Below the pieces are notes generated by a model. It had not been told where the DNA came from. It saw nothing but the letters and a program-made list of their open reading frames with translations, and ran no database searches. The translations under genes and the position numbers were made by a program. From positions 186,001-250,000 of the forward strand of contig VIIQ02000831.1 in NCBI GenBank assembly GCA_007449985.2: 64,000 nt of DNA, in the 5' to 3' direction. This document shows, one piece after another, positions 1-64,000 of the stretch (the first letter of the stretch is position 1; every line of letters begins with the position of its first letter). This stretch comes from Desmodesmus armatus. Its lineage: Eukaryota > Chlorophyta > Chlorophyceae > Sphaeropleales > Scenedesmaceae.

Positions 1-5
1 TGCAG

Positions 6-3000
6 GGCACTTTCAGTCTGACCACCACCCCTGCCCGCACCCGGCCTGCCTGGAGCGCAAGTTTGTGGTGTTTGCTGAGGAGCAGGATCTGCGGCGCCAC
101 TTCGCCACAGAGCACGGCAGTGAGATGAACATGTCGCGTGCACAGCGACGACAGGTGAGAGAGGGGGGCTGGATTGTGGGGGGTTGTGGGAGTATGTTTG
201 TGTGCACTGGACACTGATGGTGAGTGAAAGCCAAGCAATCTCGCCGCTCGATTCACACACACATGGGCTGGCATGTTGTCCTGCAGGCCATGTCTCACAA
301 CAGTCAGCTCATTAGAAAACCCCTACGCCCTGAACTGTGCAGGTTGTCTCAGTTGCCGCTTGATTCGTTCATACAAGTGCTGGCACGTTGTCCTGCAGGC
401 CATGTCTCATAACAATCAGGGCATTTGGCAACTTCACCGCCCTGAACCCTGCAAGTTGTCTCTCGCCGCTTGATTCATGCATATATGTGCTGGCACGTTG
501 TCATATGCGTGATGTCTCCTCAATTTCATGCGATTAGGACTCCCACAGCCCCTGCAAGCTCAGCTGATAGTATCACCATCACCGCGTAAATCATACCTGT
601 GCTGGCATGTTGTCTTGCAGGCCATGTCCCTCAACATCCAGCTGACATATTCCAGCAGGGAGGAGGAGGCAGCAGCAGCAGCCGCGGCAGCAGGGATGCA
701 CCGCCCCGGCGTGGTGATGGGCGGGGGCGCCGGTCTGCCCCGCAGCGGCAGGGGCGGACGGGGCGGCGGCATGCGGCACAGCCACTCTGAGGGGGCCATG
801 GCGCAGGCTGTGCAGGTGCGTTCAACCCAAGTTGGTTTGTGGTTGTTGTTTGGGGGGGGGGGGTAGGTACAGACTGTAGCTGCTTGTGGCAAGCATGCAC
901 TGACAGCTTCTATCGCACATGCTGACAGGCACGCACACATGGCGGCCCGGGGGGGGGGGGGGTAAATGGGTGTGTCAGGGTCGAGGAGGGTCTAGGAGGG
1001 TGATAGGCTGGTCTGTCGTGGCAGCGGTCGCAGCGGCAGGGGCGGAGGGGGTGAACTGTCTGTCGCAGCTCCTGACCACCGCATGGCTTTGCTGCAGGCA
1101 TGAATTTAAACCGTGTTCGCCGCTCTGTCCACAGCCAATTTTCAGGTGTGTGGTGGGACAGGCACAAGCAAGGGAATTGAGGAAAGGAAGTAACACAAAT
1201 ACCGCATTTGGTGTCTGTTGCGCTGCAGGCGAGTGTTGAGAGCAGCAGGGCTGAGGAGTTTGCCCGGGCTTCAGCAGCAGGCCCCAGCAGTGTGACCTTC
1301 TCTGCTGAGGACTTCCCCAGTGTCAGTGGGCAGGGCACGCAGGGCACAGCCCCCTTGGGCACATGGGTGGGAGCAGGGTCAGGGCCAGGTGAGTGTGGGA
1401 ACCAGTGTGGTAACTGCTGAGTGTGGCACAAGGCTGACATGCTTTGCATGTCACCATGCAAAGCAGCAGGCTCAAGCAAGCGGGGGCTGTCTGCCTCTGG
1501 AGAGGCGGGAGATCGCTGCAGTTAGTCACTGCTGATCAATTGATGACCTGAGGCTAGTCAGCCTTGCTGGCGCAACAAGCCTCTGCGTCCCCCTGTAGAG
1601 TGCCCTGCGACATCACACACTATTCAGGGGGTGAAGAGGGCGACTATCCACAGATTGCATTCCGACAACGGGGATGGAACATTTTGTCATCAAGTATCAC
1701 AAAGGTCAACCATGCTGAGTATCGCAAAGTCCGACCATGGTGTGTGTGGTCTGTCTGACTGGTGTCTCTGTGTATCCCGTGCTTTGCAGGTGGTTCCAGC
1801 CTGCGTCAGGAGGACTTCCCTGCCCTACCAACCGCCTCCAAGAACCAGCGGCGGCGGCAGCGTGAGAAGGATCGAACCCTGGCCGCCCGGCTTGGCGCAG
1901 CAGCAGCACCCATACGCGTGGTCAACAGAGCCAGCGCACCCACACCGGCAGAAGCAGCTGCAGCAGCAGCGGCTGGTGCAAGCAGCAGCAGGGCAGCCGC
2001 CGCGGCCGGCGGCGGCAGCAGCAGCAGCATCCGACACAGCCGGTCAGATGGGAACTTGCTGGTAGGAGGGGGTCATTTGTCAGCTTCTGGCTCTGCTGCT
2101 GCTTCAGATGTGGATGAAGATCTCGGCAGTGGGTTTGAGAGCGACAATGCACCAGCAGCAGCAGTTGAACAGGCAAGCAGCACCAGCCACTTCCCAGCAC
2201 TCCCAGGAGCAGGAGCAGCCGCAGCAGCAGTGACACAGGCACATCCCGCCTGGGTGCCGGTCCGCCGCTCGGGTCGGCCGCCAAAGCCGGGTCAGGGTGG
2301 CAGCAAGAGCAGCAGCAGCAGCACGGCCGCCGCACCTAACAGCATTGCAGACTTTCCCTCGCTTGCTGCCACCATCCCCGCCAGGGCGGCTGGCAAGGGT
2401 TCGGCAGGAGTGGGGTCCAACAAAGGCAAAGGCAGCAGCAGCAGGGGTGGCATCAGCATCCTTAACAGCAGCAGCAGCAGTGCGGCGCCGCCGGTGCAGA
2501 CTGTTGCTGAGGCTGTTGCTGCTGCTGGTGGGGTGTCAGAACAGCTGAAGGCTGCTAACAAGGCGCTGATTGAGCGCTGCAAGGCGGCGTTGAGTGAGGA
2601 GGGCTTCAGGGACTTCAGGGAGCGCTCTGCAGGGTTTATGCAGGGAAACCTCAGCCCAGGTGGGTTGCTTGGTGATGGTGTTGGTTGGCTGTCAATGGGT
2701 GTGCATTTGTGGGATTGTGGTTGGGTTGCTTGGGGAAGGGGGGAGGGCTTGGGGGAGGGGGAGGGAGGTGTTGTTCCAGGAAAGAAAGGGAAGGGTGGTG
2801 GGGTGTCTGAGCTGTTGAAGGCTGCTAGTAAGGCTCTGATCGAGCGCTGCAAGGTTGCGTCGAGTGAGGAGGGCTTTAGGGACTTTAGGGAGCGCTCTGC
2901 AGGGTTCATGCAGGGAAACCTCAGCCCAGGTGGGTTGCTTGGTGATGGTGTTGGTTGGCTGTCAATGTGCGTGCATCTGTAGGTTTGTGGTGGGGTTGCT

Positions 3001-5642
3001 TGGGGAAGGGGGGGGGCTTGGGGGAGGGGTGTTGTGCCAGGAGAGAGGGGGAAGGGTGGTGGGGTTTCTGAGCTGTTGAGCGCTGGTCGTCAGGCGCTGT
3101 CCGAGTGCTGCAAGGCTGCACTGGGGCCAGGAGGGTACTGAACTTGCAGGGAATGTTTTGCAGGGGGTATGCAGGGAAGGGTGGGCTGAGGTGGGCGGGT
3201 TGGAGTGGCGCACAATCGGGTGTTGCGCGGTGCTGGGGACGTGGGGAGCCGCAGGAAGGGGTGGCGGGCTTGTTGCGTCGTACAAATCTCCACTAGGACC
3301 CCAGAACATGGGCTGCGTCTGAGGGCTGCATGAGCTAGGATGGCTGTAGTAGTGGAGCTGCGCAAGTCATGGTTATGTGCACAGCAGTGTGCCCAGCGGT
3401 GCAAGTTTGTTCACTTTCACTTCTGTATCCTGGCATTGTCCTCGGCTGTTTTGCTCAAACGTCTTCCTGCTTGACGACGGGAACGCCTTTGAGCAGGATA
3501 GCAGGGGGCAGCGCCAGGGTGCAGAAGTGGACAGTGCATCAGCTGTCACTGCTGGACGCACTACTGCGTGATCACCGCTAACTGCACTGCTCAGCGTTGC
3601 GGCGTACACGACACACACCTATGCCTGTCCTTAGGTGCATGTATGCAAGTACATGTGCGCGTGCATGGCGTGATTGTGTTTGCATGCGCATGTGAGAGCT
3701 CTATCAGCAAAGGGGTGGTCAATGTGCGGGACCCTCACAGACATAAGCACATGTAATACATGTGCAAAACACTGCGACGCCCATACCTGCAGAGTGCGCT
3801 GTGCAGGGTGTTCAGCTGTGTGGTCTTGTGCACGTCACTGCTCCTGTACCCTGGCGTTGTCTTCTGCTGCTGAGCTTGAAGGTTTTATTGAAGCTCAGCA
3901 GGGAAACCTTGGAGCGCCCTAGCAGGGGACAGCGCAAGGGTGCACAGGAGACGTGTGTGGACAGGTAGCACAGCTGAACACTGCCGCAATGCATGCCGTG
4001 CTATGCACAGAAGTAGTTTGTCAACCCTGACCAACTCGGCAACACTGACTAACTCGTCCGGTCGCTTACTCATTCGCTCACTCACGTGCTCACTCACTCA
4101 CTCACTCACTCACGTGTGTCGCCGTTGCGTTCAACCCCGACGGGTGACCTCCCCCGCTCCCCCCCCCCCCCACATGGTAACACAGTGGCTTATTACACAA
4201 CATGTAGTGCAGCTGGGTGGGGCAGGGCAGGATAACATCAAAAGAGGCAGGGGGGGGGGGCATGGTTGTGCGTGACTGTGTATGCTGCAAATTTGCTGGA
4301 TATTTGTTTGGCTTTGTTTAATTCTGCACTAGACGGCCATAATGCTGGTGAGTTGGGTGTTTGCTGAACTTTTTGCTGCGTGTTGCATAGTGCAGCATTG
4401 CTATCTTGAAGCGTGTGGCACAGCAGTTTGTTGGGTGGCATGTTCTTGTGCAGCATGCTCATATGCACCCTGGTGCTCTCTCCTGCTGTTACATTCGAAG
4501 GTTTTGGCAATCTGAAAACGTTCAAGTGTAACAGCAGGGGACACCTCCAGGGTGCTTATGATATGCTGCACACAGTACGAGCCAACACTGCTGTGCCCTG
4601 TGTTTAGATCATAGTCACAGCCTGATTACATCAGCTGCCCTTTCTTAACCCACTTGCTCGCTCATTCAAATTGCCGTCTTGGTTCTCATCACTGCGTGCA
4701 CACTCCCCCCCCCCCCTTACTGACTCCGCAGCGGCGTATCACAAGCACGTGGTGCAGCTGGGTCTGCTGCAGCTGGTACCGCAGCTTGCAGCGCTGTGCC
4801 CGGACGCAGACAAGCGTACCGCCCTGGTGGCAGCCCACAAGCGGTACCTAGAGTCCGCACAGGACTCCCTGCAGGCGCCTGCAGGGGCTAACTCCAGGGG
4901 GTGGGTGCCTCCAGAAGCTGCCATGGCAGCCCTTGCGGAGGTTGAGCAGCAGGGGTCTTGGGCATGTGAGCGATGCACACTCGTCAATGCGCCCAGCAGC
5001 AGAAGCTGCGAGGTGTGCTCGGCTCCGAAACCCAAGGGAGGGGCAGCAGTCAGTGCTGCTGGTGGCAGCAGTGGCGGGAGCAGCAAAAAGGCGGCAGCAG
5101 CAAGCAGTGCGGCGCGCGCTGCTCCGGCGGCGCCTGTGGCTAGCAGCAGTTCTTGGTCGGCTGCGGCGGCGGCTGCCGGCAGCAGTGGTGGCAGCAGTGG
5201 CGGCAGCAGCAGAGGCACCCAGCAGCAGGCAGAGCCGCAACAGCAGCAGCAGCAGCAGCAGCAGGCACCCCCTTCTGCTGAGAGCTGGCCTGGCCTACCT
5301 GGCGGGAAAGGCAAGAAGGGTGGTAGCAAAGCAGCTGCATCCCAAGCAGCACCGCAGCAGCAGCAGGCAAGCAGCAGCAGCAGCCTGCCGCCAGAGCAGC
5401 AGCAGGCAGGGGGCAAGAAGAAGAAGGGTGGGAACAAGCAGGCGCTGTCGGAGTTGCTGGCCACTGGGAAGAGCCACCCGCAAAATGCGTGGAGCCAGCA
5501 GCAGCGGCTGAGTCAGCTAGCGGCGCCGTCTGGGGCAGGGGCAGCATGGGGCAGTGGGGCAAGAGTGGCGGGTCGAAGCTGGCGAAGAGCATCAATGCGT
5601 TCAATGATGCTTGGGGGGACAAGCAGTGAGACGGTGGTTTGA
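6..5642 (+). CDS. ZNF598: ZNF598/Hel2-type RING E3 ubiquitin ligase, 3' part
   Basis: Homologue of the ligase that ubiquitinates small-subunit ribosomal proteins on collided ribosomes in the cytosol. The RING end lies before the window. Coding exons read as 6-154, 621-815, 1229-1388, 1790-2659 and 4732-5642, and phases agree. Exon one has a C2H2-like finger (C..C, then H...H) with the family-typical CLERKFVVFAEEQDL stretch and RAQRRQ, continued by AMSLNIQLTY. Two EDFP motifs (EDFPSV, EDFPAL) and the helical NKALIERCKAAL...FRERSAGFMQG...AYHKHVVQLG tail match the Hel2 C-terminal module. A RanBP2-type finger (W-x-C-x2-C-x10-C-x2-C) lies at about 4957-5030 and is followed by low-complexity Ser/Gln/Lys. 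The family match is from memory. The last 25 codons may be frame-shifted (see findings). Confidence 0.85.
264..660 (+). repeat. Tandem copies of a splice acceptor and exon start
   Basis: A unit of about 111 bp repeats four times. The three upstream copies lie in the intron and the last is the real acceptor and exon start (exon begins 621). Copies 1 and 2 keep TTGTCCTGCAG followed by GCCATGTCTC (exon-like starts at 287 and 399). Copy 3 has lost its AG (around 510). The copies also share GCTGGCAYGTTGTC and the preceding CCGCT..GATTC stretch. Confidence 0.85.
2530..3135 (+). repeat. Tandem duplication of an exon end with its donor
   Basis: The last part of the fourth ZNF598 exon, with its donor CAG|GTGGGTTGC at 2659/2660, is repeated about 270 bp downstream with a second intact donor at 2929/2930. 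A third, decayed copy starts near 3055 and lacks a donor. A G-rich stretch separates the copies. The frame stays open through copy 2 up to a stop at 2980-2982. Confidence 0.9.
3421..4555 (+). repeat. Three related foldback elements in a ZNF598 intron
   Basis: Three diverged copies at about 3421-3526, 3845-3945 and 4465-4555 each start with a TRYCCTGGYG-like stretch and end with its inverted complement (AGGGTGC), giving imperfect hairpins with arms of about 30-40 bp. Loops and inner arms differ. They look like a small family of miniature foldback elements inside the 2-kb intron 2660-4731. Nothing coding was seen in them. Confidence 0.65.
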
Positions 5643-6805
5643 TGTGATGTTGAGTGGGTGCAGTGAGACTCTATCTTTCCTTGCTCAGGTTGCTTGTGAT
5701 CAGGTCAAGAGCAACCTTGACACAGTGACATGGGTTGGGGCAGGAATGGGCACGAGGACGGCATGTTGCAGTGTGGTGTGCTGTGCTGTGGTGTCGCACC
5801 TGTCAGTGGCGCTGTGACAAAGGTCTGGCTGTGACAATCTCATGTAATGATCCATAATGTGTGTGAGCACTGGAGGTGGTGGCGTGCTGTCCTTGGCATG
5901 TGATCTTTGTGACTATGAGATACTGCAGTACAGGCCAGCTGGCATGTATTGATGTGAGGACGCTTTGCAGCCTGGACCATCAGTCAGCTCCATCTCTGCT
6001 CCATTCTCTGCCAGAAAATTACTGAAAAGAAAGGCAGCTTTTCAATCGCATGTCTCCCATTCCGTTCGCAGTCTCCCCCCCCCCCCCCCCCCCCTCCTGC
6101 CTTCCTTCCCCCAGCCCCCTTCAGCCCCCCCCCGTCCCCGTAGTGGTCTCCTGAACACAGAGATTTGGAAGAAGTAGGGCTTCATTGACTTCGCTCCCCG
6201 CAGGAGTATCAGGGGCTGACCCTGGCTTTCCAGGCTGTTGCTCTTTTGGGACTTTGACTCTGTTTGACTGCCTGTCAGTCACAGGCAGTCTCGACAAGGC
6301 CCAACCCACGTTGTCGATCATTTCCATGGTATTCGTTTTGTTGTCGTAGGTGTCCCCTTGCATGTGTGTGGACGACTTGCCTAAGCTTTCACTTCCACGG
6401 GAGCGTCTATAAAGAACGTTGAGGATCGTTATAGTATTGTCCTACAGAAGCAAAACTTCCTGGCCTGCGCTCTATTGTCATCTCGCTACTCTGGACCAGA
6501 CACAAACTGCAACAGCAGCACCAGACTTCCTGTTGAGCAAGCGCAGTTGTCATCAATGGCTTGCTTATAGCTATCGTCTCTATGAACAAATCAACCTGCC
6601 GCAGCATGAGCAGGCCCTCTATGGAACTGGGCAAGGTGGGGTCCGGGAGAGAGTACCACCACCTAGCAGTTTGGTTTACAGTATCCTGCTGTGACAAAGT
6701 CCACAAGGCTTGTCAGAAACCGCAAGCCTGCTGAAAGCACTGCACATGTATAGATCTCAATCACAAACGTGCTGTGCATAAGAGCAGAAGCGCCACACTG
6801 ACAGC
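5643..6805. other. 3' UTR and intergenic region
   Basis: No gene seen. It holds the probable ZNF598 3' UTR with a TGTAA motif near 5843, a C-tract with T/C-rich surroundings at about 6070-6140, and the 5' flank of the GLG1 homologue. No clear TATA box was found. Confidence 0.6.
5843..5847 (+). terminator. Probable TGTAA polyadenylation signal
   Basis: TGTAA is the usual chlorophyte poly(A) signal. This one lies about 200 bp behind the stop of the ZNF598 homologue. The motif is short, so position is the only support. Confidence 0.4.
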
Positions 6806-9800
6806 ATGCTCATACCTGCACAGGGAGGCTGTTCCAAGCTCCTTCAGGCCACAGCACTCGTGGTCCTGTTGGCAGCATGCTGCTCAGCAAAGCAGCAAGA
6901 CAGCCTGATCAGCACTCCAGCATCATCAGGCAGCAGCTTGGCGGCAGCAGCAGCAGCCAGCGACGGCGACAAGCGGCATTTGGCGGGACATACAGCGGGC
7001 AGGGTGCTGTCACAGCAAGCGCAGGAAGGCATAGTCGGGGACGATGACGAGTTTGAATGGGTAGCAGAACCCAAAGCTGCAGAACCTCGCCCTCAGGGCA
7101 GCAGACCCCAGCAGCCAGCACCTCCCACACGGCCAGCAGCACAGGAGCGGCAGCCAGCAGCCAGGACAGCAGCAGGAGCATCTGAGGGAGATCCACGGCA
7201 CCGCCCAGCTGCAGATGCTGCGGCAAGGCCGGAAGCAGCGGCACAACATGCAGAGCAGCGGCCGTCAGCACAGCATCCAGCAGCAGGGCCTGAAGATGAT
7301 GAGGAACCTGTAGGAAAGCTGCCGGATGCACCCCAACTCCGCGAGGTTGATGGCCGCAGTGGAGATGCAGAGCGCGAGCAACGCAGGCCAGATGCCGATC
7401 GTCCTGGCCCCAGAGCAGATGCGGAACGTGGCGAGCGCAGACCAGAGGCACAAGGCACGCGTGCCGACAGCCGAGCAGATGCAGAGCGTGAGCAACTAAG
7501 AAGGGATGCCGAGCGCAGGGACTCAAGGCCTGAGCGTGAGCCTGACAACAGCAGAGCAGCAGCGCCCAGTGACCGCAGCGCAGCAGACGCAGAGCCCAAA
7601 CAACCCACGCCAGACGCGCAATCGCGCCCACGTGATGACCGCAGGCCAGATGCTGAGCGTGCTGATCCAACAGCAGAAGCAGAGGAGAGCGAGCAGCTTG
7701 CAGCAGATGCTGCAGCAGCAGCAGCTGAGATGGATGCCGATGAGCCAGAACCTGAGGTGCAGCCTGTCAGGGATGGTGCTCCAGCTATACTGGGAGACCA
7801 CACAGCACCAGCAGCCGCGCAGACACATCCAGGCGGCCAGCAGCAGCAGCAGGGCTCGGAGCCAGGCCAAGGGCCGGAGGACAGAGAGCCAGAGAAGCCA
7901 GGGAGTGGCACATGGGTGGCAGCAGCTGCCGGCCAGGCTGCTCCCAAGCAGGGCGATGTTGACCCTACAGGTGTGGACCCTGTGGGAAATTGCAGTGGAC
8001 TTGATTGGGTATGTGGATGTATGAAGTCCTTCAAGACAGACTGTTGCCATGTACACACATAATTTTGCAGTTGGTGTCCTTGCGTCTGGACGCCGCCCCT
8101 TCCCTGCAAGCTCTGTGTACAACACGCGCAGAGCCCCTCGCACATGCCCACACACCCCAGCCCCTGTGGCCCCACCTTGGTAGCCATTCTCACGACATAA
8201 AAGGCTCATCATGCCCTAACATGACATGCATTTGGATTCGTGCAGGTGCCTGCAGGAGCTGGGTGCAGCGCTATTGTGAGGATGTTGAGCCAGGCGAAGG
8301 GCACCTGGCAGACTGTCTGGCACAGTACCAAGCAGCAGCTGACACACAAGAGGACAATGGTGAGGCAGGCAGCTGCAATGGTTCTGGCCAAGCTGAGGGT
8401 TGGGCTAGTAGATGGCTTGTAACAGTCAAAGTACTAGCAAGTGTTCATGTCACCCTTGCTGATTCTTCAAGGAAGTACGTGCGGGCTGGAGGCCTATCTT
8501 GCACTGCTGGCACTGCTGGCAGCAGTGCAGGATATGCTCCTCGTGCGCACCTATTTCCATTGCAGAATGGGCAGGGGTTACATGAACACTTGCTAGTGCT
8601 TTTGACTATCACTAGCTAAGTCCTAGCTGAACTAGTCAGCTTGGCCCCAGCAGTGCAAAAAAACAGGGGCCCTGTTTTCTTCTTGTTGCGCATGTCTGGT
8701 TGGTTACAAGCAGGCGGTGATGGCTGCAACTGGAGGCAGTGGTGGTGCCCCCTCCTGTTTTGTTGTGCTGTTCCTCATGTCAAAATATGTCATCTTGCAG
8801 GCAAGCTGGAGCCCTTGTCCACTGAGTGCCACGAGGAGGTGATGCAGCTGAAAATCTGGCGCAGCAAGTCCCTCGACAGCAACCCCATATTAGGTGAGGG
8901 CGGCAGGTGCTGGCAGCGGCTAGAGGATGGTGGCGGCAACGGACACGTGCATCACATGTCATGTGTGCAACAGATGAGTTGCGCATGTGTAGGTATGTGT
9001 GCATGTTTGATGGAGGCACGGCTATGGTGTCACTGCAGCGATGCGGCTTCCGGTGGGGAGCCTGGAAACAGGTCCCTACTGACTGTTGGCGTTGTGTGTT
9101 TTGCCACTGGTTGCCGTCCATGTTTTGTTGACACATGAGTTGCAATCAGCCATATCCATTAGCATGACAGTCAGGATGTATTTCAGGATGCGTGAGGGCA
9201 CGTACCCAAGGATGTAGAGGGGATGCAAATGTAAAGTCAGCTGACAGCATTGTGTATGTGTGTATGTGCTGCAGCCAAGGCGTGTGCTGACGACATCGAC
9301 AGGTACTGCAGTGCGGCCCCAGCAGAGGAGCGCACTGCTGGCAGTGTGCTGGCATGCCTAAAGGGTGCACACTCCGCCAGAGTGGCACTCCATCCTGCCT
9401 GTAAGAAGGAGGTGTTCAAGCTGCAACTGGATGCTGCTGAGGACTACAGGTGAGTATTGCCAGTTGTGCATGTGCCAAGGTTGGTCCGAGCAGTTCTGCA
9501 TAGCACTTTTGGTCTTTCAGACAGAGTGTTGTATAGTGTGAGGCTGAACGTCAATATCTGTTGTCAGACCATAAGCATGTCGTGCATGCATGCTGGGTAT
9601 GTATTGCAGCAGAAAAGCACACAACAGACCCTCAGAGGTGCTGTTCAGCCAGGGCACACTCATACGGTGTACTACTATGATGCTTGCCTTGCAGGGCTGA
9701 CGAGGTGTTGCACAAAGCATGCGTGGAGGATGCGAAGGAGCTGTGCAAGGGTGTGAAGCACGGCGGGGGACAGATACAAGCCTGCCTGGTGAGTAGTGCG

Positions 9801-12800
9801 ATGGTGCTCGACGCTGCAAAGATTTTGCTGTCCGACTGTATGGATGCAGCTCAGCTTGTAGCGGCCACCTCAGGCAGGCTGCTTGGGTCTAACCAAGATG
9901 CTTGGGCTACGTAGCCAGCATCAGTACTTGCATGGCCCTACAGGTGTTTAGGCGCATGCACGCTCGTCCTTCAGGCTTGGCACTGCAGATGTACGGGTTT
10001 TCATGTTGACCACACTCCTGTTTGTGCGACTGTGTGTGTGTGTGTGTGTGGTGCAGAGGAAGCAGCAGGACAAGCTGTCATCAGACTGTGAAGCGCAATT
10101 GTTCAGGAAAGAGGCAGAAGATGTCGACGACATCCGCCTCTCGGTGCGGCTGTTCAGGGCCTGCCTGCCTGACAAGAAGGCCTTCTGTGCTGACGTGCCG
10201 CCAGGCCAAGCTCGTGTCAGCCAGTGCCTGGAGGAGCACAGGGAGGCGCTCTCAGAGCCATGCAGGTCAGCAGGCATGATTGCTCAGGGCGTGATCAGGT
10301 CATGACACCGTCCACCTGGGATGCAACCGTAGCTTCCTGCTGGCTCAATGCAAGCAACACTGCACGGAGTGCACATCACTGTGTTGGTGACTTCAGTGTA
10401 GAGGCCGTGTCATCATGGGTTGAGGCAAGCAGGCCCTGCCTGCCTGCCTGCCTGCACCACTGTGGCAGCGCACATGGGGAGTGCATGGGCATTGGTTGCG
10501 ATTGGTGGCGTCACTCTGTGTTTGTGACATGCCGCAGAACTGAAGTGGATGCCATGCTGGAGCGGCGTGTGCGGGACTTCAGGCTTGACTCCCGCCTCAG
10601 GACTGCATGCCAGAGCACCATCCCCAAGCTGTGTGACATGGGCGATGACACTATTGGGGACGCTTTGGACGCTGCGGTTGCCAACTGCCTGCAGGTACGG
10701 GCGGCATAAGGGCAGCAATGCTTGGCAGACATACTTGGTGGTGCACGCCGCAATGAGAGCCTCAGCCAGCAGACATGTATGCACAGGGCCACACACCAAA
10801 CAGACACCAGCAAGCCACAACAGCATGTCATCGGCTGCACAACTTCAACAAGCCGTTTTGTTTCATCATCCCAGATGGGCAGAGCGCACTTCTTGCATTC
10901 GGGGCGGTTAGTAATTGGTTCAGGTTCAGCAACCATTCTTTCGCTTCATGTGCAGGACTTCCGTGACAGCATCACGGATGATGCCTGCAAGGCAGTGGTG
11001 CACAAGTACCAGGAGCTGGCAGCACAGGACATACGGTTCAACCCCTCACTGGCAGATGCCTGCTACCAGGACCGTTCAAACCTCTGCGCAAACGTACCGC
11101 CGGTGAGGGGCGGGGTCTGACCGAAGCACTGCACAGCTGTTGTTGACTGCCTGGATGGTAGCGTCTGCCTGCTGGACACCTGCGTGCAGGATGATGCAAT
11201 GACTAAAAGTGACAACCTCTTGGCAGTGCTGTGCAACAGCGAGCAGCATTGAGTACTGAGCTTGAAGGAGCAAGCGGTTCTCCATTATGTAAGCCGTGGC
11301 ACAAGGTTTATGTGCTGCGCCGATGCTGTGTTGTGTTGCAGGGCTCAGCACGGGTGATCCGCTGCCTGCAGAATCAGCGAGACAAGCTGAGCAGTGTGTG
11401 CCGGTCCACCCTCATGTCTGAGGAGGTGAAGTTCAGCGAGAACATTGACTTCCAGTACCCCATGAAGCAGGCCTGTGCAAAGGAGGTGGAGCGCTTCTGT
11501 GATGTGGTGCCGCATGGAGGCGGCAGAGTCATCCGATGCCTGCAGGTGAGCGCCCCGGAAAAGTTGCTTATACCAGCAACTCATGGCTTCATAGGACGTT
11601 ATGGTGCATTGATGGGCCCCTCGGGTTGCTCCTCACGGCTCCTCATAGCGGCGGCACCCAGTAATGAGCACTGTCTAAGAGCACCTGCTCCATGCTCGCT
11701 TGTACAGCAACAAGAACCACATGCAATGAGCCTGGTTGTCACAACAGGGCCGCCAAACGTGTTCAGCAGCGGCTGCAAGAATCTGGCAGGGCGGTCTGCT
11801 GAGAACGCACACCTTAGGGAATCATATGTAACGGGCCCAGTGCAGGTTGAGACGACGCAAAAGGGCATCAGTGGGGACTGCAGGGTTCAGAAGGTAGAAC
11901 TGGCCACTTATATCACACCCCTTGATGTGTGATGCGTCTGGTCTGCAGGACAACATGAAGCAGAAGGGCTTCAGCAGGGGCTGCAGGGATGAGGTGATGC
12001 GCTACGAGCAGGAGAGCGCACGGGACTATCGGCTCAACAACAGGCTGTACAAGGCATGCGACAAGGATGTGGGAGCCATCTGCGCTGACGCATGCGACGT
12101 GAAGCAGGGAGAGGTCTGCGGCGGCAAGGTGCGTCCACATGGTGCATGCAGGGGCCTCAAGGCAGTTGCGCTTGCAGTCATAGGCTGAGCAAAGCTGAGC
12201 GACCCACCAGGGGTTGAAGAGCGTGTCGCAAGGGGTGTGGTGCTGAAAAGTTGACCAGTGACTGCTTTTGAGACTGAAGCATGAACCTTGCATGGCGGCA
12301 CTCGTTCTACATGGTTGCAACTGTTGCAGTCGGCAAGGATGCTTACTGTTGCTGTTGTCGCTGTGAATGTTGGACTCCCTGACATTTTTGATGTGCGTGT
12401 GCAGGTGCTGGCATGTCTGTCAGACAGGCAAGAGGACATCCAGAGCAGCGCATGCAGGAAAGAGGTGGGTTGCGTGAATGCAGGGCACATACCCTGTGTT
12501 GTACTGGCCAGTGTGACCTTGCATCTGCACCTTGCCAGGTGTCAAGTGGGGAAGCTCGCGCGTGCCCTGACTTTGGGCCTGGCATTCCTCATGTCTATGC
12601 TGCTGCTCTCCATCTTAGAAAAAGGTGCCCTCCACATTTCTACACAACCCCATCAGTCACTGTGACTCACACCAGTGATGCGATGTGACTGAGTGGCACT
12701 CAGTCATGCAGCCATGCGGCAACTTTGCCCCTGCAGGTCAGCTACCTGCAGCGCATGGGCGTGCAGGACTTCAGGACAGACATGCAGCTCGCAGAGGCCT

Positions 12801-14876
12801 GCAGGCCTGACGTGGAACGCTTCTGCAAGACCGTCGAGCCCGGGGAGGGGCGGGTCCACAAATGCCTGAGGGAGAACTACGGCCAGCTTTCACCTGCTTG
12901 TAGGTGAGTGACACAATGTCAGTGCAGCCTGGCACCGCCTTCTCAACATGACTGAGAAAGTCCTTGGCCCCTGGGCTGACCTGGCTGTGGCCGTGTGTGG
13001 TTCCTGCAAACACAACCCTACCCAATGGTGTGCCTCACGTCACACCCCCAGCTAACATGTATCATTTGTCCAGCAACCGGCGTGTATGTGCGCGTTCAAC
13101 ATTTGCTGCAGGCGAGAGGAGGTGCGGTTGGAGGCGCAGGAGGCCGACAACATCCAGCTCAACCAGGGCCTCATGCGCACATGCGCTGCAGAGCGCAGCC
13201 TGTTCTGCAGCGACGTGCGGCCGGGCTCAGCACGCGTGTTCCGCTGCCTGGCGCACAGCATGGCCAATGCGGACTTTGGAGGGGCCTGCAGGAGTGCCAT
13301 GCTGACAAAGCTGAGGCGCAGGGAGGCAAACTGGCGGCTGGACCCTCCACTGCGCAACGCCTGCAAGGCAGATGTGGAAAGGTACGCTGTCTAGCTGTAG
13401 CGCAGCCAACAGCCGACTGCATGGGGTTTGCGTTCATTGAGCAACGTAGTCCTGGTTTGCATTCAAGAGCTTCAGCAGGACGCCTCTTGTCCTCTGCGCA
13501 CACGATCTGTTGCAGCAAGGTGGTCATGCGCAACGTGCATGAGCAAAAACGCCTTCCTTGGCGCAGGAGGACACCAGACAGTTTCCTTGCACATGGCTGC
13601 TCCCTGCCCAGCTTGACCTCCCGGTCCCTGACGCCTTGCCACCCTGCCGCTACCCTCGCCTGCCATGCAGCCTGTGTGCAGAGCAGGACGCGAGCCTCAG
13701 TCAGGACGGTGCTGTCAAGTTGTGCATGGTGGACCAAGCAGACAGCCTCAGTGATGGCTGCAGGAGGGAGCTTGGCCGCAGCCTGTACATGGCTTTCTTT
13801 GTGTGGCAGCCGCAGGGCTTGCTGACCGCCCCCTGTGATGCCGATGTGCAGCGGCTGTGCCTGTCGAGGGTGAAGGAGATGAATGCCATGCCTGGGGCAG
13901 TTGAAGTGTGCCTGTCAGAAATCGTGAGTGTGCCAAAGGTTTGGGTGTAGAGCTGATGGCAATTGGGTTCATGCATGTACCTACGCAGGTGCGCTGTGAC
14001 AATGCACGCATTCGGGCTGAGAGACGTTCTGTCGTCTGTGAGCAGATGTAGGTGTCAGCCGCTGCAGAGGCTGTCAGCTGTTGCAAGCTCTTTGGACCAC
14101 ACGTCAGACCACTGTGTGTCTGCGCAGGTTGATGCCATGGCAGCCACCCAGACCAACCACAGGCGCTTGCTTACAGCACAGGCGGCCGCAAAGAATGAGC
14201 CCAACAACGAGCGCAGGGAGTCTTCCAAGCAGCAGCGGCAACCAGGACCAGGGCAGCTGCCTAGCAGCAACAGCACTGGGCGCTACCTGCCACGGCTTTC
14301 GGAAGAGTGCTACAAGTTGGCCGCCCTGGCACACCTGCCGCAGTTTGAGCGCAGCCCCGACTTTGCTGCTGCAGCGTACAACCTGCTGCAGGGCTCTCTG
14401 GGCCGCGTGCAGGATGCCACGGGCCTGCAGACGCTGCGGCAGGACAGCATGACGGGCCAAGTGGCCGTCAGCCTGACAGGTGAGGGTGGGTAAGGGCAAG
14501 AGGTGTGCTGCCAAACTGCTGGCAGAAGCGGATTGGCTGGTGCTGCTGTGAGACTTTGCAGCAAACGTGGGAAGCCAGGACGTAGTGTTGCTGCATCCTT
14601 TGGCGCAGGGCGGCTGTCTGTGCAATCTGTTACACAATCTACAGGTCAACAACTACCCTATGCTGGGCAAAGGCGATCACAATGATCATCTCTTCAGCCG
14701 CACTTCACTGCTGCCTTGTGCTTTTGTGTGCAGGCTGGACGGCGCTGGCTGGCGTGGCCTCGCTGGTGGTGTTGCTGATGACAGTGGCAACGTGGGCGCT
14801 GAGGCAGTACACCACCAGCCCCAGCAGAGATGGCTATTCAGTGGTGAAGAATGTGCCACCGTTACCCAGAGTGTGA
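6806..14876 (+). CDS. GLG1: Golgi apparatus protein 1 (GLG1) homologue
   Basis: Type I membrane glycoprotein of the Golgi and secretory route; animal relatives bind growth factors and selectin. Sixteen exons were read: 6806-7970, 8246-8359, 8801-8893, 9275-9449, 9695-9788, 10057-10265, 10538-10694, 10956-11102, 11342-11545, 11949-12128, 12405-12464, 12737-12903, 13112-13381, 13671-13923, 14128-14479 and 14734-14876. They total 1261 codons with consistent phases. Order: signal peptide (TALVVLLAACCSA), an acidic/Arg/Ala disordered stretch with recurring DAER/ADAE units (residues about 70-380), then 12 GLG1 Cys-rich repeats of the form C-x5-6-hydrophobic-C-x10-20-C-hydrophobic (for example CRPDVERFCKTVEPGEG), one membrane helix (ALAGVASLVVLLMTVATWAL) and a tail of about 25 residues. 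The animal family has 16 repeats, so this copy is shorter. Confidence 0.9.
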
Positions 14877-15621
14877 TGTTGTATGTTGCTGTGCGCTTGT
14901 GTTGGTGTTAACTTTTGTGAGTTGTTGAAGCACCGTGAAGGCACACTGTGGCTGGGGCCAGGCACTGCCCTGGCTTCCTGCAACAATAGTCCTTATTAAA
15001 ACCAAGGCGACAATTGCAGCCACTGAGCTGTGTTTCAGGTCATGAAGTGTTCCTTGGCTTGAATTAGTAGACCTGCAGACCAGGCTGGTCTTGATGACTG
15101 ACGGTCACACCAGCCTGGCAGGCTGGCCACCACCCCTGCCCAAGACACCAGCTCATGCTTGACAAAAAGTACAACACAGCAAGAACACGGTGATGTTTCT
15201 GCAAAGGAAGGCATTCTGCATGCCTCCCTTCAGGCCATGACATGATAGCTGCATGATTAGTAATTGGTAATCACGCACCACCATAAAGGCCATCAGCAAG
15301 CAAACGCTGTCATCATCACCAGCCGATCAAATACAACTCCGCCACACGCCTACCTGCACGATCCCCTGCTGTTGGTTGACAGCATTCAAACTCTGACAGC
15401 AAGTCTGCAGCTGTGGCCCTGGAGAAGCCGTCGTAATCGTCCACCTTTCAGTTTAGAGTATCTCTGCAGGTCGCAGAAGCTCTGCTTCGGCGTCTATCGC
15501 AACGCGGGGTCAGGGCCGCGGGCAGAATGTGTCAGCAGTAGCCTAGGCAGAGATGCAGTCAGTCGGAGCGCATCAGCCCGCAAACAGGTCTTTTGAACAG
15601 CTTCGTGCCAGTAACTGGGCC
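14877..15621. other. GLG1 3' UTR and intergenic region
   Basis: No gene and no TGTAA motif was found close behind the GLG1 stop. The last 70 bp before the next gene are open in frame upstream of its chosen ATG (in-frame ATG at 15553), but the signal peptide favours the start at 15622. Confidence 0.5.
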
Positions 15622-17936
15622 ATGAAGGGCTCTGCCAGTCGGCCAGTGGTCAGGTTGCTGTTGCTGCTGCTGTGGGTCACAGCACTTGTGCACACAGCTG
15701 TGGCAAGGCCGGAGAAATACAAAAGTACCTTCAACAAGTCATGGTGAGTGAGATTCACATGGCAAGATTCCAGGCATGAAGATGCTTTCAGTAAGGATTT
15801 GATTGATTTCTGATTGCAACTCTGCTGATCGCAACTGTCCCTCCGTTGCTGCTGGCGCAGCAAGTACAGTGCCAGGAATGTGTCCAAGGCGCTCTTCAAG
15901 GAGGGTATCGATGATGGGTGAGTAATTCCTGTGCCTGCAGCGCCTCTGTGCATCCAAGCATACCCGATGGCTGCGACACAGTTCCCTTGCAGCAGGGCAT
16001 CCTCAAGCATGCTGCCTTGCGGGTTGCGCATCACATGCATGCTGACATGCCCCTATGACCCCGCCACTGCCTTCAGGTTCCTCTTCCTCATGCCCCTGGA
16101 GTCAAACTATGTTGTGATCAACTACCTGAAGCCTTGGGAGGCCTGCTTCGGCCCTGCAGAGCCCATGGACCTGGTCAAACTGCAGCAAGGAAAGAAGCTG
16201 CCATGCTTCTACCGCATCAACCAGTGGGGCAACATAGACTACTGTGAGTGCGTTGTGCACATGCTGCTCGCCCCAACGATTACAGCTGCAGCTGCGCATC
16301 TCAGCAGCAGTTTGCTCCCTATGTAGAGGGGCAGCAGCAGCCTTAGCCCTGTGCCACCACCGCATGCAGCAAGCGCACCCCTTGCACCACAAAACAGCAC
16401 GGGTGGCGCTCACTGTAGCAGCCATGCGTGCTTGATGGTGCTGCTTGCAGCCAGGCAGCCAGCTCACTCACCCACCAACTGGGCTCCTGTGCTGCGCAGG
16501 GGAAGAGAACGCATGCGACATCCTGGTCCGCAGCAACTGCTACTGCTACGCGCTTTCACGCTATGTGGGCAGCTACTGCGAGCCAGGGCTGGGCAGCACA
16601 GGCAACCCACTGCCTATGCCAGTGCGGGACTGCGGCGCTGCAGCAGCAGGTGTCCTAGCAGATGGGGCCAGGTCAGTTGACCGCAACACTGTGTATACAG
16701 TGCCAACTCTGGGCAGCTACATCGCACTAGCTGTGAAGCCTCCCAGTGACAATAGGGATACAGGAGACTACCACTTCTGGCGGCTGGACGCAGACAACAC
16801 GTGGTCCTACAAGGCGGGCGATACACTGTCACGCAACACGTACCGCAATGGGACCATACTGCAGGACATCGAGCTCCCAGAGGCGCGGGGTGCCTACACG
16901 CAGTTCTGCGGGTACTTTGAGGTGGGACCATGTGAATGGTTTGCTTGCTGCTGTTGAGCAAGCATGCGAGCTGGCCTCACACATCTGCAGCAGCCTGCAT
17001 GAGTGCATGGTGGCTGCCTTGACGCAGTGCTGGCGCGCACAACGCACATACAGCTAGCGACAGGGCTTGGTGTCCTGCTGGTTCAATCAGCACGGCAAGC
17101 AAGGCAGCCATGCAGAGTCCACAACATATGATGAGTCATTACAGCTGCTGTGATGCACTGTCTCCCAGGTGTTCCCTGACCGGCACAAGCTGAAGGGTAA
17201 CAACTACTACTTCAGCAGCCTCCCGGGGCGCTTCAAGTTGTGGCAGGACCTGCGGGTTGTTGGGACTGTCACGCCCCTGCCCAGCATCAGCCCTGCATGG
17301 CTGGCTGCGTATAGGTGAGGGCATCATGGCTCACGCGACTAGCTGTGGAGTAGCGGCGGGCTGTTATCACAAGCAGTGGAAGGCATTTTTGCAACCGCAA
17401 ATTCACAGTGATGCGCAGCAGATCCCGCGCCGTGCACTGCGTGCAACTTGTCTTGTCTTCTTGTATCTTGTGTGCTGCTGATGCATTGGCGGCCTACCTG
17501 GCATGTGCAGCGCAAACGGCCTTCTACACTTGCTGCTCTTCATGCTTCTTGGCAAGAATCTTTGAAGATTCTTGGCAACAGTGTGAAAGATCAAGCACCT
17601 TCAAGGGGCAAACACACATGGCACAGACTCAGACTCTACTGACCCTTGCTGGTTTGATTGCTATGCAGGTCGTACTACGCGGACGCAGGATGGGAGGATG
17701 GACTGCCCAGCTGGGCTCTTGCCAAGGAGCGTGCAGCAGAGGAGTCAGGCCAGCAAACTAATGCAATGGCCAAGTACCGCAGGCCGCCACACACCTACTC
17801 AGTGCGGCCATACCAGCACGCCTTTGGGGATCCCGCGCTGGGCCTCAACATACAGGCGGGAGCGCTGGCCAGCAACAGGTTGGCAACGCTGGCACTGCGG
17901 GGCTCCCTGCGTATCGGCAGGCGACCGGGGAGCTGA
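15622..17936 (+). CDS. Secreted Cys-rich protein of unknown function
   Basis: Six exons fit in phase: 15622-15743, 15861-15917, 16077-16243, 16500-16921, 17169-17314 and 17669-17936 (393 residues). The start at 15622 gives a clear signal peptide (VVRLLLLLLWVTALVHTAVA). The core has NCYCYAL near residue 135, later YHFWRLDADNTWSYKAGD, then QFCGYFE. From memory, a similar NCYxYA ... DYHWYR ... D-x-x-G-x-WSHKPG ... C-x-YF order occurs in uncharacterised bacterial secreted proteins; the conserved Cys and His could form a thiol-hydrolase-like site, but this is inference. The C-terminal 80 residues (Tyr/Pro/Arg-rich) have no recognised domain. It follows the GLG1 homologue in the same direction, with no sign of shared function. 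Confidence 0.72.
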
Positions 17937-20138
17937 GGTGAAGACACCCAGCGCAATTTTCAGCACTGTGCCGCACCGCAGCGTGTCCCTGGTGAACGCT
18001 GTGCTGGTTTGTGCAAGGGTGTTGCGCCTGCAGTGCAATCGTCCTGCCTGCAGCAGGTGCTGTTTGGTGCTCGGAATGCGCCTGGCTGCTTGACAGGGCC
18101 GCGCATACAGTCTTGCCTGCAAGCTGGCCGCCCGCACTGAAGTGATGCTGGGGGCTTGAACACGCTGCTGAGAGATGTAGCTCTTCAGGCCCCTGAGGGC
18201 TGCAGGCAAGGCCTCAAATGGTGTTGGCTGCGGATGCCCCTGCATGCTGCCTCCTTGAGTCCTGCAGAAGGAGGCAGTGGTTCGAACAGCTGTGCCGATG
18301 CTCCCTGGCAGGCGCAGCGATTTTTGGGTGACTTGTCCTGCTTTGTGTTATCGTGTTCTGCTGCTGGTGGTGGCTCGTGCTTGCGTCTGTGGTGCAAGTC
18401 CCCTGCTCAGGTTTGAAGATTGTATATTCTCCAGTCGGAAATATGATGATGCTGTGCAGTGTGTCTGATGTACTGCTCAAACAACCCACACTGCTCAATG
18501 TATCGTGCATGGTTTCCGCCCTATTATGGCTTATATACCCATTTTGTCAAGTGCTTCCTCGGCACCCAGTGATCTCAGGTGGTGTCATTGTGCATGGATG
18601 TGTGCTGCTTATCTGCAGTGTTCACACACTCTTTTCGACTTGGCTGTGACAGCCAAGCAGTGTGGGTGTCTCCGTTCCGGCAGTAGGGTTGTGGTGGCAT
18701 GGCGAAAACATAGGCGCGCCTTTTTTTTGTGTCAAGGTCTCCCCCACACATATGGGGGTGTGAGTGTGTGAGCTGGAGGGATGTGTGAACTCTTTTGCTG
18801 CTTCACTTTCACTTTACTATAGCGATGCGCCCGACAGGTTGCTTGGGTATTGACTTGCGAAGTATTGTGTGCACAAGCTGAACCGTGTGAAAAGGGAACT
18901 GGGATGTCATGAAAGTCGGTGGAAGCAGAACATAGTTCAACCCCTGTCCAAAAACCGCACCCTCAGCCGCAGTGATCACTGCTGGAGTCACCACACCTTG
19001 GCACTAAGCATGGCATGTGCTCAGTCGGCGCATATTCACAAGAGCCGGCACCAAGTAGGCACCTTGCGCACTGTTGTAGTAAGATCGCAGAGGCTGAAGC
19101 TGCCGTGTCTGTCAATGAAAAAAAGTGGTTAGTGATGCATATGCATGTGCAGCTGAAGCTAGACGAGCTTGCGCACTGTCACAACTCTTGGCTTGAGTAG
19201 GGTTGTTGGGTGCTAGCAGCACTTGACAGCACATGCACCGCACCAATGCTAAGATGTGTGACATGTGCAGTAGCCCTCAGGGGCGTACCCATTCCCACAT
19301 TTGACATCAGGTCTTTGGCTCTAGATACCTGTGCAGTGGCTGCATGTGTTGCTCTCTCATGCACACCTGCTTCTGCACCCTACAGTCAGAACACACTAGC
19401 AGAACTTCTGCTGCTACCCTGCCGCATCTTTCATTCGACGGCGCAGGCCATGTGCAACTGGCTGCAGCCACTCCACTATTCCAGGGCTCATGTGTTACAA
19501 TGCTACGTAATCATACCCAACAAGTCAACGATGATGCAAACCTTTTGTGATGCACCCCAAGTTGACCGCGGCGGTAGCAAGAGACATTGACCAGCACCAA
19601 CCCTCAACCCAGCCGACAACTCAGCACAACCAACGGATGGGGGTTGGACTTACCCAATCCGTTACTGCAGCTGGCCTGCAAGGCAGTTCATGTACCCCAG
19701 ACCTCTCCATTGACTCAAGCTGCTAATCTGCTGGTGCCGTCTAACAGCCGTGAAAACCTACTACCACTCTAGCACTGCAAAAGACACCATGTAGCGAGTA
19801 AGCAGCAGCTCCTGACAGTCCGCACAGCCACTGCCTACAGCTCGGACAATATATTGTATATATGCACCAACTGCCAGTTGATTTGAAACCAGCCCCCCTA
19901 CCACATACCAACCCCCAAACTCATGCGTTCATTTCACAGCGGGCACCAACTGCCACTTTTTCGATTCACAACTGCACCAGAACTGCACAGCCTTTTTTCA
20001 CTGCTGGCAGCAGTGAAACACTGAACTGCCCCTCTCTAGGGTACAGGCCTCCGAGGGCTGGAGTCCAAACCCCAGCCAAAACCCTGGACCCTACACAATG
20101 CTGTTCGAATTCAAAACCAAACAGATCGAAACCTCAGA
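17937..20138. other. Long intergenic region
   Basis: No supported gene. It lies between two convergent genes, so it holds both 3' UTRs. It contains a TTACA (TGTAA on the minus strand) at about 19494 and an AT-rich palindromic spot near 19845-19862. A dispersed repeat copy is listed separately. Confidence 0.55.
19065..19165 (+). repeat. Dispersed repeat, copy 1
   Basis: About 90 bp (GTTGTAGTAAGATCGCAGAG through TGATGCATATGCA) recurs with few changes at about 36303-36395. Both copies lie in gene-free DNA. It is probably a fragment of a mobile element; no ends were recognised. Confidence 0.7.
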
Positions 20139-23100
20139 TCAAGCGGCCGCGGCCTCTGGGCTGATGAGTTTGTACTCTGCCATCTTCTGCCGTATCTCCC
20201 TGAACGCTGCTGCTGTTGCGCTGCTCTCCAGGTCATCCACCAGCTGGTTGATCAGCTGCTGCATGGGGCCGTCAATGGCGTCCATAGTGAGGGCAGCCAC
20301 CTTGGTCACTATATCACCAGCCTTGCCCTGAAGCTTGCTGGTCACCTGGACGGGGGGGGGGGGGGGGGGGGGGGGGCAGGGCAGGGGAGGGGACACGAGG
20401 GCGGGGGGGGGGGGGCAAGGAAAGCAATAGAGTGACTGCCTGTTGAGGGGCAAGGATGGGTTTGTGTGGGTAGTTGGGGTTGCTGCATGGGGCCGTCGAT
20501 GGCGTCCATGGTGAGGGCAGCCACCTTAGTCACTACGTCACCAGCCTTGCCCTGAAGCTTGCTGGTCACCTGAAAAGAAGGAAAGAATCCAGAGGGGGGG
20601 GTGTGGTGGTGGGGGGGAGTGGCAGTGGCGCAACAGGGTGTCATTGGGGTTCAGGCATGTAGTGTGGCAATCGGCGGCTTGGTGCTGATGGTGTGTACAC
20701 GTGCATTGATCTTGGTTGTCAACTTTGAAAGGGTGGGTGTGGTGGCTGCTAAGTCGCATGAGTAGAACTTGTACTGGAGCTGAAATTGGGGGTGTAACAC
20801 TTGCAAGCCAATGGCACCTTTGTTGCAGAACTGCCACAAACAGGGCTCATGCCTGCAACCCTTGGACCATCACACAGCAACAAACTCAAAGCAAACTGGC
20901 GAAGCGCCCTGCACACCTTGTCCATCCATGAGCTGATGCCCCTGCTGGTTTCCTGTGTGTCAACCTGCAGCAGCACAGCACACAGCACAGCACAGCACAG
21001 CACAGCATAGCATACAGCACACAGCACACAGCACGGCAAACACCACTGGTCATGCAAGCCTTCAATGCCACCTCAAGCTGAAGTCAGCTTCTTGCAGCTG
21101 ACAATCTCAGAGGCAGGCATGTTCTTGCCCTACATGGGCGGTCCACACCCTACAAGCTGCCCTAACGTCACACACACCACTGTCTACGACCAGTGTTATC
21201 AAGGCACCCAGGCTGCATTTGTTGTGTTGCTGCTGTTAGCACCCGCTGCTCTCTTGTTCAAGATGGTTCAGCAACCCTCAACCCCTTCTCCGAACAGCAG
21301 CAACCCTCATCCCCATCTCGTAAGAGGAGCATCATGTTGTCACTTACGACAGCCTCAGCGACAGTGTCTCCCGCCTTCTCCCCAACAATCTCCTGGAGGG
21401 ACTCCTGCAGGGCAGCTGGCACCAACTCCCACACCTGCAGTGGGGTGCATACAGCACAACAGTTTGGCACAGTGTGGTGCACTATCGTACAGTGCAGTAC
21501 ATATGCTGTACAGTGCGCTTCAGGGTGTCACACACTCACCCAAGTTGTTGCAGCAGAAAGACAGAAAGAGAAGGTATAATGAAGCAACAGCTGGAAACAT
21601 CATCAGGAGAACTGTCGAGCCAGAGCGTGTCGCAATGTGCTCTCGCCCAGCCCTTGCCATAAACTGCCAACATCGTACATGCACACTGCACACATCACAA
21701 GTTCCCTTGCATTCCGCAATCACGCCCACACCATCTCCGGCCAGGGAGTGCGCCCCCTTCTGCTCCCTTCAGACGATGCACCAGTGCAATACCCAGTCCA
21801 CAGCCCATCTGCAGAGCGGAAAACCCACTATAGTAGCTACCTGTCCTTGCCTCTCAACATCGCAGCCCCACCCCATCCTCCTCATCCCACCCCGCCATCC
21901 ATCATTCCCTGTTCCATCCCCGGCCCCGTGCCAACTCCCCCCTCTCACCTCTGTCTTCAGCTTTTCAAACAGGGGGTGCACCAGTGCCCTCGCATGCTCC
22001 TCAAATATGGGCAGCTGCCCATCCAGTCCAAACAGCCCACCAGCCAGGGCAGTCACTGCAGACAGGGCACTCTTACGCAGGCTCTTGCGCCCACTGCCGC
22101 CGACTGCTGCAGCACCTTCACCCTCCTCTCCTGCTGGGGCATCTGTGAGGTCCAGACTGCGTGACGCCTCCTCTGGAGCAACCTGTGAGCGTGTGTGTTT
22201 GGGGGGGGGGGGGGGGGAGGGGTTCAGGGAAGGGGGAGTTGATGGTAAGGCCAGACGGATACAGCAGACCCAAGACCAAGCGTGCTTTCAAAGGCTCTTG
22301 CGGCCACTACCGTAGAGTGGTGCTGCTGTAGTGTTATCACCACCCTCCTCAGGAGGCTCCTGCTGGGCCATCATCAACATCCACACTGTGTGAGGTCTGC
22401 TCTGGGGCAACTAGTGATCCCCCCCAGCCAAACACACACAGTCCTCACACCTGAAGCTGCTCCATCTCAGACACAGAGGCAGCACCCTGAGCCTCACCGC
22501 CTTCCTCAGCTGCAGCAGCCGCCCCCCCCCCCCCCCCCCCCCACCTCACCGACACCCCCCCCCCCCCGGTGTGTGTGGGGGGGGGGGGGGTATAACCTTA
22601 ATAGCTCCTACCTTGAACCCGGGGGGGGGGGGGGGGGGGTCGGGGGGAGATTATATCACTCCCGTCCTGATCTCCTCGTCCTCCCTGTCCAGAAACCCCC
22701 CCCCCACCCCGCAACACCACCCACCTCCTCCTCCACCTGCAGCTGCTCCATCTCAGCCACAGGCGCAGCCTCAACCTCTTCCCCCTTCACTCCCGCTCCA
22801 ATCTCCTCGTCCTCCCCGTCCAGCCATTCCCTCAGTTTGGCCATGATGGTCTCTGCTCCCCCAAACTGAGCTGTCCCCAACACACCATGAACCCCAATGG
22901 AAACCTCCCCCCCACGACCCCGTTCCAACGGACCCCCCCCCCACACACACACACGACCCCCCGTTGAGCTGGCAACACCCACCTCCTCTTCCACCTGCAG
23001 TTGGTCCATCTCAGCCACAGTGCAGCCTCAGCTCCTTCCCCCTTCACTCCCGCCCCAATCTGCTCATCTTCCCCGACCAGCCAGTCCCTCCACTTGGCCA

Positions 23101-26100
23101 TGGTGGTCTCTGATGGTGCGTACATCATCAACTCCTCCCCCTCCTCCCCCACCCCCCACAATAAACGCCCCCCCCCCCACCCCCCACCCCCCGGCCGCCG
23201 CACGGTCCTCCTCACCCTCCTTGACCTGCAGCTGCTCCATCTCAGCCACAGGTGCGCCTTCTTCAGGTGCAGCTCCTATTGGATATTCCTTCTACTGAAA
23301 TTTAGGCACATCAACCTTCACTCCTGCTCCAATCTCCTCATCATCTCCATCCAGCCAGTCCCTCAGCTTGGCCACTATGGTCTCTGATAGTTTGAATACA
23401 ACAGCTCCTCCCCCTGCCCCCCCCCCAACACACACACCCGCCCCCGCCGCCGCAACAACACCCACCTCCTCCTCCACCTGCAGTTGCTCCATCTCAGCCA
23501 CAGGTGCAGCAGCTCCTTCCTCCGCTGCTGCTGCCCCCTTCACTCCTGTACCAATTTCCTCATCATCTCCATCCAGCCAGTCTTTCAGTTTGGCCATGAT
23601 GGTCTCAGATGCGTTGCTGCTGAGGCCGTCTGTGGTGGTGATGATGCCTGGCTTGATCTGGGCCAACAGCTTCTCAACAAGCTCATCAGTGCTGTCACCT
23701 AGCACCTGTGTGTGGAGGGGAGGGGGGGGGAGGGGGGGGGGATAGGGGGGGGGGAGGGGGGAAGGGAGGGGGGGAGGGGGGAAGGGAGGGGGGGAGGGGG
23801 GGAGGGGGGAAGGGAGGGGGGGGCATATGGATGGTGAGTGTGTGTGGGGGGGGGGGGGGAGTGAGCCCCGATATACCTGTGGACTATACAAGTACTACTC
23901 TCTGATGTGTTGGCTGCTGAGGCTATTGGTGGTGGTGATGATGCCAGGCTTGATCTGAGCCAACAGCTTCTCAACAAGCTCATCAGTGCTGTCACCTAGG
24001 ACCTGTGAGGTGGGAGGGTGTGGGGGGGGGGGGGGGGGGGGGGGCAGGAAAAGGGGGGGGAGGGGGCCATTGAGTAAGCCCACAACTTAGCTGTGGAAGA
24101 TACAAGTACTACTTATGAATTGTGTCCGACAGGTCAAGGCCAAAAGCTTCCCAAGAAGCTCGTCCGTGCTGTCACCCAGGACCTGTGAGGTGGGAGGAGG
24201 GGGGGGGGGGGGAGAGCATGGTGAGTGTGCGGGGAGGGGGCAGGAAGCCAAGCCGTACAACTCCAAGGTTGGTTGTGCACAGCACAGATACTGCCCCATC
24301 GTAAACTATGCCTTGAGAGAGGTTGAGGCCGACAGCTTTGCAACGAGCTCATCAGTGCTGTCACATAAGACCTGTGGGGTGGGTTTGAGGGGGAAAAGGG
24401 GGAGCATGCATGCTGTGTGTGTGGTGTGTGTGTGTGTTGGGGGGGGGGGGGGGAGAGGAGAGGGCTGGGGGGGGGGGGGGGGGGGGGGCATGTCTGGTGG
24501 TGGGTGGCCGGGAAAGGGAAACGGGAGGCAGGGAGACAAAGTAGAACAGCCCCCAAAGTGGACTGTGATCAGCCAAACATGCGGGAGAAGCCCGTACAAC
24601 TCCTGGCCCTATTTCAAACCCGCTGTCATCACTGTGCAGCAATGCATGCACGCCTTGCTTGCTCACACTGTAACTGTAGGGGTTAACTAAAAATAATAAT
24701 AAATGATTAATAATAAAATTAATAATAATAATAATTAAAACAACCACTGCAGGGTTGCCTCCCACTGGGACAACTGAGTCCACTCAGCCACCTGGATGAG
24801 AAGGAATCATGCAGAGGACAACCCCACGGTATCAAACAGCGGCTGGGGGAGGGGGGTGTACGGCTGTGCCACTGTGCTTGGTGTCTTGCAACACCAAGCC
24901 TCTGCCCCTCGTGCACCAGTCACCGTTGACTGAGCAACCCCCCAAACCTCTTCACACATGATGACAAACCACCTGTGCCCTTTTCAACTACCCTTTTCCA
25001 CCAGCGCTTTGTAACATGCGAGTGGTTGCTTTGCCTCTGCTGAAAGTACATGTTGTACTGACAGTGACACATGGCCACCTTGCTTGTACACACTGTAGGG
25101 GTCAACCACTGCAGGGTTGCCTCTCATTGGGGCTGCGGGGTCCCTGAGCTCCAACGAGAAGGAACCAAGCAGAGGCCAACCCACGGTGTTCAAACAATGG
25201 CTGCAGGGGTGTGTAGACAGAGGGAGTGCATCCAGCCAATGCATGAACCATCCAAGGATGTGACATTGTGTGTGTGGGGGGGGGGTACGTGGCTGTGGCT
25301 GAGCAGCTGTGCAACTGTGCTGTGTGTCTTGCAACTCCATGCCTCTGTCCCTTGTGCATCAGTCACCCTTGACAGAGACAACCCCCAAATCCCCCTCACC
25401 CTTGATGACAAAGCACCTGTACCCTTTCCAACTCCGATTGCTTTGTCACGTGCCAGTGGTTGCCCTTTCTTCTGCTGATAGCACCGTGCTATCAGCAAAA
25501 CAAAGGGCAACCACTGGCATGTTACAAAGCAATCGTTGTTGGAAAGGATACAGGTGCTTTGTCTGTGACAGCACGCAAAAATCAGTTTACTGACAGTGAC
25601 ATCACTGTCGATATATCACTATCGATGCATGGGCACCTTGCTTGCATATTCATAGTATGCTACACAAGTAATCCCTGTGCCTAACACACTGTAGGGATCA
25701 ACCACTGCAGGGTTGCCTCTCATTGGGACTGCTGTGTCCAGAAGCACCCAAAAGAAGGAACCATCCAGAGTTCAACCTAGGGTGTCCAAGCAGTGGCAGC
25801 AAGTGTGTGTGTAGGCGGGGGGGGGGGGGTACGTGTCCCTGACTGTGCAGCTGTGCAACTGTGCTTTGGGTCTTTGCAGCACCGTGCCTCTGCCCCTGTT
25901 CCATCAGTCACCCTTGACTGAGCAGACCCACACCTCCTCACAACTGATGTCAAAACCATCTGTACCCTTTCAAACAACCAGCGCTTTGTAACATGCGAGT
26001 GGTTGCATTCCCTCTGCTGGAAGCTCAGGTTGTACTGACAGTGACGCATGGGCACCTTGCAAGTACACACACACAGTACGGGTTGACCACTGCAGGGTTG

Positions 26101-29100
26101 CCTCTCATTGGGACTGCCGAGTCAATGAAAGCCCCAATGAGAAGGAACTATGCAGAGGTCAACCCACGGTGTCCAAGCAGTGGCTGCGGGTGTGTCGACA
26201 GATGGATGTAGTAGTTTGAGTTGTGCTGTTGTGTCTTTCATGTCACAGCCCTAAACCCCACAACAGCATCTGTGTGTGCATGTAGGCTGTGCCTGCATTG
26301 CAACATTGTCCGGTGTTTGGGATTAACACGGTCCAGCTCAGTCGATAGACGTGGTCTCCTGAGTCTTCAGTCTCGAGTCGTTTCTGTGGTTGGTTTCAGT
26401 GAGAAGATCGTCAGGTGGCTGCTTCTCGCGTAGCGGTCAAGGACAGCGTCCCTTTCTTGCAATTTTGTACCCCTCGCTTGTCAAACTATATGGTGGAGTC
26501 GGAGGGCATGCTGTCCTAGAGGCAGCACCCTAGCGGTCTCTCACTCCTAGCCCCTTCAGCTAGTCACTCCCAGACCCTCCTGCAGCATGGTCCGAATTCT
26601 GCCTTACGGATTCGGTCGTTTCGTGGAGGTGGATGAGCAGTTTCTCACGCAAGGCAGCCAGTCACGGCAGTTGCAGCATGCTGAGGCAGAGCGTGCTGCA
26701 GCACAGGAACAGGCCAGTCAGCTGCAGCGGCAGCTGGAGCTTTCTGAGCAGCGGGCCCAGCAGCTGGAGCAGCTACTGCAGCAGGCAGAGTCACAGCAGG
26801 ATCAGCTGTCCGCAGAGGCCCACCAGTGGTATGAGCTGTCCAAGCTGTTGCAGGACCGGCTTCAGCAGCAGTCACTTGGACAGGAGCAGCAACTCTAGCA
26901 GGAGGTCACCAAGCTGCAGCAGCAGCTTGAGCACTCCAACAGTCGGTCTGAACAGCTGGAGCAGCAGCTACAGTGTTCCCAGCAGAAGCTTCAATGCGCG
27001 GAGCAGCAGGCCCAACAGCAGCAGTTACAGTACAACCAGCGGGAGCGCTTGCAGCTTCAAGAGCAGCAGGACCAGTGTATCCAGCTCCAGTTCCAGGTCA
27101 TTCAGCTGCAAACCCAGGTCATCCAGGTACAGTCGCAGCTGGAGCAGACCCAACAGCAGTCTCAACAGCAGCAGTGTCGCTTACAGGACCAGCTAGAGGC
27201 TACCCAGCAGTCTGTCCAGCCCTTGCAGCAACAGGTCCGTCAGCTACAGCAGGACCTGCAGTTGTCTCAACACCAGTTGCATGAGGCAGCTTCCATGCAC
27301 GACCAGTTGACTGCAGAGGTGCAGCACTGGTACGGCAAAGCTTGCAGCAGCCAAGCCGAGCTGCGGCAGGTGCAGCAGCAGCACGACAGCATGGCTGCTG
27401 AGCTGCAGCTGTGGCGGCAGTGGGCTGCCCAGCAACAGCAGCTAGATGCCCCGCAGCAGTTTGACAGTCAGGAGGCTGGCACACCCCCTGGGTACCCGCC
27501 TCTTGCTGCCCCTAGTGCCAGCAGCGTCTCTGCTGCTGCCTTCTCCAGCAGCAGTGGCAACAGCAGCCCTGTCACAGCTTTCCCTTCTGGCAGCAACAGC
27601 CCGGTCAGCCTTGCCCCCAGCGGCAACGGTGGCTGGCAGGATGATGCCTTTGACGACACACGCAGCAGTGTGTTGCCGTTGGTGGTTGCTCCTGTGGGTG
27701 GTTCTGGTGACTTCACACTTGTCCCCTCCCCGTCTGTTTCTTGGTTGGCCCTTGCATCAGGTGGTTTTTCTGGCGCATTTGTGTTTGGTGGCTACGCATC
27801 TGCAGCTCCGCAGGTTCGCAGCCGAGTCGGTCTTCCCTTCTCAGCAGCAGCAGCAGCAGCTCAGCCAGTGCAGCTCCCTGAGCGCACTGCTGGTGGCTTA
27901 GACCAGGTGCCCTGGTCTAGGTCAGTTGGAGGCCCCGGTCCCCCGTAGTGCGTTTTTTTTTCCTGGCAGCAGCGCGCAGCTGGTGTGTGCTCTAGCGGCA
28001 CACTTGTCTGGTTTGGTTGGTAAGTGCTTTGAGTGCCAGCACTGCCCTGGGTTGCCCTGTGGTGGTAACAATTCACACCACTACATTATGTAGTAGTTTG
28101 AGTTGTGCTGTTGTGTCTTTCATGTCACAGCCCTAAACCCCACAACAGCATCTGTGTGTGCATGTAGGCTGTGCCTGCATTGCAACATTGTCCGGTGTTC
28201 GCAGATGGTTTTGCACATGATGTTGTCTGTCTCAGGATCCCCTCCCAGATGGTTGTTGTGCCTTGCTTTTGGGTGCTGTGCTCTGCTTTTGGGCAAGACT
28301 TGACACGTTTGTAGGTGCTGGCTGGACACAGGTGCCCTACTCATGTTAGCGGCAAGTTCAGTAGAACCTCTTCGTGTGTACTGTGCTCGCTTTTCATTTG
28401 TGCTTGTGTGCTGTGCATACGTTCAGGCCAAGGTCCCTTGCCGGCTATTTACGCTTGGGCACACGGGTGCTCTCTTCTGTTGTGATTTGTGGTGTTTTTC
28501 GCAGTGTCGGCTGGTGTCTCTTCTGCATTGCCCACTTGGTGTGGTGTACTATGTTCCGGGCACCCCTGTGGCCTTGCAGATGCTTGTGGGGGTGTGTTGG
28601 CAGGGTGGGTGCAAGTTGTGTGTGGCTGGTGGGGTTGTGTGTGTTGGGATATTGCTTCCTTCAATTTTTTCTGCAGTGGTGCAGTCAGGAGGATTTGAGG
28701 CGGGTACTGTCCTTCCGCTCTTCCTGCTCTGGGGGGGTAGGAGGCGTAGCCACGCAGTTGTCGAGCAGGCTGAGCGTTAGTCCAGCAGTTGGGGACTGAC
28801 GTGTGTAGAGATGTGTGAGACTGCAGTGAGAATGCAGTGATCAGCCTGTTGTGGTGAAGTGGACACTACATTCTATCAGGGTGTCAGGTTCAGTGAGTGG
28901 AGTAGGAGACGCTATACTGTAGCAGAGTGTCGTGATGAGAGTGAGAAAGGAGTTGAATCAGTTGTACAGCCTGCATGACGCGTGTGTCAGTGTGTCTGGT
29001 TACAGCGGATGTCGATGAGGTCATAACAGTAAGGATACTCGGTTCCTGTGACTACAGCACTCACTGAGATATGTGATGTGTAGTGTTGTGCAAGTGAAGC

Positions 29101-30810
29101 AATGGCGAGGAAAATACATGGTAACAATTCACACCACTACATGGAGTACTTGAATACATGCAAGCTCACTAAGACTGTCCTACTAGATAGGCAAGCAACA
29201 GTGACGTAATCCCTCAGTGTGTGTGTTGGGGGGGGGGGTACGTGGTGACACTGAGCCCTTTTTTGTACCGTGGTGTCTGGGACGCAGCCCCTCAAACAAG
29301 ATCCACCCAATGGATGTTGCAGGCTTAGGCCTTGAACTGCCAAACACACCTCATCCCTTCAACAGCATTCCACATTCACCCCTGCCTCCCCTGTACTCCC
29401 CACCTCCGTCTGCACCCACTGCCTCTACAAATCCCGTACCAATGTACAGTACTGTCTCCCCCACCACCCCACCCCAGCCGACCCGTCTGCCCCAGGGCAC
29501 ATGCCTCCGTCCCTCCAAGCAGGACCGACACCCCACCCACGCTCCCTGCACCACCCCATCAAACCCCTGCAACCTTCCTGGCCCATTCCATACACCCCTC
29601 CCCTTCTCCTTCCCCCTCCCCATGCTTCCCTTTCCCCCACCCACCCACCCACCCAACCCCGCCCACCCCCCCCCCTTCCCTCCCCATCTCCTCCCTCGTC
29701 CCCCCCCCCCTCACACACCCCCCCCCTACCTTGTGCACTATCCAGGCCACAGTGGAGCTCTCAGTCCTGGCCTTGAGTCCATCCTCACACTGACGGGGGA
29801 TGGCCTGGGAGGGCACACAGCCAGGACAGGGGCAGCAGCAGAACAGAAGAGGGGGTGGGGGTGCGGGTTGGTCAGTCAGTACAGTGCCAGTTTGACTCAC
29901 ACATTATGAGCAGTGGAGCTCTCAGTCCTGGCCTTGAGCCCATCCTCACACTGACGGGGGATGGCCTGGGAGGACACACAGCCAGGACAGGGGCAGCAGC
30001 AGAACAGAAGAGGGGGTGGTGGGTTGGTCAGTCAGTACAGTGCCTTTATGATTTCTACATTATGAGCAGTGGCTCTCAGTCTTGGCCATCCTCACACTGA
30101 CGGGGGATGGCCTGGGAGGACACACAGCCAGGAAGGGAACAGCAGCCAAAGGGGGGGGTCTTCAGCCAGTGTACGTCATCACAACTCTTGCATGTTGAGC
30201 AGTGTACAGCAGTCAAAAGTTCGTGATGCATAGCTGAGTCAAGAGCAACCTTGGCCAGAAGCTGAGCTGCAGGTGTGTGCAGTTTCACCCTCCCCATCAA
30301 ACCACACACAGTGGATGACTTGCTAACACCATAGCTGGTCGACCAATCAAGGGAAGGGTGTCTGGGGGGACAGAGTTGGCCATGAGTCATACATCCATGT
30401 TTGCTGCCCGTGCTGTGTTTGGTCGTTTGCACTTTGTAAATGCGTAACGGACCCCGTCTGCCAATGACATCCACTTGATGATTGAGAAAGATGTAGTTGC
30501 TTCACCAGCTGTTGCCACCACGGCAATGCTGCTATGCACTAGTGTGTCCGTGTATCCATGCACCTACCCATGCAGCTATTACCACTGATACTGCCAGTAT
30601 CAGTGCCAGTGGCTCATGCAGCAATGCAACAATGCAGCAATGCAGCAGACCCACCTCCAATGTGCTGTCCCTGAAACCATCCACCCGGGTGTCAATGACA
30701 CTGTGCACTTTGGGGTGCAGCGTCTCTACCAGCAGATCGACCGCCTTGTCCTGCGCCTTATCTACGTAACCTTCGACCGATTCCTTCCACTGGCTCAGTT
30801 TGGCCATCAT
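20139..30810 (-). CDS. Unrecognised amphipathic-helix protein, multi-exon
   Basis: Not recognised. Seven exons were read on the minus strand, all in phase 0: 30810-30655, 29804-29730, 23705-23466 (or ending 23478), 22182-21949, 21434-21348, 20964-20917 and 20345-20139, about 348 residues. The first exon starts MMAKLSQWKESVEGYV and continues as charged amphipathic helix. Exon 3 has DELVEKLLAQIKPGI and AKLKDWLDGDDEEIG; exon 4 GLFGLDGQLPIFEEHAR; exon 5 ALQESLQEIVGEKAGD; the last exon KLQGKAGDIVTKVAALTMDA and a helical end. There is no signal peptide, membrane segment or catalytic motif. Long helices suggest a structural or lipid/membrane-associated protein, which is only a guess. Most introns contain damaged copies of the neighbouring exon ends, so some exon choices could be wrong and further exons may exist. 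Confidence 0.6.
20470..20569 (-). repeat. Decayed copy of the last-exon start
   Basis: On the minus strand an acceptor (TTTTCAG) is followed by a near-identical copy of the first 75 bp of the last exon (encoding KLQGKAGDVVTKVAALTMDA), then the sequence diverges. It lies 224 bp upstream of the real exon in transcript order. Confidence 0.85.
22290..24371 (-). repeat. Array of decayed exon-junction copies around exon 3
   Basis: In transcript order there are three copies of the exon-3 acceptor and start (from 24371, 24182 and 24002; GTCYTRKGTGACAGCACTGA-type sequence, two ending in early stops). Then comes the best copy, 23705. It is followed by four downstream copies of the exon end (AKL..WLDG.DEEIG.GVK and AEMEQLQ with a donor) at about 23390-23230, 23125-22990, 22860-22730 and 22470-22440. 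A decayed copy of the exon-4 start lies at about 22410-22290. C-rich or G-rich runs separate the copies. Confidence 0.85.
24680..24740. repeat. AT-rich AAT microsatellite
   Basis: About 60 bp of AATAATAAT-type sequence in otherwise GC-rich DNA, at the left edge of the tandem repeat block. Confidence 0.85.
24741..26206 (+). repeat. Four-unit tandem repeat block
   Basis: Units begin with CACTGCAGGGTTGCCTC at 24745, 25107, 25703 and 26088. Shared parts include GAGAAGGAAC..., CCACGGTGT, a GTGTG-T-GACAGAGGGAGT stretch, a G-run with TACGTG, GCGCTTTGTAACATGCGAGTG and TTGTACTGACAGTGAC. Unit 2 is longer because of the foldback. Unit 4 is split by the insertion that starts at 26207 and resumes at 29142. 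Related sequence recurs at 58855-58920 and 59400-59525. Confidence 0.85.
25407..25563. repeat. Long foldback, arms about 78 bp
   Basis: A nearly perfect inverted repeat centred on base 25485. The arms pair from 25407-25484 to 25563-25486 with a handful of mismatches; the inner 12 bp (TGCTGATAGCAC) pair exactly and the loop is one base. It is an inverted duplication of part of a tandem-repeat unit. If transcribed it would form a long hairpin RNA. Confidence 0.9.
26207..28085 (+). mobile_element. Transposon-like insertion, copy 1, with coiled-coil ORF
   Basis: Starts TGTAGTAGTTTGAGTTGT and ends ACAATTCACACCACTACA, an imperfect terminal inverted repeat of about 18 bp. The first 111 bp and last 22 bp are identical to those of the adjacent copy 28089-29141, while the middles differ. 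Copy 1 and copy 2 together are flanked by TGGA (26203-26206 and 29142-29145), a likely 4-bp target-site duplication. No transposase or reverse transcriptase was seen, so it is non-autonomous. TG...CA ends would also suit an LTR-type element. Confidence 0.7.
26587..27948 (+). pseudogene. Gln-rich coiled-coil ORF inside the insertion
   Basis: One frame of about 453 codons from ATG 26587, interrupted only by TAG at 26896-26898, where neighbouring codons suggest an original CAG. The N-terminal two thirds are heptad-rich Gln/Leu/Glu coiled coil (QLQRQLELSEQRAQQLEQLL and similar). The C-terminal third is Ser/Pro/Gly-rich and lacks Cys-His zinc knuckles. Gag-like or a captured host coiled-coil gene are both possible; no function is assigned. 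Confidence 0.6.
28089..29141 (+). mobile_element. Transposon-like insertion, copy 2
   Basis: Separated from copy 1 by TTA only. It has the same 111-bp head and 22-bp tail as copy 1, with an unrelated, T/G-rich middle that holds no convincing gene. It may be a deletion or capture derivative of the same family, or a solo LTR. Confidence 0.65.
29730..30125 (-). repeat. Tandem copies of exon 2 in the minus-strand gene
   Basis: In transcript order two decayed copies (exon-like starts at 30111 and 29965) precede the real exon (29804-29730). All share CAG|GCCATCCCCCGTCAGTG, encoding AIPRQCEDG. Only the last copy runs to a good donor (AAG|GTAGGG). Spacing is 146 and 161 bp. Confidence 0.85.
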
Positions 30811-30986
30811 CTTGACGTCGCTGCTGCTGCTGACTCAACCTTGATCTAGACAGCAGTAGATCAACCAACAGCTTTGGACAAGGAAAGCAAAACGAGCAAA
30901 CAGCGAGTGCATTACAGCATAAAGTTGCACGAAAGAAACTGCGATGTGTCAAAGCCGCTTTGGTATGACGCCAATCTTCGAATTTG

Positions 30987-31018
30987 TGACAGGTGGGTGA
31001 GATCTCACCCACCTGTCA
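30987..31018. repeat. Perfect 32-bp palindrome
   Basis: TGACAGGTGGGTGAGA followed directly by its exact reverse complement, with no loop. Confidence 0.95.
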
Positions 31019-31807
31019 TAGTTCTAGAAGGGCATGTCAGCCAAAGAGACCAGGCCTGCGCAGGGGTAAGCCGGTGCTCAAAGTCGGAATCACAACGTCG
31101 TGAATTTGATTCAGATCTCACTTCAAACCCGTCACAACGCTGGTAGTATACGGTATGACAGGTGCTGTTGTCCACAACAAAGACACCCATGGGGCCTGGG
31201 CCAGGCTGGCCAGGCATAGCTTGGCAAAGAAAGCAACAGTGGGCACTGTCCCCTCTGACACAGACATTGTGACAGCACTCACTCGTCCTCACCTTAGTCC
31301 ATGCATGAACCCTGACACAAAGCACACGGTCCCTGGGCAATTCCTGGGCACTGTCTGCCATGCTTACTCCTGCAGTTGTGGCACTGCAGCTTGTGAAGGG
31401 TATCGAACACGGTGGAGTTATACACGGCGGAATGGCCCCCACCAGAGAGCTTTCATTGTCCCCATTCCATACTAGAGGGGAAAGAGAGTGTGGCAGAGTT
31501 GGCACTGGTGACAGAGACAGAGACCCAGTTCCTACAACGGGTTGCAGACGTTTGGCAATGGAGGCGTCAGTGGATGCTGGAAGCTGGGATGTCATGCTGG
31601 CTGAGTATGCCAGCAAAAGACTGAGCTGACAGCTGCTGGCATGCTAGGCAGCTAGGCTGAGTCAGTCAACGGTGGGCTGGCAGGGCACACATCATTGTGT
31701 GTCAACTTGCTTGTTTGGCAAACAGCAGCCCTATCTCCCCTGATCAGGCAAACGGCGTTGACTGGTGCTGAACCCGACGGCAGTAACAACGCTTTTGCAG
31801 CTTTAAT

Positions 31808-31845
31808 CATGCGTGGTGTGTCACAATTTTGACACACCACGCATG
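31808..31845. repeat. Hairpin, 16-bp perfect arms
   Basis: CATGCGTGGTGTGTCA and its exact reverse complement, separated by a 6-base loop. Confidence 0.95.
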
Positions 31846-32543
31846 AAAGATACACTACCAATGCCAAGGTGGTGACCAGTACATGCATAGTCACAGGCTG
31901 TACAGTACTTGGCCGCCAAGTGGCTGTGTGCGGCTTGGACCTGGCATGTGAATTGCACCTGCCGGTTGGACTGCCGTCCATCGGCTCAGTTGCGCGCAGC
32001 CGTTGATGTTTGTTGCGTCATCAAGCAGTACAATGGCTGCAGCCACTGCAGTGCGCCAGCTGGCGCTGCTTGTTGCTGGCAGCCTGTTGATACCTTGAAT
32101 GTGCATATGGCCACATTGCCTATAGCAACCAGACTGCAAAAGGCTGGCATCTCTGCTTGCTTGTGCATCTTTGGCCACACTGAGTGTGTATTCATTGTTT
32201 GTCCAAGGCGCACCGTGTGCCACGGTTGCGGCATTCAGCCTACCTGCACAGCCTGGGTGTTGGGAGCCTCACATCCAAGGATGCTGGAGCAGGCGCTCTG
32301 TGACTTGCCTTCACCACTGTATTTGTTGCAATGCCAACTGCTCCCGCCTCAAGGTACAGTCCTGGCATATTTCTGGGTGCAGTCGTGTTTTCGCCAAACG
32401 TTCGGCTGGGTCGGACGGGGCCGGCCCGTTGGCTGAACCACATGCGGAACGGTATGATCGGTAAAAAACTTGTTTTGCCGCAGAAAGTCTCTAAAAAAGT
32501 CCCCAACGGCTGTGCAAGTAGCCGTTCCAGCCACATGACTTAT

Positions 32544-32576
32544 ACCTTCACCTGACCTTGAATGTCAGGTGAAGGT
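32544..32576. repeat. Hairpin, 13-bp perfect arms
   Basis: ACCTTCACCTGAC and its reverse complement with a 7-base loop. The matching place in the right copy (about 40855-40875) keeps only one arm. Confidence 0.9.
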
Positions 32577-33116
32577 TGCAGCTGAACGAGGCTGTTGACA
32601 ACGCCAGTTGAACGCCAAAAAAAAACCAGTCGAACCCCTGCTGGCCCCTATTTAGTTTTTTACTCGACAAAAGTATACTACAGCAATATTTGCTCAACGT
32701 CAGCAGCACAGTCTGCCAGGAGAACATTCTCCAGCCCTTCCTGTAGCCGTGTAGGCCCCTACTGCACACCAGAGCACGCCCCTGACTGCACATTGCAGCG
32801 GAAGCAGTCAAGCTACGGGCATCCAACTGCAATAGTGAAGGCAAACAGCAGAGGGCGACTGAACCCCATCAAGTTTGAATCCAAGGCCCTCAGCACGCTG
32901 CTCGCTTTGCAGGTGGGCTGAATGGCGCCATGATGGCACACGCGTGTGCCTTGGACAATCATGTGCACACACACTATGGCCATACTTGCACATCCAACGA
33001 AGGGCAGGCTGTCTGCAAGACGCAGCACCAGTGCAATGGTTGCCACCGTGTCGATCTGCTCCCGCCAACTCTGCATGAATGTACATCTGTCGCAGGATCT
33101 CTGGTCGGAGTTCACG

Positions 33117-35238
33117 ATGACGAGTGAAGACCCACCTATGTCCTTGGTGGAACTGCCAACCTCCGGCGCACTGTCCTTCTTAGACCTGCCAGACACCTGC
33201 CTGCTGGGGGTGCTGCAGTGCTTGGCAGCTGATGGTCAGCGCAGCTTGTTCAGTGCTGCCAGGGCGCACAGCAAGCTGTACCAGGTCACAACAGCCGTGA
33301 CAGCGCTGCGCAGCATATCAGCAAAGCTAAAGACACCGCAGCAGGTGGACAGCATGTTGGTGTACCTGCACAGGCATGCTGGGCACATTGACAGCATCGA
33401 TGTGACTGGTGAACTCAGCAATGGGAGAAGAGTCAGTCTGCGGCAACTGCCCCCCAACCTGCACCTGACCAGCCTGCAGCTCAACAGGGTGCATGTGCAG
33501 TTGCAGCCAGGGGGAGGCTTCCCAGGCGTGCTTCAGTCATTGGCATCCCTCAAGCAGCTGCGGCTGGACAGCTGCAGGCTGCTTGATACTGTCATTCCGC
33601 CACTGCAGCAGCTGCCTGCTGGGCTGGAGCACCTCGGAATCATCATGCTGCGCATCAGAATGCAGCCTGAGCACAGGCAGGTGCGATTTCCTGTTACAGC
33701 GCTGCACCAGCTCCAGTCCCTTACCTTCCTTGAGTTGGATGCTGTGCCGCTAGAGGGCCTGGGTGAAGATGGCCACCCCCTGCAGCCCCTGCAGCCCCTC
33801 ACACGGCTCCTTGACCTCCGCCTCGGCCCACCAAGTTCCAACACGTCGACGTTCCCTGCCGGCCTGGTGTCAGGTGCACATCAGCTGACACGCCTAGACG
33901 TGTCGAGTCACTGGCAATGGAATGCAGCCCAAGGTGTTGCACCACTGCTGCCTGGCTGGCAGCCTGTTGTGGCAGCGCCGCACTTCAACGCAGCAGGATT
34001 GATGGCGCCATATACGCGGGGCCGGCGTTGGCAGGCAGACCATTGGTGGCAGGGCGTCCAGCCAGGCCGTGCTGTCCTTGCCGGCATGACGCAGCTGCAG
34101 CACCTGTGCCTCTATAGCTTATACGGTGCACAGCTGCTGGCAGACCTTACACACCTCCAACAGCTGACACACTTGGAGTTGGAGGGCAGCTTTGGTGCTG
34201 ACGAGAGAAACCTTCCATCCGCTGTTGCCTTCTCACCCTTGACAGCCAGCAGCAAGCTGCAGCGCCTTAGAATTGGCGCCTGCACACTGCCGGCAGGTGT
34301 TTGGCAGCATGTGTTCCCTGCTGACAGGCAGCTGCCACACCTGCGGGAGTTGCATTTGTCGTGTACCAATCATTCATCAGGTTGTGCCCCCCCAGCGCCT
34401 GAAGGCAGCCTCCTAGTGAGCTGCTGCCCTGGCCTGCACCAGCTGCATATGGGCTACCTCCAGCACAGCACAGCACAGCTGGCCATGCTGCAGGGGCTGA
34501 GTCAGCTGCACACTCTGGGGCTGAGTGGCGATCCCTGGGATGATGATCATGCCTTCACAGACGAGATAGTGCAGGCGGTGTGTCAACTGACCCAGCTGCA
34601 GGAGCTGAGGATGGATGGCATTTGCACAGCCGGGGAGGGTGTGCTACAGCAGCTGACACAGCTGAAGCAGCTTACCTACCTGGACTTTCCAGGCATGCGG
34701 ATTTACAGGAGCCAATCAGGGGCTGCTGTTCATAATGATGAGGTGAGCACAAATCCAACTTGACAGAGCTGAACTTCAGCAGGTAGTTGCTTGACCATCT
34801 GCTGTGTCTGGCAAGTGGTTACATCACAATTCAACCTGATAGCCTCACTACAGGAACAGGAAAGATTCCGTTAAGATTGCCAGCCTGCAGCAGCAATACG
34901 CATATTGCCGCTGTACACCGCCGCATTTTCCGGGAAGCATGCATGTGTCTGCACTCAATGTCAAGCTGCCAAGCCTGGTTTTTTGTTTGTGCTGCCAAGC
35001 CTGGGTTCGCAACATTAGTGAGTTATGCACTTGGTGCCGCGGGTGGGACATCCCAGTTGCTCTAGAGATCTCCCAGAGTGTCCCATAGCAAGTCCATGCC
35101 TTGACTCAGGGTTCATGCTGTGGCTTGCAGGACGGTGATGCTGAGTCCCAGCCTGTGTGGCGCCAGCTGCAGCGCCTGCATCTTGACCACAGCGACCCTG
35201 AAACGGCTGAGTGGGTGGCCACAGCTGTGGCAGAGTGA
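33117..35238 (+). CDS. F-box/leucine-rich-repeat protein A
   Basis: Probable substrate-recognition subunit of an SCF-type ubiquitin ligase or a related LRR protein. Exons 33117-34742 and 35131-35238 fit in phase (577 residues). An F-box-like helix set (LSFLDLPDTCLLGVLQCL ... LFSAARAHSKLYQ) is near residues 18-60. It is followed by about 12 LRRs of the form LxxLxxLxLxxx (for example SLASLKQLRLDSCRLLD, LTHLQQLTHLELEGSF). The frame is open upstream to about 32946, but the upstream part is repeat-like and an acceptor (GTCGCAG) precedes 33095, so ATG 33117 was chosen. The target is unknown. A second, close copy lies at 41449-42879. Confidence 0.8.
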
Positions 35239-35694
35239 CGGTGAGTTGGCACAGCTCGTTGAGGCTCTCACAGTTGTGAGGTGTGAATGATATCAACCGT
35301 GCCAAGGGTGGAGGATGGTCGAGGTACAGGCCGTCTTGTTGAACCGCTCAAGTGTGGACCATCGGGGTAGGTGGTTGGTGCCAGTGTGGCCTTGTGGCAG
35401 TGGCATGTCGAGCTGCGGCATTGGCATGTTGAGCTGCAATCGCACAGCAACCATGTCCTCAGGACGGCCGTGTCCTCAGCACACAGTGTGTGCTGCCTGT
35501 GCCTACGGAGCACAACGATTGCCAACCAACAGTCGTGTCTCCCATCCGTGCAGGTTCAGCTGCATCCCCCTGCACCCTCTGGTGCCTGGCCCAGGCCTGG
35601 CAGCCTCACCAAATGAGCTTGGCAGGCTGCCTACTGGAGGCCCACTGGCAACACCACAGGACCGCCCTTGGCAAGTCAGCAGCCCAGCACCAGC

Positions 35695-35916
35695 ACCAGC
35701 ACCAGCACCAGCACCAGCACCAGCACCAGCACCAGCACCAGCACCAGCACCAGCACCAGCACCAGCACCAGCACCAGCACCAGCACCAGCACCAGCACCA
35801 GCACCAGCACCAGCACCAGCACCAGCACCAGCACCAGCACCAGCACCAGCACCAGCACCAGCACCAGCACCAGCACCAGCACCAGCACCAGCACCAGCAC
35901 CAGCACCAGCACCAGT
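35695..35916. repeat. (CAGCAC)n hexanucleotide array
   Basis: About 37 uninterrupted CAGCAC units, followed by two copies of CCAGTTATAATTGTG. The right duplicated block has only a short CAG-rich stretch at the matching place (about 43085-43125), so the array expanded after duplication. Confidence 0.95.
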
Positions 35917-36302
35917 TATAATTGTGCCACCAGTTATAATTGTGGCACAGCCTCTGCAGCATTGCGCCTCTGCAACTGCCAGGTACTGGGTAACAGATGG
36001 GGCTGATTAGTGGTGGCTGGGCGGCCATAGCAGAAGTGCAGCAACAGAAGGTGCAGTTTGGGTGCATGGTGTGCAAGTGCTGCAGCCTGCGGGGCATACT
36101 TGTTGAGATCAGGATGAAAAGTAGATCGCTTTATTCAGATACTCATTGGTAACTTTCTCCGATAGGAACATTGTGGCCTTTATTGATTCACGTGCAAGGA
36201 TGAACATGTGTCCTACAGCTGTCACGTGCATGTGTTGTACTGGCTGTTGTAACATGTGCTGCTGTGGATGCTGTACTTGCAGTCACCTGGCTGCCTAGGC
36301 TC

Positions 36303-36395
36303 TTGTTGTAGTAAGATCGCAGAGGCTGAAGCTGTCGTGTCTGTCAACGAAAAGAAGTGGTGAGTGATGCATATGCAGGTGCAAATGCGGCTAGC
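36303..36395 (+). repeat. Dispersed repeat, copy 2
   Basis: Closely matches the copy at 19065-19165, same orientation. Confidence 0.7.
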
Positions 36396-37228
36396 CTAGG
36401 CTCTGTACATAGTGTGCCCACGGTGCCTGAGGCACAAGTGCAGCAAGGTCAACCAACGTGCTCACCGTCCGGAACATGACTTAGGTGCCACCTGCATGCA
36501 CTGCGCAGTGCGCAAGCCTCCAGGGTACAAGAGTGTTCTGGGTTGGCTGATATGACATGGTTACAACTGGGCAAGGCACATCAGGAACTTTGCGGCCACC
36601 AACTTGTGGCGTCAACAGACCAATCAGCAAATCGGTGACCTTAGGGTCAAGGCCTTGATGAGATGCACGCCATCGACCGATGCTCAGCTCTGGTGGCAAA
36701 GACAGAAAGCTTGCAAAAATCGCCACGTCCAAATCACGCAACCCATGTTGAGTACGGATTGATTACTGCATGCTGCACTCAACATACCGCACCCAAGGCG
36801 TGAGACGTATCTGGAAGCAATGGGGCAGCTACACGACACATCAATGCCTGAGCGGTGCCCCGACTTGCATCCAACACAGCCTAAACTAGGCACAAGCGTG
36901 CTGGCCTTCAGATCCACTTGACACTTGCTGGCAGCAATTGTAAGCTCAGCATGCAATATTTGCTCGGCTGAGCAGCACCGCCGGTGGCCATCGCCATTGC
37001 GAAGCAGCTGCTACCCATGTAGACTCCAACACAAGAAAGAACTCCACACCTCCAAGCCAAACTACTGCAAGAAGAGCACACACCGCCAGCCTGGTGACTG
37101 GGCCACGGAGACAGGCCGCGCGGGCAGTATTCAACAAGGCATCGCCACCACAGCCAAATGCAAGCCAGCCCCAGCCACCCTGCTTTTCTGACCTTACGAA
37201 ACACTTTGATTGGGATCACCGTGATATA

Positions 37229-38409
37229 TCACCGGGGCCTCTTTCCACCTGTGTACTGCTGTGAGCTTCTGCCTCCCCGGCCCCTGTAGCCCCCGCGCCC
37301 ACCCCGTGTGTCAAAGCGGCCACCCGAGTACCCTCCCCGCCCATGCCCTGTGCCGCGATCGATGTCATACGAGTCCCGCTCCCGGGGCGCTGGGGGCCTG
37401 TCCCCTGGCCGGTCTCCCTCCCTGCTGCGCTCTGCTGTCCTGTCCCGTGGCCTCTCAGCGGTGCGGTCCCGGTCCCGATCTGCTGGGGTCCTGTCACGAG
37501 GAGGGAGGGGCCTGTCCCTGTCGCTGCTACGGTCAAACGGCCGTGCGTCCCTGGTGCTCGCAAGCCTGTCACGGCCCAGGTCTCGATCTGGAACTGCGCG
37601 TGCAGCAGACACCAAGCAAATGTTCGCATGAGTGTGGCTGTGAACAGGATTTGGAAAATTTGGTGCAGGAACACGGAGGATCTGCTCTGCAAGCCATATT
37701 ATGCACTATAAATCAAACGGGAGATGCAGGAACACGCAGGATATGCTCTCCAAGCCATATTCAGCACTGTAAATCAATCGGGAAGACCTACGGCCTTCTT
37801 GCAAGGGAGAAAACTATGAAGCGTGCCAGCTCATGTTCCTAGCCATGCATGGTGCAGCTGGATACCATACACCCATACTGCACGAACCACAACTGCATGC
37901 GTACCTGGTGCTGGCTGTGCTGCCATCTGCTGCTTGATGCTCTCCAGCTGCCGCTGGTACAGCATGGACACCATGTTGAGCTCCTCATTCTCCTGCTGGT
38001 AGAAGGTGCACAGGTCACGCGTGTCCTGCAGCTCCTCACGCAGCTCATCAGCATGGCGCCGCTCAACCGCTGCGATGGCACCCTGCACAGCACAGCACAG
38101 CACAGCACAGTGTGGCGGGCGATTGTTAGAGATCCATAGGGAGCTGTTGTGGGTAGCTGCCAAGGCATGCAGTGCACAGCCAAACCTACTTTTGCTGCTC
38201 AGGCAGCTACTTGTCAGCGATGCTGGTGCTGAAAGGTTGAGGCCACGTGCTAAGGGGTATGCCAGCAACTGCAGCTAGTTTGTACAGCACTTGGCCTCAC
38301 TGCTCACCTGTGCTGCCTGCTTGCTCTCCCGCTGCTGCCTGCCGAGGTCTTCATTCTCCTCGGTCAGGACCTTGACCTTGCGCAGCAGCGCATGGCCACT
38401 CTTGGACTC
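37229..38409 (-). pseudogene. Truncated WTAP copy (exons 6-8 only)
   Basis: Three exons with the same lengths and phases as in the full gene: 38409-38308 (102), 38082-37905 (178) and 37593-37229 (365), all still open and with intact splice sites. The encoded helices and the Arg/Asp/Gly-rich end are nearly identical to the full copy. Exons 1-5 are missing: upstream of 38895 the sequence switches to an inverted F-box pseudogene. There is no start codon or known promoter, so it is probably not made as protein, though the lack of lesions points to a recent duplication or an unseen promoter. Confidence 0.8.
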
Positions 38410-39195
38410 CTGCACATGCCAGCACAACCCGCCCGTCACAGAGACGTCAGTTCCACAGGTGGAAAAAAAGCCGGCCTGAGCACACCCCCACACACATGCG
38501 CATCCCACAGGGACCTGCCTGCTCATACGAAACATTGCAATATCATGTGCAACTTTCGAGCTGCTGGCACAGCCGGGCTGCTGTAAACAAGTGACTTCCA
38601 CCGCAGGTCATTTGCTGACACAACCCATAAACAGCTGTAGGCTGCACACCTAACCGCAGCATGGGCCCTCCTCATCAGAGTAGGGCTTGGCAGCAGCAAC
38701 TGGGGCTCACTCATGCATTCTGCCAAAGAGCCATCTACTTCCAGGAGCATAGCCCAGGCATATGAACTGAGTGAGTGCAGAGTGAACACACCTAACCCCA
38801 CTGTACAGTACCTGTAGTAAGGCTGTGTTCACACCAACACCCTATGTACCCTTTCACTATGTCCAATATATTGACACTCTGCCCCAACACTTACCGTACA
38901 TTCACGCCCCGAGGCGTGTCAGCTGGTGTGCACTCAACACCAAGTCGGCAGGGAATGCACGGTCATCCACTGTGAATGCTTTCAACCTGGGTTCATCACT
39001 TTGCCAAGTGATGCTTGAGTCCAGGTCCATGGACAGGTGGAGCTCAAGGAGCTGTGTGAGGGGCTGCATGGGCTGCTGCATGTGGTAACTTTCATCCTCA
39101 TAATCATGCTTAAAGTCATACTCGTAGTCATCAAGGCCCTCTACCGGCACAGCATCCAACTGCAGGAAGGTAAGGGACTGCAGCTCGTGTCACAC

Positions 39196-39216
39196 GTTAG
39201 CGCATGATGCGCTAAC
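39196..39216. repeat. Hairpin, 10-bp perfect arms
   Basis: GTTAGCGCAT, one base, then its exact reverse complement. It sits where intact paralogues have plain LRR coding sequence. Confidence 0.9.
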
Positions 39217-39402
39217 AGGAAGGCGCACAGGCTTGATCGCACTGCTCGTAACATTACTGATAGTGAGGTGCTCCAGCCCAGTAGGCAGCTGCTGCAGTGG
39301 TGGGCTGACGGTATCAAGCATCCTGCAGCTGTCCAGACGTAGCTGCTTGAGGGATGTCAGTGACTGCAGCACGCCTGCAAAGCCACCCCAGGCTGGCTGC
39401 AG

Positions 39403-39630
<228 letters not shown>

Positions 39631-39988
39631 TGTCAAGCTGCAGGCTGGTCAGCTGCAGGTTGGGCGGCAATTGGCACAATCATGCTGTTGCCCTGCCCCA
39701 GTTGCGGATGCGGACGCTGTCAATGTGCTGAGCATACCTGCCCAGGTAAAGCAGGACGCCGTCCATCTGTTGTTGTGTATGCACAAATGCTTCCATGCTT
39801 TGCAGCGCTGTCACAGCCTGGTGCAGCCTGCTATGCGCCCTGGCAGCATGGAACAAGCTGTGCAGACACTTGGCTGCCAAGCACTGCAGCACCGCCAGCA
39901 GGCAGGGGTCTGGCAGGTCTATCAAGGACAGAGCGTCGGAGACTGGCAGCTCCGCCCCGGACATAGGTGAGTGTTCACTCTCCATCAT

Positions 39989-41448
39989 GGATGATGCTGT
40001 GGCAGGAAGACAAACAACATCAACAACACAGGGACATGATATTTCAGGTTGTGCACTCACACCCAAGCTCACATCATGTCTGTATTGACCACTACAGCCG
40101 AATGGCAGCAGCCTGTTGCAGACAGCCTGCACACGGCCGACAGCTGTTGCCCTACCTTGATTGTGCATCGGTTGTCACAGTGTGTGTTTAGAAGACTGTC
40201 CAAGGAACGAGCATGTGCTGCTGTGATGCCCTTCAGCCTACCTGCACCGCGCTGCGGCAGCGCTTTGGCAGCCTTGGACTCAATGATGGTAGGGCATGCA
40301 CAGTCGCCCACTGCAAATTGCCATTACTGATGAGTTGTAATGCCCAAGACTTGAGTGCTTCCGCTGCGACTTGCAGTCAGGAGCGTGCTGCTGGTGTGCA
40401 GCAGTGTCAGTTGGGGCTGGGGCGCATACGGCTGAAGGAAGGGCTAGCGCTGGATGATCAACAGGCAGAATATGTTGCTGACGCTGAGAGATGCATGCTG
40501 GAAGGTGCTGTGTTTGATTACACAAACTAAACAGGGGCCAGCGGGGGTTCAGTTGGCGTTGCCAACTGCCTCGTTTAGCTCCAACGTTCACCTGACCTTC
40601 ATGTGGCTGAAAGCGCCACTTGCAACTGTTAGGGACATGCGATGGCAACACCCTTTGGACGTTTGTTGCTTTTTGAGCGTCCCGCTTGTGATTCAGCCAA
40701 CTTGGCCGGCGGCTCAATCCAGCCGAACGCGTCGCGGGGCGAAAGAGGGCGCAAGGCCCTTGCGCTCGGAGCGCGACCGGTGCGAAAAGAGGCGGAACTA
40801 GGGCATCAAGTCCCCATAAAGCCTCCAGCGGCTGTGCAAGTAGCCGTTACAGCCACATAAGGTCAGGAGAAGGTTGCAGCTGAACGAGGCTGTTGGCATC
40901 GCCAGTTGAACGCCAGTTGAACTCCACTTGAACCCTGCTGGCCCCTAATTAGTGGTTCAATTGAAAAAAACGTGTTGCACCATCTATCTCTCAGCGTCAG
41001 CAGCACAGTCTGCAGGATATCATTCTCCAGCCCTTCCTGCAGCCGTGTAGGCCCCTACTGCACACCAGAGCACGCCCCAGACTGCACCTTGCGGAAGCAG
41101 TCAAGCTACACATATCCAACTGCCGTAGTGAAGGCAAACAGCAGCGGGCAACTGTGCCCTTTCAAATATAAATCCAAGGGGTCATGAGCCTGATCAGCAC
41201 GCTGCTGGATCTGCAGGTAGGCTTGATGCTGCCACGATGGCACATGCATGTGGGCCTTGGACCAAGGCCTTGGACAATCATGTGCACACACACACACACA
41301 CACACACTATCACCATACTTGCACATCCAACGAAAAGCAGGCTGCATGCAACAGGCAGCACCAGTGCAGTGGTTGCCACCGTGTCGATCTGCTCCCACCA
41401 ACTCTGCATGAATGCACACATCTGTCACAGGATCTCTGGTCGGAGTTC
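39989..41448. other. Divergent 5' region between two F-box copies
   Basis: The pseudogene (-) and F-box gene B (+) are head-to-head. Both halves carry versions of the same 5' flank in opposite orientation (for example GAACCC[C]TGCTGGCCCC on each side), which is also found at 32590-33110 before gene A. No gene inside; a short (AC)n stretch lies at 41290-41309. Confidence 0.6.
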
Positions 41449-42879
41449 ATGCTGGAGAGTGCAGACTCATCTACTTCGTCCCTGGTGGAGCCGCCAACCT
41501 CTGATGCATTGTCCTTGACAGACCTGCCAGACCCCTGCCTGCTGGCGGTGCTGCAGTGCTTGGCAGCCGACAGCCAGCGCAGCTTGTTTAGTGCTGCCAG
41601 AGCGCACAGCAGGCTGCACCAGGCAGCTGTGACAGCACTGCACAACGTGGATGCATCAGTGAAGACAGCACAACAGATGGACGGTGTCTTGCTGTATCTG
41701 GACAGGCATGCTGAGCACATTGACAGCATCGGCGTGACTCTTGAACTCAGCGCTAGCTATGAGAGTAGAGTCAGTTTGCGCCAACTGCCCCCCAAGCTGC
41801 ACCTGACCAGCCTGCAGCTCAACAGGGTGGATGTGCAGTTGCAGCCAGAGCGTGGCTTTCCAGGCGTGCTGCAGTCATTGGCATCCCTTAAGCAGCTGCG
41901 GCTGGACAGCTGCAGGCTGCTTGATACTGACAGCCCGCCACTGCAGCAGCTGCCTGCTGGGCTGGAGCACCTACAAACCATTAGGCTGCTGGACAGCTCG
42001 CCAGGCCAGGCTCAAGATGTGCGATTTTCCGCCCGCGCATTGCACCAGCTGCAGTCCCTTACCTTCCTGCAGTTGGATGCTGTGCCACTTGAGGGCATTG
42101 GTGCAGATGGCCACACCGTGCAGCCCCTGCAGCCCCTCACAAGGCTGCTTGACCTCCGACTCGGCACCCGTCCTGCATGGACTGATGCATTCCCACGCAA
42201 TGGCAGGGTGTTCCCTGTCGGCTTGGTGTCAGGTGCACACCAGCTGACCCGGCTAGAGGTGTCCTGCGGCTGGTGTTGGGACGCAGCCCAGGGAGGTGCA
42301 CAACAGCCTGCAGTGGAACGATGGTGGCAGCTGGACCGTAGTAACCTTGCCGGCAAGACTCAGCTGCAGCACCTCACCCTTCACAGCTATTATCGTGGTG
42401 CACAGCTGCTATCCGACCTTGGACACCTGCAGCAGCTGACACACCTGGAGTTGGACGACAGCTTTGGTCCTGAAGAGGCCAATTGTCTACCTGCTGCTGC
42501 CTTTTCAGCCTTGACAGCCAGCAGCAAACTGCAGCAACTCACCATCAGCAGCTGCACGCTGCCGGGGGATGTTTGGCAGCATGTCTTCCCTGCTGGCAGG
42601 CAGCTGCCACACCTGCAGAAGTTGCACTTGTCAGGTATTAGTCATCCATCAGGCTATGCTGCCTCAGTGCCTGCAGCCAGCCTCCTAGTCGGCTGCTGCC
42701 CTGGCCTGCAGGTCCTCAGGATGTATGGTCTCCAGCACAGCGCAGAACAGCTGGCCACGCTGCAGGGGCCGCAGGGGCTCAGCCGGCTGCACACTCTACA
42801 GGTGATTGAAGGTGCCAATTATGGTCGTGCCACGCCCTTGATGAAAGGGCCTGTGACGTGCATCATGGTCTCGCGGTGA
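41449..42879 (+). CDS. F-box/leucine-rich-repeat protein B
   Basis: Close paralogue of F-box/LRR protein A with the same F-box-like start (LSLTDLPDPCLLAVLQCL) and LRR series. It reads as one exon of 477 codons from the ATG after the GGTCGGAGTTC stretch shared with gene A. It stops soon after HTLQVIEGANYGRA, so the last LRRs and the short second exon of gene A are missing. The stop overlaps a possible donor (GCG|GTGAGC at 42877), so a further exon cannot be excluded. Likely an SCF-type adaptor, by family; substrate unknown. Confidence 0.75.
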   Translation: MLESADSSTSSLVEPPTSDALSLTDLPDPCLLAVLQCLAADSQRSLFSAARAHSRLHQAAVTALHNVDASVKTAQQMDGVLLYLDRHAEHIDSIGVTLELSASYESRVSLRQLPPKLHLTSLQLNRVDVQLQPERGFPGVLQSLASLKQLRLDSCRLLDTDSPPLQQLPAGLEHLQTIRLLDSSPGQAQDVRFSARALHQLQSLTFLQLDAVPLEGIGADGHTVQPLQPLTRLLDLRLGTRPAWTDAFPRNGRVFPVGLVSGAHQLTRLEVSCGWCWDAAQGGAQQPAVERWWQLDRSNLAGKTQLQHLTLHSYYRGAQLLSDLGHLQQLTHLELDDSFGPEEANCLPAAAFSALTASSKLQQLTISSCTLPGDVWQHVFPAGRQLPHLQKLHLSGISHPSGYAASVPAASLLVGCCPGLQVLRMYGLQHSAEQLATLQGPQGLSRLHTLQVIEGANYGRATPLMKGPVTCIMVSR

Positions 42880-44410
42880 GCGCATGATGTGGCCAATTGG
42901 CGCAGCTGCAGGATCAGATGCTCCTGCTTCTGCACTCTCCTGCTCCCTGTGATGCCTGGCCAGGCCTGTCAGGCCAGGCCGCCCTGTTGGGGCTGGGCAG
43001 GCTGCCTACTGGAGCACCATGTGACTCACGGGCCGTCATGTGACTGTCTTGTGACAATTATGTCGCCCGACTTGAGGTTTGGCAGCCCAGCAGTAACAGC
43101 CTGTTGCTGCGGCAGCAGCAGCACTTTGCTGTGGCACAGCCTCCAGCATCCCTGTATTTGCACTGAGGGCAGCAACTGGGTGGCATGGTGGTGACATCAG
43201 CAGTGGTGTAGCTATGCAACATGCAGTCATGTGGGGGCAGAACATATTGCGGCTCGTCACACAGGACGGTCGCAGGGCGGCCCTGCTGTTGGAGCCTTCT
43301 GTTGCAGGTGGTAGGATGCATTCACAGTGTGGGGTGCTGCCGAAAGCATGCAGCACTGGGAGGAGGGACTGAGGCTACTGTAGCCTGCACACCAATCACC
43401 TGCAGGGCAGCAGCCCCCGGGGCTCAGTGAGCTTGGTTCAGTCCCTGCAAGGGTGCTGTACCGGGGGGAGGCACCGTTCAAGTGTTGTTGGACACCCGCT
43501 CTTGCAAGCAGAAAGTATGGGCCCCATGCTTGCATTACACGCAGGCAGCATGATTGTAAGGCACACAGGGCATACTTGTCGTGCACAGGCACATTGGGCA
43601 GGTGCAAATAGCTCAGGATCTGATAGGTGCAAGGGGGGTGTTGTTGCACGAGGGTTGTGAAGGAAGGGCAAAGGAGTGCTCCACAGCTTGTTGCCAATCG
43701 TTACACACTTGCAAGGTGTTGCGGTTTTGTAACAATATGTCTCTATGGATCCTGTACTTCAGTCAACTGGCTGCCTGCCCACGGTGCACACCGTCTAACG
43801 TGTCTGAAGCACAACGTCACACCCTCAACATGGCCTTGTTCCCCAACGCAGCAGCATGCTTACCGTCCCCGGGCTGCATCTCTTGGGTTCAAGTAATCTG
43901 GGTTGCACGGCATGTCATGGTTACACCTGGGCCAGACACACGAAGTGTTGCAATCTGCGCAATCAGCAAACCAGGTACCCTTGATCACAACAACGCCACC
44001 AGCTGCTGCTCAGCTCGGACTTCGACAAATACACAGCAGCATGTCACATCCACACACACCATCGACGCCCAGTATAAGACTACTGCAACATGCTGTTCAT
44101 GCATAACAGAGACCTCAAGAAGATACAGAGACATTGGGCCAGTGCCACAACAAATCAATGCATTGGCAGTGCCCCGACTTGTAGCTGAGACTGCAACAAG
44201 CACCAAACCAGACTCCATATAAGACAGGAAGATTCCACAAACCTACCAACCACCGCAAAGAAGAGAACACACCCTCAGGCCGCACGGACAGGTCGCACAT
44301 GCTGCACCAGGCGAGGCATCGCTGCTGCAGCCAAATGCAAGCCAGCGCCAGCCGCCCTGTCTTCTCCGACCAAATAACACACATGATTGTGATCACCGTG
44401 ACGAGACATA
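42880..44410. other. Intergenic region between convergent genes
   Basis: No supported gene. TTACA (minus-strand TGTAA) occurs at 43921-43925, about 490 bp behind the WTAP stop, and a matching TTACA exists behind the truncated copy, so it may be the WTAP poly(A) signal. Confidence 0.5.
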
Positions 44411-47400
44411 TCACCGGGGCCTCTTGCCACCTGTGTACTGCTGCGAACCCCTGCCTCCCCGGCCCCTGTAGCCGCCGCGTCCACCCCGTGTGTCAAAGCG
44501 GCCACCCGAGTACCCTCCCCGCCCGTGCCCCGTGCCGCGATCAATATCATACGAGTCCCGCTCCCTGGGCGCCGGGGGCCTGTCCCCTGGCCGGTCTCCC
44601 TCCCTGCTGCGCTCTGCTGTCCTGTCCCGTGGCCTCTCAGCGGTGCGGTCCCTGTCCCGGTCTGCGGGTGTCCTGTCACGAGGAGGGAGGGGCCTGTCCC
44701 GGTCGCTGCTACGGTCAAAAGGCCGGGCGTCCCTGGTGCTCGCAAGCCTGTCACGGCCCAGGTCGCGGTCTGGAACTGCACGTGCAGCAGACACCAAGCA
44801 GCAGTTTGCATGAGTGTCGCTGTGAACAGGATATGCGCAGTTTGGTTGTGCAGGAACACGCAGGACCTGCTCTTCAGCCATATTCACTACTGTATATCAG
44901 CAGAGAAGACCACGGCCTTGTTGCGAGAGGGAAAACTTTATATGAAGCGCGCCCAGCTCACATTCCATGTGAGCTGGGCGCGCTCCCAGCCATGCATGGT
45001 GCAGCTGGATACCAATCACCCATACTACACGAACCACAACTGCATGCCTACCTGGTGCTGGCTGTGCTGCCATCTGCTGCTTGATGCTCTCCAGCTGCCG
45101 CTGGTACAGCATGGACACCATGTTGAGCTCCTCGTTCTCCTGCTGGTAGAAGGTGCACAGGTCACGCGTGTCCTGCAGCTCCTCACGCAGCTCATCAGCA
45201 TGGCGCCGCTCAACCGCTGCGATGGCACCCTGCACAGCACAGCACAGCACAGCACAGTGTGGCGGGCGATTGTTAGAGATCCATAGTGAGCTGTTGTGGG
45301 TAGCTGCCAAGGTATGCAGTGCACAGCCAAACCTATTCTTGCTGCTCAGGCAGCTACTTGTCAGCAATGCTGGTGCTGGAAGGTTGAGGCCACGTGCAAA
45401 GGGTTATGCCAGCAACTGCAGCTAGTTTGTACAACACTTGGCCTCACTGCTCACCTGTGCTGCCTGCTTGCTCTCCCGCTGCTGCCTGCCAAGGTCTTCA
45501 TTCTCCTCCGTCAACACCTTGACCTTGCGCAGCAGCGCATGGCCACTCTTGGACTCCTGCACATGCCAGCACAACCCGCCCGTCACAAAGACGTCAGTCC
45601 CACAGGTGAAAACAGGCGACCTCAGCACACACCCACACACCTACACAGGCACCTGCCTGATCACACGAAACTTTGTGTATGTATGTTAAACTTTGCTCCT
45701 GTCACCGCTGACAGGCTAGCGACAAGCGGCTGGCAGTGCAGGGCATTTGCTGACACCACACATGAACAGCTGTAGCCTGCACACTCGACCCCAGCATGGG
45801 CCCTCGGGCTTAGGGGCTTGGCAGCAGCATTGGGACTCACACATGCATTTTGCCAAAGGGCCATCTGATCGCAGTGGCATAGCCCAGGCACAAGAACCAC
45901 AGCAGAGTAAAGATACCAACCTCCACTGTACAGTACCTGTACTGACGTTGTGTGCACACAAAACATATGTACCCTTTCACTAAGTCCAGGGTGTCCACTC
46001 TGCCTAAACACTCACCGGGGTGAAGGCCTGCCCCTCATAAGCTGCCTTTGCTGCCTCAGTCTCTGCCACACGCAGCTGCAGCTGAGTACGCAGCGCCTGG
46101 AACTCATGCTCGATGGCAGGGTCCAGCATCAGCTGCTGCACCTGCAGGAACAACAGCAGCGGGCAAAGCGGCAGCATGTTGGCAGGCAGGGTGCACAGAA
46201 TCACAACGGCATGCTGAAACCGTGAGAAACTGCACGTATCAGCGGCTGTTACTGGTGCTGGGACAACCTACCAAAACTGCCGCTGCAACAGCCAAACACT
46301 CCCACAGTACCCGGATCAGCGCAACAAAATGTAGACCATGCAGCCTGCCATGGCAGGGTCCCACTCACACCAGCACAGACTCCCAACGCACAGCACATCA
46401 GGGGACTGCAGGACAGGCAGGAGCTGGGCTCAGTGTGCTGGCTGCCCGCACCTGTATGATGTTTGTGTCGGCAGCAGCCCAGCCTGAGCCGAGCTCTCTG
46501 CGCAGGTGTATGTTCTGCGCGGTCAGCACAGCTGCTTGCACCTGCATGGCTGCGTCACGCGCCTGCGCCTGCAGACACATGAGGCGACAGGCGAGGGTCA
46601 CATTCGTGAGCTTGCTGGACAGGTTCCCATCTTGTCTCTCGCTGTTGCGCTTTGTGCTGGCAGTGAGGCGACACCATGTCAACACGTCAATTTGACACAA
46701 GCCAAGGAAGTCCTGAAGCTCCTGGCGCTGATCACAGTGCTAGGTTATGCCGGCGTGGAACTCCAACTGAAGTGTGTGAGCACTGCTCCGCAGTCAACAC
46801 AAGGGCCGGAGAGTGTTCAATGCTTGTGTGTCATGCATGCTGAAGGGATGTTGCGCCGGCGGCATGTCTGTGTCCCCCTAAGCTCTGGTGAGCAGCACTA
46901 CACACAATGCGCAGCGCCAGCAGCAGGAGTCAATGAGCAGCACCCCGGCCCGCACCGCCCCCTTTCATCCATGCAGCCAGGCCACATTCACGCACCTGCA
47001 CCCATGGGTCCCTCTGCCGTGCTGCCTGCGCCTGCTCAATGATTGCATCTGGGGATTGCATCTGCGCCTGGCTTGAGTTCACTGGGACCCCTGCTGCTGC
47101 CGCCAGCTTGAAGAAGGCTTGCTGCCACATGTTGGCCTGGGGGTCCGACTGCCTGCAGCCACAAAAGCACGCCAGGCTGGTTGGTGACAGCAGAACAGCT
47201 CTGGTGGTGCACGTGCTGTACCAAGTTAGAGTGCTTCATAGCAACCCCAACTCAGCACAGCTTGCAGTGCGACGGCCCAGCAGGATGGCACAAGTAGTGT
47301 GGCGGGAGAACAAGTCTCAAACCGCGCTACAATGAGTCCCAACCCTGCACCTTACGCAGCACAAGCTTTTCGACTTGGCCAAGCCTTGGCCAACATACAG

Positions 47401-49285
47401 CCAACACCAAACTGGGCGCCGGGAGGCTGAGCAATACAGTGCCCTCCTGCCGCAACTTTGCGTCCATCAACTCCCAACACTGCTTGCACAAGATCACAAT
47501 GTATGGTTGCAGCAGCATTCATGAGAATCAGGGCACTCAAGTAAGCAGGATGCAGGGTGTGTGGTGTGAAGCACCCTTGGGCTCCATGCTGGGCGCTCAG
47601 CAACCCCAGCTGCCAAGGTGCACAGCTCAAAACGGTCCATGCCTTCTATGACTTTGTGACTGCCATCGAGGGGCATGCAGCTCACCTGCTGTCAGGGACA
47701 GCAACATCATATGCAGGGTTCATCTACGTGGTTCATCTACAGTTCATATGAGATTCATCAAGAGTGCCAGGGTGCATCTACCTGCTTGCCCAGCAGCCCA
47801 AATATCAGACACAAACACAAACCGCATGGTGCAGGAACATCCACCTGCATGCATGCGCACGTGCAAGCACAGCATGCACGCTGCATGCAGACTGTTGCAT
47901 GCGAAAACAAACCGGTGCCACACATGCACCTGCCCACTGTATTGGATAGGATCAGCACATGTGCCAATGAAGGTGTTGCACAAACTCTGTAAGAGAGCTT
48001 GCAGCGGGGCACCACCCCAACCACGGGGCAGTGTGGCACGGCCTTACACCAATCAAGGCAGGCAATTAGGCAGGCCTTTTGACACGACTTGCTACCTTTA
48101 TGATGAAAAATCAGACGACCAACTGACAAGACACTAAGTGAGCTGGTTGCCAGCTGTACTCCACAGCTGCGCCACCAAACAAGTTCCCCAGCTGCGCTAC
48201 CAAACAAGTTGAGAGCGCAAACGAGACATGCTTGCACACACTGCACATTGGGTGTGTGCAAACCTAACTCCTGAACACCAGTATGCCAGCGGGGCAGCGC
48301 AATCCCAGCAAGACAACCGTGACATGTATGGCCAAACACCAGGCTAACAAAGGGTGTGCCCCCTGCCGTGCGACAGTAAGAAGCACGACCAGAGCTGCTG
48401 CTGCCATAGCAACCCAACGTTCAGCACATGCATCGAACCAATGCTGCCGCTGCCTGTTTGTTCTTACGAGTCTGTTTTCACGTGCCTGTTCTGCAATGGT
48501 TTGTTTGCTGTCCAGCCTTTGTTGTTTGGTTCGTGCTGGCGAGTGTGACACAGCCAGCACGCTGCTGACCCTGCCAGCAGCCCGTGCTGGACCCAGTTTG
48601 GTTTGGTTTGTACCAAATGCTACACCAAGCAGACCTCCAGGTGTGGTTCCACGGCCCCTTTTCACTCGAGGGTGTCGATCACAGAGCGTCAATACACGGA
48701 CAGCCGCCGCCACGACCGCCGCACGCACTCACCCAGATGCAAAGCTTTGTTGCGGTTGCGTCTGCTGCTGGTGTTGCTGCTGGTGTTGCTGCTGGTGTTG
48801 CTGCTGCTGCTGCATGTCCATGCTGCCCATGGGGTCCTGCATGGAACCGCCAGCACCAAACTGCATGTCGATGTCTGCAAAAGGTCCCACGCTGTCCAGC
48901 TGCGGCAGGCCGCCTCGCTGCTGCTGGCCTCCGCCGCCATACATGCCGCCCATGCCTCCACCCATTTGCTGCTGTTGATTGCCGCCCATCATGTTGTTGC
49001 CATAGCCTTGGTTGCTTTGGCCATAGAATCCCTGCTGCTGCTGGTGCTGCTGCTGGCCGCTGGCCATGTAGCCCTGGTTCCCCTGACCGCCGAAGCCGCC
49101 ACCGCCCTGATACAGCACACAGAGGTATCAAGCTGATGCTGACAGGCGTGTTGGATTGTGTCATACAAGTTTGCCAGCTCAGAGATAGTGACGCAGACGT
49201 CGGGTGACAGCAGCAGGGTGGCACAGCAGCGCCACCCTGCTGTTCCAAGCATGTCACCGTCAACAGGGGTACTCACATCGTCCAT
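44411..49285 (-). CDS. WTAP: WTAP/FIP37 homologue, m6A methyltransferase complex subunit
   Basis: Regulatory, coiled-coil subunit that anchors the METTL3-METTL14 type RNA N6-adenosine methyltransferase in the nucleus. Eight exons fit in phase: 49285-49277, 49106-48733, 47152-46996, 46568-46452, 46141-46016, 45556-45455, 45229-45052 and 44775-44411 (475 residues). The first exon codes only MDD. Residues about 4-128 are Gly/Gln-rich. The family core is a continuous helix: QLMLDPAIEHEFQALRTQL, AYEGQAFTP, SGHALLRKVKVLTEENEDLG, then DLCTFYQQENEELNMVSM. The end is an Arg/Asp tract with RGG-like repeats (GGRGGYRGRGGRGSQQ), unlike the Ser-rich end of animal WTAP as remembered. It is head-to-head with SULP1. 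A truncated duplicate of exons 6-8 lies at 37229-38409. Confidence 0.85.
44946..44984. repeat. Hairpin, 18-bp perfect arms
   Basis: AGCGCGCCCAGCTCACAT and its exact reverse complement around a 3-base loop, in the last WTAP intron. The duplicate at about 37820 has only one arm, partly changed, so it arose or was lost after duplication. Confidence 0.95.
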
Positions 49286-49745
49286 GGAGCGGTAGATTAC
49301 TGCGTCTAGCTCGCAACTACGTAGCACCTGCTGCCCTGCTTGTTTTATCTGCTGTGATCTGTCTGCCTGCCTGCTGTCAAACTTAGGACTGCACAGACAG
49401 AAGCGCTGCTACCAAGCAGTGTTCAGGTACAAACAGCTTGACAAAACCCAACAGACGCACATGTGCTGCCTCCAGTAGGCAGAAGAGCAACAGTCAGCTC
49501 AAGAATGACTCAAGAATGAATGAGGGCAAGGGGATGCGGCACAGTGTGATCTGTGAAGTGTTTGTTATGATATCGTTGCAGGTATGGTCACTTTCTTGTA
49601 ATTTACAGGATCCAAGAGACTTGCCTGTGCGTAGATCAACTTGTCTTTGTGAGATACGGACTACACGCTGAGCCCAGTTGGATCGCTCAATCCGCAACAA
49701 TTTTCTGAGTGCGCACGGCGACAGCGGTCGCTGCATAACGGCAGC
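49286..49745. promoter_or_regulatory. Shared divergent promoter of WTAP and SULP1
   Basis: 460 bp separate the two start codons and no gene fits inside, so both promoters must lie here, or partly in 5' introns. No TATA box or known sulfur-response site was recognised. Confidence 0.5.
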
Positions 49746-51886
49746 ATGGCCTCCCTAGGAACGAGGTCTCTCAGCAGCAGAACGTTGCATTCCAGCAGAG
49801 GTGGGTGATCGTCCTCTTATATCGCTGTTTTGCTAGACAAGGAGCGGTATCCAAATTACTGTGCTGATGATTGCAGGGGTTTCAGCTGCACCTGGGGCAG
49901 TGGTGGTACCTCACGCCTTGGCTGCTGCCCAGCAGCAGCGACAATGGCAGCAGCAGCTGCCTCCTGCAGCTGCAGCGACTCTGGGATCAATCAGACGCTC
50001 GCAGCAAGTTCCAAACATCTGCTTACAACAGCGGCCGAATGTTTGCCCACAGCAGCGGCAAGTAGCAGCAGGTAAGCCTGGTCACGGCACTTGAAGTGAA
50101 GCATCATATGCAGTGCAGCCGTGCTGCACCCCCGATACTGTGTGCAGACGCACTGTAACATGGACCTATTTCTCCTGCCGACTCACACCGGTTTCCTGCA
50201 CCCCTGCAGCGGCGGTAGCAGCAGCAGCAGGCGATGCGCAGCAGCCATGGCAGCCTCCCCAACAGCCGCAGGGCTTTCTGCGGCTACCGCGGCTATCCCT
50301 GTGGTCGCTAGGTGGCCCGCTGGCGTGGGGCTACATGCTAGGCTACCTCGGCCTCATGCTGATTCTGCCCATCAGCGCCCTACTGGCCAAAGCCAGCTTG
50401 GTACCCTTGCAGGAGTTCATCACAAGGGCAGCAGAGCCGGTGGCTATGTCAGCATACTTTGTGTCGTTCAGCATGGCGCTGCTTGCGGGCGCAGTGAATG
50501 CAGTGTTTGGCTTTTTGCTGGCATGGGTGCTGGTCAAGTATGAGTTCCCAGGTGGGTGCTGGATGGGGGCAGCCCACTGCCCTGGAGGCAGGGCGTCTGG
50601 AGCACGCATTGCTCAGCTGCCGGGTTTGACAATGATTGACCTGAGCTAGTCTCCCTGTCAAGTAGTAGATTGAGGAGTACGCCAGTACACCACCTTGCAG
50701 TCGCATTGCAGGCGCAGACAGCTGGCTGAGCACCTTCACCAGCACCCAAGCACATCATCTTTCGCAAAGGACATGGCAGTGGGACACTACACGCATTAGA
50801 GTACGCACAGGCCTTCACCCATGTGTCCAGCACACTCCAAAGCGCCATGTCTCTCTGCGATCCACTGATGCTGCTGCTCCTGCAGGCAAGAAGTGGATAG
50901 ATGCAGCAGTGGACCTGCCGTTTGCGCTGCCCACCAGTGTGGCTGGTCTCACCCTAGCCACAGTGTATGGGGAGGAAGGCATCCTTGGCCGGTTTCTGAT
51001 GAGCCTGGGGGTGAACGTGGTGTACACGCGGCTGGGTGTGGCAGTCGCCATGATCTTCGTGTCGTTCCCGTTTGTGGTGCGCACCATGCAGCCGGTTCTG
51101 CAGGTGAGAGGCCTGGTGGGGCGCAGGCAAGCGGGCCATGCACAGCTGACACGGGCGCGCAGCAGCAGTGATGGCAGCAGCCTGAATGCTGTGAAGCACA
51201 CCTCAGCTGGGTTGCCGCTCTTGCACTGCGAGCAGTGGCTTGTGGTCAGTTGACCACACGTTTTCGGCTCGACCTGTGTAGTCGACACGCGCTCATGCAG
51301 CCATGCGGGTGCTCGGGCCAGCTCGCAGCTGTTCTGGGCTGTGAAGTGTTGCCAGGGTGGGCGGTGCAGCGGCTGCTATCTGTGCACTTTTGAGTTGTGT
51401 GCAGGCCGCAGTGCCCAGCACATGAGCCGGATCGTGCGTAGTAGTTGAGAGTAGGCCCTGGCCAGTCACCCTAAGCTGGAATAATGACTCTCTGCCGCCG
51501 CTGTGCCGTTGCCGTTGCTGCTGTTACGTTGCTGGTGTACTGCTCTGCAGGAAATGGAGAAGGAAGTTGAAGAGGCAGCCTGGTCGCTAGGGGCCTCCCC
51601 ATGGCAGACCTTCACGCAGGTCCTGCTGCCACCCCTGCTGCCGCCGCTGCTGACTGGCACTGCCCTGGCCTTCAGTAGGGCTCTAGGGGAGTTTGGCAGT
51701 GTTGTGATTGTGTCTAGTAACTTCCCTTATAAGGATCTCATTGCGCCTGTGCTGATCTTCCAGTGCCTGGAGCAGTATGACTTTGTGGGTGCGACGGTCA
51801 TTGGTACGGTGCTGCTGCTGATCAGCCTGGTGATGATGGTGGGTGTCAACTGGCTGCAGTCCTACTCACAGCGCTTCAGGAAGTGA
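49746..51886 (+). CDS. SULP1: Chloroplast sulfate permease subunit (CysT/CysU type)
   Basis: Membrane subunit of the chloroplast-envelope sulfate ABC transporter of green algae. Exons 49746-49800, 49877-50071, 50210-50551, 50886-51103 and 51551-51886 fit in phase (381 residues). The first 90 or so residues are a basic, Ser/Ala/Gln-rich transit-like sequence ([18 protein letters not shown]). Then come about six membrane helices ([20 protein letters not shown], then [46 protein letters not shown]). The permease EAA loop [21 protein letters not shown] is typical of ABC importers. [20 protein letters not shown] is typical of CysT. In green plants outside this lineage the gene is often plastid-encoded. 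The partner SULP2 and the ATPase are not in the window. Confidence 0.93.
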
Positions 51887-54185
51887 GGGGGCAGCGGGTG
51901 GTACCGGTGCACGGGGGTGGAGGGTCGTTCTGCACCGCTGCTTGCTGCAGGGGCTGCCTGTGCCCACACACATCATATGCAGGCCGCCAGCTGGGGCCTT
52001 GGTGCATGTGTGTGTGTGTGGCCATGGGGTGGGTACTCGTGGGCAGCTTCTTTGCTGGCTGTTTTGTGGTGGGGCGCTTGTCGGGCATGGTGATGGACCT
52101 GTGCATGTACAGAGAGGGTTGTGTGCGGCCATTGCCGACTAGGCCCTATCTTAGCATGTCATTCACTGTGGGCGCGCACGTTCAGCACATTATTGGTGCA
52201 CTTTGCTGGTGTTGTCTGCGTGGCGGGCGTCTGTCCTGTGCACTTGCAGCACTCGCGCGCCTACAGCCACAGCCCTTTGAGCTGACTTGACGCGTTGTTG
52301 AACTTGCTGTGCAGTTCCAAGGCACTGCCTGTGTGCGGCCTTATGCTTTGGGCAGTGCAAAGCCACATGCTGGCTGTCACCCAAACAAGTGATCAGAACT
52401 GAATTGCTGCAGCCGCGTTTGTGTGCAGCCACTGGCATGGTGTCCCTATCGCAATGCGCGATCCTGCATGCTCAGTGCGTGTGACTTGCACAAGGGGGGT
52501 CTACCCTTGAACTTGTTTTTTGTTGCTGGTCGTGTCGCTTGTTATGAGCAAGCCTTGCAGGATGGGACGTTGCTGCTTGTCAAGATCGGCTGCAGCTGTA
52601 GTTGCTGAACCCCTGCAGGGCTGGTGAGGCCAACACTGTTGCAGGCAACGCAAAAGAGACTAAAGGCCCTGGGGTCTGAGCTTGACAAAGATCCAGTGCT
52701 GTATCACATCTGGCATTTGAATCATCGTGCTGTCTTTGTATGTGTGCGCTGCTTGTGTGTGACGTCATCTGCACATAGGTAGTCCATGTCAGAGCATGTG
52801 GTTGGGCAGGGGCTGAGTCCTGACTGCTGCAGATGCCTGGCAGCACTGTCTTGTTTCAGTCAGCAGAACTACAACTGCCTCAATAACTATGACATTGCAG
52901 TCATTCAAAGCAGTCCCTCAAGGTTGGTGGTGTGCTTTCAAAGCAGGTGCAAGGTATATCAGGCACCAGCATCATCCGCCACATCTTGCATGCTTACAGC
53001 CCTAAACACCACGGGGGCTGACGAGGACTGTGTACACCAAACCCGTGCAATAGCACAGATAAATGTGATGCAGGCACCCAGTATTCTCACTGTACACCTG
53101 CACACGCAGCAAGGAAGGGCCTGCCCAAACGGCACACACCAGGGCTACCATCAACTTGTGATGACAACAGTGCAACTTGACAGTCCCCACACTTCTGGGC
53201 CAATACCCCCGGTAGCGCTCAACATGCGGTCAGCGGCTCAAGTATCTCAATGGCCGTTGTTGTGCAGCACTTGCGGCTGATGTGGAATGCAGTGCATCCC
53301 ACCAGCAGCGACAGATAACCAAGCCAGGCCTGTGACCAATCCGGCCATGACGGACGAAAAGCTGCATCAGCAAAGACAAATGATATGTACAGCGCAGTTC
53401 TTGTGGGTCACAAAAGGAACAGACCGATCCCACCCAGCCTCTCACAGAACAGACCACATGTGCTCAAGCCTCATGAATGTTGCCTCACATGCATGGGGGT
53501 GATGCAGGCCCTGCCAGGCTGGCTGCCGCAGGGCACATGCACAGCCTGAGGCCCTGTTTGGGGGAGGCTGTCATGCTTTGTGAAGTTAACAACATGGCAA
53601 ATGCTGGTCAACAGCCTGGGGCAACTGGGCACTGCTGCAGGCACATGCGTGTCTATTGCAGGTGCTGCACCCTCCTATGTAGAAGGCATCAGCGCACAAC
53701 CCTGCCCAACCAGTGGCAATCAAACAACAAAATCAGACCAGCTGCTGCCTACATCAGGAGGTAACTCAAAACTGGTTTGTGCGTGACACTGCCTCTCCAT
53801 GAATGTGCCTCTTCTAATACTCTCCTACACACAACCAACTGAAACTGGCACGGCAGCGAGCAAGCAGTCTGGATGGGACTGCTGCACATGTCCACAAACA
53901 ACTACATTCAACCCATAGCATCAAAGCCCCAGCACTGTAAATTGAACACATTCCAATTGCCTACCCACGGGTGGTTGACCTTCCCCCCCACCAAGGCTTG
54001 GTGCGCATAGGAGGGGGTGGGGTGGCAACCCACAAAACAGTGCTGCAGCAGTCTCTGGGCAACAAAGGTGGTTGGGGAAGCCGCAAAGAAGAAATACTGC
54101 CCTGATTATGTTCTTCTGGGCCTGCTGTCTCCTGGTCAAACTGCTGAAAACTGACCCACTGCAGCTGCCTCCCACGAACGCTGGT
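51887..54185. other. Intergenic region between convergent genes
   Basis: No supported gene. Longer open frames here lack domain-like sequence, splice support and codon bias. It holds the SULP1 3' UTR and presumably that of the minus-strand gene ending at 54186. Confidence 0.5.
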
Positions 54186-56680
54186 TCATAGTGCCATACG
54201 CTTGGAAGGTGGAAGTGAAGCTTCCTCTGGCCTCAGACTGTCCTCTTCCCACAGTGCTCGTTTGATGGGTTGATGGGAGCCCTTCCTTGCCTGGAACTGG
54301 CAGCCCTCCTCGACGAACTCAGCAGGTAGCAGCAGCGTCAGCTGCCTTGGGCGTCGATGCTTGCCCTTTCCCTTCGGCGTTCGCTGTCTGCTGTCAGGAC
54401 CTGGCTCAGCAAGGCTCAGCAAGGCAGTTTGACTGGACGCCTTTGGCTCTGCTGGCCCCCTGCACATGACAGAAAAGGATGTCAGATGATTCTGCAGCAT
54501 TCTTGCAATACATTGCCACCCTGAAGTGCTGCTGCTGCTTACTCGAACTTCAGCTGCGCCAGTCCAAATATGCAGCTCGTCGCCATAGCAGCAGGTCTGC
54601 ACATGATGGCTTGAAATGGGCTGTTTGAAAGCTTTGAAGTGTTCATTGTGGCTTCCAGAAATGTGTGGCGGCCCCTAAGTGCTGCGTTTCTCTTTATGAA
54701 CTTGAAATTTTTGAACCAACCAACTTTCGGCGGGATGCCACTAACGCACGAGAGCATGTGCAGGGTAGAGTTGCTGGATGGCTGATGGCTTCTCGTCAGC
54801 CAAGGGACGGATGAACTGCGCCAACCGGAGTCAAGGGTGTAACCGTTTCGGCAGTCATCCAAACCATTCTGCAATTGCCGATTTATTACAGACACCTAGA
54901 AACAAGAACGTCAATTCCGCCCCACTGCTTCTCACCGCCCCCCACCATCCACACAAGGGCACACCACAGTACTAGTACAGTACATCAGTGGGTCTCCAGG
55001 CCACTACCTTTTGGTCTGTCTTGGCCAAAGTGAACAGCGAGCGCTGGATGTCATCCACAGCCCGTCAAAAAAACTACCAGGACAGGAGTTGCAGGTGACA
55101 CAGAGTTGACCCAGCACGGGAAGGGGGGGGGGGGCACATGCTCCTGGGGTTGGCTCGAGGCATTCTCTTTTTGGAGAACCTTGGTTGGCAATGCCTCTGG
55201 TGGGTGGTCACCCCTGCAGCTCCAGCTGCCCCCGCCCCCCCCCCCCCTGCTTCAAATGCCCCGGAAAATTCCTGTCACAAGCAAGCAATGAACAATGTCA
55301 CCAAGACCAACCAGTGACAGCACGTGACAGTACAACAGCGCCAACGCCTGTAGATGCAACCTATGCATCGGTGCCTTGCTGCTGTTGCCGCTGCTGCTAC
55401 TGCTGCTGCTGCTGGTGTGCTCCTTCACTGGGGTCAATCATGGCCAGGTGCTGCTGGTCTAGCTGCAGCTGCCTCCAATTGCTCAGTGCCTGCTGCACCG
55501 CCATTTCAGCATCAGACCGCCGCTGTGCATCCCAGCGAGCTGCACTGCTCTGCAGCAGCACAAGAGGAACGACAACCGCGACAGTGTGCTGGTGTTGGTT
55601 TGCCAAACACGGGGAGGAGGGTGCGGAGCGGAAACAGCTTTTGGCTGGCCACATATGCAGATAGAAGGTGATGCGCAAGCCTTACTACCAGGAGTGTACT
55701 TGTAAGCCTTGAGGAGGTGTTTGACGAGTCGCATAAACCCCAGAACACCCCATCTTCTAGGGAGGATCTGTCCGTTCAGTGTGCAAACGCACAGGGACGC
55801 CAAGCGTGCTGCCATGCCATCTGAAATACCTGTACCACTGCTGACCACGTCACCACTGCTGTGACTGTGACAGCACCACGGACATGCAAGCCAGCGGCAT
55901 GCTGGGTGCAACATGCTGCAAGGCCTTGTGGCAGCCCCAGGGCAGCGACAGTGCTGCTGCAGCTGCCTCACAGCCATAGGGGTCCGTGGACCAATGACTG
56001 CTGAACAGCACAGACAGCAACGTCAATTTCGACTCACCCCTAAGGGCCCAGGCTGCAGCACCTCCACCACCTCCTGCACTGCTTGCTCCACAGACCTGCA
56101 CACATGAACAGCAGCAACAACAGGGGTTGGGGGTGGGGGCTACAGGATGCAATGCCGTGCATGTGGACTGGGAACTGTGCAAGTGAAGACACTGTACTTG
56201 CTGGCGGACTTGATAGCATTCACCTGGCAGCGCGTTGAGTCTGCTGTATGGCACCACCTGCACAGCCAGGTGGCCAAACGGTCAGTCAGTTGTACACTGG
56301 TCTAGACCAGATCTGGTGGGTGCGCGCTGCAGCAGCACACCCCCTCAAGCACCAGCACCCACCTATCAGCCGAAGTGCCCCGCTCAAGGCTTGCATGGCT
56401 ATGGTATCATTGCACCCAGCTGTAAGCACACAGGTGCGACCTACAGAATAGACCCAAAGTACGCTTGAACAGTTTCGTGGCAGTTGTGGCAGTTGCAGAG
56501 ACACACATGTGTGCCAATTTTGCAAGGTGAGCTGCTTCACTGTCATGCTAGGGGTACCGACTAGGTCGCTGGTATCGGTGCGACACGCGCTTTTCCTCCT
56601 CTGAAACACACACCTGTTGGTTACCATCCCGGTCCACGACCTTCTCAGCTTGCGAACGACACTGAAAGAGCACCACTCAG
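54186..56680 (-). CDS. Unrecognised multi-exon gene, boundaries uncertain
   Basis: Not recognised. Several minus-strand segments look coding and have splice sites: around 56680-56625 (encoding AEKVVDRDGNQQ, donor GTGTGTG), 56258-56224 (VVPYSRLNALPG), 56096-56036 (SVEQAVQEVVEVLQPGPLG, donor GTGAGT), 55840-55690 (MAARLASLCVCTLNGQ...FMRLVKHLLKAYKYTPG), 55560-55400 (AVQQALSNWRQLQLDQQHLA...), 55068-55008 (VDDIQRSLFTLAKTDQK, donor GTAGTG), 54596-54543 and 54459-54186 (Lys/Arg-rich end, stop after PPSKRMAL). Only the last two were joined in phase with confidence; no complete frame was built. The 5' end would lie near 56700, sharing a promoter of about 100 bp with the G-patch gene. No domain is visible; the helical middle and basic end could suit a nuclear protein, which is a guess. 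Confidence 0.45.
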
Positions 56681-56789
56681 CAGCTCAGCAACACACGTTT
56701 CTTTCAGCACGCCATCCTCCCGGCACGTGCTCTGCCGCCTGTCACCCGACGCCAAAGCAGCCCCAGCAGCCCCAGCAGCAGCAGCAGCC

Positions 56790-59700
56790 ATGGCCACGCC
56801 ATCAGCCTCCGAGCTGCCTAAGCTGTACCATGGGGTACAGAAGGTCTCCTTCGGCTACAAGATGCTGGCCACGATGGGTTGGCAGGAGGGACAGGGCCTG
56901 GTAAGACACAGAGCTGCACACCAGCCAGCTAGCTGACAGGGAGGGGACTTTTATACCACAAGGAGGGTGCTGTTTGTGGGGCTCGTCCGAAAAGCTTTTA
57001 AATCAGCACAAGCGCCTGGCTGTCTGTGCAGGGTGCCAACAACCAAGGCATCAAGGAGCACATCAAGGTCAAGAAGAAGCAGGATGCATTCGGTGTCGGC
57101 GCGGTGAGCTCATGCTGGCAGGAAGCTGTTACAGCAGTCACTTTTGGTTAGCATATGTTCTTTTAGCAGCTGGAGCCATACAGTAATTGTACAGACAATG
57201 GGGAAGCAACCAGTGACCCAGGCCACCAAGCGGTCTGCAGTGACCGTGGGCTGGGAGCGAACTCGCAACAGACTAACCTTGAGCATCAGGTTACAGCAGT
57301 CGCTGCAACAGTCACACTGCCTGCCTCATTTAGTGATCCCCCCCTTAGACAAGGCTCTTACCATCAGTCTAATCACACCGAAAGTAGACAAACAAATCCG
57401 TGCGGCATATGTTTGTGTGCAGAAAGCCCTGATACATTTGTATATGGGTGCTGCCAAGGCCGCTGCTTGTTGTGTGTCAGTGCCTCATGTGGACAATAGT
57501 GCTGATGACGGTGCACCTCTTCCAAAAGCACTGACCTTACTGTCGCTGCTGATGCTGTGATGATGCTATGCAGGCTGAGCAGGCCCACAAGTTGCGTGAC
57601 TGGACCACCGGTATGGTGGGCTATGACGCAATCCTATCGGGACTCAAGGAGATCACCCGTGACACTGCTGCCGGCGGCAGCAGCAGTGACGCCGACGACG
57701 GCAGCAGCAGCGGTCACTCCTCAGGCTACGACAGCGACAGTGACACCTCGAGTGACGCCGCTGCTGCTGCGCGCAAAGCTGCTGCCAAAAAGAAGCAGAA
57801 AAAGAAGCAGGAAAAAAGGGACACCAGCAAGCAACAGCAGGAAGGAAAGGGTAAGGACAGCACCAGCAAGAAGAAGAAGCGCAAGCAGCAGCAGGAAGAG
57901 GAGGAGGCAGCAGCAGCAGCAGCAGCAGCGAAGCGTAGGAAGCGCAGCAAGAAAGCTGCAAGCAGCAGCAGCAGCAGCGGCTCAGACGACTCCTCCAGCA
58001 GCAGTAGTGACTCCGACTCTGACAGTGAGCCAGCAGCAGCAGCGGCCGCTGCTGCAGGCGGCAGCGGCATCGCTGCTCTCAGCAATGTGTCACGCGTGAA
58101 GGCTGCAACGCATGTGGGCCGCTACCAAAAGCGCGAGCGCGCCAAAACTGTCAGGAACTACTCTGCTTCTGACCTGGCGGCTATCCTAGGCCTCCCTAGC
58201 AGTGCCCCGGTGGTGGAGGGCGGCGAGGGAGCAGACGCCTGGGCGGCAGCAGCAGCGGCGGCGGCTGGCCCTGGCAGCAATGGCAGCAGTGGCAGCAGTG
58301 ACGGCGGCAGCAGCAGCGGTAGTGACAGCGACAGCGATAGTGACAGCAAGGAGGCAAGTGAGCAGCGGTTGCGGCCGGGTACCCCCCCGGTTCAGACACC
58401 CCTCCTAGCAGGTCTCTGCTTGGTGCAGATGCCGGTGGTGCTGGTGGTGGTGAGGATGGTGATGGGGTACAGGCAGCAGCAGCAGCTGGGGGTGGCAAGC
58501 CGTCCTGGTGGAGCAGCATGTTTGTGAAGTCTGGTGGCAGTGGCAGCAGCATTGGTATGCAGCAGGTCCGGCCTAAGGCCATCAATGCACATGGCTTCTT
58601 GGAGGATGACCAGACCAACCTGTACATGCAGGTGGGGGGGGGGGTGTTTGGGGGACGGGGGGGGGGGGAGAGGGGTATATAGAGGGCCATATTTGCAAGG
58701 GGTAGTGGGGGTGCAAGTGGTTGTTGGAGTGTGGGGGGGGGGGGGGTGAGAAGGAGTTGGGAAGGTGGTGTTGGGGTTGTGCAGGGGTCAGCAGGCCAAC
58801 CTGTACATGCAGGTGGGTGGGTGTGTGTGTGTGGGGGGGGGGGGGGGCTGGTGTGTGTGTCAGCAGAGGGAGTGCATGTACAATCCATGCATGCTCACCA
58901 AGATATGGCCTACTGGGACAGTCAAACCAGGCAAAACTACTGAGGATTGCATCCGTGACGGTTGAAGCAGAAGAGCAGGTTGCGGGGAGGGGGGTAAGGC
59001 TTTTATGTGCAAGCGGTAGGGGGGGTGCAAGGGGTAGTGGGGGTGTGAGGGGGGGGGGGAGAGGGAGTTGGGACGGTGGTCTTGGGGTTGTGGAGGGGTC
59101 AGCAGGCCAACTTGTGCATGCAGTTGGGTGGGTTGTGGGTGTCAGCAAAGGGACCCATGCATGCTTACAGGGATCCGTCCTACGTGGGTGTGGGTGTGGG
59201 GGGGGGGGGGGGGGGCTTCATGTGCTAGGGGTAGTGGGGGTGCGCAAGGGGTAGTAGGGGGTGTGCGGGGGGGGGGGGGGGGGGGGGAGGGCAACTTATG
59301 CATGGAGGTGGGTCGGTGTGTTGACGAATGGCCTGCACGCGAGTGCTGCAGAGGCAATCGCACTAGGCGCATGATTCCCACTAGGCGCACAATGATAGGC
59401 CCACTGGGACAGCCACGTGTGTGTCGACAGAGGGAGTACTTGGATACATGCAAGCTCACTAAGACTGTCCTACTAGATGTGTGTGCGTGTGGTGGTGGGG
59501 GGTTGGGGGAGGGGGGGGGGGCATGGTACTGCCACCACGGGCAAGGTCTGCTTGCATTTCCGTTTGCCTGCTTGCCTTCTGGCTTTAACTGACTGCTTGC
59601 CTGCCTGCCACTGTCTTGCCACTGCCTGTCCCTTCCCCACTCCCACAGGCTCATGCTACTGCCACAACCGGCAAGCAGGGTTTGGGTCGCTCCTCTATGC

Positions 59701-60010
59701 CCAAGAAGGTTGCTGGGGCGCGCTGGCAGGGCAAGAAAACAAAGCTGGGCAGCGATGACGAGGACGACGAGCAGCAGCAGCAGCAGCAGCTGCAGCAACA
59801 GCAGCACGAGGCTGCAGTGGACAGTATTGCTGCAGCGGCAGCAGCATCTGGCCGGGAGCAGTATGTGAAGAACGGTATCCTGATTGTGCTGCCACTCAAA
59901 AAGCAGCAGCAGCAGCAGCAGCAGCAGGGTACACAGGTGCAAGCTGGGAAGCAGGGGAAGAAAGACAAGAAGTTGTCGAAGAAACAGCAGAAAGCGCAGG
60001 ACAGCTCAGC

Positions 60011-60042
<32 letters not shown>

Positions 60043-60145
60043 CAGTGAGTAACAAGAAGCGTAAGCAGCAGGAGCCGCAAGCAGCAGCAGCAGCAGCAGC
60101 AGCAGAACAGCCAAGCAGCAAGAATGCCAAGAAGGCCGCCGCCGC

Positions 60146-60179
<34 letters not shown>

Positions 60180-60449
60180 ACAGCTGCTGGTGGTACTGGT
60201 GGAACAGCTGAAGCAGGTGCGCAGAAGTCGGTCAAATGGGCAAAGCTAGCGGCGAAGATCTTGGAGGGTGCTCCCAAGCGGCGCATGCGCATCCAGAAGC
60301 TGCATAAGCAGGTTGTGGCTGCTGCTGGGTATGATGTGTCGGCGCCCGGGGTTGATAGCGAGGCGCTGTATCAGCAGATGCTGAAGCGGTTGCGCAAGGC
60401 TGAGGGGCTGCAGGTGTGTGAGAAGTATGTAGGCCTGGCAAAGGCTTGA
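56790..60449 (+). CDS. Nucleolar G-patch protein (PINX1/GPATCH4-like)
   Basis: Probably a nucleolar RNA-binding G-patch protein that activates a DEAH-box helicase in ribosome biogenesis. Exons 56790-56900, 57032-57103, 57574-58357, 58429-58631 and 59649-60449 fit in phase (656 residues). The G-patch spans residues about 16-60 (FGYKMLATMGWQEGQGLG, NNQGIKEHIKVKKKQDAFGV), followed by W..GMVGYDAIL. Next come Ser/Asp-rich acidic and Lys-rich tracts, the conserved-looking block KPSWWSSMFVKSGG...KAINAHGFLEDD, then GKQGLGRSSMPKKVAGARW. The C-terminal KLAAKILEGAPKRRMRIQKL resembles, from memory, the end of LYAR-type nucleolar proteins. An in-frame ATG at 56727 is an alternative start. Intron 3 is only 71 bp. 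Intron 4 holds duplicated exon-end copies. Confidence 0.8.
58601..59525 (+). repeat. Exon-end copies and G-runs in intron 4
   Basis: The exon end GACCA..CCAACCTGTACATGCAG with donor (58631/58632) is copied at about 58785-58812 (donor intact) and at 59095-59123 (changed to CAG|TTGGG). Between them lie G-runs and pieces of the tandem-repeat family of 24741-26206, including GTGTCGACAGAGGGAGTACT at about 59421. Confidence 0.85.
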
Positions 60450-60750
60450 GGTGGTGTTGGGTGTGAGGATTTGATGGTGATTTGAGGGTTGAAATTGACA
60501 GGAGGAGTGATTGGTGGGGTGTTGAGGGAAGTGTAGTGGTGTGTGAGAGGCTGGTGATGGTACTGTTGTGAGGTCTGGCTGTTGCAAACGCTGTGAAGTT
60601 GTGCACGTCATGTGATGTGTTGAGGGCATGGGCATGTGCCCCTTGCACACAGTCGTTGGAGCTGACCTGGAGAAACCGACAACAGAACTGCAGGAAGGCA
60701 GTAGAGGCAGTGCAGATACGCATTTTCTGAATTGGTTGCAGATTGGAACG

Positions 60751-60755
60751 TGTAA
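60751..60755 (+). terminator. Probable TGTAA polyadenylation signal
   Basis: TGTAA about 300 bp behind the G-patch gene stop and just before the next gene. Confidence 0.45.
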
Positions 60756-61025
60756 GCCTACGTGGTGCGGCATATTTAAGAGTCTACTGCTCATTGGATC
60801 GCCAGCCTGGCATGACAATGACATGAAATGAGTAAGCAGATGCATGACAATGGCAAACGGGGAGCAACTTAGGTGGTATGCAGACTAATACCTCGATGTT
60901 TCGAGCCCACCTAGGCAGTGTACAAGGGTGCTGAATTGTTCAGTAGTGGTGGTGCTGGGCATCTGCTGTGTGTGGGGACCCACAGGCATGCCCAGTTTGG
61001 ATGCAGCAGCGCTCATTGGATAGAG

Positions 61026-63476
61026 ATGAATAGACAAGAACGCCTCGTGTTCACGCTGCAACGCCAGCTCGTTCCACCAGAGACAGTTGGACATCAGTTT
61101 GGCATCCAAACATGGGGCCAACCAGCAGCGGGCGCCTATGGGGCTCCACCTCTTGCCAAAACAGTTCCTATGGACAACACTTTAGTTTACCTCGGCGAGG
61201 TGAGCCTTTGTAGCTCTCATGTATGATGGGTTGGTTACTGCTGCAGACCATTCCCCAGCCTTTCATTGCTCCTGCTATGTGTCTCTGGCTGCAGACGTGC
61301 GTCTTTGATATCACACTCAGCAACCAAGGGGCCCCAGTGTCAGCCTTGACCCTTAAGGTTGAGTGCTCAGTCGAGGGTGGCAGCACAGCAGTCCTGCATG
61401 ACAACTCCCAGAGCCCGCTGCAGCAGCTGCCATTCAATGCTCAGGAGCAGCTGCGGGTCCAGACAGACATCAAAGAGCAGGGGCTGATTACTGTCGTGGC
61501 ATCTGCAGTGTTCACAGGTGGGTGGCTGAGAAAAATCTCTCATTCCCCATTCGCCAGGCTGGCAAGGCAAGAGGTCTCCCACTGTAGAGACCCTTTGATG
61601 AGGCTCCTACACTACAAGGCTCTAGTGCAAGGCATGTGCACGCAGCATGGACATGCACTGTAGTGTGTACTGCGCATTCTGCAGCATCACAGACAGCTCC
61701 CAGATAGCAGGCCTGTCTTGTTTCAGGGCCACACAGGCTGACAATGGCACAATCCATCTGCACCACTTGCCACAAGTATCGTGCCTTAGCTCCCATGTCT
61801 GTCTGTCCTTTTGCTGTTGCATCCCTGCCTTAACTTCCTCAACGTCACTCTGGTTGCCTCAACAAACAGGTCGCCCTTGCTGCTGACACTGTTATCTTCC
61901 TGCTGCTGCTGCTGCTGCTGCTGTTGCTGCTGCCGCTGCTGCTGTTGCTGCTGCCGCTGCTGCTGCCGCTGCTGCTGCCGCTGCAGACCAGTCTGGTGAG
62001 CGCAAGTACCATGTGCAGTTCTTCAAATTCAGCTCCGCCAGCCCAGTCTCTGTGCGCACACGGGTCAGGCACCTACCGCATGCCATAACCGCCAGCAGCA
62101 GCAGCAGCTCCGGCTGCGGTGTCGGCAAGACGCGCTGCTTTCTGGAGGTCAACGTGCAGAACAGCACACAGCTGTTGATGCACCTGCATGCTGTGCGGCT
62201 GTTGGCAGCTCCTGGAGTCATGGCATTACAGGTAGCAGCATTAGCCAACCCTCAGCAGCAGCAGCAGCAGCAGTATGGAGTGGTGCAGCAGCAGCAGCAG
62301 CTGCCAGCGAACAGCCACCACCAGCAGCACGACCAACAGCAGCCGAGCAGCAGCAAGGGGCCCAGCCACCCACAGCTGGCACCTGCTGGAGCCTCCAGCC
62401 CTAACAGCAGCGACACTGAGATGCTGCAGGATATCGATTCATTTACAGCTAGTAGTTCGGTTGCCGCTGCGCCCTCTGTGCAGCAGAAGCAACAGCAGCG
62501 GAGCTTCGATCAGTCTCACCAGCAGCAGCAGCAGCAGCAGTACTTGCAGCCGCAGGGGCAGAGCGCATTCGCTCCCTTTCCAGGCCCCGAGCAGCAGCAG
62601 CAGCAGGTTGTGCCGCTGCCTGCCAGCTGCAGCCAGAATTGTCTCTGGCAGATAGACCACCAGCTAGCAGGCACTGCTGCCGGCAGCAATCCATCGAACA
62701 GCAGTACTGCTGCCGGCGGCCCGCCGCCGCCTCCAACAGCAGCTGGTACCTCCGGAGGCCTGCACAGCACTGGCAGCAACGGCAGCGGACCCAACAGCAG
62801 CGGCCCCATCAGCAGCAGCAGCAGCAGCAGCTCCACCCTGGGGCGGCTAGAGCTGCATTGGAGCACTAGTGACGGCAGGACAGGGCGGTTGCTGACTCAG
62901 CCTCTGACAGGGCCAGTGCCTGCCAGTGGGAAGGAAGTGCTCATGCAGCTACACAGGGTCTTGCCAGGCCCTCCTGCGGCACATGCAGATGCCGTATCTG
63001 CTGCTGTGGCTGTATTCAGCCTGCAGGGGCCGCAGCAGCTGGCTGCGAGCGTAGCTGTGAACCAGCCGTTCACGGCGACTTACACACTGACGGCAGGGCC
63101 GCATGATATGGGCCCCCTGCTGGTGTTGTACACTACAATGGCGGCACCTGCAGCAACCGCCAGCAGCAGCAGCACGGGTGGCGGTGGCCTCGCCAGCACT
63201 GGCAGCTTGGCCACTGACAGCAGCAGCATACAGGCCCGGCGGTTGGGTGCGGGGGGTGCTGTTGGTGCTAGTGACAGCAGCTGTCCAGATGTGGTGGTGC
63301 AGGGCAGCAGGAGCCGGCGGGTGCCGGGGCTGGCAGCAGGGCAGTCTGTGGATGTGCCGTTTGAGCTATTGCCGCTGCGATGTGGCTGGCTGCGGTTGCC
63401 AACGTTTGTGGTTGCGTCAGAGGCGGACGGGCGCCTGTTAGATGGTGTGCATGATGTGCATGTGTTGGTGGTGTAA
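61026..63476 (+). CDS. TRAPPC13: TRAPPC13 homologue, TRAPP tethering complex subunit
   Basis: Subunit of the transport-protein-particle complex (Golgi/autophagy vesicle tethering and Rab activation). Exons 61026-61199, 61295-61517 and 61987-63476 fit in phase (628 residues). Family features: YLGE-TCVFDITLSNQG early (matching the usual LGETF...N), IKEQGLITVVASAVFT, then YHVQFFKFSSASPVSVRTRV and FLEVNVQNSTQLLMHLHAVR. These are followed by LGRLELHWSTSDGRTGRL and a C-terminal beta-rich block ending CGWLRLPTFVVASEADG. Long Gln/Ser/Gly inserts (about residues 215-415) separate the two halves and make the protein longer than animal relatives as remembered. No start upstream of 61026 was needed, but a 5' exon cannot be excluded. 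Confidence 0.88.
61896..61986. repeat. CTG/CCG-type microsatellite at an intron end
   Basis: Interrupted CTGCTG...CCGCTG repeat of about 85 bp running into the acceptor CTGCAG of the last TRAPPC13 exon. It takes the place of a normal polypyrimidine tract. Confidence 0.9.
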
Positions 63477-64000
63477 CTGTGCAGGCCTTGTCGCTGGCTG
63501 GGCGGCAGTTGGTCGATTGTTTTGTGCAAGGCACTGTGAAAGGCATTGAACTCTCTCAAAGGGCATCGCAAGAGGTGCCGTCAGCACAAGGTCAATCATG
63601 ATTGAGCTGTCATAAGCAGTATCGCAGTTTGAGACAAATAGACGCTGATGCTGCAAGGATACTGTGGGCCAAGGTGTCTGATGGCCCAAACTTAGCAAAT
63701 TGCTTGACCGTTCCGGTATCCCAGTGATACCAAAAGCTATATTACAGTCATCAAAGCATCGGTAAGCAGCCACATCAGGTAACCAATCTACAAAGCTGGG
63801 TACTACCATTTGAAATGACCCACTGAAAGACGCCCACGGCAGAGAGTGTGCTTGCATAAGCTGGGGGCTACTTGGAGGCATGTATCATCACTCACATACA
63901 GTACAGGAGCATTGCATGGCACCGAAACAGCCCGCCACGAATAAGCCCCCAGGTATCACCACCGGTACACTGACCAGAACTGGTCGTGATGGTTGGACCC
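63477..64000. other. TRAPPC13 3' flank
   Basis: No gene seen. The stop codon itself lies in a TGTAA motif (63473-63477), probably by chance. Confidence 0.5.

Follow-up and report, generated by a model that had tools for sequence, protein, structure and literature searches.

Repetition of exon sequence beside the original exon is familiar from tandem exon duplication and from mutually exclusive exons. The copies described here differ from both in that each includes a single exon edge only, and roughly one in four has a frame shift or a stop. Internal tandem genomic duplication across exon–intron boundaries is also a known kind of event (Gao & Lynch, 2009, as cited in the available parts of PMC4974935 and PMC3443670). 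As these excerpts portray it, such duplication is direct, local and within a gene, and carries exon sequence together with existing splice signals, all of which apply here; in the potato RdRp case, as outlined there, an upstream intron–exon structure was duplicated. Unlike internal tandem duplication as these excerpts present it, the events considered here enlarge an existing intron, with no new intron or exon according to the gene models, and give serial copies (up to five per junction) at several junctions of one gene. Intron creation by tandem duplication, as far as the accessible text describes it, likewise provides spare GT and AG sites and leaves the protein unchanged; there, however, an exonic segment is duplicated and a new intron arises from the spare sites, whereas here the spare sites lie within an old intron and are presumably unused. 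Introners, in the available part of PMC9860276, likewise add intron sequence in several genes, but in the present case each junction has its own local copies, which form no dispersed family. An earlier note on this DNA, which knew of no named class for such introns, was thus half right: tandem duplication across exon–intron boundaries is covered by the excerpts of PMC4974935 and PMC3443670, but the events here are serial, involve multiple junctions and make existing introns grow. Serial junction copies that lengthen introns at several junctions of one gene did not appear among the titles and opening abstract lines of the open-licence papers searched.

The sample consisted of 264 kb of the Desmodesmus armatus assembly (115.8 Mb in 831 contigs), comprising the window, by which we mean the whole 64 kb stretch analyzed, and 100 kb from each of two other contigs (C618 and C9). 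It contains no N and has a GC content of 57%, a value also given, together with a long mean intron of 462 nt, for Tetradesmus obliquus in the available part of PMC5966456. The consensus splice sites are CAG/GTGAGT for donors and TGCAG/G for acceptors (slashes mark the boundaries), and both these and the GC content resemble those of chlorophytes. A home-made HMM gene finder trained on the same 264 kb predicted 63 genes and 281 introns, and the curated set contains 53 genes (CDS of at least 300 nt) and 257 introns; the ZNF598 and histidyl-tRNA synthetase (HARS) models extend into a neighboring gene, so that gene counts are approximate.

The minus-strand gene from 30810 to 20139 consists of seven exons, each in phase 0, whose spliced reading frame encodes 348 amino acids with no internal stops. 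Five similar proteins were identified in a large protein database (7,996 candidates scored), three of which are near-full-length, share 47–69% identity, are colinear with the model and lack the repeated segment. The donor of exon 3 is ambiguous by 12 nt, being placed after LQVEEE (LQVEEE/V) in the model and after LQ (LQ/V) as suggested by the homologues. The only Pfam match of the protein, to DUF445, is below threshold. In the whole genome the protein has ten matches, all at its own locus (all 15 candidates scored), where some exons match repeatedly owing to the junction copies.

Table 1. Exons and junction copies of the 348-amino-acid gene, and arrays in two other genes of the window. Percentages are those of the copy against its true exon.
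Feature	Position	Strand	Basis or remark
Exon 1	30655..30810	-	Gene model, colinear with homologues P0001-P0003
Exon 2	29730..29804	-	Gene model and homologues
Exon 3	23466..23705	-	Gene model and homologues; donor possibly 12 nt earlier
Exon 4	21949..22182	-	Gene model and homologues
Exon 5	21348..21434	-	Gene model; no copies in scan
Exon 6	20917..20964	-	Gene model; no copies in scan
Exon 7 with stop	20139..20345	-	Gene model and homologues
Exon 2 acceptor and exon start, decoy copy	29911..30005	-	98.2% over exon part
Exon 2 acceptor and exon start, second decoy copy	30067..30146	-	97.8%; net frame shift
Exon 3 acceptor and start, decoy copy	23899..24041	-	91.3%; net frame shift
Exon 3 acceptor and start, decoy copy	24138..24212	-	84.4%
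Exon 3 acceptor and start, decoy copy	24327..24393	-	84.4%
Exon 3 end, copy	23189..23388	-	86.2%; donor lost; stop in straight reading
Exon 3 end and intact donor, copy	22943..23115	-	85.0%; net frame shift
Exon 3 end and intact donor, copy	22697..22853	-	87.6%; gapped, yet open in straight reading
Exon 3 end, fourth short copy	22442..22484	-	88.1%; alignment without exon edge
Exon 4 start, heavily decayed copy	22292..22417	-	78.8%; AG lost
Exon 7 acceptor and start, decoy copy	20481..20572	-	94.4%
ZNF598 gene, acceptor and exon-start copies 258-309 and 369-414; true exon from 621	258..620	+	Edge alignment
ZNF598 gene, exon end and donor (2659), copies 2796-2967 and 3057-3178	2526..3178	+	Edge alignment; PAH_ZNF598 domain
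G-patch gene, exon end and donor (58631), scored copy 58792-58847	58611..59278	+	Edge alignment; G-patch domain

Alignment of the exon edges to the adjoining introns gave two, three, one and one acceptor copies for exons 2, 3, 4 and 7, respectively, that of exon 4 being badly decayed, and four copies of the end and donor of exon 3 downstream of it (Table 1). This agrees with the earlier note, which had described damaged acceptor copies ahead of the same four exons and about four copies of the exon 3 end with its donor. Exons 5 and 6 have no copies in this edge-versus-intron scan. The copies sit within one modelled intron per position, the single intron being judged from the homologues. The exon 2 array, which is the youngest, has a fixed period of 161 nt and its intron parts are homologous; a CACTG microhomology can be read by eye at the breakpoint. 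Of the four exon 3 donor copies, three reach 145, 146 and 141 nt into the exon. Such a similar reach, seen in several multi-copy arrays, is what amplification of a single event would produce. In the exon 7 copy, four of five differences fall at third codon positions and the intron side has no recognizable homology.

Several other repeats are present in and around this gene. The 6 kb intron 2 contains a repeat array away from the junctions (24741–26206) with a near-palindrome at 25407–25563, and a 112 nt perfect direct repeat (26206–26317 and 28088–28199) flanking a plus-strand CAG-rich open stretch; the pair and the stretch may represent a nested gene or an inserted element bounded by its termini. 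Two short dispersed intronic repeats (25209–25286 of the window and L021:8227–8317) each occur in more than 30 places in the genome. Elsewhere in the window, a tandem gene duplication at 32496–46017 is preserved as two blocks (32496–34516 versus 40818–42797, 78%; 37137–38896 versus 44314–46017, 85%), and there are a near-perfect (CAGCAC)n repeat of 236 nt (35680–35915) and a perfect (CA)112 microsatellite (39406–39629).

The same pattern was reported by the earlier note for the ZNF598 and G-patch genes, and edge alignment recovers it in both, with two acceptor and two donor copies in ZNF598 and one scored donor copy in the G-patch gene, in which two further donor copies near 59100 and 59300 were seen by eye. 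It is also not limited to the window, as arrays occur in HARS (3′ part read) and COG4 on contig C618 and in an ABC transporter gene on contig C9. The HARS model minus its copies aligns end to end with a cytoplasmic histidyl-tRNA ligase of known structure (5w6m). In all, curation yielded 25 arrays (16 acceptor and nine donor) with 45 copies on three contigs, and as many as five copies were found per junction. The five copies of COG4 exon 7 reach 18, 83, 28, 20 and 30 nt into the exon, an inequality that independent duplications or subsequent losses would produce. Inside HARS intron 4, about 11 nt from the donor, lies a dispersed repeat of ∼130 nt (L017:1685–1816) with 39 other places among the best 40 of 551 candidates.

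Arrays were found in 21 of 257 introns and seven of 53 genes, which are lower bounds because the curated scan covered ten preselected genes, the others being covered by other scans only; three of the ten (c9-20, c9-8 and c618-2) had no copies in the curated scan. The process proposed by the earlier note as general in this genome therefore recurs outside the window, but in a limited fraction of introns and genes. Copies in all genes can be rejected, since two families tested with profiles gave no confirmed case: a coarse search with Cpn60_TCP1 (72 matches) and tRNA-synt_1 (38 matches) revealed no confirmed internal copy when judged on pairs of matches overlapping by at least 20 positions rather than ∼10. 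Only two such pairs were present, both from Cpn60_TCP1, and by eye neither stretch contains an internal copy. The affected introns are concentrated in few genes, seven compared with 15.9 (s.d. 1.6) expected from a random draw.

Chance similarity does not account for the copies. Across 270 HMM-predicted introns, direct matches of at least 40 bits to the gene's own exons involve four upstream and 13 downstream exons, compared with ∼0.02 for random exon–intron pairing, and 17 such matches are direct versus one inverted. The copies are thus local and direct, as in internal tandem duplication within genes. Introner-like dispersal was rejected, since the 348-amino-acid protein and the COG4 exons match their own loci only (all 38 COG4 candidates scored) and 11 of 13 HARS protein matches are at the HARS locus (all 17 candidates scored). 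The other two HARS matches are a 32-residue stretch on contig C116 (260823–260918) that is 75% identical to the exon 3–4 region, either a gene fragment or a paralogue, and a HARS-like match with 35% identity on contig C376.

For 21 of 42 copies, and for 12 of the 23 with high identity, the intron flank is homologous in that it outscores every one of 120 null pairs. Copies with a like exon part and an unlike intron part, and the frequent C/G runs in arrayed introns (see below), are features that an assembly artifact could share, in which diverged haplotypes or errors had been stitched together at exon edges; we regard this as very improbable, given arrays of up to five copies, homologous intron parts with a fixed period as in exon 2, an unbroken sequence across all 264 kb and independent changes in single copies.

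The position of the copies was evaluated using 29 local repeat clusters (at least 50 bits, copies no more than 3 kb apart), of which 19 span junctions, six are intronic, none is exon-internal and four are intergenic; random placement gives 11.4, 5.7, 4.0 and 7.8, respectively. If exon-internal clusters are taken to be purged, 46% would be expected to span junctions (p = 0.025 for 19/29). Two of the six intronic clusters fail the overlap rule by less than 1 nt, and counting them in gives 21/29 (p = 0.003), a leniency denied to the random placements. A tandem duplication strands an exon fragment in an intron only if it spans a junction, so that the anchoring is partly geometric; in good part it is predicted by geometry and purifying selection. 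A duplication hot spot at junctions is possible. The junction anchoring described by the earlier note is not supported as a separate process, since random placement already yields 11.4 junction-spanning clusters. Indeed, we consider it an evenly balanced question whether the arrays merely reflect general local tandem duplication, with junctions standing out through geometry, purifying selection and the longer recognizability of exon-bearing copies. Local direct copies cover 4% of random intron points and 5% of intergenic points, and in uncurated models they cover mid-exon points (7–8 of 169) about as they cover intron points (17–19 of 456), which speaks against junction specificity. With exon-internal clusters again taken to be purged, the 21/29 count gives p = 0.11 under an assumed 1.75-fold longer visibility of exon-bearing copies. 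Without that assumed factor the departure from random placement stands at the p values given above, the lower of them for the lenient count, and the strong clustering by gene is not what general duplication would lead one to expect.

The earlier note described the copies as decayed, and their differences from the true exons bear this out. These differences number 67, 63 and 182 at first, second and third codon positions (16, 16 and 49 in single-copy arrays). In multi-copy arrays, changes unique to one copy number 32, 27 and 49 and exon-side changes two, four and 15; nonsynonymous changes are therefore on the copy side with few on the exon side, which indicates that the copies drift while the exons are constrained. 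A gap not divisible by three occurs in 14 of 45 copies; a net shift, or a stop in straight reading, affects 12 of the 45 and spares the other 33.

The splice sites carried by the copies are nearly as good as the genuine ones. Decoy acceptors score 5.0 compared with 5.1 for true acceptors and 0.8 for random intronic AG, and decoy donors score 7.4 compared with 7.9 for true donors and −1.0 for random intronic GT. Splice dinucleotides are retained at 38 of 42 edges, where neutral drift predicts 36.3, so that selection preserving the decoys is not needed. Selection for a function of the copies, whether as alternative exons or as regulatory decoy sites, is improbable in our estimation: the strength of the decoys and the surplus of third-position changes (see below) would suit it, but each copy found reaches just one exon edge, the homologues lack the segments, and neither the neutral-like retention nor the shifts and stops, despite the 33 copies free of them, favor a role as cassette exons.

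Not all of the divergence follows from drift. Copy drift, together with silent change in the exons at the same rate, accounts for 2 × 62 third-position differences, whereas 182 are observed, about 1.5 times as many and an excess of ∼58; changes unique to one copy likewise number 49 at third positions compared with 31 expected. The share of third positions is heterogeneous among copies (p = 0.04; p = 0.012 using one copy per array), reaching 10/10 in the COG4 exon 15 copy, 5/5 in the ABC exon 4 donor copy and 14/18 in the HARS exon 6 copy, in which the intron flank is homologous. This excess does not fit the tandem-duplication account. The 11 of 23 high-identity copies without a recognizably homologous adjoining intron are also not predicted by simple tandem duplication. 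Both observations would be explained if, for some copies, unequal exchange with a diverged allele or a hybrid partner was the source rather than duplication on the same chromosome, since such copies would at birth be alike in exon edge and splice site, different in intron and distinguished mostly by synonymous changes. We nevertheless hold this origin to be rather unlikely, though less so than selection on the copies. The third-position share in flank-homologous copies (33/52) is not significantly lower than in other high-identity copies (38/49; Fisher p = 0.13), a further complete locus for HARS or COG4 did not appear in the assembly among all 17 and all 38 candidates scored, respectively, and C- and G-rich flanks may merely slip from alignment.

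The claim of the earlier note that the copies lengthen introns holds: the 21 affected introns have a median length of 696 nt, which falls to 347 nt with the arrays removed, compared with 319 nt for all introns. The arrays, each taken as the distance between the true edge and the most remote copy, with any insertions between copies counted in (such as the ∼130 nt repeat of HARS intron 4), amount to 8,177 of 107,657 intron nucleotides. Runs of C or G of at least 8 nt are present in 14 of 21 arrayed introns versus 23 of 236 others; if a run must lie no more than 150 nt from either end of the intron, the counts are 12 of 21 versus 19 of 236. Across all sampled introns, the density of G runs (at least 6 nt) is 1.84 per kb over the initial 60 nt and 0.07 per kb over the final 60 nt, while that of C runs (at least 6 nt) is 0.15 and 1.25 per kb, respectively. 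Introns therefore start G-rich and end C-rich, which places the runs beside junctions. The runs may be a trigger of duplication or a product multiplied by the arrays, and the seven of 21 arrayed introns without them argue against a causal role.

Taken together, we think it likely that these introns have grown by serial tandem duplication of stretches across their splice junctions, and that such events are tolerated since the decoys can be passed over in splicing. Direct local copies and their decay, near-full-length homologues without copies, longer introns, the lack of exon-internal clusters, clustering by gene and the association with C/G runs all support serial duplication. Under this model, stretches spanning a junction, mostly of 70–300 nt, would be duplicated repeatedly, possibly where C/G runs stall replication or microhomology drives template switching. 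Each event would leave one complete junction on the rest of the exon, the last copy for acceptors and the first for donors, and the partial copies would be stranded within the intron and then drift. With decoys as strong by score as the true sites, the cell is faced with a choice between several good ones; it presumably makes it by pairing an acceptor with a donor across its own exon. If splicing in this species pairs the intact exon's own sites in this way (exon definition), the decoys would be skipped and the duplications tolerated. A stronger reading, which we advance tentatively and as clearly less probable than serial duplication itself, is that junctions flanked by C/G runs are duplication hot spots, partly fed by a diverged second allele. 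They would then provide a separate route of intron lengthening, with introns built from stranded copies of their own junctions and full-strength decoys in essential genes, an arrangement workable only by exon definition.

The lengthening of introns is usually ascribed to transposons and drift, whereas here 7.6% of the sampled intron sequence lies in arrays of junction copies, which extend to basic genes such as HARS. Each array offers a natural experiment in how a splice site is selected, since near-identical donors or acceptors stand in a row and one must win.
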